From positions 1,391,001 through 1,455,000 of the forward strand of contig NZ_BSDR01000001.1 of assembly GCF_027925305.1 (NCBI RefSeq): DNA of 64,000 nucleotides. Direction: 5' to 3'. Below, in pieces: positions 1 to 64,000 of the stretch. A program made the position numbers and the translations under genes. Position 1 is the stretch's first letter. Every line of letters begins with the position of its first letter. Under the pieces are notes generated by a model, which was given only the letters and a program-made list of their open reading frames with translations, searched no databases and had not been told where the DNA came from. Origin of the DNA: Desulforhabdus amnigena. GTDB lineage: Bacteria; Desulfobacterota; Syntrophobacteria; Syntrophobacterales; Syntrophobacteraceae.

Positions 1-879
1 GCCGCTGTTCTTGATCTGAATGCTGCCCCATGAGGTGAAGAGCATTCCGTTCCGTGCGTTGCGGGTGGGCATGACACAGTCAAACATGTCCACCCCCAGT
101 CGTACCCCTTCCACGAGATCTTCAGGAGTTCCTACGCCCATGAGGTAGCGGGGGTGGGATGCGGGGAGTCGTGGAGCCATGGTTTCCAGAACTTCGAGCA
201 TCTGTTCCTTGCTTTCCCCGACGGAGAGGCTCCCCAGAGCATATCCGTCAAAACCGATTTCCACGAGTTTTTCCAGGCAGGCTTCCCGTAGATCCATGAA
301 AACACTTCCTTGAACGATGCCAAAGAGAGCCTGATCCTCACGGGTGTGTGCATCCTTGCAGCGCCGGGCCCATCGGACCGTCCGCTCCATGGATTCCCGG
401 GCATATTCGTAGGCCACCGGATAAGTGGTACACTCATCGAAGCACATGGCGATGTCGGAACCGAGATGCATCTGGATCTCCATGGAGGTCTCGGGCCGGA
501 TCATGTGGCGGGAACCATCGATATGCGACTGAAACACAACCCCATCTTCTTCGATCTTGTTGATCCTGGCCAGGCTGAAAACCTGAAATCCGCCGCTGTC
601 CGTCAAAATGGAACCGTCCCAGCCCATGAAGGAGTGAAGACCGCCCAGGCGGCTCACCCGCTCCGATCCAGGCCTCAAATAGAGATGATAGGTATTCCCG
701 AGAATGATGCGGGCGCCGAGATCTTTCAGTTCATCGGGAGAAAGGCTTTTCACTGTTGCCTGGGTTCCCACGGGCATGAAGACAGGCGTCTCCACCGTAC
801 TGTGGCTTGTGACAAACCTTCCGCGCCGTGCTCCGGAAGAAGGGTCATGAGCAATGACTTCAAAGTCCACTGTTTGCAT
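1..879 (-). CDS. tgt: Queuine/preQ1 tRNA-guanine transglycosylase (partial, 3' end outside window)
   Basis: Exchanges guanine 34 of GUN-anticodon tRNAs for preQ1, the step before QueA in queuosine synthesis. The frame is open from the ATG at 879 to the window edge and gives 293 residues of an expected ~370. Visible family motifs are [12 protein letters not shown], containing the general-base Asp, and [17 protein letters not shown], containing the nucleophilic Asp. The C-terminal zinc-binding Cys/His cluster lies outside the window. An AGAGG Shine-Dalgarno immediately precedes the ATG, and the start MQTVDFEV is typical. It lies 76 nt downstream of queA on the same strand, so the two are likely co-transcribed. 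Confidence 0.95.
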
Positions 880-955
880 CCTCTTTTGTAATCTTTCACC
901 ATCACTTGCATATCCGCGGATGAGCAGATGAGGCAGAAAGGATTCTCCGCCTGCC

Positions 956-2032
956 TCAAAGAATCAGCATGGCATCACCATAGCTGAAAAAACGATACCG
1001 GTTGTCGATGGCTTCGCCATAAGCCTTCAAAATCCTTTCCCGACCGGCGAAAGCCGAAACCAGGAGCAGAAGGGTCGACTGTGGCAGGTGGAAGTTGGTG
1101 ATCATGGCATCGACCATTTGAAACCGGTATCCCGGATAGATATAGTGGTTGCAGAGCCCGGAATAGGGGCGCAGGGCGCCGCATTTCAAGGCAACCCATT
1201 CCAGAGTGCGCACCACGGTGGTTCCAACAGCCACAACCCGACGCCCTTCCTTTCTGGCCTTGCCGATGCGTTCCGACGCCTTGGGGCTCACTTCCACGTA
1301 TTCAGAATGCATCTCATGATCCCGGATATCCTCCACGCGGATGGGAGCAAAAGTTCCATAGCCCACATGGAGCGTCACTCTGGCCTGTTCGATTCCGCCT
1401 TCCTTCAGTTCCTGCAGCATGGCATCGCTGAAATGAAGGCCGGCCGTCGGGGCCGCCACGGCTCCCGGACTGCTGGCATAAACCGTCTGATAAGAGGCTG
1501 AATCATTCACGGGAGCTATACCATCATCACGACGGATGTAGGGTGGAAGGGGCACCTCACCGATGCGGTCCAAAAGAGTCAGAAGAGGTTCGGAACTGAG
1601 AAAGCGCACCATCGCCTTGCCCTCATTCAACGGCGTAAGAACTTTTGCCCGCTCTCCACCCTCCAGCTCGATGACGCTACCCGGTTTGGTTCGCTTGGCC
1701 GCCTTGACAAGACATCTGTAGCCTTCCGCCTCTCCCCGCTCGGGAGACTTATAGGGATCAAGCACCAGCAATTCGACTCTTCCCCCTGTTTCCTTGTTTC
1801 CATGAAGCCTTGCCGGAACGACACGGGTGTCGTTGACGACAAGCAGGTCGCCCGGCCGCAAATAGCGGGAGACTTCGTTGAAACAGCGGTGTTCCACCAC
1901 GTCCCTGGAACGGTCCAGGACCAGAAGGCGTGAAGCTTCGCGGGTGCTTGACGGAACTTGGGCGATCAATTCTTCGGGCAGATTGTAGGAATAGTCCCGA
2001 AGATGATAGGCGATGCCGCCATTACCCCCCAT
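956..2032 (-). CDS. queA: S-adenosylmethionine:tRNA ribosyltransferase-isomerase QueA
   Basis: Transfers and isomerises the ribosyl group of SAM onto preQ1-modified tRNA to give epoxyqueuosine. The 358-residue length fits the family (about 340-360). Family motifs include LPEELIAQ near the N-terminus, [23 protein letters not shown] and [19 protein letters not shown] near the C-terminus. The ATG at 2032 follows a GGGGGAGA ribosome-binding site and lies inside the last codons of the upstream DUF2065 gene (11-nt overlap), which suggests translational coupling. tgt follows, so substrate-supplying and product-forming steps are adjacent. Confidence 0.96.
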
Positions 2033-2222
2033 GGTGTCTCCCCCAATAGACCAGGAGAAGTCCCAGAACCATCATGGCTCCTCCCAGGATGCGAATGTGC
2101 CGGTTGGACATGGTACAGACCTTCAGCAGCCAGGCCTTCAAATGATCGGGAGAAGCAAAATAAGGCAGCCCCTCGAAGAAACAGATGAGTCCCGCAACGG
2201 TAAAAAAATAGCCCTCTGACAT
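2022..2222 (-). CDS. DUF2065 family small membrane protein
   Basis: A 66-residue protein with two hydrophobic segments (about residues 4-20 and 44-60). Its pattern, SEGYFFTVAGLICFFEGLPYFASP followed in family style by an R-x-x-G hairpin, matches the YjeT/DUF2065 family, whose function is unknown. The ATG at 2222 has a GGAGGG ribosome-binding site about 10 nt upstream; a longer in-frame reading to 2306 lacks one. The 3' end overlaps the start of queA by 11 nt. The family often sits beside housekeeping genes, so its place here does not imply a role in queuosine synthesis. Confidence 0.75.
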   Translation of the reverse strand: MSEGYFFTVAGLICFFEGLPYFASPDHLKAWLLKVCTMSNRHIRILGGAMMVLGLLLVYWGRHHGG

Positions 2223-2376
2223 CCCGTATTTTCCCTCCAATATTTTTTCCATGTATCCAGTGCTCAGATGGCCTAGCATATTTTTGTTTTGTTGCAAAGA
2301 GATCAATCAACGGCCGCATTTTATCGGGGCACGCTTATCGCCCTTACCCACAGTAATCTTTCGGCTCACGAGAAAC

Positions 2377-2405
2377 TTGCACCACCCGTAAGGGTGATAT
2401 ATAAC
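2377..2405 (+). promoter_or_regulatory. Sigma-70-type promoter for argS
   Basis: TTGCAC (2377-2382), a 17-nt spacer, then TATAAC (2400-2405), about 45 nt upstream of the argS ATG. A short inverted repeat (ACCC-GTAA-GGGT) lies within the spacer and could be an operator. Prediction only. Confidence 0.6.
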
Positions 2406-2449
2406 CGTGAGCAACTTGAAATAGATAATAGAAGGAGGAAACCCTACTC

Positions 2450-4132
2450 ATGACCATTGTTCGAAACCGGATCATCGAAATGCTTGCCGAGGCGATCTCC
2501 CCCCTGTTGGGTGCAGCCGAAGAGACCGCATCAACCGGTATAAGCATCGAATTGGATATTCCAAAAGCGTCTCAGCATGGGGATTACGCCACAAACGTCG
2601 CTCTGAGCCTGACGCGTCAGTTGAAACGCAACCCGAGGGAAATAGCGAACCAGATCGTCAATAATCTGAAAGACACGGACCAAATCATCCAAAAGATTGA
2701 CATCGCAGGGCCGGGCTTTATCAATATTTTTGTTCAGCCCCGCGCGTGGCATGCAGTCCTGAGAGAAATCTTCCGTGATCCCCAAACCTATGGACATCAG
2801 GATTTTGGGCGAGGCAAAAAGGTCCAGGTGGAGTTTGTGAGTGCCAATCCGACGGGGCCTCTCCATATCGGGCACGGACGCGGAGCCGCAACGGGAGACG
2901 TTCTGGCCCGCATTTTAAAAACATGCGGTTTCGAAGTGGAGCGGGAATATTACATCAACGACGCCGGCAACCAGATGAACACCCTTGGCCGAAGCCTCTA
3001 CTATCGCTATCAGGAGGTTATGGGTGAAACCATTGAGTTTCCCGAGGGACATTATCAGGGCGACTACATGCGCGATCTGGCCCGCGAGTTTGCAGAAGAG
3101 GTGGGCAGGAAATATCACTTGGCTCCACTGGATGAAGTTCTCCCGGTTTTTACCCGCTATGCAGGAGACCGTATTCTTTCAGGAATCAAGGAAGACCTGG
3201 AAATCTTCGGTGTCACTATTGACAAATGGTTCAGCGAACAGAGCCTCCACGACGAAGACGCCATTCGTACCACCATCGAAGAATTGGAGGCCCGTGGATA
3301 CATCTACGAAGAAGAAGGGGCCAAGTGGTTCCGGAGTACTGCTTTCGGAGACGAAAAAGACAGGGTCGTTATTCGCGCCAACGGCATCAGCACCTACTTT
3401 GCGGCGGATCTGGCCTATCACAAAAACAAGTTCAACCGCGGTTTCGATATCGTGGTCGACATTTGGGGCGCCGATCACCACGGTTATGTCGAAAGGATGC
3501 TTGCGGGAATCGAGGCCATGGGCCGTCAGCGGAGCGATCTCAAGATCATCCTCGTACAACTGGTCAACCTTCTGCGAGGTGGTGTGCCGGTAGCCATGTC
3601 TACAAGATCCGGAGAATTCGTCACGTTGCGCGAAGTCCTGGACGAAGTGGGAAAAGATGCATCGCGATTCATTTTTCTCACGCGCCGGTCCGACAGTCAG
3701 CTTGATTTCGACCTGGACGTAGCCAAAATGCAGAGCAACGACAACCCGGTCTATTACGTACAATACGCGCACGCGAGGCTTTGCAGTATTTTCGAAGTGG
3801 CCAGGGAACGTGGTATTATCGAGAAGGATTCACCGCAAGATATCTTCTGCAATCTGGATCGCCTCATGGAGCCTCAGGAGCTGGAACTCATGAAGCTTCT
3901 GGGTGAATATCCCGCGGTTCTGGCCAACTGTGCGAATGCGTTGCAGCCTCATTTCATACCCTACTATCTCCATGAACTGGTTTCGCTCTTTCACAGTTAC
4001 TACAATCGAAACCGCATTCTGGGAGAGGACATGGAACTGACCAAAGCCCGATTGTACCTGGCAGGAGCGGTACGCGAAGTCATACGAAATGCTTTGGAAC
4101 TCCTCGGAGTCGCCGCACCGCAGAAGATGTGA
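2450..4132 (+). CDS. argS: Arginyl-tRNA synthetase
   Basis: Charges tRNA-Arg with arginine. The 560-residue protein has the N-terminal additional domain of ArgRS (about residues 1-110), the class I signature in FVSANPTGPLHIGHGRG (HIGH motif, about residues 127-143), and a C-terminal DALR-type anticodon-binding domain ending LGVAAPQKM. As in many ArgRS, the KMSKS loop is degenerate (VAMSTRSGEFVTL). An AAGGAGG ribosome-binding site lies 9 nt before the ATG. A SPOR-domain gene follows after 28 nt. Confidence 0.97.
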   Translation: MTIVRNRIIEMLAEAISPLLGAAEETASTGISIELDIPKASQHGDYATNVALSLTRQLKRNPREIANQIVNNLKDTDQIIQKIDIAGPGFINIFVQPRAWHAVLREIFRDPQTYGHQDFGRGKKVQVEFVSANPTGPLHIGHGRGAATGDVLARILKTCGFEVEREYYINDAGNQMNTLGRSLYYRYQEVMGETIEFPEGHYQGDYMRDLAREFAEEVGRKYHLAPLDEVLPVFTRYAGDRILSGIKEDLEIFGVTIDKWFSEQSLHDEDAIRTTIEELEARGYIYEEEGAKWFRSTAFGDEKDRVVIRANGISTYFAADLAYHKNKFNRGFDIVVDIWGADHHGYVERMLAGIEAMGRQRSDLKIILVQLVNLLRGGVPVAMSTRSGEFVTLREVLDEVGKDASRFIFLTRRSDSQLDFDLDVAKMQSNDNPVYYVQYAHARLCSIFEVARERGIIEKDSPQDIFCNLDRLMEPQELELMKLLGEYPAVLANCANALQPHFIPYYLHELVSLFHSYYNRNRILGEDMELTKARLYLAGAVREVIRNALELLGVAAPQKM

Positions 4133-4160
4133 TGCACAGCTCCCACAGGAAATGTGATTC

Positions 4161-4946
4161 ATGGTTCAATCCAGACTGAAAGACAATCAATCATGGGAAA
4201 ACGGTGCTGAAAAGAAAGCCAGACGCTTTCGGTTTGAGCTGAGCTTCTCGCAGTTGGTTCTCTATTCCCTCGGGATGATTCTGACTCTCACGTGGATGTT
4301 CGTTTTCGGCATCCTCGTGGGAAGAGGACTCCCGCTGGTCGATAAGAAGGACGGCTCCTACCGGGCAGCCCTGCTTCGTTTTATGGGCTTGGGGCGCGAG
4401 GTGGTTCCTCCGCCTGAAAACGCCGCCGAAACATGGGAAAACCCGAGAAAAATGCTCGAATCACTGAGGTACTACCAGGACCTGGCCGACGGAGGAAAGC
4501 CCTCTTCTTCTTCGTCCAAAATACATAAAGACTCTCCCGACTCCAACAAATCGTCAGCCAGGGAGTCGGCTTCGGAAGCTACCGCCGCCAAGTCAAAACC
4601 TGATGTATCGGCACAAAATGCAGCGCAGGAAATTTCTACTACAAATGGCGAAAAGGCCGATTCTTCCAATGGGTTTCAGGAGACAAATCCAGCCGGTAGC
4701 ACGGGGGAGCATTTTACACTCCTCATTGCTTCCCTGCGTGAACCGGAAAACGCTCAGAGGTTGCTGGATCAACTCAAAGCCAAGGGGTATGATTCAAGAA
4801 TGGAAGCCCTTGATCTGAGCGACAGCGGCCGGTGGAATCGCGTGCTGGTGGGTTCCTTCGCCACCCGTGAAGAAGCACTGCGCTTTGCCACCGAATTCAA
4901 CCGCAAGGAACACATGGAAGGCCTGGTCATTCGCGAATCGAATTAA
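4161..4946 (+). CDS. Inner-membrane protein with C-terminal SPOR domain
   Basis: Likely a peptidoglycan-associated envelope protein. A single membrane segment (about residues 29-53) is followed by a low-complexity Ser/Ala/Lys-rich periplasmic linker and a C-terminal SPOR-type domain (about residues 184-261, HFTLLIASLREPENA to GLVIRESN). SPOR domains bind glycan strands lacking stem peptides at division sites, and the architecture resembles FtsN/DedD-type proteins. It lies 28 nt after argS and probably shares its transcript. No rho-independent terminator follows. Confidence 0.8.
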   Translation: MVQSRLKDNQSWENGAEKKARRFRFELSFSQLVLYSLGMILTLTWMFVFGILVGRGLPLVDKKDGSYRAALLRFMGLGREVVPPPENAAETWENPRKMLESLRYYQDLADGGKPSSSSSKIHKDSPDSNKSSARESASEATAAKSKPDVSAQNAAQEISTTNGEKADSSNGFQETNPAGSTGEHFTLLIASLREPENAQRLLDQLKAKGYDSRMEALDLSDSGRWNRVLVGSFATREEALRFATEFNRKEHMEGLVIRESN

Positions 4947-5054
4947 GCCGTGAGGACGGGGTTTTGTTCCACCTCGAATGCCGAATACCGGCACATGGTT
5001 CAAGCCGCAGATTTTCGCAGATTGAGAAACATTTTTATCTTGGGTGAAGTTTAT

Positions 5055-5190
5055 TTAGGGAGTCGGCGGATTCTAATATCCCGTTATTCACCACGGAGAC
5101 ACGGAGGGCACCGAGAGGATTTTGGAATTCTGATGGAATTCCTTCGCAATCTCTGTGCCTTCGTGGCGAATGGGGATTTCAAGAGAGACT
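5055..5190. repeat. Dispersed inverted-repeat element, family B copy 1
   Basis: Resembles positions 60507-60652 along its length: both start TTAGGGAGT, continue GGCGGATTC and CACCACGGAGACACGGAGG, and end near GGGGATTTCAAGAG. The two ends are imperfect inverted repeats (CACCACGGAGACAC against the complement of its right arm). The right end stops where the IS630-type element begins. Confidence 0.7.
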
Positions 5191-5209
5191 TAGTACCCCA
5201 ACGCACTAA

Positions 5210-6346
5210 TTACGCGGCCATTTGCACGGATTTTGGAGCGAACTTGGCCACGAGCTTTGTTTTCGTATAGGTCCACTTTATGGGTTTTGGATGTCTGTTG
5301 AGCTCATCAAAGTAACCCATAAGCATTTGTGAAAGCTCCTTTTTGTCGTTGAAGTCGTTGGGAGTGAGTACATCCCTTGTAACCTTACTGAAGATGATCT
5401 CAACCTGATCGAGCCAACTGGCATATGTGGGAAGCCAGTAGATACGAACATTAAAAGAAAGGTTGAGAGAAGCAATCCATTTGCCCAGTTGTTTGGGTGC
5501 ATGCGTAGAGCCATTGTCCAGAATGAGATCAATAACCTTGAATCCCTTGACAATGGCTGAAGAAAAGAAACTCAGAAGAAAGGTTTTGAACTCCGCGAAG
5601 CGCTTGCGAGCGAAGGTACGGGCGAAGGTGATTCCATTGGCGACGATAAGAGCACAAAACAGCTGTAATGCTCCCATCCGTTTGTATCGGGATGCCACGT
5701 GAACGGGGTGTTCGGCTATGGCGGGTTTGGTCTCGTGAAGAGGTCTTCTTGCTTGAATGGAGGTCTTCTCATCGATACAAACGGAAGCTTCACCCTGCTG
5801 GAACAACTGGGGAGCGTTCTCATAGAGATCCAGGACTGGAGACGCTTTCTCAACGAATTTTGGATCAGGAGATTTTTGCCATAGATGATATTGCCAGGGT
5901 TTGATCTTGTCCTGTTTCAGCCAAAGACGAATAGTGCTCGGGGCAATGTGGCTGACGATTCCTTTTTCTTTGGCGACTTGACAAAGCTTCTCTCCAGACC
6001 AGCGTTGCCATGGCTTGCCATGATCACACGGTTTCGAACAGGCCAACAAGGTGATCTGAGCCCTCACGGCAGAAGGATGCTTTCTTGGGGCTCCGGGTCG
6101 GGGGTGGTTTTTGAGGCTACCTTCATTGACCCATCTGTTGCGGAACTTCTTAACGGTGGATGGCCTGCATCCGACTTCATCAGCGATCTGCCGGATGCTC
6201 CATTCCGGGTGCTCATGCGATAGGAGGAGGATACGAGCCCTTACAACCTCCGCATAGGGTTTTGTGTAGCTCACTCTCAGATGTTTCAATACTTTCCGTT
6301 TCTCTGGAGGAATGTAGATGCAGTATTTGTGTTGAGGTCCAGGCAT
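5210..6346 (-). CDS. IS630-family transposase
   Basis: A 378-residue DDE transposase. The N-terminal helix-turn-helix region contains SIRQIADEVGCRPSTVKKF (about residues 50-70). The catalytic core shows CIDEKT (first Asp, about residue 190), LILDNGSTHAPKQL (second Asp, about residue 275) and WLDQVEIIFSKV (third acidic residue, about residue 315). The frame is complete, so the protein may be functional. The inserted IS5-type element lies only 60 bp upstream of the start and separates the gene from its outer terminal repeat. This could change expression and should impair excision of a simple element. Confidence 0.93.
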   Translation of the reverse strand: MPGPQHKYCIYIPPEKRKVLKHLRVSYTKPYAEVVRARILLLSHEHPEWSIRQIADEVGCRPSTVKKFRNRWVNEGSLKNHPRPGAPRKHPSAVRAQITLLACSKPCDHGKPWQRWSGEKLCQVAKEKGIVSHIAPSTIRLWLKQDKIKPWQYHLWQKSPDPKFVEKASPVLDLYENAPQLFQQGEASVCIDEKTSIQARRPLHETKPAIAEHPVHVASRYKRMGALQLFCALIVANGITFARTFARKRFAEFKTFLLSFFSSAIVKGFKVIDLILDNGSTHAPKQLGKWIASLNLSFNVRIYWLPTYASWLDQVEIIFSKVTRDVLTPNDFNDKKELSQMLMGYFDELNRHPKPIKWTYTKTKLVAKFAPKSVQMAA

Positions 6347-6408
6347 GGTTGTACTCCTCTCCTGTTTGTTGCCTTCTTATTTAATTTTAACATGCCTGGA
6401 ACCTCTTA

Positions 6409-7217
6409 GGTTCTGTTGACATTTGGGTTCTAATTAATAGATGTCAACAGCACTACTACAAGATGAAACATGGTTGAAGATCCTCCAATTCCTTCGCTCC
6501 TGTGTGGATGTTTACGTAGGAGAAGAAGGTGATTGCCGTCTTTTCATTGAGGCACTCCTTTGGATTACACGAAGTGGTGCTCAGTGGAGACTGCTCCCGG
6601 AGAAATTCGGTAACTGGAACAGTGTCTATAAACGATTCGCCCGCTGGTGTAACAAGGGTATCTTCTCCAGAATGCACGAGCACTTCATAGATGATCCCGA
6701 TATGGAGAACTTCATGTTTGACAGCACCATTGTTCGTGCCCATCCCTGTGCTGCCGGAGCCCTCAAAAGATCCGGTGGACAAGAGACACAGGCTCTCGGG
6801 CGCAGCCGAGGAGGTTTTTCCACCAAGATCCACGTAGCGGTAGATGGCTTGGGAAATCCCCTGAGGTTCATTCTCACTCCCGGTCAGAAGAGTGACATCG
6901 AACAGGGACCGGCTCTTATCGAGGGCTTCACCTTCGCTCATGCACTGGGAGACAAGGGCTATGATTCGGATGCCTTCGTCCAGGCGATCACCCAATCTGG
7001 AGCTACTGCTGTGATTCCACCCCGGTCCAATCGCAAAGAGCCCCGCGAATACGACCAATGCCGCTACCGCGAACGACATCTGATCGAGTGCTTTATGAGC
7101 AAGATCAAACATTTCAGACGCATTTTCTCCAGATTCGACAAGCTCGACAGAAGCTTCTTGGGCTTTCTTGGCTTTGTCGCAGCTCTCATCTGGTTGAGGT
7201 GAAATGTCAACAGAACC
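6409..7217 (+). mobile_element. IS5-family insertion sequence inserted in the IS630 element
   Basis: An 809-bp element with perfect 16-bp terminal inverted repeats GGTTCTGTTGACATTT, flanked by TA duplications at 6407-6408 and 7218-7219. It holds a single intact transposase gene. Rejoining the flanks restores the outer end of the IS630 element, so this was a later insertion. Confidence 0.88.
6441..7202 (+). CDS. IS5-family transposase (IS427/IS1031-like)
   Basis: A single uninterrupted 253-residue DDE transposase. The N-terminal DUF4096-like domain includes [19 protein letters not shown] (about residues 34-53). Catalytic motifs are [10 protein letters not shown] (first Asp), GDKGYDSD (second Asp) and [16 protein letters not shown] (Glu in the third motif). 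Related elements often split the transposase into two frames; this one is continuous. The stop lies 15 bp inside the right terminal repeat. Confidence 0.93.
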
Positions 7218-7263
7218 TAGGGTTGAACAAATCTGGTTGCGTAATTATCGCGCTGGAGTACTT

Positions 7264-7379
7264 AGAGCCTATCCGAAAACCTACCTCGGCAGCGGGCCCC
7301 CCCCTTTAATTCCCCCCTCGAGGGGGGGAATTAAAGGGGGGGTCGCAAAGTCCACAGGTGGTTTCTGGATAGGTTCTTA
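7264..7379. repeat. Dispersed palindromic element, family A copy 1
   Basis: A MITE-like element with ends AGAGCCTATCC and, on the complement, AGAACCTATCC. It is centred on a long near-perfect palindrome, a C-run/TTTAATT/C-run arm, then TCGA, then the complementary arm (about 7296-7342). It shares the GTCCACAGGTGGTTTCTGGATAGG segment (in parts) with the copy at 11079-11190. It directly abuts the right end of the IS630 element. Confidence 0.75.
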
Positions 7380-7382
7380 CTC

Positions 7383-7817
7383 CCTTTAGTCTGTACAATT
7401 AGTCTGTACAATCTGCATGATCTGTGGATCAATTTAGCCCGTTTTTCTCCCCTTCGGTTCAAGCTAATCCTATGAAATTCAATTCCTTGAGAGTAAAATT
7501 TATTTATAGGCTTTAAAATTGAGGTTGTTGAGGTTAGTATTTTACAAACGTTGTCATGTTGGTAAGCAGAGCAGTGTAAAGAGATGTGATCTGTGGCCGT
7601 TTCGAGCCATTGCGGTGTCTGGAAGACACCCATGGAAAGGTGGGGGGCATTTTCATTTGACTCCAGTAAAGGCCGATGGTAGCGTTACAAGGCAATAGGT
7701 ATATACGTTAAGGCGCTTCAGGCAGCCTGCTTTCAGTGAGACAGAACTGAGTGTTTCAGGCAATGACCGTAAGGTCCACCCAATAACTTTATTCGTTCTA
7801 CTTGCGAATCGGGAGCC
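7383..7817. other. Non-coding stretch without recognised gene
   Basis: About 435 bp, mildly AT-rich. It contains a 13-bp direct repeat (TAGTCTGTACAAT twice, near 7388-7413), but I see no convincing reading frame, RNA gene or terminator. It presumably holds the promoter of the membrane protein that starts at 7818. Confidence 0.5.
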
Positions 7818-8627
7818 ATGTCACAGAAATTACGTCTTCAAGACCTTTTTGAGGGAACGCGTTATCAAAAGATCGTCCTGACCATAAGCGTTTTGGCATT
7901 CCTTGTTTTGGAATTGCTCATTTATATGGCCTCAGCCAGCCAGGCAGGACAAAAATCCCGTGTGATCATCACAGACACCGCCGGCAAGAAAGTCTATGAA
8001 ACAGCCGGCACGGCCCTTACCAGTTACGAAAAACTGGTTTTCGAAAACAACTTTGGTTCCCTGGCCAATTACCAGGTCAACCTGGAGACAGAGGCCTTGC
8101 CCTTTCCATTCCGCGCCTGGGTTTCCGCTGCCGTGGGCATTCCTGTGGGGTTGATCCTCCTGGTTTCCTTTCTGGTGCGTGTTTATTTGTCCCTGTTGTA
8201 CGGCGAGGAAAAAGAAAAACCGGACCCATCCAGTGAGGGGGCAGGGGATCTCAAGAAGAACCGGTTTGGATCCGTCCTCCATTCATTTCAATCCTTTCAT
8301 GGAATTTCCATTTTTCACCTGGGATTCCTGGTCGTCCTGGGAGTTCTTCTTCTTTGGATGGTTCCCAATTTCCTGGGAGATTTCGCAAAAGTTACGATCA
8401 CAGCCATACGGGAATACAAATGGTTCTTTCTCGGCAGTTCCATTTTTTTGGCTCTGATCATCACATGGATCATTTACCTGCGTTACAAGTTGTCCAAGCA
8501 GATGTTGGAAAATCAACTGCATCTCGAAAAGTATCGAGTAGAACAGCAGCTTCTCATGCAGCGTGAAACGCCGCCTCTGTTGCCCAGTCAAATGAACCAA
8601 ATGAATGAGATTCAAGACCCCAGGTAA
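7818..8627 (+). CDS. Unrecognised membrane protein with four predicted membrane segments
   Basis: No family recognised. Of 269 residues, hydrophobic segments lie at about 19-37, 103-126, 166-186 and 202-220, with a roughly 65-residue soluble loop between the first two. The C-terminal tail (about 222-269) is rich in Gln, Glu, Leu and Met and looks helical, possibly a coiled coil. The lysine-rich N-terminus and charged loop after segment 2 suggest both termini are cytoplasmic. A second small membrane protein follows after 30 nt, so they are probably co-expressed and may interact. Confidence 0.75.
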   Translation: MSQKLRLQDLFEGTRYQKIVLTISVLAFLVLELLIYMASASQAGQKSRVIITDTAGKKVYETAGTALTSYEKLVFENNFGSLANYQVNLETEALPFPFRAWVSAAVGIPVGLILLVSFLVRVYLSLLYGEEKEKPDPSSEGAGDLKKNRFGSVLHSFQSFHGISIFHLGFLVVLGVLLLWMVPNFLGDFAKVTITAIREYKWFFLGSSIFLALIITWIIYLRYKLSKQMLENQLHLEKYRVEQQLLMQRETPPLLPSQMNQMNEIQDPR

Positions 8628-8657
8628 ATTCGCCCGTCGGGAGAGGAAATACTGCAT

Positions 8658-9116
8658 ATGTGGTTCCGTCGTTTGTTTAAAGGTCGTCAGAAACCCGTGG
8701 AGGAAAGCGGAAATGTGGCTCAGCAAGATCCGCGGGAAGCAGAACAAAAAACCATCAATCAGGGCATCTACTATCTCTACCTGATTATCGGGGCACAGGT
8801 TCTTTTCGTACTGGGACTTGTTGCGGTGATCACCGCATTCGGAACGGTGATCATGACTCCCATGTGGGTTTACCTGGGAACTCTGGGGCTGGGGGTAGCC
8901 GGTATTGTTTATGTTTATCGCAAAGCAAAGCAGAAGTTCCTGAAGTTCAAGGAAGCATTCAGGAATGTGAATCTCTCCAACAGCAATTACGAAATCAGTT
9001 TCATGGGGGGGGTCTTCACCATGCGGGTGGAACAAAACGAACGCCCTCTTCTGGAAGCTCCCCCCAGTTCACCGGTTCTGGAGGCGGAAACGATCGAACC
9101 GCCATCGGCCCATTAG
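8658..9116 (+). CDS. Unrecognised small membrane protein with two membrane segments
   Basis: No family recognised. This 152-residue protein has a basic N-terminus (MWFRRLFKGRQK) and two hydrophobic segments at about 38-62 and 67-87. A Lys-rich amphipathic stretch follows (YRKAKQKFLKFKEAF), then a Pro/Glu-rich C-terminal tail. It follows the four-segment membrane protein after 30 nt. Its stop codon overlaps the nadB stop on the opposite strand, so the two transcripts converge without a spacer or an obvious terminator. Confidence 0.75.
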   Translation: MWFRRLFKGRQKPVEESGNVAQQDPREAEQKTINQGIYYLYLIIGAQVLFVLGLVAVITAFGTVIMTPMWVYLGTLGLGVAGIVYVYRKAKQKFLKFKEAFRNVNLSNSNYEISFMGGVFTMRVEQNERPLLEAPPSSPVLEAETIEPPSAH

Positions 9117-10792
9117 GAACCAGCCCCTTCTTTGCTGGGAAGGGCGCATACGAATTCCTCTGCGTCACGCCGCACGACGACAGTGTCTTTCAGCCAGTTT
9201 TCGTCGTCCTTCAGAGGATGGTCCAGGTTGTAGTGCAGTCCTCGGCTCTCTTTTCGTTGAATGGCGCACCGAATGATGAGGTCCGCTACTAGCGCCAGGT
9301 TCTGCAATTCCAGCAAATCCGCATTGATGGGAATGTTTGGCATATGTTCCCGGATTTCCATGCGGATCTGGGCAATATGGTTTTGAGCCAAAGTCAGTCT
9401 TTTGTCTGTTCGCACGATCCCTACGTAGTTCCACATCAACCGCCGAATGATATCCCAATTGTGTGCAATGAGAACCATTTCGCTGAGCATGGGTTCATTC
9501 TGGCTTCCCTTGCCGGCGAAGCATTCCGGTATTTCGGGAAGTTTTCTTTTACGCCATGAATCGATCTGACCGGCACAATCCATGGCGGCTTCATGCCCGT
9601 ACACCATGGCTTCCAGCAAAGAATTACTGGCCAGTCGATTGGCCCCGTGAAGCCCGGTGCAGGCACATTCCCCTATGGCATAGAGACTTTCAATGCTGCT
9701 CCTGCCTTTCTTGTCTGTCAGAATCCCCCCGCACATATAGTGGGCCGCCGGAACTACCGGAATGGGATCAGTGGTAATATCGATCCCCAGAGACAGACAC
9801 TTTTGATAAATATTGGGGAACCTCCGGCGCAGAAAGTCTGCATCCTTGTGGCTGATATCCAGGAAGACACAGTCGTCACCCGTCTTTTTCATTTCTGTGT
9901 CAATGGCCCGGGCGACAATATCCCTGAAAGCCAAATCCTTGAGAGGATGATAGTTCTGCATGAAAGCCCGTCCGCGCTTGTCGATCAATCGCCCCCCTTC
10001 CCCTCGAACGGCTTCGGAAATCAGAAAATTCTTGGCCTGGGGATGATAGAGGCAGGTGGGATGAAATTGGACAAACTCAAGATTTGCGAGGCGGGCGCCG
10101 GCCCGGTAGGCAATGGCTAGCCCATCGCCCGTAGCCACATCCGGGTTGCTCGTATAGAGATAAACCTTGCCGGCTCCTCCTGTGCAGAGCAGGACGGCAT
10201 TGGCAAGAAAGCTGTGTATTTCCTGAGTCTCACTCTCCAGAACATATGCTCCCCGGCAAATATCCTGCTGTTGAATGGAAATGGAACCCGACCTGATGGA
10301 TTGGTGTTGAATGAGAAGATCCAGGACAAGGTGGTTTTCAAAGATATGGATGTTGGGGTTCTCTTCGGCCCTGGCGATGAGAACCTTTTCCACCGCCTGT
10401 CCCGTAAGGTCTTGAGCATGGACGATACGATTGCGGCTATGCCCTCCCTCTCTGCCGAGGTCGAATGCATCGGCTTTGACGGTCCCCCGGTTGAAGGCGA
10501 CCCCCATTTCCACGAGTTCCTGGATCCGTTCAGGTCCACATCGCACAACCATTTGGACCACGTCCTCATGGCAGAGTCCGTCGCCGGCAGTCAGCGTATC
10601 CTGAATATGGAGCTGGAATGAGTCATCCGGACCCAGAACCGAGGCAATTCCCCCCTGGGCATAGTTGGTGCTGGTTTCCAGCTTGTCCTTTTTGGTTACA
10701 ATGGCGACAGTACCGGTGCGCGCTGCCTTGAGAGCAAAAGAAAGTCCGGCGATGCCACTTCCAATCACGAGATAATCAAACTGGTAGTTCAT
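9113..10792 (-). CDS. nadB: L-aspartate oxidase
   Basis: Oxidises L-aspartate to iminoaspartate with FAD, the first step of NAD synthesis; in anaerobes fumarate can be the electron acceptor. The N-terminal dinucleotide fold begins YLVIGSGIAGLSFALKA. TNYAQGGIASVL and GEGGRLIDKRG are typical of the succinate dehydrogenase/NadB flavoprotein family, as are HPTCLY and the GLHGANRLASNSLLEA region. I chose the ATG at 10792 (559 residues) because MNYQFDYLVIG matches usual NadB starts; a GTG at 10831 would add 13 untypical residues. nadA and nadC are not in the window. Confidence 0.95.
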   Translation of the reverse strand: MNYQFDYLVIGSGIAGLSFALKAARTGTVAIVTKKDKLETSTNYAQGGIASVLGPDDSFQLHIQDTLTAGDGLCHEDVVQMVVRCGPERIQELVEMGVAFNRGTVKADAFDLGREGGHSRNRIVHAQDLTGQAVEKVLIARAEENPNIHIFENHLVLDLLIQHQSIRSGSISIQQQDICRGAYVLESETQEIHSFLANAVLLCTGGAGKVYLYTSNPDVATGDGLAIAYRAGARLANLEFVQFHPTCLYHPQAKNFLISEAVRGEGGRLIDKRGRAFMQNYHPLKDLAFRDIVARAIDTEMKKTGDDCVFLDISHKDADFLRRRFPNIYQKCLSLGIDITTDPIPVVPAAHYMCGGILTDKKGRSSIESLYAIGECACTGLHGANRLASNSLLEAMVYGHEAAMDCAGQIDSWRKRKLPEIPECFAGKGSQNEPMLSEMVLIAHNWDIIRRLMWNYVGIVRTDKRLTLAQNHIAQIRMEIREHMPNIPINADLLELQNLALVADLIIRCAIQRKESRGLHYNLDHPLKDDENWLKDTVVVRRDAEEFVCALPSKEGAGS

Positions 10793-11078
10793 TATGAGCT
10801 TCCCATCGAGAACACGAAAGGCGTCACCCACAGGAAGGAGCGCCCCGTGAAGGTTAATTTTCCCTGGCGCTGAATGGCTGAAAACCAGGATCCATACTGA
10901 TGATTCATTGACGGAAAGTCACTCTATTCCATACGGAAGAGCTTGTAAAGACTTCAAACTTCGCTCTTTCACATTATTGTAACGAGGTTGTAACCGAGGG
11001 CAAGGGAACCCATCATCCACTTTTTCACGCAAGATCGTGACTGGGACTAAAAATTCCATGTCATTTCATTTATAATAA

Positions 11079-11190
11079 AAACCTATCCAAAAACCTACCT
11101 CGGCAGTGGACACCCCCCTTTAATTCCCCCCTCGAGGGGGGACCAAGGGGGGTGTCGCAAAGTCCACAGGTGGTTTCTGGATAGGTTCTA
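11079..11190. repeat. Dispersed palindromic element, family A copy 2
   Basis: Ends are AACCTATCC and, on the complement, AGAACCTATCC. The core CCCCCCTCGAGGGGGG is flanked by nested complementary segments (GTGGACA and TGTC...GTCCAC). It is nearly identical to 7264-7379 at both ends, with a shorter central palindrome, and lies between nadB and the HAD hydrolase gene. Confidence 0.75.
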
Positions 11191-11256
11191 AGTATATTTA
11201 AAATTTGAACAAGCTAGGTGAGATAAACCGAAAATTCTAATTCAGGGATTCCGTTC

Positions 11257-11925
11257 ATGAAGCGTGTTTTTCAAAAGCTCCAATTCACGGCTCCACTCCA
11301 GGCCATCGTATTCGATTGTGATGGTGTGCTTTTCGATTCCAAACAAGCCAATGTCAAGTTTTACAGCCACATCCTCGAGCGATTCGGGCGTCCGCCGGTC
11401 AGTCACGAACAGGAAGATTTCATCCACATGTACCCGGTGCGGGAATCCCTGAAGTATTTGTTCGGAGAAGGAGAAGATTTCCAAGCGGCATGGGTCTATC
11501 TCAGGCAAATCGATTTCGGGGCTTTCAATTCGTACCTGCGCCGTGAACCCGGCCTGGTGGAAATTCTGGAAATGGCAAAAGCCAACTTCAGGACGGCTCT
11601 TGCCACCAATAGAATGGTCTCTACGCGGGAACTCCTGGCCCATTTCGATATTGAAAAATATTTCGACCTCGTGGTTTCCGCGTCGGACGTGCGTTATCCG
11701 AAGCCGCATCCCGAAACCATGGAAAAGATACTTGAAACTTTCCGAATTTCGCCGGCACAGGTCCTCTATGTGGGAGATTCTGCGGTGGACGAGGCACTAG
11801 CGGAAGCTACCGGAGTTTTTTTCGTGGCATACAAGAACGAAAATCTCAAGGCGCATATGCATATCCACCATTTTCAGGAACTCCAGCCGGTGCTCTTGTC
11901 TCAAAGGCCCGTTTCAGGAGGTTAA
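11257..11925 (+). CDS. HAD-superfamily hydrolase, phosphoglycolate-phosphatase-like
   Basis: A 222-residue HAD phosphatase with all four motifs. Motif I is FDCDGVLFDS (about residues 19-28) with the nucleophilic and acid/base Asp. Motif II is ALATNRM, motif III is the Lys in YPKPHPE, and motif IV is VGDSAVDEA. The helical cap between motifs I and II resembles Gph/PGMB-type enzymes. The substrate cannot be read from sequence; phosphoglycolate or another sugar phosphate is likely. It lies 7 nt before the TraB-like gene and is probably co-translated with it. Confidence 0.88.
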   Translation: MKRVFQKLQFTAPLQAIVFDCDGVLFDSKQANVKFYSHILERFGRPPVSHEQEDFIHMYPVRESLKYLFGEGEDFQAAWVYLRQIDFGAFNSYLRREPGLVEILEMAKANFRTALATNRMVSTRELLAHFDIEKYFDLVVSASDVRYPKPHPETMEKILETFRISPAQVLYVGDSAVDEALAEATGVFFVAYKNENLKAHMHIHHFQELQPVLLSQRPVSGG

Positions 11926-11932
11926 AAAGACA

Positions 11933-12721
11933 GTGAAAGCACGCGGGATACCTCTGCGCATTCTTCAATCTGTACGGGAAAACAAGGAAAATCTCTCCAG
12001 GCTCATTCTTCTCGGCACCGTTCATAATGATCCGCAGGGATTCAAAAGGCTCAGGGAATTTCTTGAAAGGGAAAAACCCGATTGCATCCTTGTCGAACTC
12101 AGCCCTTATGCTCTGAGATACCGTTTACGCCACCAGCGCTATTTGCATAAGACTCTGACCCGGAACCTCAGAAGTGCGGCTGCAGAATCCAACGTTCCTC
12201 TGATCGAGGCCTTTCAGCACCCGGAGGTAGCGGCCATCAGGAGGCAGATCAGCTTACCTATGGAATACAGGGCTGCTGCATCTTACGCCCAAACAGGGTT
12301 GAGCGGCGTGTTTCCGGTGGATTATTCCCTTTTCAGTCGCAAATGGATCGCTACCTGGCCGGAACTCCTCTCTCCCCGGAACCTCTGCATACTCCTCACC
12401 CAACCGTCGACCACTCGATCCATTTCCACTATTTATGACCTGGCTGCACGCTCCATGAAAAAAAATGCCTCTCCATCAATATTCTATGAAACGACTTTTC
12501 AAAAGAGTGAAAAAGATCCTTTATGGGCCGAGAGAGAGTACCACATGGCGATGCGGATCATCCATGTATTGCGCGCCTTTTCTCCCAAAAATCCGGTTTA
12601 TCTGGGTGGATGGTGGCATCTTACCTCGGGCGGCCCGACCTCCACTCTGCGGGATTTCCTCGGAGTAGAACCTTCCAAATGCTTTTTGTTGGACCGGTCG
12701 CACATCGCTACAAACAGGTAG
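11933..12721 (+). CDS. TraB/PrgY/GumN-superfamily-like protein
   Basis: A 262-residue protein starting at GTG, 7 nt after the HAD gene. Family-like features are LILLGTVHNDPQGFKRLREFL (about residues 24-44), with the GTVH motif, DCILVELSPY (about 51-60), with the conserved VE, and EREYHMAMRI near residue 202. In the Tiki/TraB group the conserved His and Glu residues are proposed metal-dependent hydrolase residues. I see no clear membrane segment. The assignment rests on short motifs, and the physiological role is unknown. Confidence 0.6.
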   Translation: MKARGIPLRILQSVRENKENLSRLILLGTVHNDPQGFKRLREFLEREKPDCILVELSPYALRYRLRHQRYLHKTLTRNLRSAAAESNVPLIEAFQHPEVAAIRRQISLPMEYRAAASYAQTGLSGVFPVDYSLFSRKWIATWPELLSPRNLCILLTQPSTTRSISTIYDLAARSMKKNASPSIFYETTFQKSEKDPLWAEREYHMAMRIIHVLRAFSPKNPVYLGGWWHLTSGGPTSTLRDFLGVEPSKCFLLDRSHIATNR

Positions 12722-12845
12722 ATCAGGAACCCTGAACCCTGTGAGGAGGCTTTTGATTCCTTTCCTTATATCTGAAGACAGCAATGCCGATTGCTTTTTT
12801 TGCCAAAAGGTGTTACTTAACAAACCTCATTTTGATTCACAAAAA

Positions 12846-13078
12846 TGCCCTTGGTCGTGCTAGGTGGGGAGTTAGCGGTGCCTTGTAACCCGAAATCCGC
12901 TTAGCGGGGCTGAATTCCCTTTGAAGGGCGTGGGCTGGTACAGCCGTTTCTAATTTTGGCGTCGATTGGACACTGCGCAACAGACGAATATGAACCCCGT
13001 CAGGTCCGGAAGGAAGCAGCGGTAAGTATCCCCGGCTGTGTCGTGGTCTACTCTAATCAGATGCCAGAAGGTGGGCGG
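12846..13078 (+). ncRNA. ffs: Signal recognition particle RNA (long bacterial form)
   Basis: The hallmark domain IV hairpin is present around 12996-13030 (CCCCGTCAGGTCCGGAAGGAAGCAGC in pieces: GTCAGGTCCGGAAGG, then AAGCAGC). The upstream part, GTGCTAGGTGGGGAGTTAGCGGTGCC in pieces (near 12859), is typical of the longer SRP RNAs of several bacterial groups. Flanking genes end and begin outside it. The ends were placed by motif position and are uncertain by some 10-20 nt. Confidence 0.85.
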
Positions 13079-13248
13079 TTGATTTCCACTCGGTTCGACA
13101 AAGGGTGCACGGCCAGGGACTCTATATCCCTTCCTTCAGATTTCCTATCATTCTCGCCAAGAACAGCCGACCGCATAGTAGAAAACTTTTGTTTTTCAAG
13201 GGGTCACCCTGAAATACTTCTGCCTGCCAGGATGAGATATCCGACGGT

Positions 13249-14247
13249 TCATTCTCTCAGGGTGAGGTTCGATGTCATGACTCCGTAAATCACGATCAAC
13301 AGGGAAACAGAGTAGGAAAGCAGGGAAACCAGCGTCAACCTGCGTTGAAGGGATGGAACCACCCCCTTGAGAGTCTCTATAGTGGAAAAAGGACCGATCA
13401 CTCCCACCGCCAACCCGGATACCCCCCCCGCAAGAAAAGCGATATAGAGCGGATATCCCACATAGAGATACTCCTTTTGCAGGAGGCAGAAGGGACAGTG
13501 ATGTGTGGGCAGTTCATAAAAATAGAGGCCAATGAAAGAAATCAGGGAGGCTATGCCGGCCAGAAAGTTCAAAAAGGCCACGAAAGAAAAGGTATAGGCC
13601 CCTTTTCCCCTTTTATAAAAGTGAATTCCCAAACCGATGGTAATGGCCATGCAGAGGTAATAAACCGTTTCAACCGCGAGGGGAGGCAAAGCAATGATAC
13701 CCGAGACCACCCCTTCGGCATCGGAAGTAAAAAGCGTGCCGCAGCAGGAAGTGATGATATTCGGCTGCAGACCGAAGAAATAGGCCGCCTGCAGAATTGT
13801 TTCTGCAACGATGAACGGGGTGATGAAGAGCAGTAAAGCATATTTCTTGCGAATGAGGGGATAGTCGTACGCCCTGTTGTCCGTAAAATTCAGCACCAAC
13901 CAGAGGCCCGCAAGAATAAAATTAAATATTTTCAATATGATGGTTGGATACCCCCATCGATTGACATTGAGAGACCCCGCAGCGCACATTGCTCCGACAA
14001 AAAGAGGCGCCAGACGGTCGACCGTATAAATGAACAGGAAGAACGAAAAGAGCTGAAAAGCGAAAGAATGGCTGATCAATGAGGAGATGAGATAGGTTCT
14101 TCTCTCGAGGTTGAGTTGAAGTTCGCTGCCGCTTTGGATATCCCAATTCCTGACGATCCGCACCGCATGGAACGCTGAGTAAAGCAGCATGAGACCGACT
14201 CCAAAAGAACCCATGAGAAGCCCCAGGATGGGAGCATGAAACACCAT
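13249..14247 (-). CDS. Polytopic membrane protein with DsbB-like CPFC motif, in NosL/ABC cluster
   Basis: No family recognised. Of 332 residues, about eight hydrophobic segments are visible. Striking cysteines are C88 (GAMCAAG), the pair C168-C169 (SCCGTLF) and C251/C254 in HHCPFCLLQKEYLY. The CPxC-x-x-Q(K/R) pattern resembles the quinone-proximal CxxC of DsbB-type thiol oxidoreductases, and the adjacent His pair could bind metal. This is motif similarity only. An AAGGAA ribosome-binding site precedes the ATG. It is the last gene of the nosL-permease-ATPase cluster but is separated from the ATPase by a repeat element. Confidence 0.7.
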   Translation of the reverse strand: MVFHAPILGLLMGSFGVGLMLLYSAFHAVRIVRNWDIQSGSELQLNLERRTYLISSLISHSFAFQLFSFFLFIYTVDRLAPLFVGAMCAAGSLNVNRWGYPTIILKIFNFILAGLWLVLNFTDNRAYDYPLIRKKYALLLFITPFIVAETILQAAYFFGLQPNIITSCCGTLFTSDAEGVVSGIIALPPLAVETVYYLCMAITIGLGIHFYKRGKGAYTFSFVAFLNFLAGIASLISFIGLYFYELPTHHCPFCLLQKEYLYVGYPLYIAFLAGGVSGLAVGVIGPFSTIETLKGVVPSLQRRLTLVSLLSYSVSLLIVIYGVMTSNLTLRE

Positions 14248-14292
14248 GAGAAATTCCTTTCAAAAGCCATTTTCTCTCAAAAAAAATACGCC

Positions 14293-14406
14293 AAGAGCCT
14301 ATCAGGACACTTCAAATGGATTTTGGAACACTCTTTAGCTCCCTCACGGAGAAGGAAATTGAAGGGGGCTCTCCGTCGCCAAGGATAAATTTTCGGACAG
14401 GCTCTT
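14293..14406. repeat. Family A-related repeat, diverged copy
   Basis: Outer ends match family A: AAGAGCCTATC at the left and, on the complement, AAGAGCCTGTCC at the right. The interior differs from the TCGA-centred copies. It lies between the ATPase gene and the DsbB-like membrane protein gene of the same cluster. Confidence 0.5.
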
Positions 14407-14515
14407 AATTGCGACATGGTCATATTAATCACTGAGACAGAGAGGGTGCAAAGACAGACTCTCGGATGAAATTTCCTTGTTCCCCGTGGTTCACATAAAA
14501 TCTGACAATGTCAAG

Positions 14516-15199
14516 TTAAGAAAGTCTTGAATCGACCAATTCTCCATCCCTCATGGCGACGACCCGGTTTACTACGGCTGCTTCGTGGACGATGGGGTCA
14601 TGGCTCGCAATGAGGATGGTTTTCCCTTCCTCCTTGAGATCACCGAGGATTGCCATGAATTCCCTGGAAAGCTTCGTATCCAGGTGAGCTGTCGGTTCGT
14701 CGGCGATGATCACCGGCGGATCGTTGATCAGCGCCCTTGAAATGGCCACCCGCTGTGCCTCCCCTCCCGAGAGCCATTCGATTTTAGAACTTGATTTATT
14801 TACCAGCCCAAAAATATCCAATAATTTCAGTGCCCTAATCTTGAGAGAAGCATAGCGTTCCCCTGTGGGATAAGCGGGTATCATGACATTTTCAAGAACC
14901 GTGATCCCCTTGATAAGATTGTACTGCTGGAAGATGAAGCCAAAGGTCCCGCGCCTGATCTCGGCGAGAAACCTTTCAGGAAGGCTGGTGATTTCCCTAT
15001 CCATGAGCGTAATGCGTCCCGCGGAGGGTCTTGCCATGCACCCCAGGATGCTCAGAAGGGTCGTTTTTCCCGACCCGCTCGGTCCCGTCAAAGCTATGAC
15101 CTGATGGGCATCAATAGACATGGTGATTCCTCGAAGCGCAACAAACTCGTTGGGTTTCCCCGCGTTGAACACTTTCCTGACGGCATTCAGGTGAATCAT
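14516..15199 (-). CDS. ABC transporter ATP-binding protein, LolD/MacB type
   Basis: A 227-residue ATPase with Walker A GPSGSGKTTLL (about residues 39-49), Q-loop FIFQQYNLI, signature LSGGEAQRVAISRAL, Walker B VIIADEPTAHLD and switch His in IASHDP. Length and the GSGKTTLLSILG pattern place it with ATPases that serve FtsX/MacB-type mechanotransmitting permeases rather than importers. Such a permease (15449-16582) lies directly upstream on the same strand. It probably powers conformational work on a periplasmic substrate linked to the neighbouring NosL proteins. Confidence 0.92.
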   Translation of the reverse strand: MIHLNAVRKVFNAGKPNEFVALRGITMSIDAHQVIALTGPSGSGKTTLLSILGCMARPSAGRITLMDREITSLPERFLAEIRRGTFGFIFQQYNLIKGITVLENVMIPAYPTGERYASLKIRALKLLDIFGLVNKSSSKIEWLSGGEAQRVAISRALINDPPVIIADEPTAHLDTKLSREFMAILGDLKEEGKTILIASHDPIVHEAAVVNRVVAMRDGELVDSRLS

Positions 15200-15248
15200 A
15201 GTATGTTTCCCTTTTATGATGAGTGGGCTGGATTAAAACTTTGCTTCA

Positions 15249-15366
15249 GAGGCTGTCTGAAAATTCCTCTGCTTGGGAGCCGAACCTGCTTCGATTCCCC
15301 CCTTCAGGGGGCCTCTCACTTGATGGATTCCCGCGCAGGCTTTCAGTAAAATGCGGCCGGGACAGC
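15249..15366. repeat. Possible degenerate inverted-repeat element
   Basis: GAGGCTGTCTGAAAA at the left and GGGACAGCC at the right are loosely complementary. The interior holds CCCCCCTTCAGGGGG, reminiscent of the family A core. It occupies most of the 249-bp gap between the permease and ATPase genes. Assignment to family A is tentative. Confidence 0.3.
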
Positions 15367-15448
15367 CGCGCTCCCAGGAAGCCGATTTTATCCGTACAGG
15401 GCATTATGGATCACACATGGTCGGTTTCCATATCCCCCGGCATCGATC

Positions 15449-16582
15449 TCATGCCCGCATCACTGAATCCGGATCGATCGTGGCCGCTCTCCAGGAGGGA
15501 ATGATGGTCGTCACCGTATAGGGAACGACAGTGAGGAAGAACATGGATGAAAGATGGTGCAAGTTGATGAAGGGGGTGAGTCGAAAATGAGGATAAAGGG
15601 TGGACCACCCCTTGACAGTGGATTCAAAAAGGATGAAAGACCCGAAAAATACATGAACATAAGCCAATAAAATCCCAAGGGAAAAAGCGGAGGAAGATAT
15701 CAAGACCCCTTCCCAGAATTTCATGGTCAGAATATCGGAGGTTTCCCATCCTAATGCTTTCAAGGTGCCGATCTCTCTTTTCTCCTCCGCACTGAGTCCT
15801 GTCGCCTTGTCCCAGGCCAGGATGACGAAAGCAAAGGCGGCCCCGGACAGAATGACGATCAAGAGCCCTCCCCGCCAGTCAAGAACAGCATCGTAGGTCC
15901 TGGATATTTCCTCTCTCAGTATGGGACGCGTGTCCGGAAAAAGCTGTTTGATTTTAGTCGCAATGGTAGGAAGTTCGCGCGTATTCCTCACGGTCAGGAC
16001 CAAATCCGTGGCCATACCTTCCGGCAGAGAGAAGATCTTTCTGAAATCGGCCTCTGAAATCAATATGAGGTCGGAAGAGACCAGTTCCGATTCCGCTGAA
16101 AAAACATCCTTGATCTTCAGAAAAAGATACGAGCCGTCATAAGTCTTGAAAGGGATGGCTTTATTTTCCTTCACAAGGAGGCTTCGCACCACGCCGTTTC
16201 CAACGGAGATCAACCCGGGCGTATCGTGGATGTCCTCCTTGACAACCAGTGTATAGTTGGCGCCGTTGGTCGCATCGTAGTAATAACCCCAGAGCCTGGA
16301 TTTTACGGACTGAACTCCTCTGATCTCTTTAATGGCGTCCATATGGCTGACGGGTATCAGATCATGCCGGCCTGCGACCAGTCTTTGGACGACCATCTCG
16401 GGAGTATCCGTCAAAACCAGGGCCGCTTCCCTCTTCATGGAATTCGTAAGAAACATTACGGATGCCACCAGGAATATGACAAAGGTATAGACCACCAAGA
16501 GCGAGATATTCTTGCCTTTTCTTCTCAGGAGGGAAGAAAGCGTGTAATCGATGATGTATTTTTGTTTTTCGAAAGAAGGCAT
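15449..16582 (-). CDS. ABC transporter permease, FtsX/MacB type
   Basis: A 377-residue protein with the four-segment layout of the FtsX/MacB family. Segment 1 is at about 27-47. A roughly 190-residue periplasmic domain follows, then three C-terminal segments at about 242-262, 290-315 and 345-365. The conserved cytoplasmic stretch EEKREIGTLKALGWETSDIL (about residues 270-289) is the coupling-helix region of the family. The ATG is 4 nt after the stop of the small anchored protein. In NosL-bearing clusters such permeases are thought to act in metal-centre assembly, but the substrate here is unknown. Confidence 0.88.
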   Translation of the reverse strand: MPSFEKQKYIIDYTLSSLLRRKGKNISLLVVYTFVIFLVASVMFLTNSMKREAALVLTDTPEMVVQRLVAGRHDLIPVSHMDAIKEIRGVQSVKSRLWGYYYDATNGANYTLVVKEDIHDTPGLISVGNGVVRSLLVKENKAIPFKTYDGSYLFLKIKDVFSAESELVSSDLILISEADFRKIFSLPEGMATDLVLTVRNTRELPTIATKIKQLFPDTRPILREEISRTYDAVLDWRGGLLIVILSGAAFAFVILAWDKATGLSAEEKREIGTLKALGWETSDILTMKFWEGVLISSSAFSLGILLAYVHVFFGSFILFESTVKGWSTLYPHFRLTPFINLHHLSSMFFLTVVPYTVTTIIPSWRAATIDPDSVMRA

Positions 16583-16586
16583 GCTC

Positions 16587-16895
16587 TCACCGAATACTCT
16601 TGTGTTTCAAATGCGGAGGCAGTGGCATTACGGAACCGGACGGAAAGTGTTCGAAGGAGAGGGGATGATCCTGAAACGGAGTGTTCAAGTCGGCCATGGT
16701 GGGATGGCGGGTATAGCGCGCATCTGTAAAAAGGCACAAATCGGTCAACTGAAGTTTCCCAACCAGTTCCCTCTTTTCGTCGAAAAGAGGCGCGCTCTTT
16801 TTTTGCGTGATGGACGCATGAGCGAACATCAGCCCCATCAAGACGCAATTCACTATGAAAAAGATAAAAAGGACGTGAGACTTCCTTTCGAACAT
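16587..16895 (-). CDS. Small single-span protein of the NosL/ABC cluster
   Basis: No family recognised. A 102-residue protein with an N-terminal membrane segment (about 8-27; a signal anchor or uncleaved signal) and a soluble, probably periplasmic remainder rich in Pro and His (MADLNTPFQDHPLSFEHFPSG, PLPPHLKHK). Translation is probably coupled to nosL, since the nosL stop and this ATG overlap as TGATG. The permease gene starts 4 nt after its end. The tight packing argues it is a working part of the cluster. His/Met residues in the tail would suit metal binding, which is inference. Confidence 0.65.
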   Translation of the reverse strand: MFERKSHVLFIFFIVNCVLMGLMFAHASITQKKSAPLFDEKRELVGKLQLTDLCLFTDARYTRHPTMADLNTPFQDHPLSFEHFPSGSVMPLPPHLKHKSIR

Positions 16896-17368
16896 CAGTC
16901 CAGACTCTTTAAGATATCATGGGTGATTTCATCGAATTTATACAGTGCCTTACCACTATGATCCACCATGAATTCCCGGGCATCCTCTTCCTTTTCAAAG
17001 GGGATCAGTTCCTTGCCCATGGGGCCATAGATATCGCTTCCCACGACATAACAAGCCTTGAAGGCGTCGATCAGATTCAAAGAATAATAATCCGTCACGT
17101 AGAGAGCTCCGATATCTGCCTTTTTTTTGGATGGGTTGTATTTCTCTATATGGAAGTAATATTTGAGCATATCCTTGACACCATCGAACATGGCATAAGT
17201 CCCGTCCTGGAAAAGGATCTCTGCGACAAAATCGGGATACTTGTGAACAAACATCCCACAAACCGGGCATTTATCCCGTTCGGTGGGCGTGATGGGCTTC
17301 ATGTCGCCGGCCAATCCACCCGGAGCTGCCATCAGAAGAGCAAAAACGACGATCCATAAAATTTTCAC
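16895..17368 (-). CDS. NosL-family protein, copy 1
   Basis: NosL proteins are periplasmic Cu(I)-binding proteins first known from nitrous oxide reductase maturation. This 157-residue copy has a signal peptide (MKILWIVVFALLMAAPGGLAG) without a lipobox. It has the family motif DKCPVCGMFVHKYPDF (about residues 32-47; CxxCGM), and an Asp/Tyr-rich core with a Met-containing segment (YGPMGKELIPF). No nosZ, nosD, nosF or nosY is nearby, so it probably serves another target. It overlaps the next small gene by 1 nt, and a second NosL gene lies 116 nt upstream. Confidence 0.88.
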   Translation of the reverse strand: MKILWIVVFALLMAAPGGLAGDMKPITPTERDKCPVCGMFVHKYPDFVAEILFQDGTYAMFDGVKDMLKYYFHIEKYNPSKKKADIGALYVTDYYSLNLIDAFKACYVVGSDIYGPMGKELIPFEKEEDAREFMVDHSGKALYKFDEITHDILKSLD

Positions 17369-17484
17369 CGATTTTCCTTTCCTTCGTAATGCGATTCGCC
17401 CTTATCTTGCAAGCCACCCGGAAAAGCCACCCCAGCTTCCGAACCATTGCCGCAAGTTATCTCCACTGGCACAGAGATTTCCCC

Positions 17485-18006
17485 CTACTGCTTTTTCTGT
17501 TCCATCTGCATCTTCCTCATTCTTCTCTTCTCGCGAATCATCTTCGTATCCGAATACATATCTTCGTAGGTCGCTTTCATTACGTCATCGAAAGAAGCCG
17601 GAACGCCACCGTTTTCTTCGATGAATTTTAAAGCGTCCTCTTTCGTCGCGAACGCCCATTTGGCATTCCTGGTCATGACCCCCGGTTTGTTCCCGCCGAT
17701 GACCCAGAAAGCGGTTTCGGCATCGATGAGCTTCCTGGTGTTATAATCTCCCACTTGAATCGATTGGGGAGTTTTGTCTATTTTTTCCGCCAGGTCAATC
17801 GCCGCACAATGAACGCTGCAAGTACCGAGAGTGGTTCCATCATCAAACTCTATGAAGATTCTGCTGTGAGCGAACATCTTTCGGTCCATTCCACAGTGTA
17901 TGCAAGAGGGATACATCTGGATGTCGGCCGATTCTTCAGCGAACGCTCCCGAACTGGTGACAAAGAACGCAAACATAATGCAAAAAGCAAAAATTCCTTT
18001 TTTCAC
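17485..18006 (-). CDS. NosL-family protein, copy 2
   Basis: A 173-residue NosL-like protein. I chose the GTG at 18006 because it follows a GGAGG ribosome-binding site and starts a clean signal peptide (VKKGIFAFCIMFAFFV to GAFA). Longer readings to 18072 add an untypical charged leader. Metal-site candidates are CIHCGMDRKMFAHSR (CxxCGM, about residues 35-49) and a later GTCSVHCAAIDLA, a second Cys/His cluster that copy 1 lacks. The C-terminus is highly basic and Met-rich (KRRMRKMQMEQKKQ). It is the first gene of the cluster. Confidence 0.85.
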   Translation of the reverse strand: MKKGIFAFCIMFAFFVTSSGAFAEESADIQMYPSCIHCGMDRKMFAHSRIFIEFDDGTTLGTCSVHCAAIDLAEKIDKTPQSIQVGDYNTRKLIDAETAFWVIGGNKPGVMTRNAKWAFATKEDALKFIEENGGVPASFDDVMKATYEDMYSDTKMIREKRRMRKMQMEQKKQ

Positions 18007-18121
18007 TTCGAAGTCCTCCTTCTTTTTGTAAAAATCGAAGTATCCCTCCTGGAATCGAAAACGAGATGCCACAAGGCGGTTTTTTCGTTCGAAAATGCAG
18101 CCTTTCCACTCTCAACGTTCA

Positions 18122-18196
18122 TCCCGCTTTCCCTATTGCCAGCATCTATTTGCCTTTTTCATTTTTCGTTGTGAACGTTCCGGTCATGGGAGTTAG
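18122..18196 (-). repeat. Dispersed repeat, family C copy 1
   Basis: On the minus strand it begins AACTCCCATGACCGGAACG, continues CACAACGAAAAATGAAAAAGG and ends GGGAAAGCGGGA. It aligns with 47822-47897 with few mismatches and with the copy at 53944. It lies upstream of nosL copy 2 in the same orientation as that gene. It is too short and too interrupted to be coding. Confidence 0.7.
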
Positions 18197-18313
18197 GGAC
18201 ATTGAAAATAGTGATCCTCTAGAAAACAGAACATGTTGCCATGGTGCATAGTGCAAAATAGAAGGTTTCAATGACCCGGCCCTGCCAAAATATGAGCTTT
18301 CCGGGTCGTCTGA

Positions 18314-18709
18314 CTATAGCTTGCGCCTGAGAAGGACAACACCGGGAGGCTCCCATCCAAGGGCACGGTAGAAAGGCACAGCGTCATGCCACACATCAGC
18401 GATCAGGATGTGAACGCCTCGGTCCGCGAGCTGCATCTCGATGTGCTTCAGAAGTCCCTTTCCGATGCCTCGCCCTTTTTCGGTTGGCGCGACAATCAGT
18501 TCGCTGAGGTATGCCCGAAAGCCGAGATCATGGGCACACGCAAAGCCGAGGATATGCGCGTTCTCTTCCCATACGAGCGCCAGACCGGCTGCGGTACCGA
18601 TAGCCTTGACCAAAATCTCATCAGACCAGTCACCCTGCCAAAAACCTGGCTCTGACTCCATCAGTTCGCGAATTGCCGGAACATCTTTACGCTTTGCTAC
18701 TCGAATCAT
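18314..18709 (-). CDS. GNAT-family N-acetyltransferase
   Basis: A 131-residue GNAT protein of unknown substrate. Motif A is YLSELIVAPTEKGRGIGKGLLKHIE, with the acetyl-CoA-binding RGIGKG loop (about residues 80-86), and motif B is AVPFYRALGWEPPG. I chose the ATG at 18709, directly after a GGAGGA site; the frame extends to 18739 without a better signal. A weak inverted repeat (GACCCGG/CCGGGTC) at about 18272-18308 could end transcription. It follows uvrA on the same strand but is 234 nt away. Confidence 0.82.
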   Translation of the reverse strand: MIRVAKRKDVPAIRELMESEPGFWQGDWSDEILVKAIGTAAGLALVWEENAHILGFACAHDLGFRAYLSELIVAPTEKGRGIGKGLLKHIEMQLADRGVHILIADVWHDAVPFYRALGWEPPGVVLLRRKL

Positions 18710-18943
18710 TCCTCCTCCCCGCTGCCACCGGCCACGCAAACATGAATCAGCAGGCTGTTGAAAAACTTACAAACGCCAGTGCATGTCACTTCACTGTTCA
18801 TATATGCACTTATCTGCACTTTTATGCCAACAATATTTGCATTTGCGTCTTCTATTACGAGCATTCCCCTTGTTTTTTTCCGGAACTCTTACCGTTATCG
18901 AAAACAAGAAAGCAAGCCGACAGCAATTCTCATTTTGAAAAAC

Positions 18944-21900
18944 CTACACCCCCCTGCCCCCCTCGAGGGAAGACAGAACTGAAGGGCAGAATGCCTCTTC
19001 CCGGCTTCCGTAGTGCAGCAGGGCTTTTGCCGTAACTGAGAGTTCCGCATCTTTCAAGATCTCTTCCGGAGTCCCCTCGGCAACGATTTGCCCCCCGCTT
19101 TGCCCGCTGCCGGGCCCCATGTCGATGACATAATCACTCGCCCAGACGAGATCCATGTTGTGTTCGATGACCACGACGGTGTGCCCCCGCCTTGTGAGGG
19201 CATGCAGCACATCCAGGAGTCGCTTCACGTCGGCGCGATGCAAACCGGTGGTGGGTTCATCCAGGATGTAAAGGGTGGGAATTCTGTTGCTTCCCAGTTC
19301 CCCCGCCAGCTTGATCCTTTGAGCCTCTCCCCCTGAAAGGGTCGGGCTGGGCTGCCCCAGTGTCAGGTATCCCAATCCGAGATCGCTCAAAATTTGCAAG
19401 GGCCTTGCAATCTTCGGATAAGCCTCGAAGTACTGGGCCGCTTCTTCGACGCTCATGGACAAGACGTCCGAAATATTCCTGTCCCTGTAGGTGATACTCA
19501 GGGTTTCGGCATTGAAACGCGATCCCCGGCAGGTTTCGCAGGGCACGAAGACGTCAGGCAGAAAATGCATCTCCACCCGGGACTCCCCCTGCCCTTTGCA
19601 ATCTTCGCAGCGTCCGCCCTTGACATTGAATGAAAAACGCCCTGGAGAAAACCCTCGCGCCCTGGCTTCGGGGAGCATGGCGAACAACTTGCGGATTTCA
19701 TCCCATACCCCGACATAGGTTGCGGGAATGGACCTTGGAGTCCGCCCGATGGGATTGTGATCCACCTCGAGGACGCGGTGAACCGCTTCGAAACCCGCCA
19801 TACTCTCCCAACCATCGGATTTTCCTGCATACCGCCTTCCGAGCTGTTCCAGAAGCCCATGATAGATCACTTCGTGTACCAGCGTGCTCTTGCCGGCCCC
19901 CGAGACTCCCGTCACGCAGGTCAGGGTGCCGAGGGGAATACGCACGTGTACGTTTTTAAGATTTCTCGCTTTTACTCCGAAAAACTCCAGCCATCCCGAG
20001 CTGCCGGGCACATTTTTTCCGCTTATCTCGAAAAGCTCTTCCAGGGGATGCCCGAACCACTGCCCCGTGAGCGTCTGCTGATCGCCGCACAAATCGGAAA
20101 AATCCCCCTGAGCCACCAGTCGTCCGCCTCCCTTTCCCGCTTCGGGCCCCAATTCCATGAGGGTATCTCCCCGTTTCATGGTTTCGGCGTCGTGCTCCAC
20201 CACCACGATGGTGTTCCCTTTCTCTTTGAGCTGCTGCAGACTGGTCAGCAGCCGCTTGTTGTCGCTGGGATGCAGTCCGATGGTCGGTTCGTCCAGGATG
20301 TAGCAGATGCCCCGCAAATTGGAACCCAGCTGAGCCGCCAACCGGATGCGCTGGGTTTCCCCGCCCGAGAGGGTGTCTCCCGAGCGGTCCAGGGAGAGAT
20401 AGTCGAGCCCCACTTCCCGCAGGAAAGCGATTCGGTCCAGGATTTCTTTGGTGATAGGCCCCGCAATGGGTGATTCGTGGGGTTCAAACAGGAACGATTG
20501 CCATTGCTTCTGAAAATCGGAAATGCTGAGCCGTACCAGTTTCCCGAGAGTCCATCCCTTGAACCGGACGGACCGGGCCTGGGCATTGAGGCGCTCTCCT
20601 CCGCAGGAAGAGCAGGGAACATCATCATATAAAGGTTCCAACGCGCCGGGGGCCTTATCCATTTCCGTCATTTCGGCAATCATGGCAAGAAGGCCCTGGG
20701 ATTTTCCCTTATCTCCATTCAGCATGACATTTCGCGTCTTCGCGTCGATCTCGCGAAGGGGCTTTTCGGGATCCACCCCGAGGTTTTCGATCCAGTACCG
20801 CTCCATCCTGCGCCCCGGGGCCTTGAAATCATTGCACCAGACAAAAGATCTGAGGAACTTGAGAAGTCCGTCCTTCAGAGGAGTCTCTTCCGGCCCCAGG
20901 AGCCTCTCCAGATTGAGACGCCTGTCCGTGCCGATTCCATTGCATTGGGGACAAGCTCCGTGGCGGCTGTTGAAGGAAAAGAGCCGGGGATCGAGAGGAG
21001 CCAGTCCCTTCCGGCAATGGGCACAAAAGAGATGTTCGCTGTAGACCTTGTGACTCTCCCCTTCCAGGTGCAGGGAGCCTCCCCCGAGAGCAAGAGCCTG
21101 CCTCACTTTTTCAGCCAGTTTGCCCCTGGGATCTTCCGAGGGCCCCACTGCCGCGACCAGTACCTCGATGTCATGCTCCCGGTGCCGGGCCAGAACGGGC
21201 AGGGGTTCCAGGGGAAGCCATTTTCCGTCCACACGGACCGCGTCAAATCCCATCTTCTTCAACCGCAGGAAAAGTTCCCGGTAGATGCCCTTTCGGCCCC
21301 GGATCAAGGGAGCCACCAGTCGGATTTCCCTTTCTGCGGCTTCCTCCTCCACCATGGAAAGGATTTGATCGAAGGTGAGAGCCGTCAATTCCCGGCCGCA
21401 GTCGGGGCAGTGCTGGCGCCCCAGCTTGGAATAGAGAAGCCGCAGAAAATGATAAATTTCCGTGACGGTGGCCACCGTGGAGCGCCGATTGAGCTGACTT
21501 GTCCGTTGCTCGATGGCGACGGTGGGAGGCAACCCCAGGATCTGGTCCACATCCGGCTTTTCCAGGATTTTGAAATACTGCCGGACATAACTGGAAAGAC
21601 ATTCCAGGTAGCGGCGCTGCCCTTCGGCAAACAAAACATCGAAGGCAAGTGTGGATTTGCCGGAACCGCTCAGACCCGTCAGAACTACCATCTCATCTCT
21701 GGGAATGCGAATTTCTTCCAACTGAAGGTTGTGCTCACGAGCTCCCCGGATAATGATGGAATCGGGAAATACGGGAAAAGGACTGTTTGAAGGGGCCGGT
21801 CCCATGCAAGACGGCTCGACGGAAAGGGACGATTCTCCAACGCCGTGAACGCGGATCACCTCCTCAGGATAGGTTTCATGAGCTTCACCGATTTCCGTTC

Positions 21901-24772
21901 CATGATCGTGCTTGCTGGAAGAACGATCGAAGATCGCGGGGCCTGCGGAAAATTCCCGGGAAGGTCCAATTTCTTCAAAACGCTGCTTCAAGAATTTGCC
22001 GGTGCGGCTCTCGGGATGAACCGACACCACATCCGGCGTCCCCTCCACCACCACCGTTCCTCCCCCCTCACCGCCTTCGGGACCCAGGTCAATGAGCCAG
22101 TCGCATGCCTGGAGCAAATCCAGGTTGTGCTCCACAACCAGCACGGTGTTTCCCATATCCACCAGTCTCTGAAGCACATCGAGCAGCTTTTGCATGTCAT
22201 GGGGATGCAGCCCCGTGGTGGGTTCATCCAGAAGAAAAAGATTGTGATTCCTCTTTCCTCTCTGCGTGGACCGGGTTTTGCCGGATGCGAGGTAGTGGAC
22301 CAGCTTCAACCGCTGGGCCTCTCCTCCGGAAAGGGTGCTCAAAGGCTGGCCCAGCCGCAGATAGTCCAGCCCGATGGCCACAATGGGTTCCAACGCTTTC
22401 ACCAGGGGTTCATGATCGGCGAAACGTTCCAGGAGTTCCTGAGCGGTGCATTCCAGAATGTCGCCAATGGAAAGCCCCTGGATGCGAATGTCGAGAATTT
22501 CCTCTTTAAAGCGGCGGCCCCCGCACTGGGGACACCGGATGAAGACATCCGCCAGGAACTGCATTTCCACACGTTCGAACCCTTCGCCCTTGCAGAGTTC
22601 ACAGCGGCCTCCGGGCACGTTGAAGGAGAAGTGCGCAGCGGAATAGCCTCGCGCAGCAGCTTCGGGAGTCTGAGCCAAAAGCTTTCGCAATGGATCCAGG
22701 ACCCGCGTGTAAGTCAGAAGATTGGCTCGCGGAGTCCGCCCGATGGGCTGCTGATCCACCAGGACCATTTCGTCGATCTCCCCGGTTCCCTCCAGACCTT
22801 CACAGGCGCCCGGAGTGTCGGTAGGCTTGCCGACGGACCGCAGCCAGTTGTAATAGAGGGTTTTTTCCATGAGCGTGCTCTTCCCGGAGCCTGACACGCC
22901 GCTCACTCCCACGAGCAATCCCAGGGGAAACCGGACGGTGATATTTTTCAGGTTGTTTTCGCTCGCCCCTTTGACTACAAGAGCTTTCCGCCAGTCCGGC
23001 GAGCGGCGTTTTCGAGAGGAACCGACGGCAAGTCGCCCCCCCAGATATCCTCCCGTGAGACTGCGTTCGCATGCGGCCAATCCCATGGGGGGGCCCTGAT
23101 AGATGACTTCCCCGCCCTTTTCTCCGCCGCCCGGTCCGATATCGATCACTTCATCGCAAAACCGGATCATGTCTGGATCGTGTTCCACCACCACCACGCT
23201 GTTGCCCAGTTGCACCAGGCGGTGCAGCTGGGTCATGAGGCGCTTCTGATCCCTGGGATGTAGCCCCACGCTGGGCTCATCCAGCACATAGAGCACATTC
23301 ACCAGCGCCGACCCCAGGGCGCGCGTGAGGTGCACCCTCTGCACTTCGCCCCCAGAAAGGGTGCGGGACTGCCGGTCCAGGGAAAGGTATTCCAGCCCCA
23401 CCGAACGCAGGAACTGGAGGCGGCTCTGGATTTCACTCACCAGAAGCGCTGCAGCCGGGTCCGATTCCAGTTCGGGCCAGGGCTTTGAGAAAAAAGCATG
23501 GCAGCGCTCTATGGACCAGGCTCCCAGGGTCCCTATATCCACTCCCCGCAGGCGATAGAGAAGCGCCGCATCCTGATACCTCGTGCCCCCGCAGGCTTCG
23601 CACGGCGCATAGGCCCGGTAGCGGGAGAGGAAAACACGCACGTGCATTTTGTAAGTTTTGGTCTCCAACCATTCGAAGAAACCTTGAACACCATAATAAT
23701 CCTTCGTTCCCGCAACGATCTTCCGGCGCGACTCTTCGTCCAGCTCCTCAAAGGGGACATCGACGGAAATTCCTTCCGCGCGGCAAAAGTCCAGCAATTC
23801 CTCGTATTCCGTCCGGTCCGTCCCCCAGGGTTTGATGGCTCCATCACGCAAGGATTTCTTTACATCCGGTATGACCAGGTTCATGTCCACACCGATGGTC
23901 CTGCCGAAACCCTTGCATTGAGGACATGCCCCGAGAGGGCTGTTAAAGGAAAAAAGATTGGGGGTGGGAGGTGGAATCACCGTCCGCGTTCGGCAATGGG
24001 CACAGGTGAGGTCGCTGCTGAACCATCGTTCTTCGTCGGGCAGGATAATGACGGCCAGCCGCCCCCGCCCCGCTCTGAAAGCGGTGGAAAGGGAGTCCAT
24101 CACACGCTCCTGCGCGGCCTTTCCCCAGGAAAGTCTGTCCACGACCACCAGCATTTCACGGCCCTTCAACGATTTTATCTCGGCCGGTTTCAAGGACTCC
24201 AGGTCCAGGGTCTTCCCCTGAGAATAAAAACGCATGAATCCTTCAGCAATGAGGTGTTGCGGCCAATCTTTCGAGTCTGGGGGCGTATAGGGAAAAGTGA
24301 TGAGCACCCGACTGCCCTCGGAAGTACTCTTCAGATGCTGAAAAATGCTTTCCGGCGTGTCCCGAAGGATCGGCTGCCGGCAGGTAGGACAATGGGGCAC
24401 GGCGAGTCGCGCGTAAAGCACTTTGAGATAGTCGTTGATTTCCGTGATGGTCCCCACGGTGGAGCGCGAACTGCGCACGGCCGTTCCCGATTCGATGGCG
24501 ATGCTCGGGGGAATTCCCTCGATGAGCTCGGCTTCGGGCGGGTCCATGCGTTCCAAAAACTGCCTGGCATAGGGGGAGAATGTTTCGACGTAGCGCCTCT
24601 GCCCCTCGGCGTAAAGCGTGTGAAGTGCAAGGCTTGACTTGCCGGAACCGCTCACTCCGCTCACAGCGATCAGCTTAAAAAGAGGCACATCCAGATTCAG
24701 GTTTTTGAGGTTGTGCTGGCAGACTCCACGCAAACGAATGATTCGATCGTTATTCAACTCTACTGACTCCAT
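18944..24772 (-). CDS. uvrA: Tandem (double-length) excinuclease subunit UvrA
   Basis: UvrA recognises bulky DNA lesions and loads UvrB. Normal UvrA is about 940 residues with two ABC modules; this 1942-residue protein carries two consecutive UvrA units and four ABC modules. Walker A motifs are GVSGSGKSSLA (about 38), GVSGSGKSTLM (about 620), GLSGSGKSTLA (about 1030) and GVSGAGKSTLV (about 1615). Four LSGGE signatures and several CxxC zinc modules are also present. The junction (about 950-1010) is a Ser/Glu/His-rich linker. Fused UvrA is known from Chlamydiae. The last residues (EGGRGV) are encoded by a segment resembling the family A core. mutS is divergent across 289 bp. Confidence 0.94.
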   Translation of the reverse strand: MESVELNNDRIIRLRGVCQHNLKNLNLDVPLFKLIAVSGVSGSGKSSLALHTLYAEGQRRYVETFSPYARQFLERMDPPEAELIEGIPPSIAIESGTAVRSSRSTVGTITEINDYLKVLYARLAVPHCPTCRQPILRDTPESIFQHLKSTSEGSRVLITFPYTPPDSKDWPQHLIAEGFMRFYSQGKTLDLESLKPAEIKSLKGREMLVVVDRLSWGKAAQERVMDSLSTAFRAGRGRLAVIILPDEERWFSSDLTCAHCRTRTVIPPPTPNLFSFNSPLGACPQCKGFGRTIGVDMNLVIPDVKKSLRDGAIKPWGTDRTEYEELLDFCRAEGISVDVPFEELDEESRRKIVAGTKDYYGVQGFFEWLETKTYKMHVRVFLSRYRAYAPCEACGGTRYQDAALLYRLRGVDIGTLGAWSIERCHAFFSKPWPELESDPAAALLVSEIQSRLQFLRSVGLEYLSLDRQSRTLSGGEVQRVHLTRALGSALVNVLYVLDEPSVGLHPRDQKRLMTQLHRLVQLGNSVVVVEHDPDMIRFCDEVIDIGPGGGEKGGEVIYQGPPMGLAACERSLTGGYLGGRLAVGSSRKRRSPDWRKALVVKGASENNLKNITVRFPLGLLVGVSGVSGSGKSTLMEKTLYYNWLRSVGKPTDTPGACEGLEGTGEIDEMVLVDQQPIGRTPRANLLTYTRVLDPLRKLLAQTPEAAARGYSAAHFSFNVPGGRCELCKGEGFERVEMQFLADVFIRCPQCGGRRFKEEILDIRIQGLSIGDILECTAQELLERFADHEPLVKALEPIVAIGLDYLRLGQPLSTLSGGEAQRLKLVHYLASGKTRSTQRGKRNHNLFLLDEPTTGLHPHDMQKLLDVLQRLVDMGNTVLVVEHNLDLLQACDWLIDLGPEGGEGGGTVVVEGTPDVVSVHPESRTGKFLKQRFEEIGPSREFSAGPAIFDRSSSKHDHGTEIGEAHETYPEEVIRVHGVGESSLSVEPSCMGPAPSNSPFPVFPDSIIIRGAREHNLQLEEIRIPRDEMVVLTGLSGSGKSTLAFDVLFAEGQRRYLECLSSYVRQYFKILEKPDVDQILGLPPTVAIEQRTSQLNRRSTVATVTEIYHFLRLLYSKLGRQHCPDCGRELTALTFDQILSMVEEEAAEREIRLVAPLIRGRKGIYRELFLRLKKMGFDAVRVDGKWLPLEPLPVLARHREHDIEVLVAAVGPSEDPRGKLAEKVRQALALGGGSLHLEGESHKVYSEHLFCAHCRKGLAPLDPRLFSFNSRHGACPQCNGIGTDRRLNLERLLGPEETPLKDGLLKFLRSFVWCNDFKAPGRRMERYWIENLGVDPEKPLREIDAKTRNVMLNGDKGKSQGLLAMIAEMTEMDKAPGALEPLYDDVPCSSCGGERLNAQARSVRFKGWTLGKLVRLSISDFQKQWQSFLFEPHESPIAGPITKEILDRIAFLREVGLDYLSLDRSGDTLSGGETQRIRLAAQLGSNLRGICYILDEPTIGLHPSDNKRLLTSLQQLKEKGNTIVVVEHDAETMKRGDTLMELGPEAGKGGGRLVAQGDFSDLCGDQQTLTGQWFGHPLEELFEISGKNVPGSSGWLEFFGVKARNLKNVHVRIPLGTLTCVTGVSGAGKSTLVHEVIYHGLLEQLGRRYAGKSDGWESMAGFEAVHRVLEVDHNPIGRTPRSIPATYVGVWDEIRKLFAMLPEARARGFSPGRFSFNVKGGRCEDCKGQGESRVEMHFLPDVFVPCETCRGSRFNAETLSITYRDRNISDVLSMSVEEAAQYFEAYPKIARPLQILSDLGLGYLTLGQPSPTLSGGEAQRIKLAGELGSNRIPTLYILDEPTTGLHRADVKRLLDVLHALTRRGHTVVVIEHNMDLVWASDYVIDMGPGSGQSGGQIVAEGTPEEILKDAELSVTAKALLHYGSREEAFCPSVLSSLEGGRGV

Positions 24773-25061
24773 TCCGAAAAAAAATACGCCGTAAGCAGGC
24801 AGGCATCGCTTCTTGAGCTTTTCAATTTAACTCATGTCTTTCCCGTTGGGAACGGGTGGAAGATTCCCGGAAGATATCCCGTGAATGTTAAAGAATATTG
24901 CTTGCAGGCTTACGAATTCGAGCAAGCATTTCCTTGCCGTCTACATCCGACTGCCTACTGAACGAAACTATTCCTTGATCTTGCACCTTGCAACGGATAA
25001 GAATTCTTCACATCATCCAAAAAACGCATGAAGATTCTTTAACTCAGATCCAAAGGAATTC

Positions 25062-27779
25062 ATGAAAAACGAGACCACCACCAAACCGACCCCTATGATG
25101 CAGCAATACCTGGAAATCAAGGCCCGGTATCCCGATGCCTTGCTGCTCTACCGCATGGGGGATTTCTATGAAATGTTCATGGACGATGCGGTTACAGCCG
25201 CTCCCATTCTTGAAATTGCCCTCACTTCCCGCGACAAGAATTCCGAAAATCCCATCCCCATGTGCGGCGTTCCCTATCATGCGGCCGAGGGATACGTGGC
25301 CAGGCTGGTGGCCTCGGGAAGGAAGGTCGCCATCTGCGACCAGATCGAAGATCCCAAAAAGGCAAAAGGGCTGGTTCGCCGTGAAGTGACGCGGGTCATC
25401 ACTCCCGGACTCATCCTTGAAAGTCAAAATCTTTCCGCCAAAAAGCCCAACTTTCTTGCAGCCGTCTCCAGGTCAAAGCGCGCGATGGTTTTCGGACTCG
25501 CTTATCTCGATGTTTCCACGGCAGAATTCAGAGTCGTGGAAGTCGATTCAGAAGAGGCGCTGCAGGAAGAGATCCTTCGAGTTTCTCCCAGGGAGCTGCT
25601 GATCCCCGACGGAGAAGATCCCCTCTGGGTGCATCAGCTTCAGAGGAGAATGGATTTCACCCTGACCTCCCTCGACCGGATAGACTTCGACAGACACCGT
25701 TCCGAAGAGCGGTTGGTGGAACATTTTCAGGTTCATTCTCTGGAAGGATTCGGAATACAGAACATGGAACAGGGGATCGAGGCGGCTGGGGCCATCCTTG
25801 CATACATGCAAGCCAATCTCCTGGGAAAATGCGATCACATACGAAAGCTCCTTCCCTACAGCCGCTCGGACTACATGATTCTGGACGAAGCCACCGTACG
25901 CAATCTGGAAGTCTTCCAATCTTCAAGCTTTCAGGGACGCCAGGGTTCACTTCTCTCCGTTCTGGATCGAACACGCACTTCTATGGGCGGCCGCAAGCTT
26001 CAACAATGGCTGCGCTATCCCCTGCTGGATCTGGACCGGATCAAAGCAAGGCAGGAAGCGGTGGCGGAGCTTGTAGAACATGCCGAGCTTCGAACGGAGA
26101 TTTTGAATTGTCTCGAGGGGATGAACGATATAGAGAGACTCAACAGTCGAAACTGCACGGGGACCTCCACACCGCGCGACCTGGTGGCTTTGAAAAAGTC
26201 CCTCCAGGTTTTGCCCGCCTTGAAAAAGATGCTCCACTCGTGCCGCAGTCCCCTGCTCCAAGAGCTCGACCAATCATGGGATGAACTGAGCGATGTGGCG
26301 GAACTCCTCGAGGCGACTCTCACCGACCCGCCTCCCCTCACTTTGGCTGCGGGAGGGGTAATCCGGCAGGGAGTTCACCAGGAACTCGATCATTACGTGC
26401 GCCTCAGCCGGGATGCCAAAAGCTGGATGGCTGAATACGAGGCCAGGGAACGTCAAGAGACGGGCATTTCCTCCCTCAAGGTCCGGTTCAATAAGGTTTT
26501 CGGATATTACATCGAGCTTTCCAAGTCAAATCTCTCCGCGGTCCCTTCTCACTATTTCAGGAAGCAGACCTTGGTCAATGCAGAACGCTTCATCACCGAA
26601 GAGCTCAAGACCTTTGAAACGCAGGTTCTGGAAGCGGATGAAAAGCGACAGGAACTGGAACAGCAGCTTTTTGTGGAGCTTCGTCAGGCGATCGTGCAGG
26701 AAAGCGAACGTATCCAGTCCATGGCCGGGAATGTGGCACGGCTGGACTCTCTGGCATCGTTGGCGGAAGCGGCTGCTAAAAATGACTACTGCCGGCCGGT
26801 CCTGGACGGGGGAGAGGTCATTTCCATACGCGACGGGCGTCATCCCGTTATCGAACAGTTCCTGCAGGAAGGCAGCTTCGTTCCTAACGACATTCACCTG
26901 GATCAGGAAAAACAGCAGATCATTATCCTCACCGGCCCCAATATGGCTGGAAAATCCACTATCCTGCGTCAGGTGGCGCTCATAGTCCTTATGGCTCAAG
27001 TGGGGAGTTTCATCCCGGCTTCAGCCGCCCGGATCGGTCTCGTAGACAGGATATTTACCCGCGTGGGCGCATCGGACGACCTCGCCCGGGGACGCTCCAC
27101 CTTCATGGTGGAGATGCAGGAAACCGCCAACATTCTCCATCAGGCCAGCCCCAGGAGTCTGATCATTTTGGACGAAATCGGCAGGGGAACGAGCACCTTT
27201 GATGGTTTGAGCATCGCATGGGCCGTAGCAGAGCATTTGCACGATTTCAAAGATGTTGGTATAAAGACTCTTTTTGCCACGCATTACCATGAGCTCACGG
27301 CCATGTCGGAGACCCGCCCGCGGGTAAAAAATTTCAACGTGGCAATCAAAGACTGGCAGAATGAGATCCTCTTTTTCCACAAGCTGCTCCCTGGAGGGGC
27401 CAACAGAAGCTATGGTATCCAGGTGGCTCAACTGGCAGGCATGCCCCAGGAGGTGACCCAGCGTGCCAAAGAAATCCTTGCGGGTCTGGAAAGCGGGCAG
27501 ACATCTCTCGTTCCGAGGCCGGGGCCGGAACAAAGAAGGAGCCGACGATTCAAGGAAGAAGACACGGCGATTCAGCTCAGCCTTTTCAAACCATCCCTGC
27601 AATGGCTGCGGGACCAGATCATGGCGCTGGACCTCGATCATGTGACTCCTTTTACCGCCCTGCAAACACTGTATGCTCTCAAAGAGCAGATACGAAACGG
27701 CGGCATGGAGCCGGAGAAGAAGATTGCTCCCCATGAAACGGCCGGTCAGGTTCTAAGAGAGATAAGCAAGAAAAGATGA
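25062..27779 (+). CDS. mutS: DNA mismatch repair protein MutS
   Basis: Recognises base mismatches and small loops and starts repair with MutL. This 905-residue protein has the mismatch-contacting motif GDFYEMF (about residues 33-39) in domain I. The core and clamp domains follow, then an ABC-type ATPase with Walker A TGPNMAGKSTILRQ (about residue 625), LARGRSTFMVEM and Walker B LIILDEIGRGTSTFDG, then the C-terminal dimerisation tail. It overlaps the next gene by 4 nt (ATGA) and is divergent from the tandem uvrA, so two repair systems share one upstream region. mutL is not in the window. Confidence 0.97.
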   Translation: MKNETTTKPTPMMQQYLEIKARYPDALLLYRMGDFYEMFMDDAVTAAPILEIALTSRDKNSENPIPMCGVPYHAAEGYVARLVASGRKVAICDQIEDPKKAKGLVRREVTRVITPGLILESQNLSAKKPNFLAAVSRSKRAMVFGLAYLDVSTAEFRVVEVDSEEALQEEILRVSPRELLIPDGEDPLWVHQLQRRMDFTLTSLDRIDFDRHRSEERLVEHFQVHSLEGFGIQNMEQGIEAAGAILAYMQANLLGKCDHIRKLLPYSRSDYMILDEATVRNLEVFQSSSFQGRQGSLLSVLDRTRTSMGGRKLQQWLRYPLLDLDRIKARQEAVAELVEHAELRTEILNCLEGMNDIERLNSRNCTGTSTPRDLVALKKSLQVLPALKKMLHSCRSPLLQELDQSWDELSDVAELLEATLTDPPPLTLAAGGVIRQGVHQELDHYVRLSRDAKSWMAEYEARERQETGISSLKVRFNKVFGYYIELSKSNLSAVPSHYFRKQTLVNAERFITEELKTFETQVLEADEKRQELEQQLFVELRQAIVQESERIQSMAGNVARLDSLASLAEAAAKNDYCRPVLDGGEVISIRDGRHPVIEQFLQEGSFVPNDIHLDQEKQQIIILTGPNMAGKSTILRQVALIVLMAQVGSFIPASAARIGLVDRIFTRVGASDDLARGRSTFMVEMQETANILHQASPRSLIILDEIGRGTSTFDGLSIAWAVAEHLHDFKDVGIKTLFATHYHELTAMSETRPRVKNFNVAIKDWQNEILFFHKLLPGGANRSYGIQVAQLAGMPQEVTQRAKEILAGLESGQTSLVPRPGPEQRRSRRFKEEDTAIQLSLFKPSLQWLRDQIMALDLDHVTPFTALQTLYALKEQIRNGGMEPEKKIAPHETAGQVLREISKKR

Positions 27780-29563
27780 TTTGGTTTACAATGAAAAAAT
27801 TGCAACATTTTCGGGATAGTTTTCGCGTTGGGATCATGTTCCTTATCCTTGCCGGTTTCATTTTCCCGCCTCTCGTATTGGCGGAGACGATCGATCAAAA
27901 TTACCAGGATGTATCCAATGAATACCGGGCCGCTCTCGCGATTCCTCAAAAGGAGCAAAAGTCCGAAGCGCTGCGCCAGTGCATTCAGCATTTACAGCAG
28001 TTTCTGGAGGTCGATTTCGGTGAAAAATATGCGGATAGAACATATTACCTCATCGCTCGCTGCTATCATCAGCTTCACGATATCAACCACAGCCCCGCTG
28101 ACCTGAAATCCGCCATTGAAAAGTACCGCTCGGTGATTTCGAGATACCCTCAGAGCGCTCTTGCCGACGACGCGCAGTATCTGACGGGAATCCTTTATGA
28201 ATCAAAAGATCCAGCCCAGGCTTACATCGAGTTCAAAAAAATAGAACTCTTCTACCCCCAGAGTGATATGCGGGCCAAGGCTGCTCAAAAACTGAACGTC
28301 CTCAATCAGAAGTTGGGTTGCGCCGGGTCGGAATCCAAAAAGGAGGCAAAGGACAACAATAAAGCTTCCAGAGCGAAAGAAAACGCCGTATCCGCAAAGC
28401 CAGCAGGATCGGTACCCTCTGCGTCCCCTTCCTGTCCCAAAATCAACCGGTTGACAAAAATCAAGCATTGGTCCGGTCCCGATTACACCCGCGTAGCCCT
28501 CTATATAGACAACCCCGTCGAATTCAAGGAAACTGCCATCCCGCCGGACCCGAAAAAGCGCGAGTCCGGAAAAATCTATGTGGATCTTGAAAACTGCATC
28601 GTGAATCCAAAAATAAAAACCAAGATCCCCATCATGGACTCTTTTCTCCAGGATGTACGGGCGCAACAGAACAATTCCCGGCAAACCCGTGTCGTTCTGA
28701 ACACCGAGGCCATCGACAGTTACCGTATCTTTTCCATGTCGGATCCCTTTCGCGTCATCGTCGACGTACGGGGCAAGGTTTCGGAAAATGACAGACCCGC
28801 TCCACCCCAGGTCACTCCCCCCACCAACCCATCTGTGCCCAGTTTGGCCAAGCAGCTGGCTCTGGAAGTACGACGGATCGTCCTGGATCCGGGACATGGC
28901 GGAAAAGACAAAGGGGCGACCAGTCCCAACGGCATTCATGAAAAGGACATCACCCTGGCCATTGCCAAATCCCTCAAACACGTTCTAGAGAAAAACACGG
29001 ACTGTGAAGTCATTCTCACGCGCACGCGGGACGTTTACCTCTCCCTTGAAGAGCGTACCGCCATCGCCAATGCCAAAAAAGCAGACCTTTTCGTTTCCAT
29101 CCACACCAATGCTCATGAAGACAGAAACCTCTATGGAACGGAAACCTATTTTCTGAACTTGTCCAAGGATGCGGAATCAGCCCGCGTCGCTGCATTTGAA
29201 AATGCCACATCCACCAAAAAAGTCAGCGACCTCGAAACCATTTTGCATGATCTCATGCTCAACACGAAACTCAACGAATCCGCACAACTAGCGCGGCAAG
29301 TCCAAAAACATGTCGTCGATAAGCTCAAGGCAAACTACGAAAGCATTCGAGACCTGGGCACAAAGCAGGCCCCCTTTTACGTGCTGCTTGGAGCGGAGAT
29401 GCCCAGTATACTCATCGAAACAGCATTCATTACCAATGAACGGGAGGAAAATCGTTTGAGAGACAAGCGTTTTCAGGAAAACCTGGCCATAGCCATCAGC
29501 TCTGGCATTCAATCCTACATACAGCAGATCAAAGGTTTCGCCAAGGCGGGAGACCCATCATGA
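27776..29563 (+). CDS. N-acetylmuramoyl-L-alanine amidase with TPR-like and AMIN domains
   Basis: A periplasmic peptidoglycan amidase that cleaves septal stem peptides (AmiC type). Domains in order: signal peptide/anchor (about 16-38), tetratricopeptide-like helical region (about 40-180, YHQLHDINHSPADLKSAIEKY), a low-complexity linker (about 180-215), an AMIN domain (about 222-330, HWSGPDYTRVALYIDN), and an Amidase_3 zinc hydrolase (about 365-590). Zinc-site motifs are ILDPGHGGKDKGA (His), EKDITLAIAK (Glu) and SIHTNAHEDRNLYGTETY (His). The catalytic Glu lies in PSILIETAFITN. It overlaps mutS and the next gene by 4 nt each. An internal ATG (MKKLQHF) 15 nt downstream is an alternative start. 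Confidence 0.92.
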   Translation: MIWFTMKKLQHFRDSFRVGIMFLILAGFIFPPLVLAETIDQNYQDVSNEYRAALAIPQKEQKSEALRQCIQHLQQFLEVDFGEKYADRTYYLIARCYHQLHDINHSPADLKSAIEKYRSVISRYPQSALADDAQYLTGILYESKDPAQAYIEFKKIELFYPQSDMRAKAAQKLNVLNQKLGCAGSESKKEAKDNNKASRAKENAVSAKPAGSVPSASPSCPKINRLTKIKHWSGPDYTRVALYIDNPVEFKETAIPPDPKKRESGKIYVDLENCIVNPKIKTKIPIMDSFLQDVRAQQNNSRQTRVVLNTEAIDSYRIFSMSDPFRVIVDVRGKVSENDRPAPPQVTPPTNPSVPSLAKQLALEVRRIVLDPGHGGKDKGATSPNGIHEKDITLAIAKSLKHVLEKNTDCEVILTRTRDVYLSLEERTAIANAKKADLFVSIHTNAHEDRNLYGTETYFLNLSKDAESARVAAFENATSTKKVSDLETILHDLMLNTKLNESAQLARQVQKHVVDKLKANYESIRDLGTKQAPFYVLLGAEMPSILIETAFITNEREENRLRDKRFQENLAIAISSGIQSYIQQIKGFAKAGDPS

Positions 29564-31602
29564 GCCGGCAACCCTCTCAGGAGATTGTTGCAGGCTCCGT
29601 TGTTGAATTCTTCGAATCCAGAGAAATCCTCTGTGGGGTCTGCCTTGCAACGAAGACCCACCGATTGACCGTCCTTACCGAGCAAAACAAGGAAATCAAC
29701 CTGGCACAGAGTCGCGTGATTCACGTAAGCTCTCAAACCCTCAACCTGAAGCAGAGCCGCGATGAATTGATTCAAAAGCTCGTTACCATTGGGGCATTGC
29801 GCAAGAGCCTGATGCGCGACGTGGACATCGAAGAATTTTGGTCCCTTGTGGAAGGGGAAGAGGAAGGATTCGACCCAAGGGATTCGGCGGAATTCATCTT
29901 CAGCGACGCCATCACAGAAAACCACGTGGCCGCTGCTCAGCGCGCTTTGCTCCAGGACAAAACTTTCTTTCAATTCAAGGACGGAAAGTTTTATCCTCGT
30001 CCGCAGGAGAAGGTGGAGCAGCGCCGCCTGGAAATACAACGCGAAGAAGAAAAAGAGGCGCAGCTCGAAAAAGGCTCTCAGTGGCTGCAAAGCCTGTGGA
30101 ATCGAAAAACCCGGACTCCTTCCAATACCATTGAGCAATGGACCAGCCTCATCGAGGATTTGAAAAGCTTTTGTCTCTTCAACCAGGAATCCCCCTCTTA
30201 TGCATTCATAAAAGAACTCTTCAAAAGGGCGAACATCCCTCCCCTGCCCCAATCGGCTTTTCGTCTGCTCGTACGACTGGGGATCTGGCACGAAAACGAG
30301 AACCTGTATCTCCTCGAACAGAATATTTCTCCGGAATTTCCAAAAGAGGTCGAAGACCTGGCCAATGAGAGAGCTGAATCTGCCATCGTTGCGCAGTGGG
30401 ACGTCAATCAGCGCCGGGACTTGAGGCATCTTCATACTTTTACCATCGACAGTGCACAAACCCGCGATTACGACGATGCCCTGAGTCTCGAAGTGCTCGA
30501 AAACGGCCTTTATCAGGTGGGAATCCACATAGCCGATGCAGCGGAATTCGTCACGCAGGGCGATCCTCTGGATCTGGACGCACAGGAAAGAGCCAGCTCC
30601 ATCTACCTGCCGGATGCACGGATATCCATGCTGCCCACGGCCCTCTCCGAAGGAATTTGCAGCCTCTGTGCCGGAAAAGACCGGCTCGCCCTGAGCTTTC
30701 TGCTGAAAGTGGATTCAGAGGGAGCACTGCAGGGTTATGAAATTGTTCCGAGCATCGTGAGGGTCCGGGAGCAATTGACTTACCAGGAGGCTAATGGAAA
30801 AGTCTCGCAGGAACCCTATCGAACTCTCCATGAACTGGCGGTGAAACTCAAGGAACGGCGTCTCGCAAGGGGAGCAGTCATACTCCCGCTGCCCGAAATC
30901 CAGGTCTATGTGAGCCCCATGGGAATGATTCAAGTCTCCCGGTACGAAAAGGAGACTCCCAGTCAACTCCTGGTATCCGAGTGGATGATCGCCGCCAATG
31001 GAGCGGCCGCGACTCACCTCGCAGCCCACGGGATTCCATCCATTTATCGGAGTCAGGCAGAGTGTAAACCGGAAACGGATTTCACTCAGAGTGAACATGA
31101 AATCTTCCGAATCTACAGGCAGAGGCGCCTTTTCGCACGGGCTGAACTGAACACGACCCCCGGAGATCATTGCAGTTTGGGAATGTCCCCCTACACAACC
31201 GCCACTTCCCCTATCCGGCGCTACTCCGACCTGGTGGTTCAGAGGCAGCTCAAACACCTCATGGTCAGCGAATCTCCCCTTTATACGGAAACGGAACTGA
31301 GTCAACTCATCACCAAGCTGGGAGTGATGCAAGCCAAGATCTCCCTGATACAGCGAAAGTGGACGCGCTACTGGATTCTGAAGTACATGGAACAGGAGGA
31401 CCTGCAGGCGCTGAACGCATTGGTGCTGGATATGAATGAACGATTCGCCCACTTGCTCATTCCCGATTTCCTGATTGAAACAAACGTCCCCATTCAAGAG
31501 AAGGGCCGCCTTCAGCGGGGCGAAATGCTTCGAGTGAAAATTGAACGGCTGAATCCACGCGAAGATATTCTAAGAGTGCAGCTTCCCGATTTTGCCAGGT
31601 GA
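29560..31602 (+). CDS. RNase II-family exoribonuclease
   Basis: A 3'-5' exoribonuclease of the RNB family, 680 residues. The N-terminal region (about 1-285) is not a classic cold-shock/OB pair and is partly charged and helical. The RNB catalytic domain begins near residue 285 with HTFTIDSAQTRDYDDALSLE, which keeps the metal-binding Asp cluster. It continues through IYLPDARISMLP, SYTTATSPIRRYSDLVVQRQL (seen as PYTTATSPIRRYSDL) and ends with a short S1-like tail. The protein resembles the atypical RNase II of deltaproteobacteria and cyanobacteria more than E. coli Rnr. Its ATG overlaps the amidase stop (ATGA). Confidence 0.88.
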   Translation: MSRQPSQEIVAGSVVEFFESREILCGVCLATKTHRLTVLTEQNKEINLAQSRVIHVSSQTLNLKQSRDELIQKLVTIGALRKSLMRDVDIEEFWSLVEGEEEGFDPRDSAEFIFSDAITENHVAAAQRALLQDKTFFQFKDGKFYPRPQEKVEQRRLEIQREEEKEAQLEKGSQWLQSLWNRKTRTPSNTIEQWTSLIEDLKSFCLFNQESPSYAFIKELFKRANIPPLPQSAFRLLVRLGIWHENENLYLLEQNISPEFPKEVEDLANERAESAIVAQWDVNQRRDLRHLHTFTIDSAQTRDYDDALSLEVLENGLYQVGIHIADAAEFVTQGDPLDLDAQERASSIYLPDARISMLPTALSEGICSLCAGKDRLALSFLLKVDSEGALQGYEIVPSIVRVREQLTYQEANGKVSQEPYRTLHELAVKLKERRLARGAVILPLPEIQVYVSPMGMIQVSRYEKETPSQLLVSEWMIAANGAAATHLAAHGIPSIYRSQAECKPETDFTQSEHEIFRIYRQRRLFARAELNTTPGDHCSLGMSPYTTATSPIRRYSDLVVQRQLKHLMVSESPLYTETELSQLITKLGVMQAKISLIQRKWTRYWILKYMEQEDLQALNALVLDMNERFAHLLIPDFLIETNVPIQEKGRLQRGEMLRVKIERLNPREDILRVQLPDFAR

Positions 31603-31661
31603 GAATATGTGATTTCGGGTGGGGAAGGTTGACGCTAAAAAAAAGTATATACAAACAAAAG

Positions 31662-31700
31662 AGTGGCCCTTACCGGCAAGAAACGCCGGCAAGGGCCACT
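31662..31700 (-). terminator. Hairpin terminator between the RNase gene and amtB
   Basis: A 16-bp stem with one mismatch: AGTGGCCCTTaCCGGC and GCCGGCAAGGGCCACT around a 7-nt loop. Read on the minus strand it is followed by CTTTTGTTTG, so it most likely ends the glnB-amtB transcript. The same stem could also slow transcription from the opposite side. Confidence 0.75.
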
Positions 31701-31750
31701 GTAACAAGGCAGGGAAGCAGGGGTTCCGCTTTCCCTGGAATGGGTAAATT

Positions 31751-33091
31751 TTAGAGGGTGTAGCCGACCTCTCCGTGGAGCTCCCGGTCAAGCCCCATTA
31801 CTTCTGCTTCTTCGTCAGCCCGCAAGCCCATGATCTTATCCAGGACCCATCCCATGACATAAGTCACGACGAAGGCATAAACAGCAACCACCAGGACGCT
31901 GAGGAATTGTTTTCCCACCATGGCGGGATCCCCGGCGATCCATCCGCTTCCTCCTATGGATGCAAAAATACCCGTTCCGATGGCCCCGAAGGCTCCACCA
32001 ACGCCATGAATACCGACGACGTCCAGGGAGTCATCAAAACCGACCAGCCCCTTGATGCGAATGCCATAGTAGCAGAGAACTCCCGCTATGAGGCCCAGCA
32101 CGATAGCCCAGAAAGGTGTTACGAAACCACAGGCGGGCGTGATCACAACCAGGCCGGCCAAAACGCCGGAGCCCAAGCCCAGTGCACTGGGTTTCTTGTG
32201 AAAAATCCATTCCATCATCATCCAGGAAAACCCTGCGGCGGCGGAAGCGATCATGGTCGTGGTAAACGCCAGACCAGCGGTCGCATTGGCTCCCAAAGCA
32301 CTTCCCGCATTGAAACCGAACCATCCGAACCAGAGCAGTCCAACCCCTAGAAGCGTCATGGTCAGATTATGGGGGACAAAATCTTCGCCGGGGAATCCCT
32401 TTCTTTTTCCCAAAAGAAACGCCATGGCCAGCGCCGATGCCCCGGAAGAGAGGTGGACGACCGTTCCACCGGCAAAGTCCAGGGCTCCCATCTTTTGAAT
32501 CCAGCCGCCGCCCCAAACCCAGTGTGCAACGGGATCGTAAACGAGAGTCGCCCAGAGCAGAATAAAAACCACATATGTGCTGAATTTCATCCGTTCCGCG
32601 ATGGTACCGCTGATGAGTGCCGGCGTGATGATGGCAAACATTCCCTGGAACCACATGAAAACATAGGTGGGAATCGTGCCGCTGAGGGATTCGGGCGTGA
32701 TCCCCGAAAGAAAGAGCATGCTCAAATCTCCGATGAAGGTATTTCCGGCCCCGAAGGCGAGGGAATAACCCAATACCACCCATTGAATACCGATCACCGC
32801 AAGAGCGACAAAAGAATGCATGCTCGTGCTCAGCACATTTTTCTTGCGAACCATGCCCGCATAGAAAAGCGCCAGGCCGGGAGTCATGAGCATGACGAGG
32901 GCCGATGAAGTCAAAACCCAGGCGGTATCCCCAGCGCTCAATACCGGCGCCGCGGCTTCTTCAGCCAGGGCCATGCCTTCGGTTAAAAGCAATACGAGCG
33001 CGATTCCCCAAGCCAGATGATATTTGCTGGGACGCCGAGGAATGCGCAGGAATTTGGACCTGAATGCATTGAGTAAGAATTCCATGGACAT
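31751..33091 (-). CDS. amtB: Ammonium transporter Amt, copy 1 (glnB-linked)
   Basis: Imports ammonium across the inner membrane as a trimeric channel. A signal peptide (about 1-40, ending EGMALAEE) is typical of Gram-negative AmtB. The mature protein has eleven segments with DTAWVLTSSALVMLMTPGLALFYAG, the signature DFAGGTVVHLSSGASALA, the pore His in SLDVVGIHGVGG, and the GlnB-contacting C-terminal tail GLRADEEAEVMGLDRELHGEVGY. The ATG at 33091 has a GGAGGATACA site; an upstream TTG at 33103 does not. It lies 80 nt downstream of glnB, forming the classic glnB/K-amtB pair. Confidence 0.95.
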   Translation of the reverse strand: MSMEFLLNAFRSKFLRIPRRPSKYHLAWGIALVLLLTEGMALAEEAAAPVLSAGDTAWVLTSSALVMLMTPGLALFYAGMVRKKNVLSTSMHSFVALAVIGIQWVVLGYSLAFGAGNTFIGDLSMLFLSGITPESLSGTIPTYVFMWFQGMFAIITPALISGTIAERMKFSTYVVFILLWATLVYDPVAHWVWGGGWIQKMGALDFAGGTVVHLSSGASALAMAFLLGKRKGFPGEDFVPHNLTMTLLGVGLLWFGWFGFNAGSALGANATAGLAFTTTMIASAAAGFSWMMMEWIFHKKPSALGLGSGVLAGLVVITPACGFVTPFWAIVLGLIAGVLCYYGIRIKGLVGFDDSLDVVGIHGVGGAFGAIGTGIFASIGGSGWIAGDPAMVGKQFLSVLVVAVYAFVVTYVMGWVLDKIMGLRADEEAEVMGLDRELHGEVGYTL

Positions 33092-33170
33092 TGTATCCTC
33101 CAAAATATTGGCCGTTCTAATAAGGATATGAGTGTATAAGATATCGATGAGAGTGTGACTCTTCAGTCAC

Positions 33171-33539
<369 letters not shown>

Positions 33540-33705
33540 TCAATTTTGTCCGTTTTTGTTTATTCACATTTCTACTTAAAAAAATCTTTTTCCGATGTGG
33601 CCGCACAGAATGTCCCTTCTCTGTTTGAGCACAATGGGAACACTCATCTCATTCAAAATTGTGAGGTCATCATCTTTGCAGCACATGAACTCGTAGGACT
33701 TTAAT

Positions 33706-33722
33706 ACCAAAGGCCGTGCCAA
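33706..33722 (-). promoter_or_regulatory. Sigma-54-type promoter upstream of glnB-amtB
   Basis: On the minus strand, TTGGCACGGCCTTTGGT: the -24 part TGGCAC is perfect, followed by 5 nt and TTGGT in place of TTGCT/A (one mismatch). It lies about 200 nt upstream of the glnB ATG, a long leader that leaves some doubt. Confidence 0.55.
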
Positions 33723-34232
33723 CTGGGAGAAAGCAAAGAGAGCATACAAGTTTAAGATATTATTTTTATTATATTATTTTCGAAGCCAACGAATCGGTGA
33801 ACACGATGAAAAAGAGGATGCAGGGGGTGACAAGATTGTAATCTCAAACGATCACAGACTAAATTGATTACATTTTTGTTTAATCTAATTTGATGCACTA
33901 AAAAATTTTGAAGCGATTGTACCCTTGAAATTTTTCAAAGGAAGATACTTGATGGACATTTTTGCACCATAAAGGAAAGCGAAAGCTTTCATTTTTTCCA
34001 CTGCATCCCAAAGTGTAAAACAGAAGAATACAAAAAAAGCAGACCGTTACGAATTTATGAAGCCTCAACTTGTGCACTCTTTTCTTTGAGAATCCAATTG
34101 TAGGACATAATTGTCAATAATAATATGCTCAAAAAAAGAAAACAGACATTTATGTTCCATTTTAAAGATCTCATGAACCAAATAGGTTCAATAATATTTA
34201 TGTATATTAAATACTTAAAATTATAATTCTCA

Positions 34233-34249
34233 TTGGTATGCAACTTGCT
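34233..34249 (+). promoter_or_regulatory. Sigma-54-type promoter upstream of the second amtB
   Basis: TTGGTATGCAACTTGCT: TGGTAT, 5 nt, then a perfect TTGCT -12 element. The invariant GG and GC are 10 bp apart end to end, as required. Start of transcription is expected near 34261, about 55 nt before the ATG. Confidence 0.6.
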
Positions 34250-34314
34250 GAAGGCATGCGACGAGTAAAAAGCTTTTAGAAATTGTCAACTCTATTCGCA
34301 GGGAGAAAGCTAAC

Positions 34315-35640
34315 ATGATTCTTGTTCTGTCAAAAGGCAGGTCGGCATGTACCTCAATGCATCGGTTTTATAAAACATTCATTCCGGGTCTTCTTTTCCT
34401 TGCGATGCTGCTGCGGTGCAAAACGGCCCTTGCTGTCGATGCGCCATCGGCCAATCCTGCCGACACCGTATGGATTCTGATCTCTTCAGCCCTCGTGATG
34501 CTGATGCTTCCCGGCCTTGCTCTTTTTTATGGTGGAATGGTGCAGACCAAGAATGTGCTGAGCTCACACATGCATTCTCTGGTCGCCCTCGCCGTGGTGG
34601 GAATTCTGTGGGTCCTGGGAGGCTATTCACTTTCTTTTGGAACCGGAAATGCCTGGATTGGAGACTTCAGCAAGATCCTTCTCATAGGTATAAGCCCGGA
34701 TTCAGTGACGGGAAGCATTCCGACCTACGCTTTCATCATGTTTCAGGGAATGTTTGCCATCATCACCCCCGCCCTCATCAGCGGGACCATCGCGGAGCGG
34801 ATGAAATTCAGCACATATGTGGTATTTATCCTTTTGTGGTCTCTTCTCATCTACAACCCTGTAGCACATTGGGTTTGGGGAGGAGGATGGCTTGCAAAAA
34901 TGGGCGTAATGGACTTTGCCGGCGGTATCGTTGTTCATCTCACCGCAGGCGTTTCTTCTCTGGCCATCGTTGCCCTCATCGGCAAAAGGCAGGGATATCC
35001 CGGCGAACAATTCGTTCCCCACAACCTCGCCATGACTGTGCTGGGAGTGGGATTGCTTTGGTTCGGCTGGTTCGGGTTCAACGCGGGGAGCGCTCTGGCC
35101 GCCAACGCCAATGCGGCCCTCGCTTTCACCACCACTATGATTGCCGGTGCAAGCGCAGCAACGTCATGGATGCTGATGGAATGGTGGCTGTTGGGGAAAC
35201 CAAGTGCTCTGGGGCTTGCTTCGGGTATCGTAGCCGGCCTAGGGTCCATCACTCCTGCAGCAGGTTTTGTGACACCCGCAGCCGCCCTTTTCATCGGTCT
35301 GGTAGCCGGAGTGCTCTGCTTTTATGGTGTGAGAATGAAATTCAAAATGGGATACGACGACTCTCTGGATGTAGTGGGGGTTCACGGTGTCGGCGGCGTC
35401 TGGGGGCCCATCGCGACCGGTATTTTTGCTACGGTAGGGGGGCAGGGTTTCTTGAGCGGAAACCCCGGACAATTGCAGGTGCAGGTGCTCGCGGTGGTCG
35501 CCGTAGGGATCTATTGTTATGTTCTCACCTATTCACTGGCGTGGATTCTGGATAAGATCATGGGACTGAGGGTGGATGAGGACCAGGAAGTCATCGGACT
35601 GGATCGTGAATTGCACGGAGAGGTGGGCTACAATCTGTAA
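34315..35640 (+). CDS. amtB: Ammonium transporter Amt, copy 2 (stand-alone)
   Basis: A second Amt of 441 residues, strongly similar to the product at 31751-33091 through the channel region: DFAGGIVVHLTAGVSSLA, LWFGWFGFNAGSALAAN and SLDVVGVHGVGG are all present. The GlnB-contacting tail ends GLDRELHGEVGYNL. The N-terminus carries a basic leader and a hydrophobic signal-like segment (about 21-41). A GGGAGAA site precedes the ATG. It has no P-II partner of its own but could be controlled by the divergent GlnB. The pair may give high- and low-affinity uptake or backup under nitrogen limitation. Confidence 0.94.
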   Translation: MILVLSKGRSACTSMHRFYKTFIPGLLFLAMLLRCKTALAVDAPSANPADTVWILISSALVMLMLPGLALFYGGMVQTKNVLSSHMHSLVALAVVGILWVLGGYSLSFGTGNAWIGDFSKILLIGISPDSVTGSIPTYAFIMFQGMFAIITPALISGTIAERMKFSTYVVFILLWSLLIYNPVAHWVWGGGWLAKMGVMDFAGGIVVHLTAGVSSLAIVALIGKRQGYPGEQFVPHNLAMTVLGVGLLWFGWFGFNAGSALAANANAALAFTTTMIAGASAATSWMLMEWWLLGKPSALGLASGIVAGLGSITPAAGFVTPAAALFIGLVAGVLCFYGVRMKFKMGYDDSLDVVGVHGVGGVWGPIATGIFATVGGQGFLSGNPGQLQVQVLAVVAVGIYCYVLTYSLAWILDKIMGLRVDEDQEVIGLDRELHGEVGYNL

Positions 35641-35726
35641 GGGATTGTGAAACCATCCTATAGAGTCACCCACGGCAGCAAGCTCTTTGTTTCAAAGGCA
35701 AATCTTTTTAACCTAGCGGCAATGCG

Positions 35727-35756
35727 GTAGCGCCGCCATGAGAAAGGCGGCGCTAC
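35727..35756. terminator. Hairpin between convergent amtB copy 2 and prfB
   Basis: A perfect 11-bp stem, GTAGCGCCGCC and GGCGGCGCTAC, around an 8-nt loop. No T-run follows on either strand, so efficiency as an intrinsic terminator is uncertain, but it sits exactly between two convergent genes. Confidence 0.5.
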
Positions 35757-35768
35757 TCACAAACAGGA

Positions 35769-36900
35769 TCAGACGGCAGAAGTCCGCTCCCTCGAATTCA
35801 TCAGGTTCATGAGATAAGCTTCCACAAATTCATCCAGATCACCATCCATCACCGCTTCCACATTGCCCTTCTCGAACCCCGTACGATGATCCTTGACCAG
35901 CCGATAGGGCTGCATCACGTAAGAACGGATCTGGCTCCCCCAGGAAATCTCATCCAAATTGTCGTGAGCCTCCTGAAGTTTTTCCTGCTGTGCGTGCTGT
36001 TCCCGTTCGTATAATCTGGATCGCAGGATTTTCATTGCGATATCACGGTTTCGATGCTGTGATTTTTCGTTTTGACATTGGACTACAATTCCCGTCGGCA
36101 AATGCGTGATGCGGACAGCCGAACTGGTTTTGTTGACATGCTGTCCGCCGGCACCGCTTGCCCGGTAGGTATCCACCCTCAAGTCCGACGGTTTGATGTC
36201 GATCTCGATCTTTTCATCCACTTCGGGATAGACGAGAACAGCGGCAAAGGATGTATGACGGCGGCCGCTCGCATCGAAGGGGGATATTCGCACCAACCGA
36301 TGGATCCCAGATTCGGATTTGAGCATTCCGAAAGCGTATGGGCCCGCCACAGTGAATGTGGCGCTCTTGATCCCGGCCTCTTCCCCCTCCAGAAGATCGA
36401 CCATTTGAATGGAAAAATTCTTCTTCTCACACCAGCGCAGGTACATACGAAGAAGCATTTCCGCCCAATCCTGCGCTTCAGTCCCTCCTGCCCCCGCATT
36501 GATGCTGACAATGGCGTTCTTGTCGTCGTTTTCATCACTGAGCATCTGCTGGAGTTCAAGATCCCTCATATTTTTCTTGAGGGCCTGAATCTTCTCGAAA
36601 ACTTCTTTGAAAGTCTCCTCGTCGTTTTCTTCCAGAGCCATCTGCAGAAGCAGTTCACTCTCTTCCAATCCCTCCGAAAATTGCTGCCAGATCTGCAGTA
36701 TTGCGTTGATTTCCGAACGTTCCTTCAGGATGGGCTTCCCCTCCTCCGGTTTGTCCCAGAAACCAGGTTTGGCGAGAATTCTTTCCAGTTCAGAAAAGCG
36801 CTTTTGTTTGGCTTCTATGTCAAAGATAACCCCCGAGGGTGTGAAAACGTTCGGAAAGGTCCTTGAGGGTCGCCTTGATTTCACCACTATCGATATTCAT
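35769..36900 (-). CDS. prfB: Peptide chain release factor 2 (programmed +1 frameshift)
   Basis: Releases peptides at UGA and UAA. The zero frame starts with the ATG at 36900 after an AGGAGG site, reads 26 codons (MNIDSGEIKATLKDL to LGGYL) and stops at a UGA (36822-36820). Skipping one base gives DIEAKQKRF and continues to 35769, 376 residues in total. Class-specific motifs are present: SPF in RISPFDASG, which reads the stop codon, and GAGGQHVNKTSSAVRI, the GGQ loop. The shift makes RF2 control its own synthesis. It is the last gene of corC-lnt-prfB, 19 nt after lnt. Confidence 0.96.
36819..36834 (-). promoter_or_regulatory. prfB programmed +1 frameshift site
   Basis: GGGGGTTATCTTTGAC on the minus strand. 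It has the slippery CUU, the in-frame UGA followed by C, and an internal anti-16S pairing segment GGGGGU upstream. Compared with the well-known E. coli site, one extra U lies between the pairing segment and CUU. Confidence 0.93.
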
Positions 36901-36919
36901 TTGAATCTCCTCCTTTATT

Positions 36920-38440
36920 TCAATTCCTTGGAACGTGCCGGTTCCAACTCGAGTACAGTAACCCGCCGATGCTGATCAATATACAAAGCCAGCTAAAAAG
37001 ATCGCCCCATTGGGCGTAAAGAGTTTCCTGTCTCACAGGTCGCACACTGCAAACCAACTCGCCCTGCTCATTGAGGGGGATCTTGCCGCATGGCGTTCCC
37101 GTCGCATCAAATACAGTGCTGATTCCCGTGTTGGCTGCGCGAATCATGGGAACCCGAAACTCAATGGTTCGCCAACGTTCTATCTCCAGGTGCTGATACG
37201 GTGCAGCCGTATTTCCATACCACGCATCGTTGGTGATATTAACCAGACACAGCGCCCCCTCCTGCACGGTACGCCGCGCCAGGTCGGGGAAAATGCCTTC
37301 ATAGCAGATCAAAACCCCCAACATCTTGCCATTCACCACAAGAGGCTCAGAGTCATGGCCGGGCACAAAATCTCCTGCAGCTTCAACGAGCCGATTCACA
37401 AAAAACAAGACCTTCTGGAGCGGAACATATTCCCCAAATGGAACAAGGTGCTGTTTTGCATAGGCCCCCATGAGGCCGGCCTTGCCGTCAACAAGATAGG
37501 CCCGGTTCTGCAAACGGGGCTTTCCATCCACCAGACTCACCGCAGGACTTCCAAAGAGGAGCGGCACACTCGTGTCACGCACTATCTCATTGACCTGCTC
37601 CGTCAGAGCGTCTTCCACTCCGTAAAAGAAGGGAGCCGCTGTTTCAGGCCACACCAGAAGATCGGGCCGAGGATCATTTTGAGCTGCGACCAGTGACAGC
37701 TCGCGGTAACGTTTCAGGGTTTCCTGCTGAAATGCAGGGTCCCACTTGCGAGCCTGATCAATGTTGCCTTGAATGACTCCTACCGTCCAGGGAGCGGCTC
37801 GATTCTGAAGGCTATGGATTGCATCCAGCCGCCACGACCCATAAACAATCGCCCCCAGCATGCATAGCGCAAACACGGGTATGCTCCATCGGGTTCGATT
37901 TCGATTCAGGCAGGACATGAGAGTGGTATTCCCCAACACCACCAGCCAACTGACACCATAGACGCCGGTAATATCGGCGAATTGAATGAGCAACGTAAAC
38001 GGCGTCTGCGTATATCCCAGATTGGCCCATGGAAATCCCGTGAGCGCATATCCGCGAATCCACTCCAGTCCGACCCAAACTCCGGGCAGCCCAAATATCC
38101 ACAACAGAGGGTGATCCTGCCACTTGCGTGCGATATACGCAAAACAGGCAAGATATAATGCAAGATAACCGCTTAGAAGCACCAGGAGGAAAACAGCCAC
38201 GGACAGAGGAAGGCTGCCATAACGCTGAAGAACGTACTGAATCCAATATAATGCGGTTACGTAGTGGGTCAACCCGCAAACAAAACCCAGGCGGAAGGCT
38301 TCTTTTCCGGTGCTGTTCCGCAAAGCGACGAAAAGCGGCACCAGAGCAACCCATGAAAGGTAAAACAGTTCCGGGGTAGGGAACCCCAACGTCAGCAGCA
38401 CGCCACTCAAGACACTGAGAAGAAAAGTCACAGACCGCAT
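36920..38440 (-). CDS. lnt: Apolipoprotein N-acyltransferase
   Basis: Adds the third acyl chain to the N-terminal Cys of lipoproteins on the periplasmic face of the inner membrane. The first half (about 1-200) has six or so membrane segments (VLSGVLLTLGFPTPEL first). The second half is a nitrilase-fold domain with the catalytic triad: Glu in LLVWPETAAPFF, Lys in GAYAKQHLVPFGEY, and Cys in VLICYEGIFPDL. I chose the ATG at 38440; a GTG at 38503 would add 21 charged, untypical residues. It lies downstream of corC and 19 nt before prfB. Confidence 0.95.
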   Translation of the reverse strand: MRSVTFLLSVLSGVLLTLGFPTPELFYLSWVALVPLFVALRNSTGKEAFRLGFVCGLTHYVTALYWIQYVLQRYGSLPLSVAVFLLVLLSGYLALYLACFAYIARKWQDHPLLWIFGLPGVWVGLEWIRGYALTGFPWANLGYTQTPFTLLIQFADITGVYGVSWLVVLGNTTLMSCLNRNRTRWSIPVFALCMLGAIVYGSWRLDAIHSLQNRAAPWTVGVIQGNIDQARKWDPAFQQETLKRYRELSLVAAQNDPRPDLLVWPETAAPFFYGVEDALTEQVNEIVRDTSVPLLFGSPAVSLVDGKPRLQNRAYLVDGKAGLMGAYAKQHLVPFGEYVPLQKVLFFVNRLVEAAGDFVPGHDSEPLVVNGKMLGVLICYEGIFPDLARRTVQEGALCLVNITNDAWYGNTAAPYQHLEIERWRTIEFRVPMIRAANTGISTVFDATGTPCGKIPLNEQGELVCSVRPVRQETLYAQWGDLFSWLCILISIGGLLYSSWNRHVPRN

Positions 38441-38579
38441 GATTTCTATTTCTTTTTTGCCCGAACTATATGGGCAGTGAGGTTTGTATGAAAACACCCA
38501 CACGGGAAAAGGAAGGCTTGCTGATGGTTTCAGCCGTCATTCCCCGTTTCGCTGAATTGCGATAAAGGGAATTTGGCCT

Positions 38580-39461
38580 TCAGTCGGAATTTCCTGTTTG
38601 ACTTTCCGGTTCCAATGATTCCGGACGGAGCTTACGTACACGTATTTTTTCAATCTTCCTGTTGTCTGCTGCCTCAACGATCATCTCAATGTCCTTATAT
38701 ACCAACCGTTCGTTGACAGCAGGAACTTTGCCCAAAAGACTGATCACAAATCCTCCCACGGACTCGAACTTGCCTTCGGGAAATTCCACATTGAGATAAT
38801 CCTCCAGTTCTTCAACATCCAACCTGGCGCTCACGAGAAGCGATCCATCATCTGCTTCCACGATGAGATTCTCTTCGGCGTCATACTCGTCCATAACATC
38901 GCCGATGATCTCTTCAATGACATCCTCCAGAGTCAAAATGCCAGCCGTTCCTCCATATTCATCCAACACGATGGCCATGTGAGACTTGTTGTCCCGCAAG
39001 TCTTTCAAAACATCGCTGATCTTTTTGGTCTCGGGGATAAAATAGGGAGGACGCATGATGGCGGTGGCATCCAGATCGTTGCGCCCCCAATAATTCAGGA
39101 GATCCTTTGCGTGGAGAGTCCCGATGATATTGTCGATGTTTCCCTCATAGAGGGGAATGCGTGAATGACCACTCTGAATGATGATCTGAATGATATCCGA
39201 TATGCTGGCATCCGCACGGGCATAAACTGCATCCGTCCTGGGAACCATGATTTCACGGGCAATCGTATCCCTGAAGGAGAAAATACCCTGAATCATTTCG
39301 CCCTCATCCTGAGAAATGAGGCCCTGCTGCTCTCCCTCATCGATGAGTTGCTGGATCTCTTTTTCGATATTCTCGGATTCTCCAACCCGAGCAAGCCGAC
39401 GGAAGCACATCCTTAGCCAATTCTGAAATCCTTTGGCCGACTCCTCTTCTTCCAACGTCAA
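38580..39461 (-). CDS. CorC/HlyC-family CBS-domain protein
   Basis: A cytosolic protein of 293 residues with a helical N-terminus (EGEMIQGIFSFRDTIAREIMVPR, about 53-75). Two CBS repeats follow (about 75-195, including IQSGHSRIPLYEGNIDNIIG and AIVLDEYGGTAGILTLEDVIEEIIGD), then a C-terminal CorC/transporter-associated domain (about 210-285). Relatives are linked to Mg2+/Co2+ efflux. The E. coli homologue YbeX/CorC is also immediately upstream of lnt, so the neighbourhood supports the call. The start is a TTG preceded by GAGGG; no ATG fits. Confidence 0.9.
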   Translation of the reverse strand: MTLEEEESAKGFQNWLRMCFRRLARVGESENIEKEIQQLIDEGEQQGLISQDEGEMIQGIFSFRDTIAREIMVPRTDAVYARADASISDIIQIIIQSGHSRIPLYEGNIDNIIGTLHAKDLLNYWGRNDLDATAIMRPPYFIPETKKISDVLKDLRDNKSHMAIVLDEYGGTAGILTLEDVIEEIIGDVMDEYDAEENLIVEADDGSLLVSARLDVEELEDYLNVEFPEGKFESVGGFVISLLGKVPAVNERLVYKDIEMIVEAADNRKIEKIRVRKLRPESLEPESQTGNSD

Positions 39462-39645
39462 ATCTCTTCCCTCAACGAGTTTTGTTTACTTGCCCCATCC
39501 ATATCTGGGTCCAAAATCTCTCCTTAAATCACAATGTTATTATATATGAACGGACGCACTCTAACAAGAGCCGGATGGATTGTCCATAAAAAATACACTG
39601 AAGATTCCAAGCGCAAAACCAGCAACAGTGCTGAAGAATTGTTTT

Positions 39646-39686
39646 TCGAATAAAAAAGAGGTCCGAGGCGTTAAACGCCAGGGACC
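39646..39686 (-). terminator. Intrinsic terminator of speD
   Basis: Read on the minus strand: GGTCCctGGCG, loop, CGCCtcGGACC, then TCTTTTTT. This is a stem with a small internal loop followed by a T-run, 39 nt after the speD stop. Confidence 0.85.
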
Positions 39687-39724
39687 CCATCGTTTATTCG
39701 GAATCGCTCAGAGAACCGTATCTT

Positions 39725-40174
39725 TTATCTGGAACGCTGCATCAACATCCGGTCCATGCGGACAACCTGCGCGGACTCATGGATAGCATTGGGGAATTCC
39801 TGGCCCCGATCCAGCACTTTCATTTCATACTTTTGAATCTCGAAGTACTTTTTGACATTTTCCACTGCCAGTTCCGTATCGAACGGCTTACAAGAGAACA
39901 TATCCAGACTGAGATATTGCTTTTCCGGGAAAGTGTGAATACTGATATGGCTTTCAGCTATGAGAACAAAGCCAGAGACACCCCAATCCTCCGGAACTAC
40001 ACCACTGTAACGAAAAACGTAAGGAGGCATGATCTTGGTCATTTCCATCTGAGAGGGATAATCATCAAGAAAGTTATAAATCAGGCCCATATCTTCAAGA
40101 GTGGTGCGTTCACAACCATATCCATCCACCATCAAGTGGACCCCAAAACCAAATTCGGGCTTGCCCCTACCCAT
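39725..40174 (-). CDS. speD: S-adenosylmethionine decarboxylase, prokaryotic class
   Basis: Makes decarboxylated SAM, the aminopropyl donor for spermidine. The 149-residue proenzyme cleaves itself before a Ser to form the pyruvoyl cofactor; the site is in IAESHISIHTFPEK (ESHIS, about residue 75). SLDMFSCKPFD with a conserved Cys follows. I chose the ATG at 40174, which has a GGAGGTGA site; upstream in-frame readings to 40285 lack one. The extended C-terminal tail (about 115-149) is longer than in the minimal 120-residue enzymes. No spermidine synthase gene is in the window. Confidence 0.93.
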   Translation of the reverse strand: MGRGKPEFGFGVHLMVDGYGCERTTLEDMGLIYNFLDDYPSQMEMTKIMPPYVFRYSGVVPEDWGVSGFVLIAESHISIHTFPEKQYLSLDMFSCKPFDTELAVENVKKYFEIQKYEMKVLDRGQEFPNAIHESAQVVRMDRMLMQRSR

Positions 40175-40672
40175 GGCAGTCACCTCCCATTTTCTCTCGA
40201 GAACCGTCACGTTCTCACTAAATCCACACAACGTTTCCCTACCGCCCAACATCTGGGGATGCCACCTGAGAGCTATCGAAAGCATTGCAGGGCATGCAAG
40301 CTTCCAGCTTTCTAAAAACCGATGGACTCACTTCCTACGCTTCGGGGCGGACCTGTTACCATCTTCATACAAAGCGGCTCATTGAATTCCTAAACCAAGA
40401 AAAGCATATCCCCGCTTCAACCAAAAGGCCCCAACTTCCAGACGTACTGTGATGCTGTGATATTGGGTCCCGGCTGACCAGGGATCAGTCGTTCTGTTGA
40501 TATTTTAAAGAATTCTCTACCGTTTACCCATACTCGCACTGCTTTTCAACAAAGTCAGCACTATATAAAGGAGAGCATAACAGGTGTCAAGGAAAATCAT
40601 AGGAAAAAAGGGGGAAGAGAGGCCGAAAAAAAATCTTGGCCGGTAGTGGGATAAGGTCTCAAAGAGACTCGA
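40175..40672. other. Non-coding region upstream of speD
   Basis: About 500 bp without a convincing gene. I looked for a SAM-responsive leader because speD follows, but saw none of the conserved SAM riboswitch cores. Short inverted segments (AAGCTT, GCATGC) occur near 40300. It presumably contains the promoter of speD. Confidence 0.45.
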
Positions 40673-41596
40673 TCATTCAGGCTTTTCTCCATCAAAGAAC
40701 GCTGTGTCGCCACCCAAATCATGTTTGGCATGATAGAGCGACCGGTCCGCACGTCGAATCATGTCCGCAATGTCTCCGTCGACAGCACCCGTTTTCTCTA
40801 TGAACTGGGCAATTCCCACAGAAAGAAAGGTGGGAGTCAACCCCAGAAGATTATAGTTCTGGCGAATACGGTCTGCTACCGACATAGCCGAATCCGGAAG
40901 AAGGTGCGGGAGGAGCAAAGTGAACTCATCACCACCGTAGCGGAAAGCCACGTCCAGATCCTTGCGGATGCAGGACTTCAATAATTCTGCAAATTGAACG
41001 AGCAATTGATCCCCGGCCTGATGGCCTTTCATATCGTTATACATCTTGAAGTGGTCTATATCGAAAAAAAACAAAAACAAGGGATGACGGTATCGAATGG
41101 CCCTGAGAGCCTCTTTTCGAACGATGCGCTGAAAGAAACGGCGGTTGTAGAGACCTGTCAGGGGGTCTCGAATAGCCAAATGTTCGAGTTCCTTGCGCAG
41201 GGATCTTTCTCGAATGATGCGGGTGAGTTTGGCTTCCAGTTCATTGAGAGTGAACGGCTTGATGATAAAATCGGAGGCTCCGGCGGAAACCACATCCGTA
41301 TAACTGTATCTCATAGCATGGCCGGTGATGGCGATGATGTCAATTTCCTTGCGGTCGCCGGCGAGGCGTTTGATAAGTTCAATGCCATCCATTCGAGGCA
41401 TATTGATGTCTGTGATGACAATGTCAAACGCATTTTGCGCTATTTTTTCAAGGGCTTCCCGGCCATCGCCTGCAGTAACAACTTGATGCCCCATATGTGT
41501 CAGGGCCTCTCCAAGAACATCACACATCTGTTCCTCATCGTCCACCAACAGGACTTTTTGGGAACTTGAATCAGGACGTGACTCCTTGGAAAGCAT
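40673..41596 (-). CDS. Response regulator with GGDEF diguanylate cyclase domain
   Basis: Probably makes c-di-GMP in response to phosphorylation. The receiver domain (about 14-125) has the acidic pocket DDEE, the phosphoacceptor Asp in IVITDINMPRMDG (about residue 60), Thr in IAITGHA and Lys in FIIKPF. The GGDEF domain (about 140-300) contains DPLTGLYNRRFF and RYGGDEFTLLL, an intact active site. The product-inhibition site RxxD five residues upstream reads KDLD, so feedback inhibition may be weakened. No sensor kinase gene is adjacent, so it is an orphan regulator. Confidence 0.92.
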   Translation of the reverse strand: MLSKESRPDSSSQKVLLVDDEEQMCDVLGEALTHMGHQVVTAGDGREALEKIAQNAFDIVITDINMPRMDGIELIKRLAGDRKEIDIIAITGHAMRYSYTDVVSAGASDFIIKPFTLNELEAKLTRIIRERSLRKELEHLAIRDPLTGLYNRRFFQRIVRKEALRAIRYRHPLFLFFFDIDHFKMYNDMKGHQAGDQLLVQFAELLKSCIRKDLDVAFRYGGDEFTLLLPHLLPDSAMSVADRIRQNYNLLGLTPTFLSVGIAQFIEKTGAVDGDIADMIRRADRSLYHAKHDLGGDTAFFDGEKPE

Positions 41597-41718
41597 AAAA
41601 CTGTATTCCTTCTTCTTTTCAAAGCAGCTACTTTGCCTGAGATAACGACAAGGTCAAAAGCAAAACGATGTCAATATTTAATTTAATTCAACTCACTGAT
41701 TTTTACAAATAATTTTCA

Positions 41719-41748
41719 TTGCTTTTTGACCATCGAATTGCCTATGAT
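41719..41748 (+). promoter_or_regulatory. Possible sigma-70-type promoter of nadK
   Basis: TTGCTT (41719-41724), an 18-nt spacer, then TATGAT (41743-41748), about 30 nt before the chosen ATG. Moderate match only. Confidence 0.35.
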
Positions 41749-41777
41749 TTTTGGTGACTGGGGGAAGGAGGAAGTAC

Positions 41778-42629
41778 ATGAAACATATTGCCATCATCTA
41801 TAAACGCACTCGACCCGAGGCTGCAGAACTTACCGCGAATCTAAGCCATTGGTTTGAGGAGCGCAAAATTCGAGTATTCTCACACGAAAACATCGATAGA
41901 TCTTGCGCCTCCCGCGATCATGAGAGCCTTATTATCCCCGAAAGTGTCGAAGCGGTCGTAGTACTTGGCGGCGACGGCACTTTTTTGAGTGTCGCCCGTT
42001 TATTGGAAAAGCGTTCCACCCCCATAATGGGCGTCAACCTGGGCGGATTGGGGTTCCTCACAGAATACAGCACGGAAAGCTACTTTCGGGAATTTCAGCA
42101 AATCCTGGATGGAAACTATGAAATTGAAGAACGCATGCGCCTGGAAATTTCCGTTCTGCGCGGCAATCAGGTCATTTTCCGTCTTGGAGCACTCAACGAT
42201 GCGGTCATCAACAAAGGGGCTCTGGCCCGTATCATCGATCTCGAAACAACAATAGATGGCCGCTATCTGACACGGTACCGGGGAGATGGCCTCATTGTGG
42301 CTACTCCCACCGGGTCCACGGCTTACAACCTCTCAGCAGGGGGCCCCATCGTCTATCCTACCGCCCAATGCATTATGCTGACCCCCATCTGCCCGTTCAC
42401 GGTTTCCAATCGTCCTATCATTTTCCCTCCCAAAGTCACCGTTCAAATCAAACCAAGAGAGCCCATTCAGGATGTAACTCTCACGTGTGACGGGCAAATC
42501 GGCTACCAACTGGATTCTTCCGATAGAATCGTCATCTCGGCTTCAACGAATCCCCTGCGATTGATCAAGACCCAGTCCATCGACTATTTCGAGATTCTCC
42601 GTACCAAATTGAAATGGGGCCAAAATTAA
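41778..42629 (+). CDS. nadK: NAD kinase
   Basis: Phosphorylates NAD to NADP. Of 283 residues, the GGDGT motif lies in VVLGGDGTFLSVARLL (about residue 65), with the NE-D type motif as ALNDAVINKG. The glycine-rich GDGLIVATPTGSTAYNLSAGGPIV lies near residue 180. The ATG at 41778 follows AAGGAGG at ideal spacing; a longer frame from 41751 is untypical. It is monocistronic and convergent with the radical SAM gene downstream. Confidence 0.95.
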   Translation: MKHIAIIYKRTRPEAAELTANLSHWFEERKIRVFSHENIDRSCASRDHESLIIPESVEAVVVLGGDGTFLSVARLLEKRSTPIMGVNLGGLGFLTEYSTESYFREFQQILDGNYEIEERMRLEISVLRGNQVIFRLGALNDAVINKGALARIIDLETTIDGRYLTRYRGDGLIVATPTGSTAYNLSAGGPIVYPTAQCIMLTPICPFTVSNRPIIFPPKVTVQIKPREPIQDVTLTCDGQIGYQLDSSDRIVISASTNPLRLIKTQSIDYFEILRTKLKWGQN

Positions 42630-42690
42630 GAATTCAGAATCCAGGCCCCACTTTTCCTCAAAAACCTATTTTCCCGGTCCTGCTCCCTGG

Positions 42691-43569
42691 CTACAAGGCC
42701 CTCAGCCACTCCGGTTTGAGTCGCACATTGCCTTGAAGTGCCTCATCGATAGTGGTCAGGGCCTTTTCCTTTTCATTGGGCATTCTTACCTTGAGCGGCA
42801 AATAATTGGAGGCATGATTGGAGAAAAAGAGGCCCCGCGTCATGCGGGTGAAGTACAGCATCTCCCGGAGCTCCCTCAAAAGTTCCGGCTGACTCAACAA
42901 TTCGAATTCCCCGGCTTCGGCTTTTTGGCCCAGTTCCGTATTGGGGAGAAGCATGAGCGTGAGTACCCCCACGTAATTGGGGTCCATGACACTGAGGAGT
43001 TCTCCCGTAGCTCGGGCATGTTCCAATGACCGTTCACGCCCGGCTATGCCCAAAAGGACTGTAACGGAGAGCTTGAGTCCCGCTTCCCGCACGCGCCGGC
43101 CGGCCTCGATGAGACGTTCGGGGGAGACCCCTTTTTTGATCTCTTGCAACACCTGGCCGTCCCCACTTTCCACTCCCAGGTAAACAATCCCCAAGCCCAA
43201 ATCCCGCAAAGCCTCCAACTCCTCGGGGCTCTTGCGCAGAATGCTTTTGGCATTGCCATAGAGTCCGACACGCCGAATCCAGGGCATCTCTTCCCGTATG
43301 CGAGACAAGATCCGGATCAGCCTCGGTTGAGGCAGGATCAAAGCATCTCCGTCGGCCAGAAACACTCGCTTCAGGAACGAAAGATGCCTGGCGGCGTAGC
43401 GAATGTCCGCATCGATGACCGCGTCATCCTTGATGCGAAAACGCTCACCCTTGTATGTTCCGCAAAATGTGCACTTATTGTGAGAACAACCCACAGTGAC
43501 CTGCAGGATGACACTCTCCGCTTCGCTCGGAGGGCGAATGACCATTCCTTCGTAATGCATCCCATCCAT
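42691..43569 (-). CDS. Radical SAM protein with CX4CX2C cluster motif
   Basis: A 292-residue radical SAM enzyme of unknown substrate. The cluster motif is GCSHNKCTFCGTYKG (about residues 28-42), where the first two Cys are four residues apart rather than the usual three. FLADGDALILPQPRL and YLGVESGDGQVLQEIKKG, with the SAM-contacting GVESGD, follow the Elp3/HemN-like TIM barrel pattern. The N-terminus EGMVIRPPSEA is typical for this group. There is no extra C-terminal cluster domain. The neighbours (nadK, TtuA-like) do not reveal a pathway, and it is convergent with nadK. Confidence 0.82.
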   Translation of the reverse strand: MDGMHYEGMVIRPPSEAESVILQVTVGCSHNKCTFCGTYKGERFRIKDDAVIDADIRYAARHLSFLKRVFLADGDALILPQPRLIRILSRIREEMPWIRRVGLYGNAKSILRKSPEELEALRDLGLGIVYLGVESGDGQVLQEIKKGVSPERLIEAGRRVREAGLKLSVTVLLGIAGRERSLEHARATGELLSVMDPNYVGVLTLMLLPNTELGQKAEAGEFELLSQPELLRELREMLYFTRMTRGLFFSNHASNYLPLKVRMPNEKEKALTTIDEALQGNVRLKPEWLRAL

Positions 43570-43716
43570 GATTTTCTCAATTTACCCCTTTTGGCTCTTC
43601 CCTGGTCTGTTTCAATCATCTCAACATCATAGCCAGTTTCATGAGAATAGAGTATGATTTAGGCCAATTGTCAGATCTTTTTAAAGAACAAAACGAAATG
43701 AAAGGTAGTGTAACAG

Positions 43717-44667
43717 ATGACAAGAATTCTTCCAGAGCTTCCCCCCGGCGCCAAATGTACTCGATGCCGCAACCGTGCAACTATCCGTCTGCCCAATCAT
43801 CACACACTCTTCTGTCCCGAATGTTTCTGTCGCTTTTTTGAAACCGCCGTTCGTCGCGCCATGAAAAAGCACGGAATCCTCCCGGACGTCCCCCTCCTCG
43901 TGGCAGTCTCGGGGGGGAAAGACTCCTTGGCCCTATGGGAAGTACTCAATGAACTGGGTTACACAACCAAAGGGCTTCACATCGATCTTGGAATCGACGG
44001 CTTTTCGCAACCTTCGGAAGAAGCGGTAGACCGTTTTGCCAGCGAACGAAACCTCACCTGGACCCGGTACTCGCTCAAGGAGATCTTTGGATATGATCTC
44101 CTTGAAATCAAAAAGCGGTCCAGAAGAAAAATCTGCTCCCTTTGCGGTCTGCTCAAACGACAACTCCTCAACAGACTGACCATAAAAGAGGGATTCCAAG
44201 TCCTTGCAACCGGCCACAATCTCGACGACGAGGCGGGGCGCCTTCTGGGAAACCTGGTGCGTCACCGCAATGAATATCTCGACAAGCAATCCCCTCTCCT
44301 CCCTTCGACACATCCCAGGCTTCCCGCTAAATTCAAACCCCTCTACCGGGTAGATGCCCATGAGATCCGGACCTACTGCAAACTGAAAAAAATTTTTCCT
44401 CTGGAGGCAAAATGCCCCCTTTCCCGGGGAGCCACCAGCCACATTTTCAAGGAAGCTCTCAATTTCCTTGAAACAAAAATGCCGGGCACCAAACGGCAGT
44501 TTCTCTATTCCTACCTCGACCGCAAGAAAACACCCCTCGACAGCCTACCCTTCGGAACCTGCAAGCTGTGCGGAGAACCCACATACGATGATCTTTGCAG
44601 TGTTTGCAACCTGGCAAGACATCTGGAAGAAAATTCAAAAAAAGAATTAGATTCGGGGCCGGCTTGA
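43717..44667 (+). CDS. TtuA/Ncs6-like tRNA 2-thiolation ATP pyrophosphatase
   Basis: A 316-residue PP-loop protein, likely thiolating a tRNA uridine. An N-terminal zinc finger (C14, C17, C33, C36) precedes the PP-loop SGGKDS (65-70). C140 and C143 (KICSLCG) and C233 (AKCPLSRG) are spaced like the ligands of the [4Fe-4S] cluster in TtuA. ATGHNLDDEA follows the family pattern. A C-terminal zinc finger has C282, C285, C294 and C297. A sulfur-carrier partner (TtuB-like) is not visible. MnmA-type alternatives lack the two terminal zinc fingers. Confidence 0.85.
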   Translation: MTRILPELPPGAKCTRCRNRATIRLPNHHTLFCPECFCRFFETAVRRAMKKHGILPDVPLLVAVSGGKDSLALWEVLNELGYTTKGLHIDLGIDGFSQPSEEAVDRFASERNLTWTRYSLKEIFGYDLLEIKKRSRRKICSLCGLLKRQLLNRLTIKEGFQVLATGHNLDDEAGRLLGNLVRHRNEYLDKQSPLLPSTHPRLPAKFKPLYRVDAHEIRTYCKLKKIFPLEAKCPLSRGATSHIFKEALNFLETKMPGTKRQFLYSYLDRKKTPLDSLPFGTCKLCGEPTYDDLCSVCNLARHLEENSKKELDSGPA

Positions 44668-44708
44668 GAAACAAGGGGGAAGCGAGTGAAAAGCTTCCCG
44701 TCTCTCAA
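44663..44708. terminator. Bidirectional hairpin terminator between TtuA-like gene and lon
   Basis: The inner stem GGGAAGC/GCTTCCC and outer stem TTGAGA/TCTCAA are separated by an internal loop. It lies directly between the convergent stop codons. A-rich sequence follows on the plus side; no long T-run is present. Confidence 0.55.
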
Positions 44709-44746
44709 AAAGAACTTGGCTGCCGCTGCAAGTATACCCATCCCGT

Positions 44747-47113
44747 TCATTTTCCTCCCACAGCCTGAGGCGGAACCAGGGCAATTTCAAGGGCGTCCAT
44801 GATGATCTGCAGCTCGTGGAAAACCATCCCTTCTCGCAGGTGTTGGGGAATTTCCATCAGGTCTTTGGCATTGGCCTGAGGAATCATCACTTCCCGGATG
44901 CCTGCTCGACGGGCAGCCAGCATTTTTTCCTTGATTCCCCCAACCGGCAACACATCCCCACGCAGAGTGATCTCCCCCGTCATGGCCACGTTTCGACGCA
45001 CTTCCCGCTGGCTCATAAGAGACGCAAGCGCTACCACCATGGCGACTCCGGCCGACGGACCGTCTTTGGGAATCCCCCCCGCCGGGACATGCACGTGGAT
45101 GTCCGACTTTTCAAACTTTTCTTCATCTATCCCCAAATCGGAAGCATGGGCCCGAATATAGGTCAAAGCCGCCGCCACCGATTCCTTCATCACCGCTCCC
45201 AACTGACCCGTGAGAGTCAAATTCCCGCGCCCGTGGGTACGGAGGGCCTCGACAAAAATGAGTTCGCCTCCACTTGGAGTCCAGGCAAGTCCCGTGCTGA
45301 TCCCTGGTCCCCAGGAGCGTGTGGCCGTTTCTGGAAGGAACCGGACAGGCCCGAGAATTTCCTTGCAGTTTTCCGGACGAATGGTGACGGGTCCATCCTT
45401 GCCTTCGGCAATATCCTTGGCAACAAAGCGGCAAAGAGCCGCAAGATTTCTATCCAGATTCCGTACGCCGGCTTCCCTCGTATAAGAATGAATGATCTCG
45501 AGGATGGTCTCATCAGGAATAATCACCTGGTCCGTCTTGAGACCGTGGTTTTCAATCTGCCGAACGACCAGGAACTTCCTGGCGATCTGCAGCTTTTCTT
45601 CCTCCGTGTATCCGGGCAATTCGATCACCTCCATTCGATCCCGCAAAGCGGAAGGAATGGGATCCAACATATTGGCGGTCGCCACAAAAATGATTCTGGA
45701 CAGATCAAAAGGAACCCCCAGGTAATGATCCGAAAAAGTGGAGTTTTGTTCGGGGTCCAGTACTTCCAGCAAAGCGGACGAAGGATCGCCGCGAAAATCC
45801 ATGCCCAATTTGTCGATTTCATCCAGCATGAAGACAGGATTGTTGCTCCCAATCCGACGCAACCCTTGAATGATCCGCCCTGGGAGTGCTCCAACATAGG
45901 TTCGCCGGTGTCCTCGCAGTTCGGCCTCATCCCGCAGGCCTCCCAAAGATATGCGCAGAAATTTCCGGCCCAAGCTCCTGGCAATGGACTGCCCCAGCGA
46001 AGTCTTGCCCACCCCGGGGGGGCCCACGAAACAGAGGATCGGCCCTTTCAAGTCTTTCTTGAGCTGAAGGACAGCCAGGTATTCCAATATGCGCCGTTTG
46101 ACTTTTTCCAGATCAAAGTGGTCTTCATCCAGGATCTTCGCAGCTTCTCGAACATCCAGAGTATCTTGAGTGGAAACTTTCCAGGGCAATTCCAGGAGCC
46201 AATCCAGGTAGTTCCTGGAAACAGTATATTCCGCTGCCGCAGGTGAAATGCGTCCGAGTCGTTCGATTTCCTTTTCCGCAGCAGTCAGGACCTCCGGAGG
46301 CATTTGAACTTGATCGAGTCTATCCAGGAGTTCCTGGATTTCCGGGTTCTTCTCCTCACTTTCCCCCAGTTCTCTCTTGATGACCTGAAGTTGCTCACGC
46401 AGAAAGTATTCACGCTGGCGTCTATCCATGCCCGCTTTGACTTTCTCCTGTATTTTTTGAACCAGTTCCAACTGATCGAGTTGGCGGGTCAAATAAAAGG
46501 TGGTGCGCTCCAAAGCGGTGTAGATATCGGGCAATTCCAGAATGGTCTGTCTCTCGGCCACTGTGAGAGAAAGATTTGCAGCAACGACATAGACCAGTTG
46601 AATAGGACGATCCAGGTTCAGAGACAGCGTGGCCAGTTCGGTCGGCAGGTTGGCCATTTCCACGAGCTTTTCGAACTGCGTGCGAAGATTCAAAACCATC
46701 GCTTCGATTTCTGGGCTGGTGCTCGTATCCTCAGGCAGAACTTCGATGCGGGCATCAAAATAATTGCCCTTCGCCCGGATATCGCTCAACCTCACCTTCT
46801 GTTTGGCTCGAACAATGATCTGATAAGACCCATCTGTTTGCTTCACGAGTTTCATGACATTCCCGATGGTGCCCACATCATAAAAATCCGATGGACCCGG
46901 GTTTTCCACCTGCCTGTCACGCTGCGCCACAACCACCATGGAGAGCTCACCCGGCACCACATCGTCAATCAATTTGATAGACCCCGCCCTTTCCACATGA
47001 AGCGGCATCACCAATTCGGGGTAGAGCACCATATTTCTCAGGGGAAGAATGGGAAGACGTTCAGGCACCACCTCTTCGCTTTTATCTTTCACTTCCAGCA
47101 GTTCTTCTGACAT
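44747..47113 (-). CDS. lon: ATP-dependent protease Lon
   Basis: A cytosolic AAA+ serine protease that degrades misfolded and regulatory proteins. Of about 788 residues, domains in order are the N-terminal LAN domain (about 18-210, [19 protein letters not shown]), a helical middle, an AAA+ module with Walker [16 protein letters not shown] (about 360) and Walker [11 protein letters not shown], and the S16 protease domain with the catalytic Ser in [11 protein letters not shown] and Lys in [11 protein letters not shown]. It follows hsp20 after 33 nt, so the holding chaperone and the protease are probably expressed together. An in-frame GTG 6 nt upstream is an alternative start. Confidence 0.96.
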
Positions 47114-47146
47114 TGCCACCTCGCTTTCCTCATCCTGGAAGATCGA

Positions 47147-47587
47147 TCAATCGTGCTGCAAAGGAACCCGAACGGAAATCGACTTTTGGAACTTGGGCAA
47201 TACAATCTCCAGGAATCCATTCCGATAGGAAGATTGTGCGCCGTCGGAATCCAGGCGCACGGGAAAATGGAACGTCCTTTGAAACTTGCCGAAATCAATT
47301 TCGATCTGGTGGATGCGGGTGCGGGCATTGACTTGAGGACGCTTGCGTTCTCCCCTCAAATGGAGAAGGTTGCCTTCAACCACCAGCTGGACGCATGACG
47401 GTTCAATACCCGCCAAATCAATAAAAACATGATAAGCCTCCTGGGTTTCATGGATGTCTGCAGACGGCATCCAATTGCTTTTGCTGGAAAAACAGCTAGA
47501 TAATCGATATCGTGACAACTGGCTGAGCCACTTGCGCAACCGTTGAGGCATTTCATCCATTTCGTCATTCAAATCATAAAGAGACAT
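47147..47587 (-). CDS. Small heat-shock protein, Hsp20/alpha-crystallin family
   Basis: An ATP-independent holding chaperone of 146 residues. The alpha-crystallin domain spans about 40-135, beginning PSADIHETQEAYHVFIDLAGI and ending with the family A-x-x-x-NGFLEIVLPK motif (SSYRNGFLEIVLPKF). The C-terminal ISVRVPL resembles the I-x-V/I oligomerisation motif. A GAGAGGGAA site precedes the ATG. No CIRCE or clear sigma-32-type promoter was recognised. lon follows 33 nt downstream. Confidence 0.92.
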   Translation of the reverse strand: MSLYDLNDEMDEMPQRLRKWLSQLSRYRLSSCFSSKSNWMPSADIHETQEAYHVFIDLAGIEPSCVQLVVEGNLLHLRGERKRPQVNARTRIHQIEIDFGKFQRTFHFPVRLDSDGAQSSYRNGFLEIVLPKFQKSISVRVPLQHD

Positions 47588-47660
47588 GGCTTCCCTCTCA
47601 CAAGTTTAAGAACGGGGACTTCTTGCTACGATATTGCAAACGGTTATGAATTGGACTCTA

Positions 47661-47718
47661 CTGTCACTTCGACCGAAGGGAGAAATCTTGAGATCCCTCA
47701 CATTCGTTCGGGACGACA
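47661..47718. repeat. Short imperfect inverted-repeat element (family D)
   Basis: TGTCACTTCGACCGAAGGGAG on the left is loosely complementary to the right arm (GAGATCCCTCAC, then TTCGTTCGGGACGACA). A single copy is seen in the window. Similar palindromic units are common in other genomes (general knowledge, not checked). Confidence 0.4.
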
Positions 47719-47821
47719 AAAGCCCAAATTCAGACCGTGCGCGGTATACAACGAGACTTCCAGTGCAGAGGGGACAAAGGCGGAGCGTTGCCCACCGGAA
47801 GGAACCCCCATGGCTCGCATT

Positions 47822-47960
47822 AACTCCCATGACCGGGACGATCACAACGGAAAATAAAAAAAGGCAAAGAGACACAAGGCAATAAGGAAAGCGGGAAACG
47901 CTCTTGAAAAGCGATGTTATCATGAGCCATGAACCATGAGCCTTTTTTCTTATAAAAAGG
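47822..47960 (+). repeat. Dispersed repeat, family C copy 2
   Basis: Starts AACTCCCATGACCGGGACG, continues CACAACGGAAAATAAAAAAAGG and GGAAAGCGGGA, then CTTGAAAAGCGAT and ATGAACCATGAGCCTTTTTTC. The first half matches 18122-18196 (minus strand) and the whole matches 53944-54071. It lies upstream of hsp20 but points the other way. Confidence 0.7.
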
Positions 47961-48015
47961 GAGGCACCACTTGTTTATACTCTGCACGGATAAAATTAAG
48001 ACTTTTGATCGTCAT

Positions 48016-48034
48016 GCAGGGGTAGCACCCCTGC
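48016..48034 (-). terminator. Perfect small hairpin downstream of DUF486 gene
   Basis: GCAGGGGT-AGC-ACCCCTGC, an 8-bp perfect stem about 130 nt after the DUF486 stop. No T-run follows on either strand, so a terminator role is only possible. Confidence 0.3.
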
Positions 48035-48162
48035 ACAACATAATTATCAACCATTATGAGCATAAAAGGAAATGGGGAAGGATGCTTGGATTTAATCTTT
48101 CATTGAATTGAAGAGCAAGGCATTTTACCTGGAAAAAAGAGATATTCCCTCTCTGTTCTCCA

Positions 48163-48513
48163 TCATGGAGATTCAGGCATCCCTCCTCGAAACATGAAAT
48201 AAGCCGCTCCAATTAAACAAAGTCCAGCCCATAAGTAATCCAGCTTCAGAGGTTGTTTCATGTAAAAAAACGCAAACATGGGGAAAATGCACATCGTGAT
48301 CATTTCCTGCATCACTTTCAACTGCCCGATATTGTAGTAACGGGATCCCATGCGATTGGCGGGAACCTGCAGAGTGTATTCAAAAAAAGCGATCCCCCAG
48401 CTCATCAGAATGACAAAATAGAGAGGTTTACCGCTCATATTTTTCAAATGTCCATACCAGGCAAAAGTCATGAACAGATTCGACAGGATCAATAAGAAAA
48501 TAGGCTTTAACAT
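48163..48513 (-). CDS. DUF486 family small membrane protein (DMT-like)
   Basis: A 116-residue protein with four hydrophobic segments at about 4-22, 32-48, 68-86 and 93-110, matching DUF486 proteins, which are small multidrug-resistance-like membrane proteins of unknown transport activity. Characteristic stretches are LSNLFMTFAWYGHLKN and FEYTLQVPANRMG. It lies 76 nt downstream of the GNAT gene and may be the last member of the aminomutase/ligase cluster. A role as exporter or importer of the cluster's product is conceivable but not shown. Confidence 0.8.
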   Translation of the reverse strand: MLKPIFLLILSNLFMTFAWYGHLKNMSGKPLYFVILMSWGIAFFEYTLQVPANRMGSRYYNIGQLKVMQEMITMCIFPMFAFFYMKQPLKLDYLWAGLCLIGAAYFMFRGGMPESP

Positions 48514-48589
48514 CCGTCATTACCTTATCAAAAAATATACGTTTTTTACAGAAAAGAAATAGACCCAGGGGAAAACAGCTTCATGGATT

Positions 48590-49084
48590 TCAGGCGATCG
48601 TTTTGACATAAACGATCTTGCTGTCGCCCGGAGCATAAAAATCCTTAAAAATCGCCTCGTCCCTGTACCCGCACTTCCGGTAGAAGGCCCGGGTCGGCTC
48701 GTATTGGCCCCGTGACGATGTTTCAATATAAATGCGGCTTCCTCCCAATGCGCGAATCTCTTTCTCCGTCCTCTCGAGAAGTTCTCTTCCCAAACCCAGG
48801 AATCTGAAATCGTCGTGCACCGCGATCCAGTACAGATCGTAGCTCGACTCCGTACAAGGAACGGGTCCGTAACACGTATAGCCCACAACCTCTCTCTCAT
48901 GTTCGGCAAACAGAAAAAAGTAACCGCTGGCCTTTCCGCTTTTCAGGCGTTCCGCCACCAATTCCATCGCGACCGCTGTTTCTTCAGGCGAAAAGAAACC
49001 CGATGAACGGACGACGCTGTGAACGCCTTCAAGATCGGATTCCATAACCTCTTCCCGATAAACCACCGCAGGGATATTGTTCAT
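48590..49084 (-). CDS. GNAT-family N-acetyltransferase of the aminomutase/ATP-grasp cluster
   Basis: About 164 residues. Motif A is IAVHDDFRFLGLGRELLERTEKEI, with the acetyl-CoA loop FLGLGRE (about residue 97). TRAFYRKCGYRDEAIFKDFY gives motif B and the C-terminal strand. It is much shorter than AblB, the known beta-lysine acetyltransferase, so it is not an obvious orthologue. It follows the two ATP-grasp ligase genes after about 150 nt holding a repeat element. A product of the upstream enzymes is the natural guess for its substrate. A GTG at 49096 is an alternative start. Confidence 0.78.
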   Translation of the reverse strand: MNNIPAVVYREEVMESDLEGVHSVVRSSGFFSPEETAVAMELVAERLKSGKASGYFFLFAEHEREVVGYTCYGPVPCTESSYDLYWIAVHDDFRFLGLGRELLERTEKEIRALGGSRIYIETSSRGQYEPTRAFYRKCGYRDEAIFKDFYAPGDSKIVYVKTIA

Positions 49085-49111
49085 AAAGGAATCCACACCA
49101 CCACTGTATTC

Positions 49112-49218
49112 AGAGCCTATCCAAAAAACTCATCATTAGTCTGCCCCCCTTTTATTCCCCCTCAAGGGAGAGCTGAGGGGAGTGTTTCCAGACACTGCGA
49201 ACTTTTGGGCAGGTTCTT
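49112..49218. repeat. Dispersed element, family A-related copy within the aminomutase cluster
   Basis: The left end AGAGCCTATCCAAAAA matches copy 2 (ACCTATCCAAAAA). The complement of the right end reads AAGAACCTGCCCAAAA. The centre has CCCCCTCAAGGG in place of the TCGA palindrome. It lies between the second ATP-grasp gene and the GNAT gene. Confidence 0.6.
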
Positions 49219-49238
49219 ACAGCCTTTCGAACCGATTG

Positions 49239-50231
49239 TTAATGCAGGAATATTCCTGAATCCTGCAAAATTTTCCCGACAACCTGTGAATAATCCATAC
49301 CGGCCCGCACCGATGCGGCCGCAAATCCCGCATCGGGAGAGAGGCAGGGGTTTGCGTTGACTTCAAGAACCCAGGGATTTCCGGCCGGGTCCACCCGGAA
49401 ATCCACTCGAGCATAGCCACGCAGACCAAAGAGAGACCAACACGCTTTCGCCATCTCCTCGAGCCGGCAAATCAGAGGTGCATCCTCTCTGGAGAAGTCA
49501 AAACATCGAGAAGTGTTCAAATATTCGAACGATTCCTCTTCCCATTTGGCCCGGTAGCCCACGACCTTGACCCTGTCCGAAGGAAAACCGTCGAATCGTA
49601 TTTCTGCGATCGGAAGGACCTTGGGATCCTTCTCACCTCCCAACAAGGAAAGGTTGAATTCCCTCCCCTCGATGTATGCCTCAGTGAAACAATCGCCGCC
49701 CAGCCGCTCCTGTCGTCGTTTCATCTCTTCAAGCAAGAATCCCGGATCTTCTGCAAAAACCACCGAATCTTCGTCCAATCCAACGGATGCATGTTCCCAG
49801 ACGGACTTGATGATATATCGCCCCCCTTCCAGGTGCTCCAGGTTCTCCAGGCCAGCCGGTACGAACCATTTGGGCGTTGGAATGTGCGCTCCATGAAGAA
49901 GGTTCTTGGCCAAAAGCTTGTTCGAACTCAAATAAAGAGCGTCTGTTCTTGCACCCGTATAAATGATCCCCAGGTGATCCAGAACCGACGGGGCAATATG
50001 AATCAATCGCCCCGTCCCTCCTATCGTTTCTACAAGGTTGAAGACAAAAGCCGGCTGAATCCTTTTCAATCGATCCGCCACACTTTGAAGGTTCAATGCA
50101 CAAGGAACCGCTAGAGGCTCAAATCCCAAATCCTGCAGAGCATGGGTGACCGCTTCCACCTGGATCAGAACGTCTTCTTCGTCCTTACCTGCTCCCATGG
50201 AAACTTCACTATGTAAAACAACAACCTTCAT
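49239..50231 (-). CDS. ATP-grasp ligase, D-Ala-D-Ala ligase-like, copy B
   Basis: 330 residues with an ATP-grasp fold. The N-terminal domain includes PAFVFNLVETIGGTGRLIHIAPSVLDHLGIIYTG (about residues 60-93; Ddl-like NLVE in place of N-x-LHG). The central domain has YIIKSVWEHASVGLD (phosphate-binding Lys and Ser), and EAYIEGREFNLSLL follows. The Mg site is VDFRVDPAGNPWVLEVNANPCLSPDAG (D-x-R, EVNANP). The substitution at the first D-Ala subsite means it need not make D-Ala-D-Ala; another carboxylate-amine ligation is likely. It lies 29 nt after copy A. Confidence 0.83.
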   Translation of the reverse strand: MKVVVLHSEVSMGAGKDEEDVLIQVEAVTHALQDLGFEPLAVPCALNLQSVADRLKRIQPAFVFNLVETIGGTGRLIHIAPSVLDHLGIIYTGARTDALYLSSNKLLAKNLLHGAHIPTPKWFVPAGLENLEHLEGGRYIIKSVWEHASVGLDEDSVVFAEDPGFLLEEMKRRQERLGGDCFTEAYIEGREFNLSLLGGEKDPKVLPIAEIRFDGFPSDRVKVVGYRAKWEEESFEYLNTSRCFDFSREDAPLICRLEEMAKACWSLFGLRGYARVDFRVDPAGNPWVLEVNANPCLSPDAGFAAASVRAGMDYSQVVGKILQDSGIFLH

Positions 50232-50260
50232 ACTTTCTCACTCTGTACGGAAAACCGCCC

Positions 50261-51235
50261 CTATCTCAATCTTTTCAAAGCCGAATCCATAATCCCCCGG
50301 ATCAATTCACCGTAACCGATCCCTGCCAGCCCGCAGAGAATGGGCAGGTCCGAATCAACGGGGTGTAAACCGGCAAGGGGATTCACTTCAATGAAATTCG
50401 GCACTCCATGAACATCGGCGCGAAGATCGATACGCCCTGCATCGCGGCATCCCAGGCCTCTCCAGGCTACAAGCGCCACTTCTCCCGCTTTTTCAGCCAC
50501 GGAGTCGTTTACCAGGCGATAAGAGACCCGTTCTTCGTAGTTCTTCTTGGTTTCATATGAGTAGGTCCCATCATGCGCATGTCCCGTGAACATCACTTCC
50601 ATCACGGCAATGACAGCACTCTCTTTTCCTGTGCCCCTGATCCCCACCGTGAATTCACGCCCCGGCAGGAAAGCCTCTACCAGTGCGGGCTGCCCGAACC
50701 GTTGCAGAATTTCCATGCAGGCCCTGTTCATTTCGCTCCTGGACGTGACTCTTGATCCAGCCGTGATGCCCTTTCCCGTGCCTTCGGCCACAGGCTTTGC
50801 AAACAACGGAAAGGGAAGATCTATTCTTTCCAGGTCTTCCTCTTTTTCCACCACGGCAAAATCCGGAGTGGGAATTCCCAGGTCACGGATCACATGCTTG
50901 GTCATTCCCTTATGAAGCGTGAGAGCCAAAATCAGCGGATCGGAAAAAGTATAGGGAATCTCATAGGCATCCAACAGGCAAGGAATCTGCGCCTCACGCG
51001 CATATCCCCGAAGTCCTTCTGCGATATTGAAAACCAGGTCCCATCGATCCCCTGCCAGAAGCCTTTGCATGAGATCCTTCACATGCCCGATGCGGTCTGT
51101 TTCATATCCCAGATCCTTCAGAGCCTTTTCGATGGCTGCGATGGTGTCGGGATGATCGAATTCCGCCGTATCCTCTTCGCTGTACCCCTCAGCCAGGTAA
51201 GCTTCCCGAAGGTCGAATGTGATTCCTATCTTCAC
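50261..51235 (-). CDS. ATP-grasp ligase, D-Ala-D-Ala ligase-like, copy A
   Basis: 324 residues from a GTG at 51235 that overlaps the stop of the aminomutase gene (GTGA), implying tight translational coupling. The N-terminal domain is VKIGITFDLREAYLAEGYS and WDLVFNIAEGLRGYAREAQIP (Ddl-like but NIAEG). PLFAKPVAEGTGKGI has the ATP-binding Lys. LVEAFLPGREFTVGI and the Mg-site IDLRADVHGVPNFIEVNPLAGLHP complete the family. It is clearly different from copy B, so the two probably act on different substrates or in sequence. No mur or fts genes are nearby, which argues against a cell-wall D-Ala ligase. Confidence 0.83.
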   Translation of the reverse strand: MKIGITFDLREAYLAEGYSEEDTAEFDHPDTIAAIEKALKDLGYETDRIGHVKDLMQRLLAGDRWDLVFNIAEGLRGYAREAQIPCLLDAYEIPYTFSDPLILALTLHKGMTKHVIRDLGIPTPDFAVVEKEEDLERIDLPFPLFAKPVAEGTGKGITAGSRVTSRSEMNRACMEILQRFGQPALVEAFLPGREFTVGIRGTGKESAVIAVMEVMFTGHAHDGTYSYETKKNYEERVSYRLVNDSVAEKAGEVALVAWRGLGCRDAGRIDLRADVHGVPNFIEVNPLAGLHPVDSDLPILCGLAGIGYGELIRGIMDSALKRLR

Positions 51236-52644
51236 AGGACCGGCTCCATATCTCCACTGGACGACTCGCAAAAGGTCTCACAGCTTTTTCTTTCAACCGG
51301 GAAATTCCCGATACTTCCGCCCGGGTCCGGATACCGGTAAATATTTCCCTGGTAATTCCTCAGCAGCAGGTCATCTCCATCGCGGCCAACGACATATTCG
51401 GGGAGCAGCGGGATCTTGCCGCCGCCTGCCGGAGCGTCAATCACATAGGCCGGTACGGCATATCCCGTCGTGAATCCTCGCAATCCATGGATGATTTCCA
51501 GGCCTTTTTCCACGGGGGTACGAAAATGCGAAGACCCAGGGATGGGATCACATTGATAGAGATAATAAGGTTTGACACGCATCTTGAGTAAACCATGGAC
51601 AAGGTGTTTCATGGTTTCCACACTGTCGTTCACCCCTGCGAGTAAAACCGTCTGGCTTCCCAATGGGATTCCTGCATCCGCCAACCGGGTGCAGGCATGG
51701 TTCACCTCAGGGGTCAACTCATCCGGATGGGTAAAGTGAATGCTCATCCACAAAGGATGAAAGCGTTTGAGCATTCGAGTGAGCGAAGGGGTCACACGCT
51801 GAGGCAATACCACGGGCATCTTGGTCCCTATACGGATAAATTCCACATGCGGGATCCTTCTCAGCCTGGATAAAAGCCATTCCAGGCGGTCATTCGAGAG
51901 GGTCAGCGGGTCCCCTCCCGAGAGAAGCACGTCTCGAATGGCGGGGGTTCCCTCGATGTACGCAATGGCCCTTTCCCACTCCTTGACGTTGAAATGCGTT
52001 CCGTGACCGTTACCCACCATACGTGAACGGGTGCAGTAGCGGCAGTAAGTGGAACAATATCCCGTCACCAGGAACAGGACACGGTCCGGATACCGGTGAA
52101 CAATCCCTGGAACGGGACTGTCCTTTTCCTCTCCCAAAGGATCTTCCTCTTCCCCGTCCCTGTGGAAATATTCAGCAGCAACGGGAACCACGGTGCGCCT
52201 CAAAGGCTGCATGGGATCGGCGGCATCAAGCAGGCTCGCGTAATAGGGGGTAATAGCCAGAGGCAACAGGCCATTGGAATGTTCTATGGCGCTGCGCTCT
52301 TCACGGGAAAAGTCAATGATCCGTTCCAGCGCGTCCATATTCAGGATGCGGTTGCGCAACTGCCAATGCCAGTCATTCCATTCGTTCACGGAAACGCCGG
52401 GGAAAACGCGCTTGCGGAAAGCATCCGATTGGGGACTGCAGGTGAATCGAGCAGCGGCATTGAGATTCTTGGGCCTTAGACGATGCGGTTTTCTTGTCCT
52501 TGGAAGGAAAGAGGAAGGAAGAGCGGCGGTTTTTTGACCAAGCTCCGGTGTGGAAACAGGTCCAAATGCTGCTTCACCGCTTGGAGGTTCAGTATCTTCG
52601 TCGGGAGGTTCCGTTTCGTCTTCGATATATATCTTCTTTTCCAT
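51232..52644 (-). CDS. Lysine 2,3-aminomutase-family radical SAM/PLP enzyme with N-terminal extension
   Basis: 470 residues. Cluster Cys are C197, C201 and C204 (GYCSTYCRYCTRSR). The PLP Lys is K410 (IDAPAGGGKIPLLP). Asp residues at 366 (CDPIPGSSHF) and 403 (VIDAP) stand at the same spacing from K410 as the two substrate-amine-binding Asp of clostridial lysine 2,3-aminomutase, so lysine to beta-lysine chemistry is plausible. EpmB-type relatives lack this pattern. The core begins near residue 88 (VNEWNDWHWQLRNRI); the first ~75 residues are an acidic then basic extension of unknown role. Its stop overlaps the next gene's GTG. Confidence 0.88.
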   Translation of the reverse strand: MEKKIYIEDETEPPDEDTEPPSGEAAFGPVSTPELGQKTAALPSSFLPRTRKPHRLRPKNLNAAARFTCSPQSDAFRKRVFPGVSVNEWNDWHWQLRNRILNMDALERIIDFSREERSAIEHSNGLLPLAITPYYASLLDAADPMQPLRRTVVPVAAEYFHRDGEEEDPLGEEKDSPVPGIVHRYPDRVLFLVTGYCSTYCRYCTRSRMVGNGHGTHFNVKEWERAIAYIEGTPAIRDVLLSGGDPLTLSNDRLEWLLSRLRRIPHVEFIRIGTKMPVVLPQRVTPSLTRMLKRFHPLWMSIHFTHPDELTPEVNHACTRLADAGIPLGSQTVLLAGVNDSVETMKHLVHGLLKMRVKPYYLYQCDPIPGSSHFRTPVEKGLEIIHGLRGFTTGYAVPAYVIDAPAGGGKIPLLPEYVVGRDGDDLLLRNYQGNIYRYPDPGGSIGNFPVERKSCETFCESSSGDMEPVL

Positions 52645-52969
52645 TTGAATGGCTCCTTTTTATTCATGATCAAGATGAAGGAAATCTTCACTTTCACTTG
52701 TGCAAAATTTTCCAGATCTTTTCTTTGATGCCGTTGTCTTCTTTTAGATTCATATGCCAATTCACCCCGAGCCTGCACCAATTTTACGGCCGGAAGCGGC
52801 ATCCAGAAACTTTAATCCCTCCGCCTTCAGCCTTAATGGCTGAAGAGGGAGGGAAGATCAGGCTCTGCAAACCGCTGCAGTTCAGGTGCAATCCGGATGA
52901 AATGCCGAAGTGCACCTCTTACTGTGCCGGAGCGAAGCAGGGTTTCCCCTTCTTCGCTTCACAGCCGCA
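52645..52969. other. Hairpin-rich non-coding region upstream of the aminomutase gene
   Basis: No gene seen. Three inverted repeats occur: CCCTCC..CTTCAGCC-TTAAT-GGCTGAAG..GGAGGG (52817-52853), AGGTGCA/TGCACCT (about 52885-52917) and GAGCGAAG/CTTCGCTTC (about 52931-52967). On the minus strand they lie between the small secreted protein gene and the aminomutase gene. They may be a terminator without T-run, a structured leader, or one more dispersed element. An AAAAGGAG ribosome-binding site lies just before 52644. Confidence 0.5.
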
Positions 52970-53263
52970 TTATTCTTGAATTTCTTCAAAGGATTTTACG
53001 TCGATAAAATCATCCTTTTCCGTTTCGGTAATAATGCCGGTTGCTTCTATCATTTTACCGACCATTTTCGACAGATCTGCACCCTTAACGATGTAGTCCC
53101 CATCTTCGCCCTCGATCACAATCCCTTTATCGGTCTTGGCGACCACACCGGCAATGGTTTCCTGCTCATCTGCAGCAAAACCTTTATGCACACATACGGT
53201 TGAAATCATAGAAAAGACAAAAGCACACAGCAAAAGACTCAGAAGAGTTTTATGCAACTTCAT
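52970..53263 (-). CDS. Small exported protein, possibly OB-fold
   Basis: 97 residues with a clear signal peptide (MKLHKTLLSLLLCAFVFSMI to GFAADE, cleavage about residue 31). The mature ~65-residue acidic domain has alternating short strands (TIAGVVAKTDKGIVIEGEDGDYIVKG, then MIEATGIITETEKDDFIDVKSFEEI). The pattern resembles small periplasmic OB-fold proteins, but I cannot name a family. Expected location is the periplasm. It is about 325 bp upstream of the aminomutase gene on the same strand. Confidence 0.7.
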   Translation of the reverse strand: MKLHKTLLSLLLCAFVFSMISTVCVHKGFAADEQETIAGVVAKTDKGIVIEGEDGDYIVKGADLSKMVGKMIEATGIITETEKDDFIDVKSFEEIQE

Positions 53264-53940
53264 TTCTTTAGTTCCTCATCACCAAGGGGTTTTTCTGCTT
53301 GATCAATAAACATCTTCTTTCAGAAACATTCGAGTCGATTCAAAACATCAGCACCCAGTACCGTCCGGCTTGCACTGAGATATTATCGGAGGATACCGCC
53401 TCGCTCTTTCATTGTCGACAACAACGTGGACAGGGTCGCGAGGCCCCTTTTCTTGAACTGTGGCAACTCCTTCGCTGTGATGAACCACCTCCTTTGATTG
53501 CCAAATTTCATGGACAACCGACGTTAAAGGTCACTTCCCAATAGAAGGACCAATAAACCTGCCTGTTCAATTTTCTCCTGCTACAATCCGGCGTATGGTT
53601 GATAGCAAATTCAGGCAATAAAGTATATAGTTATTTGATAGGATTCAAGACGCAAGGCACATTTTTTTAACTATTGAATATTTCAACATTATTTTACACA
53701 TTGGAGGAGACATCGGACCCCGTTCACGGAGCTGTCGGAAAGGGAATTGTACCTTGCATGACAACTTGCATCCAACAGGCGTTCAAGGTTATGAAATGAC
53801 AATATCCTTTAGATTTTCAGCACTGGTCGACCACTGCGGGCATAGTTCTTCGCAAGGCGCTTGCCTTCGTATACCACTTGTGCCAAAAACTTGTATGAAA
53901 AAATCGAGTTGCGGTGTCATATACTGACTATATGGTTTTA
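53264..53940. other. Long non-coding stretch, nothing recognised
   Basis: About 680 bp with no frame resembling a known protein; a possible 81-codon frame at 53299-53544 lacks a ribosome-binding site and family features. No RNA gene, terminator or repeat with a second copy in the window was seen before the family C element at 53944. Confidence 0.5.
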
Positions 53941-53943
53941 TTA

Positions 53944-54071
53944 CCCCCCATGACCGGAGCGGTCACAACAAAAGATGAAAAAGGGCAAAAAGACGCAAAG
54001 GGGGAGATAGTGTGAAACTCTTTTGAAAAGCGATATCGGCATGAACCATGAGCCTTTTTTCATATAAAATG
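53944..54071 (+). repeat. Dispersed repeat, family C copy 3
   Basis: CCCATGACCGGAGCGGTCACAAC, in parts, then AAAAAGGGCAAAAAGACGCAAAGG, in parts, then TTTTGAAAAGCGAT and ATGAACCATGAGCCTTTTTTC. It matches 47822-47960 along its full length. It lies about 110 bp upstream of the glucan phosphorylase gene in the same orientation. Confidence 0.7.
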
Positions 54072-54181
54072 TTAAAGGGGTTTTCCCCTGTGATATAAGA
54101 GAAAGCGGAGCTCAGGTTTGCAAATGACCACAAGTCAGAAAAAAATGAGGAGAAGGCAGACATGAAGAAAGGGGAGGCTCG

Positions 54182-55798
54182 ATGAAAGTCGCTTATTTCA
54201 GTATGGAAATCGGCCTGAATGAAAACATGCCCACTTACAGTGGAGGCTTGGGGATCCTTGCGGGAGACCATATCAAATCGGCAGCCGATCTGAATATCCC
54301 CATTGTTGCAGTCACACTCCTTTATAAACGGGGTTATTTCATCCAAAACATCAATCCTCTGGGGCAGCAGGAAGAGATGTACCCCTATTTTGACCCACGG
54401 GCTTTCATGGAACCCCTTCCCTTCAAGGTGACCATCAAAATTGAGGGCCGCGACGTCCATATCGGGGTCTGGAAGTACAATCAAATCGGCATGCATGGAC
54501 GGGTTCCCGTATATTTTCTAGATACGGATCTTCCCATCAATACGGCGGACGATCGCCTCATCACGCAATTCCTTTATGGAGGCGATCAACATACGCGCAT
54601 CTGCCAGGAGGCGGTGTTGGGGATAGGCGGCTACCTCGCCCTGAAGAAACTCGAACGCAATATTACCACTTATCATATGAATGAAGGGCATGCCGTTTTT
54701 CTCACCCTGGCCATGCTTCGAGATGCCAACGGAAACGAAGAGAGTGTGAGAGAGCAGTGTGTTTTTACGACGCACACTCCTGTTCCTGCGGGCCATGACC
54801 GCTTTTCCTATGGTATGGCGGAAAAGGTTCTGGGGGCCTACCTGCCAGCCAATATTCGCGCTCTGGCAGGCAAAGAAGAATTGAACACCACGGTTCTCGC
54901 TCTCAATCTTTCCCGCGCGGCCAATGGAGTGAGTGAACTCCACGGTGAGATTTCCAGGCAAATGTTTCCGGGTTTCAACATCGGCCACATCACCAATGGA
55001 GTGCATCATTTGAGTTGGACGGGGCCCGAGTTTCAAGAGCTCTTCGACAGGCACCTGCCCAACTGGCGCATACAGCCCCAGGCGCTGAGCGGAGCGAGAA
55101 ACATTCCCGATGATGAGATCAGGGAAGCCAAGAAGAAGGCTAAAAAACGGCTCATAAGCTACATCAATTCCGTCTCCGGTGTGGGATTCACGGACGAATT
55201 TCTCACCATCTGCTTTGCCAGGAGAGCGGCTGCGTACAAACGCGCCACCCTTCTTTTCACTGACCTGGAATATCTCTTCAACCTCTCCTTCGATCGGGCG
55301 CAGTTCATTTTTGCGGGAAAAGCCCACCCACAGGATGGCGCGGGAAAAGAGCTGATCAAGGAAATCGTGAATACGGGAAAGCAGTACGAGGACAAAATAC
55401 GCCTGGTCTTCCTACCCAATTACAACATCTGGTCCGCCGCCCTCATGACTCAGGGAACGGATGTCTGGCTGAACACTCCTCGCCGCCCCCGCGAAGCCAG
55501 TGGAACAAGCGGGATGAAAGTGTGCTTCAATGGTGGAGTGAACATGAGCGTTCTGGACGGCTGGTGGCGCGAGGGATGCCGCAACCGGCTCAACGGCTGG
55601 GCGATAGGCGATGATGAAGATCAAGCCGATGAAGAGGCCGCAGCGGATCTTTACCAGGATCTCGACGACATGGTGACTACTTACTATTCCAAGCCCCAGC
55701 AGTGGTTGTCCATCATGAAGAACTCCATCGCGGATCTCACCCCCGTATTCAACACGCATCGCATGGTTCTGGATTACGTGCACAAGTACTATATCTGA
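54182..55798 (+). CDS. Alpha-glucan phosphorylase, short form (GT35)
   Basis: Releases glucose-1-phosphate from glycogen or maltodextrin using PLP phosphate. The 538-residue protein starts MKVAYFSMEIGLNENMPTYSGGLGILAGDH, a region that lies roughly 100 residues inside longer bacterial phosphorylases, so the N-terminal DUF3417-type domain is absent. YHMNEGHAVFL, THTPVPAGHDRF, HITNGVHHLSW and the PLP-Lys motif REASGTSGMKVCFNGG (about residue 445) are present. A GGGGAGG site precedes the ATG, supporting this start. It is monocistronic and followed by two hairpin terminators. Confidence 0.92.
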   Translation: MKVAYFSMEIGLNENMPTYSGGLGILAGDHIKSAADLNIPIVAVTLLYKRGYFIQNINPLGQQEEMYPYFDPRAFMEPLPFKVTIKIEGRDVHIGVWKYNQIGMHGRVPVYFLDTDLPINTADDRLITQFLYGGDQHTRICQEAVLGIGGYLALKKLERNITTYHMNEGHAVFLTLAMLRDANGNEESVREQCVFTTHTPVPAGHDRFSYGMAEKVLGAYLPANIRALAGKEELNTTVLALNLSRAANGVSELHGEISRQMFPGFNIGHITNGVHHLSWTGPEFQELFDRHLPNWRIQPQALSGARNIPDDEIREAKKKAKKRLISYINSVSGVGFTDEFLTICFARRAAAYKRATLLFTDLEYLFNLSFDRAQFIFAGKAHPQDGAGKELIKEIVNTGKQYEDKIRLVFLPNYNIWSAALMTQGTDVWLNTPRRPREASGTSGMKVCFNGGVNMSVLDGWWREGCRNRLNGWAIGDDEDQADEEAAADLYQDLDDMVTTYYSKPQQWLSIMKNSIADLTPVFNTHRMVLDYVHKYYI

Positions 55799-55800
55799 CA

Positions 55801-55837
55801 GGTGGGATCTCCCGCCTTTGGCAAGGCGGGAGCCACC
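55801..55837 (+). terminator. Hairpin after the glucan phosphorylase gene
   Basis: GGTGG..CTCCCGCCTT - TGGC - AAGGCGGGAG.CCACC: a 10-bp perfect inner stem plus a 5-bp outer stem. No T-run follows directly. Confidence 0.6.
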
Positions 55838-55861
55838 CGGTCAACTATCCCCTATACGAAC

Positions 55862-55906
55862 AAAAAAAGGGCTGCAGAGTAAGGAATCTCTGTCAGCTCC
55901 TTTTTT
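55862..55906. terminator. Bidirectional intrinsic terminator between glgP-type gene and argJ
   Basis: A7-GG-g-CTGCAGAG, 8-nt loop, CTCTG(t)CAGC(t)CC-T6. The stem has two single-base bulges, with an A-run on one side and a T-run on the other, so it can serve both convergent transcripts. Confidence 0.85.
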
Positions 55907-55929
55907 GAATCTTATTTTACAGCAAAATA

Positions 55930-57204
55930 TCACGAACGGTACGAGGCGTTGATCTTTACATAGTCATAGGAAAAATCGCACGTGAAAGCGGTGAACTGAG
56001 AGTCCCCCATCCCCAGATCCAGATGCACCCGCAATTCTTTCTGCTTGAATACGGCTGTCGCTTTTTCCTCAATGTCGGACCCCGTCAGGGGAGTCCCCGC
56101 CTTGAAGACGCAGACCCGGTCAAAAAAGAGGGTGACCTTTTCCGGCTGCAAAGGGACCCCTGCACGCCCCGCGGCGGCAACGATGCGGCCCCAGTTGGCG
56201 TCTTCGCCGAAAAACGCCGTCTTGACCAAAGGAGAGTTGGCAACGGTAAAAGCGACGCTCCTGGCGCTCGCCGCATCGGAAGCTCCCGTCACCAAAATTT
56301 CGATGAATTTGGTGGCCCCTTCCCCATCCAGTACGATTTTTTTGGCCAGCTCCGAAAGTACGGCGCTCAAAGCTTCACCAAAAAGCCGGCTTTCGGGACT
56401 CATTCTATCCGCCAGGACGGCATTTCCGGCATGTCCGCCGGCAAGAACCAACAGCGTGTCGTTGGTACTCGTATCCCCGTCCACCGTGATGCTGTTGAAA
56501 GAGCGATCCGCTCCCCAATGCACCCAGTAGTTCAGAACTTGCGGGTCAACAGCGGCATCCGTGCATACAAAAGCAAGAAGCGTAGCCATGTTGGGAGCGA
56601 TCATGCCCGACCCCTTGGCCACCCCGCCGATGGTAACGGTGCGCCCGCCGATTTGAATCCGGGTGCTCGCCAGTTTCGGGACGGTATCCGTCGTCATGAT
56701 GGCTTCGGCGACGGCGCCCCATCTATCGGGGCGCAACCCTTTGACCAGGGCCGGCATACTCTTCTGAACCGGTTCCAGAAGCACCTGAGGACCGATGACT
56801 CCGGTGGAAGAGATGAGAATATCCCCGGGCGGCGCATTCAAAGCTTCTCCGGCCATTCGGGCCATTTCCCCGGCACGTTTGAACCCTTCTTCTCCCGTGC
56901 AGGCGTTGGCAATTCCCGCATTGACGAGGATGCCTTTTGCCCGGGAAGAATCCAGACACCGCCTGCACCACTCCACCGGTGCGGCACAAAAACGATTGGT
57001 GGTGAATACTCCGGCCGCGACCGCACCCTCCTGCGGTTCCGCCACAATCAGGGCCAGATCGAGTCGATTACGGTAACGCATGCCGGATTGCACGGCGGAA
57101 ACCTGAAATCCTGGAACGACAAACGGCTGACTACTTACCGCAACATTTTTTATATTTTTTGCCACTTCCGCAGGGGCATGGGTCATTTCGTCCAACTTTG
57201 GCAT
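55930..57204 (-). CDS. argJ: Glutamate N-acetyltransferase / amino-acid acetyltransferase
   Basis: Transfers acetyl from N-acetylornithine to glutamate in arginine synthesis. The 424-residue precursor should cleave itself before the nucleophilic Thr in [18 protein letters not shown] (about residue 218). [24 protein letters not shown] and the C-terminal [10 protein letters not shown] and [18 protein letters not shown] are family features. The ATG at 57204 lies 74 nt inside the secA 3' end; ATG 57186 or GTG 57165 are alternatives, also within secA. An N-acetylglutamate-synthase-like gene lies just beyond secA, so arginine synthesis is a shared theme. Confidence 0.93.
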
Positions 57205-59656
57205 CCTTTCTCACAACCGGGGGACGGGATCCGCCACCGTCGGCCGGTCCAAAAAACATGGGCTGATCTTCCTGCTCTTTCCGGAGCTGCTGCACCTGTT
57301 CTTCGCGCTGGATTTGAATGTGGAAGAGCAACCGGACCGTCTCCTCTTTTACCCTTTCGATCATTTCATCGAAGAGGGCATGCCCTTCCCGCTTGTACGC
57401 CACCAGGGGGTCCTGCTGCCCGTACCCACGCAGCCCGATTCCCTCCTTGAGGTGGTCCATATTGAGGAGGTGATCTTTCCAGAGACTGTCAACAGTCTGC
57501 AGGAGAATGTAGCTTTCGAGGTCCCGCATGACGCTTTCGCCGAATTCCTTCTCGCGCGCCGTATAACGCTCTTCAATGCGCTGCCGGAGCAACTGCCTCA
57601 AGTCTTCCTGGTTCGACTCCCCGAGGGAGTCCTCAGTGAGGCGGGTCTGGATAGCGAAAAGCTTCAGCATTTCTCCATTGATTTTATCGAGATCCCAGTC
57701 CTCGGCGTAGGTCTTCTCATCGGAACATTCCGCCACCAGGCCATCCAGCAGGTCCTCGACCATATCCATGATCACGGGCTTCAGGTTCCCACCCTGCAAG
57801 GCTTCCCTGCGCTGCCGGTAGATGATTTCACGCTGTTGATTCATGACATCGTCGTATTCGATCAACTGCTTGCGTATGCTGAAGTTCTGTGCTTCCACAC
57901 GGCTCTGCGCATTTTCGATGGCCTTGCTGATGAGGCGATGTTCAATGGGTTCATCCTCGTCCATGCCGATGCGCTGCATGAGTCCGGAAAGGCGTTCAGC
58001 GGCGAAGATGCGCATGAGGTCATCTTCAAGGGAGAGATAAAAACGGGATGAACCGGGGTCCCCCTGACGTCCGGCACGGCCTCGCAGCTGATTGTCGATG
58101 CGGCGGGATTCATGCCGCTCGGTGCCGAGAATGTGAAGGCCTCCCAGTTCCGCCACGCCCGGCCCCAGCACAATGTCCGTACCACGTCCCGCCATGTTGG
58201 TGGATATGGTGACGGCCCCGCGCTGTCCAGCCCGGGAAACGATCTCGGCTTCTTTTTCGTGGTGCTTTGCATTCAGGACCAGATGGGGAACCCCCTGCCG
58301 TTTGAGCATTTCACTGAGTTTTTCGGATTTCTCGATGCTGACCGTACCGACCAGGACCGGGCGCCCCGCAGCGTGCAGTTCCTTGATTTCTCTTGCCGCC
58401 GCTCGAAATTTTTCGCGCTCCGTGCGATAAATGCAATCGGGATGGTCGATCCGGATCATTTTCCGATGCGTCGGAATGACGACCACTTCCAGCTTGTAAA
58501 TCTTGTCGAATTCCGCAGCCTCGGTATCCGCCGTACCCGTCATTCCCGCCAGTTTTTCGAACATGCGGAAATAGTTCTGAAAGGTGATCGTGGCGAGAGT
58601 CTGGTTTTCATTCTCGATCTTGACCCCTTCCTTTGCCTCCAGCGCCTGATGCAGCCCCTCGCTGTAGCGGCGGCCGGGCATGAGGCGCCCGGTAAATTCG
58701 TCAACAATGATGACCTGCCCATCCTTAACGATGTAGTCCACATCACGCTTGAAAAGCACATGGGCCCTCAATGCCTGTTGCACGTGGTGCAGGCTGTCGA
58801 TGTTACGGGGGTCATAGAGATTGTCGATGTTCAAAAGCTTTTCCGCCCTAGCCACGCCCTCTTCCGTAAGGGATACGGTCCGGCTTTTTTCCTCTTTGGT
58901 ATAGTGTTCCCCCTCTTTGAGCCCCGGAATGATCCGGTTGACATTGTAGTAAAGCTCCGTCGACTTTTCCGCAGGGCCCGAAATGATGAGAGGAGTCCGT
59001 GCCTCGTCGATGAGGATGCTGTCCACTTCATCGACAATGGCGTAATGGAGTTCCCTCTGTACCATGTCCTCGATACGGAACTTCATGTTATCCCGGAGAT
59101 AATCGAAGCCGAATTCATTGTTGGTGCCGTAGGTCACATCCGCGTTGTACGCTTCTTTCCGTTCCCTGTCGTCGAGACCATGCACAATACAGCCGACACT
59201 CAAACCCAGGAATCTATAAATCTTTCCCATCCACTCGCTGTCGCGCCGCGCCAGGTAATCATTGACCGTAACCAGATGCACCCCTTTTCCCGTCAGGGCA
59301 TTGAGATACACCGGCATAGTGGCCACCAGGGTTTTACCTTCACCGGTTTTCATTTCCGCGATTTTACCTTGATGCAGCACAATGCCGCCGATCATCTGAG
59401 CGTCGAAGGGGCGCATCCCAAGGGTCCGGATAGAGGCTTCCCGAACCACTGCAAAAGCTTCCGGCAGCAGATCATCCAAAGTTTCCCCGTTTTCCAACCG
59501 CTGCCGGAATTCGGGGGTTTTGGCCTTCAAACCATCATCGGAAAGTCTGCGTATCCCGGGTTCCAATAGATTGATCTCATCCACCAGAGGAGCGATCCGC
59601 TTCAGATTTCGATCGTTCTGGCTTCCAAAAATCTTCTTTAGAAGAGCATTAATCAT
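57131..59656 (-). CDS. secA: Preprotein translocase ATPase SecA
   Basis: The motor that drives secretory proteins through SecYEG. From the ATG at 59656 ([21 protein letters not shown]) it has 841 residues. Motifs: Walker [14 protein letters not shown] (about 100), the [23 protein letters not shown]-type Walker B, preprotein cross-linking domain, second nucleotide fold with GRGTDIVLG and [14 protein letters not shown]. The C-terminus is the zinc-binding [22 protein letters not shown] at 59680 lacks a good ribosome-binding site. It sits between the argA-like and argJ genes and overlaps argJ. Confidence 0.97.
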
Positions 59657-59884
59657 TTGGTAAGTATATTCCTTCCTCACAAGGAGCGATTGATTCGACT
59701 CAATCCCTTCAATGATAAGAACACGTTAGAGTGTACCATGCCGGCAAATTTTTTTTGCTTATATAACTCACCTCCTGCAGTTTTGCAATTCGCCGGCGGA
59801 AAGATGTTCTCCCGGTGAACAGGGAAGACCCGGCCCGACAGCCACAATCCCGGCTCCCGGCGCATGTCGCCAAACGCTGCTGCA

Positions 59885-60373
59885 TCAACCATTGCAAGGG
59901 GAAGGCGAATTTTGCACCTGAATATCGAGTACAAGAGCGATTTCGTCGCATTCTGGAAACTTGGGGCAATGGAGGCAATCGGCCCAGATTTTTTGAGGAA
60001 AAATGTTTTTATCCGCCAGTTGAAACCCCATGTGCTCAAAAAATTTATCTTTATAGGTAAGGGTAAACAGCCTCCTGATTCCCAACTCCCTGGCCTCTTC
60101 GATACATGCCTCTACAAGCTTGCGCCCGATTCCTCTCTTCTGGTACGAGGGCATTACAGCCAATGAACGCACTTCTGCCAGATTTTCCCACATGATATGC
60201 AGACTGCAACAGCCTATGACTCGATCCGTTTCTGTCTCCACAGCCACAAACATATCCCGCAGGTTCGTGTACAGCTCACTCAAAGAACGGGGTAAAAGTT
60301 TTCCTTCCCTGGCAAAATCACCCAGCATCTTCTGAATGTGCGGAACATCTGCAATCCTCGCCTTACGTATCAT
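59885..60373 (-). CDS. Short-form N-acetylglutamate synthase-like GNAT
   Basis: A 162-residue GNAT resembling the short, kinase-domain-free N-acetylglutamate synthases (Rv2747-type ArgA) of actinobacteria and deltaproteobacteria. MIRKARIADVPHIQKML starts the fold. Motif A is VRSLAVMPSYQKRGIGRKLVEACI (about residues 68-91). The C-terminal IWADCLHCPKFPECDEIALV has the three-Cys signature often seen in this subgroup. Nearness to argJ supports a role in making N-acetylglutamate. Acetylation of another substrate cannot be excluded. Confidence 0.82.
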   Translation of the reverse strand: MIRKARIADVPHIQKMLGDFAREGKLLPRSLSELYTNLRDMFVAVETETDRVIGCCSLHIMWENLAEVRSLAVMPSYQKRGIGRKLVEACIEEARELGIRRLFTLTYKDKFFEHMGFQLADKNIFPQKIWADCLHCPKFPECDEIALVLDIQVQNSPSPCNG

Positions 60374-60506
60374 TCTTCAAGCCCTTCGAATTCAAAACGG
60401 GCAACAATACCCGAAGTTCACCCCAAAATATGCATCGCATTTCCACATGATGAATGGTCCCGTTTTCCACAAAGACCATTTAAGATTTCGTGATTGAAAA
60501 ATACAG

Positions 60507-60652
60507 TTAGGGAGTTGGCGGATTCCAATATCCCGTTATTCACCACGGAGACACGGAGGACATGGAGAAAATTTTGGAATCTTATGAAATCTCTCTGTGA
60601 CCTCTGTGTCTCCGTGGTAAATGGGGATTTCAAGAGCGATTCACTCCCTTAC
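60507..60652. repeat. Dispersed inverted-repeat element, family B copy 2
   Basis: Begins TTAGGGAGTTGGCGG, continues CACCACGGAGACACGGAGG, and ends GGGGATTTCAAGAGCG followed by ACTCCC. The complement of the right end starts AAGGGAGTGAATCG and runs to ACCACGGAGACACAGAGG, giving imperfect inverted repeats of about 50 bp. It aligns with 5055-5190 and lies between the argA-like and cysteine desulfurase-like genes. Confidence 0.7.
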
Positions 60653-60669
60653 CAGATTGAACGTTCCCT

Positions 60670-61812
60670 TCAACGGCGGCGATTCAGCAGGGACCACAGG
60701 GATTGAAGGAAATAATGCATATCCTCCATAACCGTTGAATATCCTGGAGAGACACGAACCGTGCCCTCGGGAAAGCTTCCCAGCGTCCGGTGCGCCAAGG
60801 GTGCACAATGAAGCCCGGTCCTTACGGCAATATCATAGGCTTCATCCAGAAGATAACCCACATCCGCCGGATTGAGCCCTTCGACCGTAAAGGAAACCGA
60901 TCCCGTTCCCCTCTCTTCGGGGCTGTAAACTTTCACCCCGGCCATATGCTCCAGTTCGTTTTCCAGAAAAGCGGCCAATGCCAGTTCGTGCTCGCGAATG
61001 GTATCCATTCCCGTATCGAGGATAAAATCCATTCCCGCAGCCAACCCTGCGATTCCCGGCAGATTGGGGGTTCCGCTTTCGTAGCGATCGGGGCAGTACT
61101 CGGGTTGCAGGAAATCCTCAGAGCGGCTTCCCGTCCCTCCTTCCATGAGCGGCGCTACGTCGAGGTCCGGCCGGATATAGAGGATTCCCACACCTGGAGG
61201 CCCCAGCAGTCCCTTGTGCCCGGAACAGGCGAGCATCCCCAGTTTCCAGTCTCCCGCCCTGATAGGCTGCACACCGGCAGACTGGGCGGCATCCAAAAGC
61301 AGAGGGACCCCCAGATCATGGCACATCGCCGCCACCTGGGAAACAGGCTGCAAAGCTCCGTTCACATTGGAAGCATGCGTCAACACTACCAAACGTGGCA
61401 ACAGTGCAAGCAGTTTTCCAAAAGCCTCCAGGTCCAGCCGTCCCTTGGAACTGCATGGAATGATATCTGCCTGCACCCCCATGCCCTTGAGTCTTTCCAA
61501 GGGACGAACCACCGCATTGTGTTCCATGGCCGAAATGAGCACTCGATCGCCAGGGCGCAGCCATCCCTTCAGCACCAAATTGATGCTTTCCGTGGCATTT
61601 CTCGTAAAAAGCACCTGGTCGCTATGGGGGATGCCCAACAGGCGAGCCGCCTTTTCCCGTGCGGAAGCCATAAGTTCCGAAGCATCCCGCGCCATGCGAT
61701 AGGCTCCTCTTCCGGGAGAGGCTCCCACTTCCCGCATGGCATATTGAACAGCTTCATAAACCTGGGGAGGTTTGGGGTAGGTTGTTGCAGCATTATCGAG
61801 ATAAAGAGTCAT
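60670..61812 (-). CDS. Cysteine desulfurase-family protein (class V aminotransferase)
   Basis: A 380-residue PLP enzyme. YLDNAATTYPKPPQV at the N-terminus, FTRNATESINLVLKG, LLLDAAQSAGVQP, the PLP Lys in CSGHKGLLGPPGVG (about residue 203) and the Cys loop RTGLHCAPLAHRTLGSFPEGTVRVS (about residue 335) are visible. The pattern matches the SufS-like subgroup described as 'cysteine desulfurase family' rather than IscS or housekeeping SufS. It could supply sulfur or act on selenocysteine or another amino acid. It follows the acyl-AMP ligase fusion after 27 nt, so they are probably co-transcribed. Confidence 0.88.
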   Translation of the reverse strand: MTLYLDNAATTYPKPPQVYEAVQYAMREVGASPGRGAYRMARDASELMASAREKAARLLGIPHSDQVLFTRNATESINLVLKGWLRPGDRVLISAMEHNAVVRPLERLKGMGVQADIIPCSSKGRLDLEAFGKLLALLPRLVVLTHASNVNGALQPVSQVAAMCHDLGVPLLLDAAQSAGVQPIRAGDWKLGMLACSGHKGLLGPPGVGILYIRPDLDVAPLMEGGTGSRSEDFLQPEYCPDRYESGTPNLPGIAGLAAGMDFILDTGMDTIREHELALAAFLENELEHMAGVKVYSPEERGTGSVSFTVEGLNPADVGYLLDEAYDIAVRTGLHCAPLAHRTLGSFPEGTVRVSPGYSTVMEDMHYFLQSLWSLLNRRR

Positions 61813-61839
61813 TTTATTCTTAATATTTTAAAACAGGGG

Positions 61840-64000
61840 TTATACGGGCGACTTCTCATGAGAGAGATCCGGTTCCCCGCAATGGCGCAGAATAAAATCC
61901 CGAGCCTCATCACGAAGCTTCAAGGCAGTCGCCCAGGCATCTCCGTCATTCTGTTCCTTGATTTCAGCCGTATTCAAAGGTTGCCCGATAGTAACGGTAA
62001 TGGACCCGCGGCGGAAAAACCATGATTCCGAACGTAAAATGGAACGCGTACCCCGAATGGCTATGGGGATCACCGGCACACCGGCTTCAGCGGCCGCAGA
62101 AAAGGCTCCCATATGGAAAGGAAGGAGCCCGGGCATTCGAGTGAAGGTTCCTTCCGGGAAAAACATCAACGGACGCCCCCCACGGGCCTTACCCGCGATG
62201 CGCCGGGCATCTTCTATTCCCCGTTGTTTGTCGAAGCGATCCACAAACTCCGTTTCGATGCGGTTCAGAAACATTCGAAGACCTGCGTTTTTCAGGAGTT
62301 CCGCCTTGGCCACAAAGTTTACGGGAACAGGCAGAACCCCCACCAGGACATAACTGTCCAGGTAGCTGGCATGGTTGACCACCATGACGCAGGTGCAATC
62401 ACGGGGTATATTTTCCGCTCCTTGTATTGTAACCGGAATCCTCAATGCCCCGGAAAGAAACCTCGCCACCCTCTGCATGAACTTCCACCGCAGGGACAGG
62501 TTCGGAAGAGTGAGGATCCCCAGCCAGACGAAGGGTGAAAGAATCCCCACCATCATCCAGGCGTACCCCGAGTAAAGCCCCGCGACGATCAGATTTTTGA
62601 AACGCCTCATTTCCGGAACGAGACCCGACAGCACGACACGCAGGATCTGCCACCAGGCGGCACGTTGAGGACGGCCGATCTTGCCGCTTTCATAAAGTTC
62701 ACGACTGGCGGCACGCCGGATTTTCCCGCTGGAAGTTTTGAGCACCGTGCCCGGTGGCGACAAAACCACTTCATCGGGGGGCATTTCCACCAGGTCCGTT
62801 GTCAAGGCAGTGATTTTCTGCCGCAAGTTTTCCAGTTCGATGGGGTCCGTAAGCCGGGTTTCACAGAGCACGATCAGCCGCTCCGTACCAGAAACCGGGT
62901 CGGCGCTCCCGAAGACGACGACATTTCCTTTGCGAATGCCGGCAAGGTTCCCCACCGCCTCTTCCAATTCCCTGGGGTAGATATTGCGGCCCGCGCGAAT
63001 GATGATGTCCTTGGTACGGCCTGTGATGAAAATGTCGCCGCCGGAGATGTACGCCAAGTCTCCCGAGTTCAGCCAGTCGCCATTGAAGAGGAGACGGTTT
63101 TGTTCCGGGTTTCGAAAATAACCGCTCGTGGTGGAAGGTCCGCGGAACTGGAGACGCCCCTCATGCCGTTCGGGCAGTTCACGGCCCGTCGGATCCAGGA
63201 TGCGAATCTCGTGCCCGGCCAAGGGACGGCCGCATGCAACGAAGCGAAGCGCGCGCGGGTCTTTTTCACTGACGGGTACGGCCCTGCCTTCGCGCGTAAA
63301 AATATCCCGGTCTATGGCATCGATGAGAGGGCCCCGGCCAAGGGGGGGAAAGGCCAACCCCACCGAGCTTTCCGCCAGACCGTAAACCGGCATGAGCGCT
63401 TCCCGCCTGAAACCATAACGGCTGAAGCGCTCGCAGAAACGTTCCAGGGTTTCCGGGCTCACGGGCTCGGCGCCATTGAAAGCACCTCTCCAGCAGCTGA
63501 GGTCCAGACCCTCCAAATCCTCTTCCCGCAGCCTTTTCAGACAAAGCTCATAACCAAAATTGGGTGCAGCCGACAGGGTCCCCCGATACCGATGAATGGC
63601 CCAAAGCCATCGCTCAGGCCTTGAAATGAAAGAAAGAGGAGACATGATGACCAGGGGGACGGCGTAGTAAAGGCTGCCCAGCCAGGCCCCGATCAATCCC
63701 ATATCGTGATAGAGGGGAAGCCAGCTGACAAAGACATCGGTCGGTTTGACTTCGAGTGCCTGCCCCATGGCGCGGATATTGGCCAGGAGATTGACATGAG
63801 TCAGAACCACCCCCTTGGGATTGCCGGTACTGCCTGAAGTGTACTGCAAAAAGGCCATATCCTGGGGGCCGAAAACAGGTTCCCTCCAGGTACCGGAAGC
63901 TGCAGAAAGTTCCTCCACCGTCACAACACTACGCAGGGTCTCCACCTGGGACTTGAGCAGCCTGGCGAAGGCCCTGGCTTCCGGCATGGTGATCAAAGTG
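61840..64000 (-). CDS. Fatty acyl-AMP ligase fused to PlsC-type acyltransferase (5' end outside window)
   Basis: The frame is open to the window edge; 720 residues are seen. The first part is an AMP-forming acyl ligase: P-loop YTSGSTGNPKGVVLTH, FAAL-like APNFGYELCLKR and FNGAEPVSPETLERF, GLAESSVGLAFPP, and SGDLAYISGGDIFITGRTKDIII. After a hydrophobic linker (about residues 455-505 of the visible part) comes a PlsC domain with the H-x4-D motif in VVNHASYLDSYV and FFPEGTFTR. It probably activates a fatty acid and passes it to a lysophospholipid or related acceptor at the inner membrane. Confidence 0.9.
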   Translation of the reverse strand, partial: TLITMPEARAFARLLKSQVETLRSVVTVEELSAASGTWREPVFGPQDMAFLQYTSGSTGNPKGVVLTHVNLLANIRAMGQALEVKPTDVFVSWLPLYHDMGLIGAWLGSLYYAVPLVIMSPLSFISRPERWLWAIHRYRGTLSAAPNFGYELCLKRLREEDLEGLDLSCWRGAFNGAEPVSPETLERFCERFSRYGFRREALMPVYGLAESSVGLAFPPLGRGPLIDAIDRDIFTREGRAVPVSEKDPRALRFVACGRPLAGHEIRILDPTGRELPERHEGRLQFRGPSTTSGYFRNPEQNRLLFNGDWLNSGDLAYISGGDIFITGRTKDIIIRAGRNIYPRELEEAVGNLAGIRKGNVVVFGSADPVSGTERLIVLCETRLTDPIELENLRQKITALTTDLVEMPPDEVVLSPPGTVLKTSSGKIRRAASRELYESGKIGRPQRAAWWQILRVVLSGLVPEMRRFKNLIVAGLYSGYAWMMVGILSPFVWLGILTLPNLSLRWKFMQRVARFLSGALRIPVTIQGAENIPRDCTCVMVVNHASYLDSYVLVGVLPVPVNFVAKAELLKNAGLRMFLNRIETEFVDRFDKQRGIEDARRIAGKARGGRPLMFFPEGTFTRMPGLLPFHMGAFSAAAEAGVPVIPIAIRGTRSILRSESWFFRRGSITVTIGQPLNTAEIKEQNDGDAWATALKLRDEARDFILRHCGEPDLSHEKSPV

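Follow-up and report, generated by a model that had tools for sequence, protein, structure and literature searches.

A conserved aminomutase, double ATP-grasp ligase and acetyltransferase cassette predicted to make acetylated beta-lysine amides

Introduction

The question raised by this locus is what a lysine 2,3-aminomutase-like enzyme might help to make when its gene lies beside two different ATP-grasp ligase genes and an acetyltransferase gene. Gene-by-gene annotation suggests D-Ala ligases flanked by an aminomutase and an acetyltransferase, and a pathway that joined them would therefore be hidden. They lie at positions 48163-52644 of a 64,000-nt stretch of Desulforhabdus amnigena DNA (the window), and an earlier note had read them as a route to a small peptide containing beta-lysine. 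A literature search found no such operon, though one may already have been mentioned in a paper behind a subscription, for instance in a 2009 survey of amidoligases; so far as the literature was searched, no product has been assigned to the cassette.

The locus

The features of the locus, all on the minus strand, are the following.

KamA, 51232..52644, minus strand: 470 aa, lysine 2,3-aminomutase-like radical SAM/PLP enzyme (Pfam LAM_C and Radical_SAM)
KamA tail segment with the EPP motif, 52579..52623, minus strand: residues 8-22, EDETEPPDEDTEPPS, with EPP twice
AG1, 50261..51235, minus strand: 324 aa, Ddl-fold ATP-grasp ligase with a GTG start (Pfam Dala_Dala_lig_C)
AG2, 49239..50231, minus strand: 330 aa, second, distinct Ddl-fold ATP-grasp ligase (Pfam Dala_Dala_lig_C)
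GNAT, 48590..49096, minus strand: acetyltransferase (Pfam Acetyltransf_1), best solved relative 2r7h
DUF486, current Pfam name DMT_6 (PF04342), 48163..48513, minus strand: small membrane protein

The earlier note had described five genes on one strand, with a GTGA overlap and a 29-nt gap, and the positions of the five open reading frames and their Pfam matches agree with this: the KamA stop and the GTG start of AG1 overlap as GTGA, and gaps of 29, 142 and 76 nt separate AG1 from AG2, AG2 from GNAT and GNAT from DMT_6. The identified neighbours encode a PP-loop ATPase, Lon, Hsp20, a 97-aa protein with no Pfam match, a glycogen-phosphorylase-type protein and ArgJ. Lon was considered as a partner of the cassette and rejected as not recurrent (1/17 order, 3/80 named and 1/40 phylum loci). 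Rfam gave no match in positions 44000-57000 of the window at E 1, and only two tRNAs at gathering scores on nine cassette loci, so that there is no known riboswitch in the stretches scanned.

Conservation and distribution of the cassette

KamA, AG1, AG2 and GNAT form a conserved four-gene cassette, and their order is found again in many genomes. The earlier note had proposed a search across genomes for an aminomutase-ligase-ligase unit without wall genes, and the outcome was strongly positive. Among the named loci with enough flanking sequence, which belong to a set of 80 taken as the best of 559 confirmed stretches and hence biased towards close relatives, KamA was present in 73/75, AG2 in 64/71, GNAT in 48/55 and all four genes in 48/55. 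The four-gene pathway is thus not universal, since AG2 was missing from 7/71 named loci and GNAT from 7/55; the loci labelled WOR-3 have KamA and AG1 only, and of the 20 divergent loci just 9 carry the complete set. A match was obtained in 104 of 297 genomes, among which the 40 phylum loci (from 39 genomes) and a further 12 were chosen by hand. Some contigs, judged by equal length, recur between the order, named and phylum sets (L041=L107, L042=L115, L043=L111, L103=L183, L104=L184, L118=L185, L112=L186, L110=L187, L124=L193), and the counts of these sets are therefore not additive. Many anaerobic bacteria have the cassette, sulfate reducers and syntrophs among them, and it is also found in MAGs that bear the labels of many other phyla; a search of viral contigs with AG1 gave no match. 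KamA scored at least 570 bits in 19/19 of the searched genomes with both AG1 and AG2, linked or unlinked (three of these genomes having supplied query rows), and up to 430 bits in two genomes with an AG1-like gene alone.

Within the order, cassette-type KamA and AG1 occur in the identical 16 of 39 genomes and neither is found in the other 23. This distribution bears on the proposal that the aminomutase serves beta-lysylation of EF-P, its neighbours being incidental. EpmA is above its cut-off in 36/39 of the genomes, and the window genome has another, short KamA that is also under the EpmB cut-off (215 vs 369 bits), so that no clear EpmB was identified in that genome. The cassette KamA of the window itself, however, reaches only 252.7 bits against the EpmB (TIGR03821) cut-off of 369.3. 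Cassette KamA is present in only those 16 of the 39 genomes and is always accompanied by AG1, whereas the short KamA, present in 37/39, is a closer fit to the spread of EpmA. Since EpmA is present regardless of the cassette and the window's cassette KamA falls under the EpmB cut-off, action on EF-P alone is very unlikely.

Pairing of the genes

Fusions and distance correlations indicate how the four genes are paired. One-frame fusions of AG2 with GNAT were found at ten distinct loci, and single loci carried a fusion of AG1 with AG2 and a one-frame fusion of KamA with AG1, the latter (L035) being possibly a sequencing error. Distance correlations over 52 loci were 0.79 for KamA-AG1 and 0.78 for AG2-GNAT, compared with 0.50-0.64 for the other pairs and a permutation maximum of 0.23. 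Taken together, these data make AG1 the partner of KamA and AG2 the partner of GNAT, and the fusions couple ligation both to the aminomutase and to acetylation.

Such pairing is difficult to reconcile with a main product that is simply the osmolyte N-acetyl-beta-lysine, made by KamA and GNAT whilst the ligases serve something else. That explanation draws on the presence of KamA and GNAT in one cluster, as in methanogen ablA-ablB (PMC1224877). Against it, GNAT has no match to AblB (TIGR03827) at E 0.001, AblB is over its cut-off in 0/39 genomes of the order (with weak matches only, in 17/39), and many carriers are named after digester or freshwater lineages; with the ligases paired as they are, the osmolyte is an improbable main product.

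The ligases

The earlier note had remarked that both Ddl-like proteins deviate in a motif, and VFNLVE is indeed present in AG2 and VFNIAEG in AG1. Both resemble Ddl in fold, in ATP/Mg residues and in the C-terminal domain, and Ddl gave the best Foldseek matches of both AlphaFold models (pLDDT 88.9 for AG1, 93.4 for AG2). One alternative is that they are ordinary or wall-related D-Ala-type ligases, and the shared fold and Dala_Dala_lig_C domain, together with the naming of 2r7h, the solved relative of GNAT (E 9.9e-45), as a putative D-alanine N-acetyltransferase, are consistent with it. However, AG1 and AG2 score 138 and 108 bits against a curated Ddl cut-off of 243, whereas a separate Ddl of the same genome scores 355, and, as had also been noted earlier, no wall gene is among the identified neighbours of the cassette in the window.

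The two ligases differ at the second-substrate site. In Ddl this site consists of a Lys, a Gly and a Ser-Leu loop, the Lys, Gly and Ser holding the carboxylate of that substrate. AG1 keeps the Lys and Gly in 22/22 sequences and the Ser in 19/22, so that its second substrate is probably an amino acid. AG2 has the Lys in 19/19, but the Ser position is occupied by Ala in 16, Ser in 2 and Gly in 1, and the Leu is replaced by Gly in 19/19; the altered loop suggests that AG2 takes a second substrate of another type, which may be an amine lacking an alpha-carboxylate. With the Ddl loop missing from AG2 in addition to the scores, a D-Ala-type role for the pair is hardly credible.

The aminomutase

KamA matches lysine 2,3-aminomutase 2a5h at E 1.3e-136, and its D366 and D403 align with 2a5h residues 293 and 330, which bears out the claim that both lysine-holding Asp residues are present at the right spacing. 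The radical SAM Cys triad (Cys197/201/204), the PLP lysine (Lys410) and the lysine-holding Asp pair (D366 and D403) are invariant in 32/32 aligned KamAs. Judged by the Asp pair alone, arginine could also be the substrate. KamA exceeds the cut-off of the subfamily model TIGR00238 (349 vs 199 bits) and falls 30 bits short of that of the AblA equivalog TIGR03820 (495.6 vs 525.4), a shortfall that leaves room for an amino acid other than lysine as substrate.

The enzyme also has an N-terminal tail of approximately 75 residues, in which an E-P-P-(G/S) motif was found in 67/72 named cassette KamAs (those with the 5' end off the contig being left out) against 4.8 expected from shuffling, which is the better control as the control KamAs have no comparable tail. 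In three divergent cassettes the motif is in AG1, in a loop, and not in the KamA tail. The peptide might have a working role in the pathway, as a mobile element for docking or carrying (in effect an amino-carrier protein built into an enzyme) with which both ligases build a widespread beta-lysine/polyamine conjugate, but this is a speculative idea to which we attach little credence.

Accessory genes and links to polyamine metabolism

DMT_6, which the earlier note had treated as a member of the cluster, is near the cassette in only 6/80 named, 3/40 phylum and 1/17 order loci and is an occasional companion, not a core gene; it may export the product in some lineages. Another accessory gene, at 13/80 named and 7/40 phylum cassette loci, encodes an acetyltransferase/acetylpolyamine-deacetylase fusion. 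The closest solved relatives of its deacetylase domain are the acetylpolyamine amidohydrolases PDB 9gkz and 6phr, from which it differs in having a GNAT fused at the N-terminus and in sitting inside the cassette; it is absent from the window. At 16 divergent AG1-AG2 loci without a linked KamA, a pyruvoyl arginine decarboxylase is nearby in 14, agmatinase in 11 and a deoxyhypusine-synthase-like gene in 7. At L190 an agmatinase-family gene directly follows GNAT.

These genes, and an AG2 second-substrate loop without the Ddl pattern, argue for polyamine conjugation, in which a polyamine such as putrescine or agmatine would be linked by the ligases to beta-lysine or amino acids, acetylated by GNAT and recycled by the deacetylase fusion, beta-lysine being one of several diamine inputs. 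However, no arginine decarboxylase turned up at the 17 order, 80 named and 20 close phylum loci (overlapping sets), none of the polyamine genes used as queries has a homologue in the window, and the 16 supporting loci are not independent, as they come from six families with half of the loci in one. KamA is moreover present elsewhere in all the genomes with KamA-unlinked loci, including every one of those with the 14 arginine-decarboxylase loci, and the idea that polyamine synthesis replaces KamA there was accordingly dropped. Polyamine conjugation as the function of the cassette is thus possible but rather unlikely.

Proposed pathway

The best reading, predicted from the genes, is an acetylated beta-lysine amide or short-peptide pathway linked to polyamine metabolism. 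Its computed support consists of the conserved cassette, the co-occurrence, the fusions, the folds and the kept catalytic residues, and on balance we think that the cassette probably directs biosynthesis of a beta-lysine-containing product, either a small amide or a short peptide, that is N-acetylated. The peptide proposed in the earlier note gains from the conservation of the cassette and from fusions that connect the ligation steps with both the aminomutase and acetylation; the part given to DUF486 did not stand, that gene being only occasional. Judging by family and residues, KamA would convert L-lysine to beta-lysine; AG1 would then activate a carboxylate with ATP and form a first amide bond involving beta-lysine, AG2 would form a second, and GNAT would acetylate a free amine. 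In some lineages the acetyltransferase/acetylpolyamine-deacetylase fusion might make acetylation reversible or strip a protecting acetyl group. The cassette predicts a class of beta-lysine amides with ties to polyamine metabolism, and its enzymes are a compact set for amide synthesis without an NRPS.

Comparison with known pathways

In the N-acetylglutaminylglutamine amide (NAGGN) pathway an ATP-grasp ligase with a GNAT domain gives an acetylated dipeptide and has an asparagine-synthase-like partner, in place of which the cassette has KamA and a second ligase. NAGGN models were absent among the matches of AG2 and GNAT, and for each recurrent neighbour of the 80 loci one example was inspected visually. 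NAGGN itself is a known solute (PMC1224877). The fungal E-64 pathway is, like the cassette, NRPS-independent, an ATP-grasp enzyme adding an amino acid and a second enzyme an amine; it differs in its epoxysuccinate warhead and in the second enzyme, an amide bond synthetase, and its abstract names neither an aminomutase nor acetylation (PMC12568646). The AblA-AblB pathway to the osmolyte N-epsilon-acetyl-beta-lysine, as presented in PMC1224877 and PMC3543383, shares with the cassette the clustering of a lysine aminomutase with an acetyltransferase. The cassette departs from it in having no AblB by model and in its two ATP-grasp ligases, one for each of these enzymes, which are without counterpart in that pathway.

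Conservation of the gene cassette

An earlier note described five genes in array on a single strand and this is borne out, since the window carries on its minus strand P0001 to P0005, encoding a lysine 2,3-aminomutase-like protein (KamA), two different ATP-grasp ligases (AG1 and AG2), a GNAT and a DMT_6/DUF486 protein. KamA and AG1 overlap at GTGA, AG1 and AG2 are 29 nt apart, and gaps of 142 nt and 76 nt precede GNAT and DMT_6 respectively, in a host genome that is a single contig of 4.54 Mb. Read by eye, the AG2-GNAT gap (49097-49238) contains an inverted repeat, CCCCTCA...TGAGGGG, possibly a terminator or a dispersed repeat. Upstream of KamA, and also on the minus strand, is one further gene:

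52970-53263, minus strand, 97-aa protein with no Pfam match

The protein is probably secreted; homologues occur at 7/17 order loci and, at the four where the homologue was mapped (L037, L038, L043 and L045), it is immediately upstream of KamA.

Within the order AG1 was detected at E < 1e-90 in 16 of 39 genomes, the next-ranked genome giving 1.1e-20, and a KamA scoring at least 560 bits against P0001 was present in exactly those 16, the other 23 genomes being without both. The order KamA-AG1-AG2-GNAT is kept across the 17 order loci, apart from contig ends, L048, where AG2 is only a fragment, and L050, an extra locus with an AG1-like gene and KamA only. At L050 a plus-strand frame (6694-9168), with KamA nearby, encodes an AG1-like domain followed by about 500 residues that, judged by eye, resemble another ATP-grasp enzyme. 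A scan of named genomes covered 80 loci (the best 80 of 559) and, counting only those with sufficient flank, AG1 was accompanied by KamA at 73/75, by AG2 at 64/71 and by GNAT at 48/55. The earlier note had proposed a search for the five-gene neighbourhood, with a conserved aminomutase-ligase-ligase unit counting as support, and such a unit exists, all four genes being present at 48/55 of these loci. The four-gene core thus recurs, but the fifth member of the proposed cluster does not follow it, DMT_6/DUF486 being found at only 6/80 named (best 80 of 559), 3/40 phylum and 1/17 order loci. Its usual place is between AG2 and GNAT, but in the window and L037 it comes after GNAT.

Across the phylum AG1 was matched at E 1e-60 in 104/297 genomes and, among the loci fetched, all four genes were present at 17/20 close loci as against 9/20 divergent ones. 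Two loci, L168 (5269-7299) and L169 (5218-7248), have tandem AG1-like domains in one frame, with KamA, AG2 and GNAT absent nearby. The majority of named loci have deltaproteobacterial titles, and four-gene loci are also labelled Acidobacteria, Calditrichaceae, Phycisphaerae, Ignavibacteria, Bacteroidales and Krumholzibacteriia. Loci labelled WOR-3 have KamA and AG1 only, and partial loci, some cut by contig ends, are also labelled Spirochaetes, Sumerlaeota, Neomarinimicrobiota and Thermoguttaceae. As most of the named genomes are MAGs, an individual label may be in error.

Fusions and the EPP motif

KamA and AG1 occupy one frame of 875 codons at L035, AG2 and GNAT share a frame at ten distinct loci (L036, L039, L042 (the same as L115), L044, L046, L082, L163, L194, L199 and L201), and AG1 and AG2 do so at L129. 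At the 52 loci with all four proteins the pairwise-distance correlation was highest for KamA-AG1 (0.79) and AG2-GNAT (0.78), the four remaining pairs giving 0.50-0.64 and permutations at most 0.23. The KamA-AG1 and AG2-GNAT pairs each emerge twice, by fusion and by distance.

The cassette KamA has an N-terminal tail, outside the alignment to the lysine 2,3-aminomutase structure 2a5h, with the pattern E-(E/D)-x-E-P-P-(G/S):

52579-52623, minus strand, EPP motif region of the KamA tail (also in KamA tails of L052-L131)

In sets that overlap, EPP was found in the tails of 67/72 named, 15/16 order and 19/29 phylum KamAs, and in 5/13 unlinked KamAs, with 4.8, 1.9, 1.8 and 0.3 respectively expected on shuffling each tail. 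It was absent from the first 80 residues of all 14 short KamAs of the order, which have no comparable tail. Several of the misses have near variants (GPPS, KPPS, DPPG, EPLG), and at L175, L179 and L181 KamA is tailless and EPPS is found in the AG1 N-terminal loop instead. Since the motif can change protein within the proposed pathway, it may serve these proteins in common as a docking or carrier element.

Polyamine and accessory genes

Sixteen divergent loci (L173, L177, L178, L180 and L242-L253) have AG1 and AG2 without linked KamA; they represent six families, one of which supplies half of them. Pyruvoyl arginine decarboxylase is encoded at 14 of them, agmatinase at 11 and a deoxyhypusine-synthase-like protein at seven, gene families having been checked for L173, L177 and L178; at L251, one of the two without the decarboxylase, the sequence runs out a short way upstream of AG1. 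No decarboxylase was found at the 17 order, 80 named (best 80 of 559) or 20 close phylum loci, or at L182 and L197, close loci that have no linked KamA. At L190, a KamA-linked cassette, an agmatinase-family gene immediately follows GNAT. When 21 genomes were searched for KamA, one of at least 570 bits was present in 19/19 with AG1 and AG2, three of which had supplied query rows, while the best KamA in the two with only an AG1-like gene reached just 430 bits. KamA therefore accompanies AG1 and AG2 whether or not it is linked to them, with polyamine synthesis an extra partner in one branch. L177 alone has a RimK-like third ATP-grasp gene (5134-6057, plus strand) between the decarboxylase and AG1.

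An accessory protein of about 590 aa, in which a histone-deacetylase-type domain nearest to acetylpolyamine amidohydrolases (9gkz, E 8.7e-75) is C-terminal to a GNAT domain, is encoded inside the cassette at 13/80 named (best 80 of 559) and 7/40 phylum loci. At L105 and L175 it forms a fusion with the GNAT of the cassette. The window genome seems to be without the GNAT-deacetylase fusion, since its three matches to the deacetylase family are divided between one frame of 452 aa and another of 255 aa.

Genes for Lon and Hsp20 adjoin unlinked KamA at 5/14 loci (L254-L257, L266) and the cassette in the window (44747-47587); Lon is close to the cassette at only 3/80 named loci (best 80 of 559). A MerR-like regulator, its family judged by eye, is near unlinked KamA at 11/14 loci (L254-L263, L266) and possibly regulates beta-lysine synthesis.

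Proposed pathway

The facts are at the level of genes, and the substrates are those that we infer. Most likely, KamA would convert lysine to beta-lysine, AG1 would make a first amide bond, AG2 a second, and GNAT would acetylate a free amine, with reversible acetylation and export as putative optional extras. The cassette would represent NRPS-free amide synthesis by ATP-grasp ligases combined with a modified amino acid. Candidate roles for what it makes are those of a compatible solute, a polyamine-like cation and a signal. A solute role is reasonable given the precedent of acetyl-beta-lysine (PMC1224877, PMC3543383). Carriers among the named loci (best 80 of 559) include Smithella and Syntrophus. 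These are mostly freshwater or digester organisms, which disfavours a purely saline role. A KamA-AG1-AG2-GNAT operon was not found in the literature searched, a 2009 survey lying outside its reach.

Comparison with known systems

It is very improbable that this KamA serves EF-P beta-lysylation. P0001 falls under the EpmB cut-off and, whether the cassette is present or absent, EpmA exceeds its cut-off in 36/39 genomes and a short KamA occurs in 37/39, although in the window genome the short KamA, too, falls short of the EpmB cut-off (215 vs 369). The acetyl-beta-lysine pathway AblA-AblB is also unlikely: P0004, the GNAT, has no AblB match at E 0.001 and AblB exceeds its cut-off in 0/39 genomes. 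P0001 lies 30 bits under the AblA cut-off and should probably not be called AblA outright, though 32/32 KamAs share its Cys triad, its PLP lysine and the Asp pair, the last having been correctly noted before. A solved relative of the GNAT, 2r7h, is named a putative D-alanine N-acetyltransferase, a name that, at a guess, derives from Ddl-like neighbours.

AG1 and AG2 have folds that are predicted to be Ddl-like. The earlier note had seen both deviate from the D-Ala ligase motif, and neither is identified as a D-Ala ligase, the scores being 138 (AG1) and 108 (AG2) bits against a 243-bit cut-off; the genome's own separate Ddl scores 355 bits. At what we take to be the Ddl second-substrate site, AG1 keeps Lys and Gly in 22/22 rows and Ser in 19/22, whereas AG2 keeps Lys but has Ala for Ser in 16/19 and Gly for Leu in 19/19.
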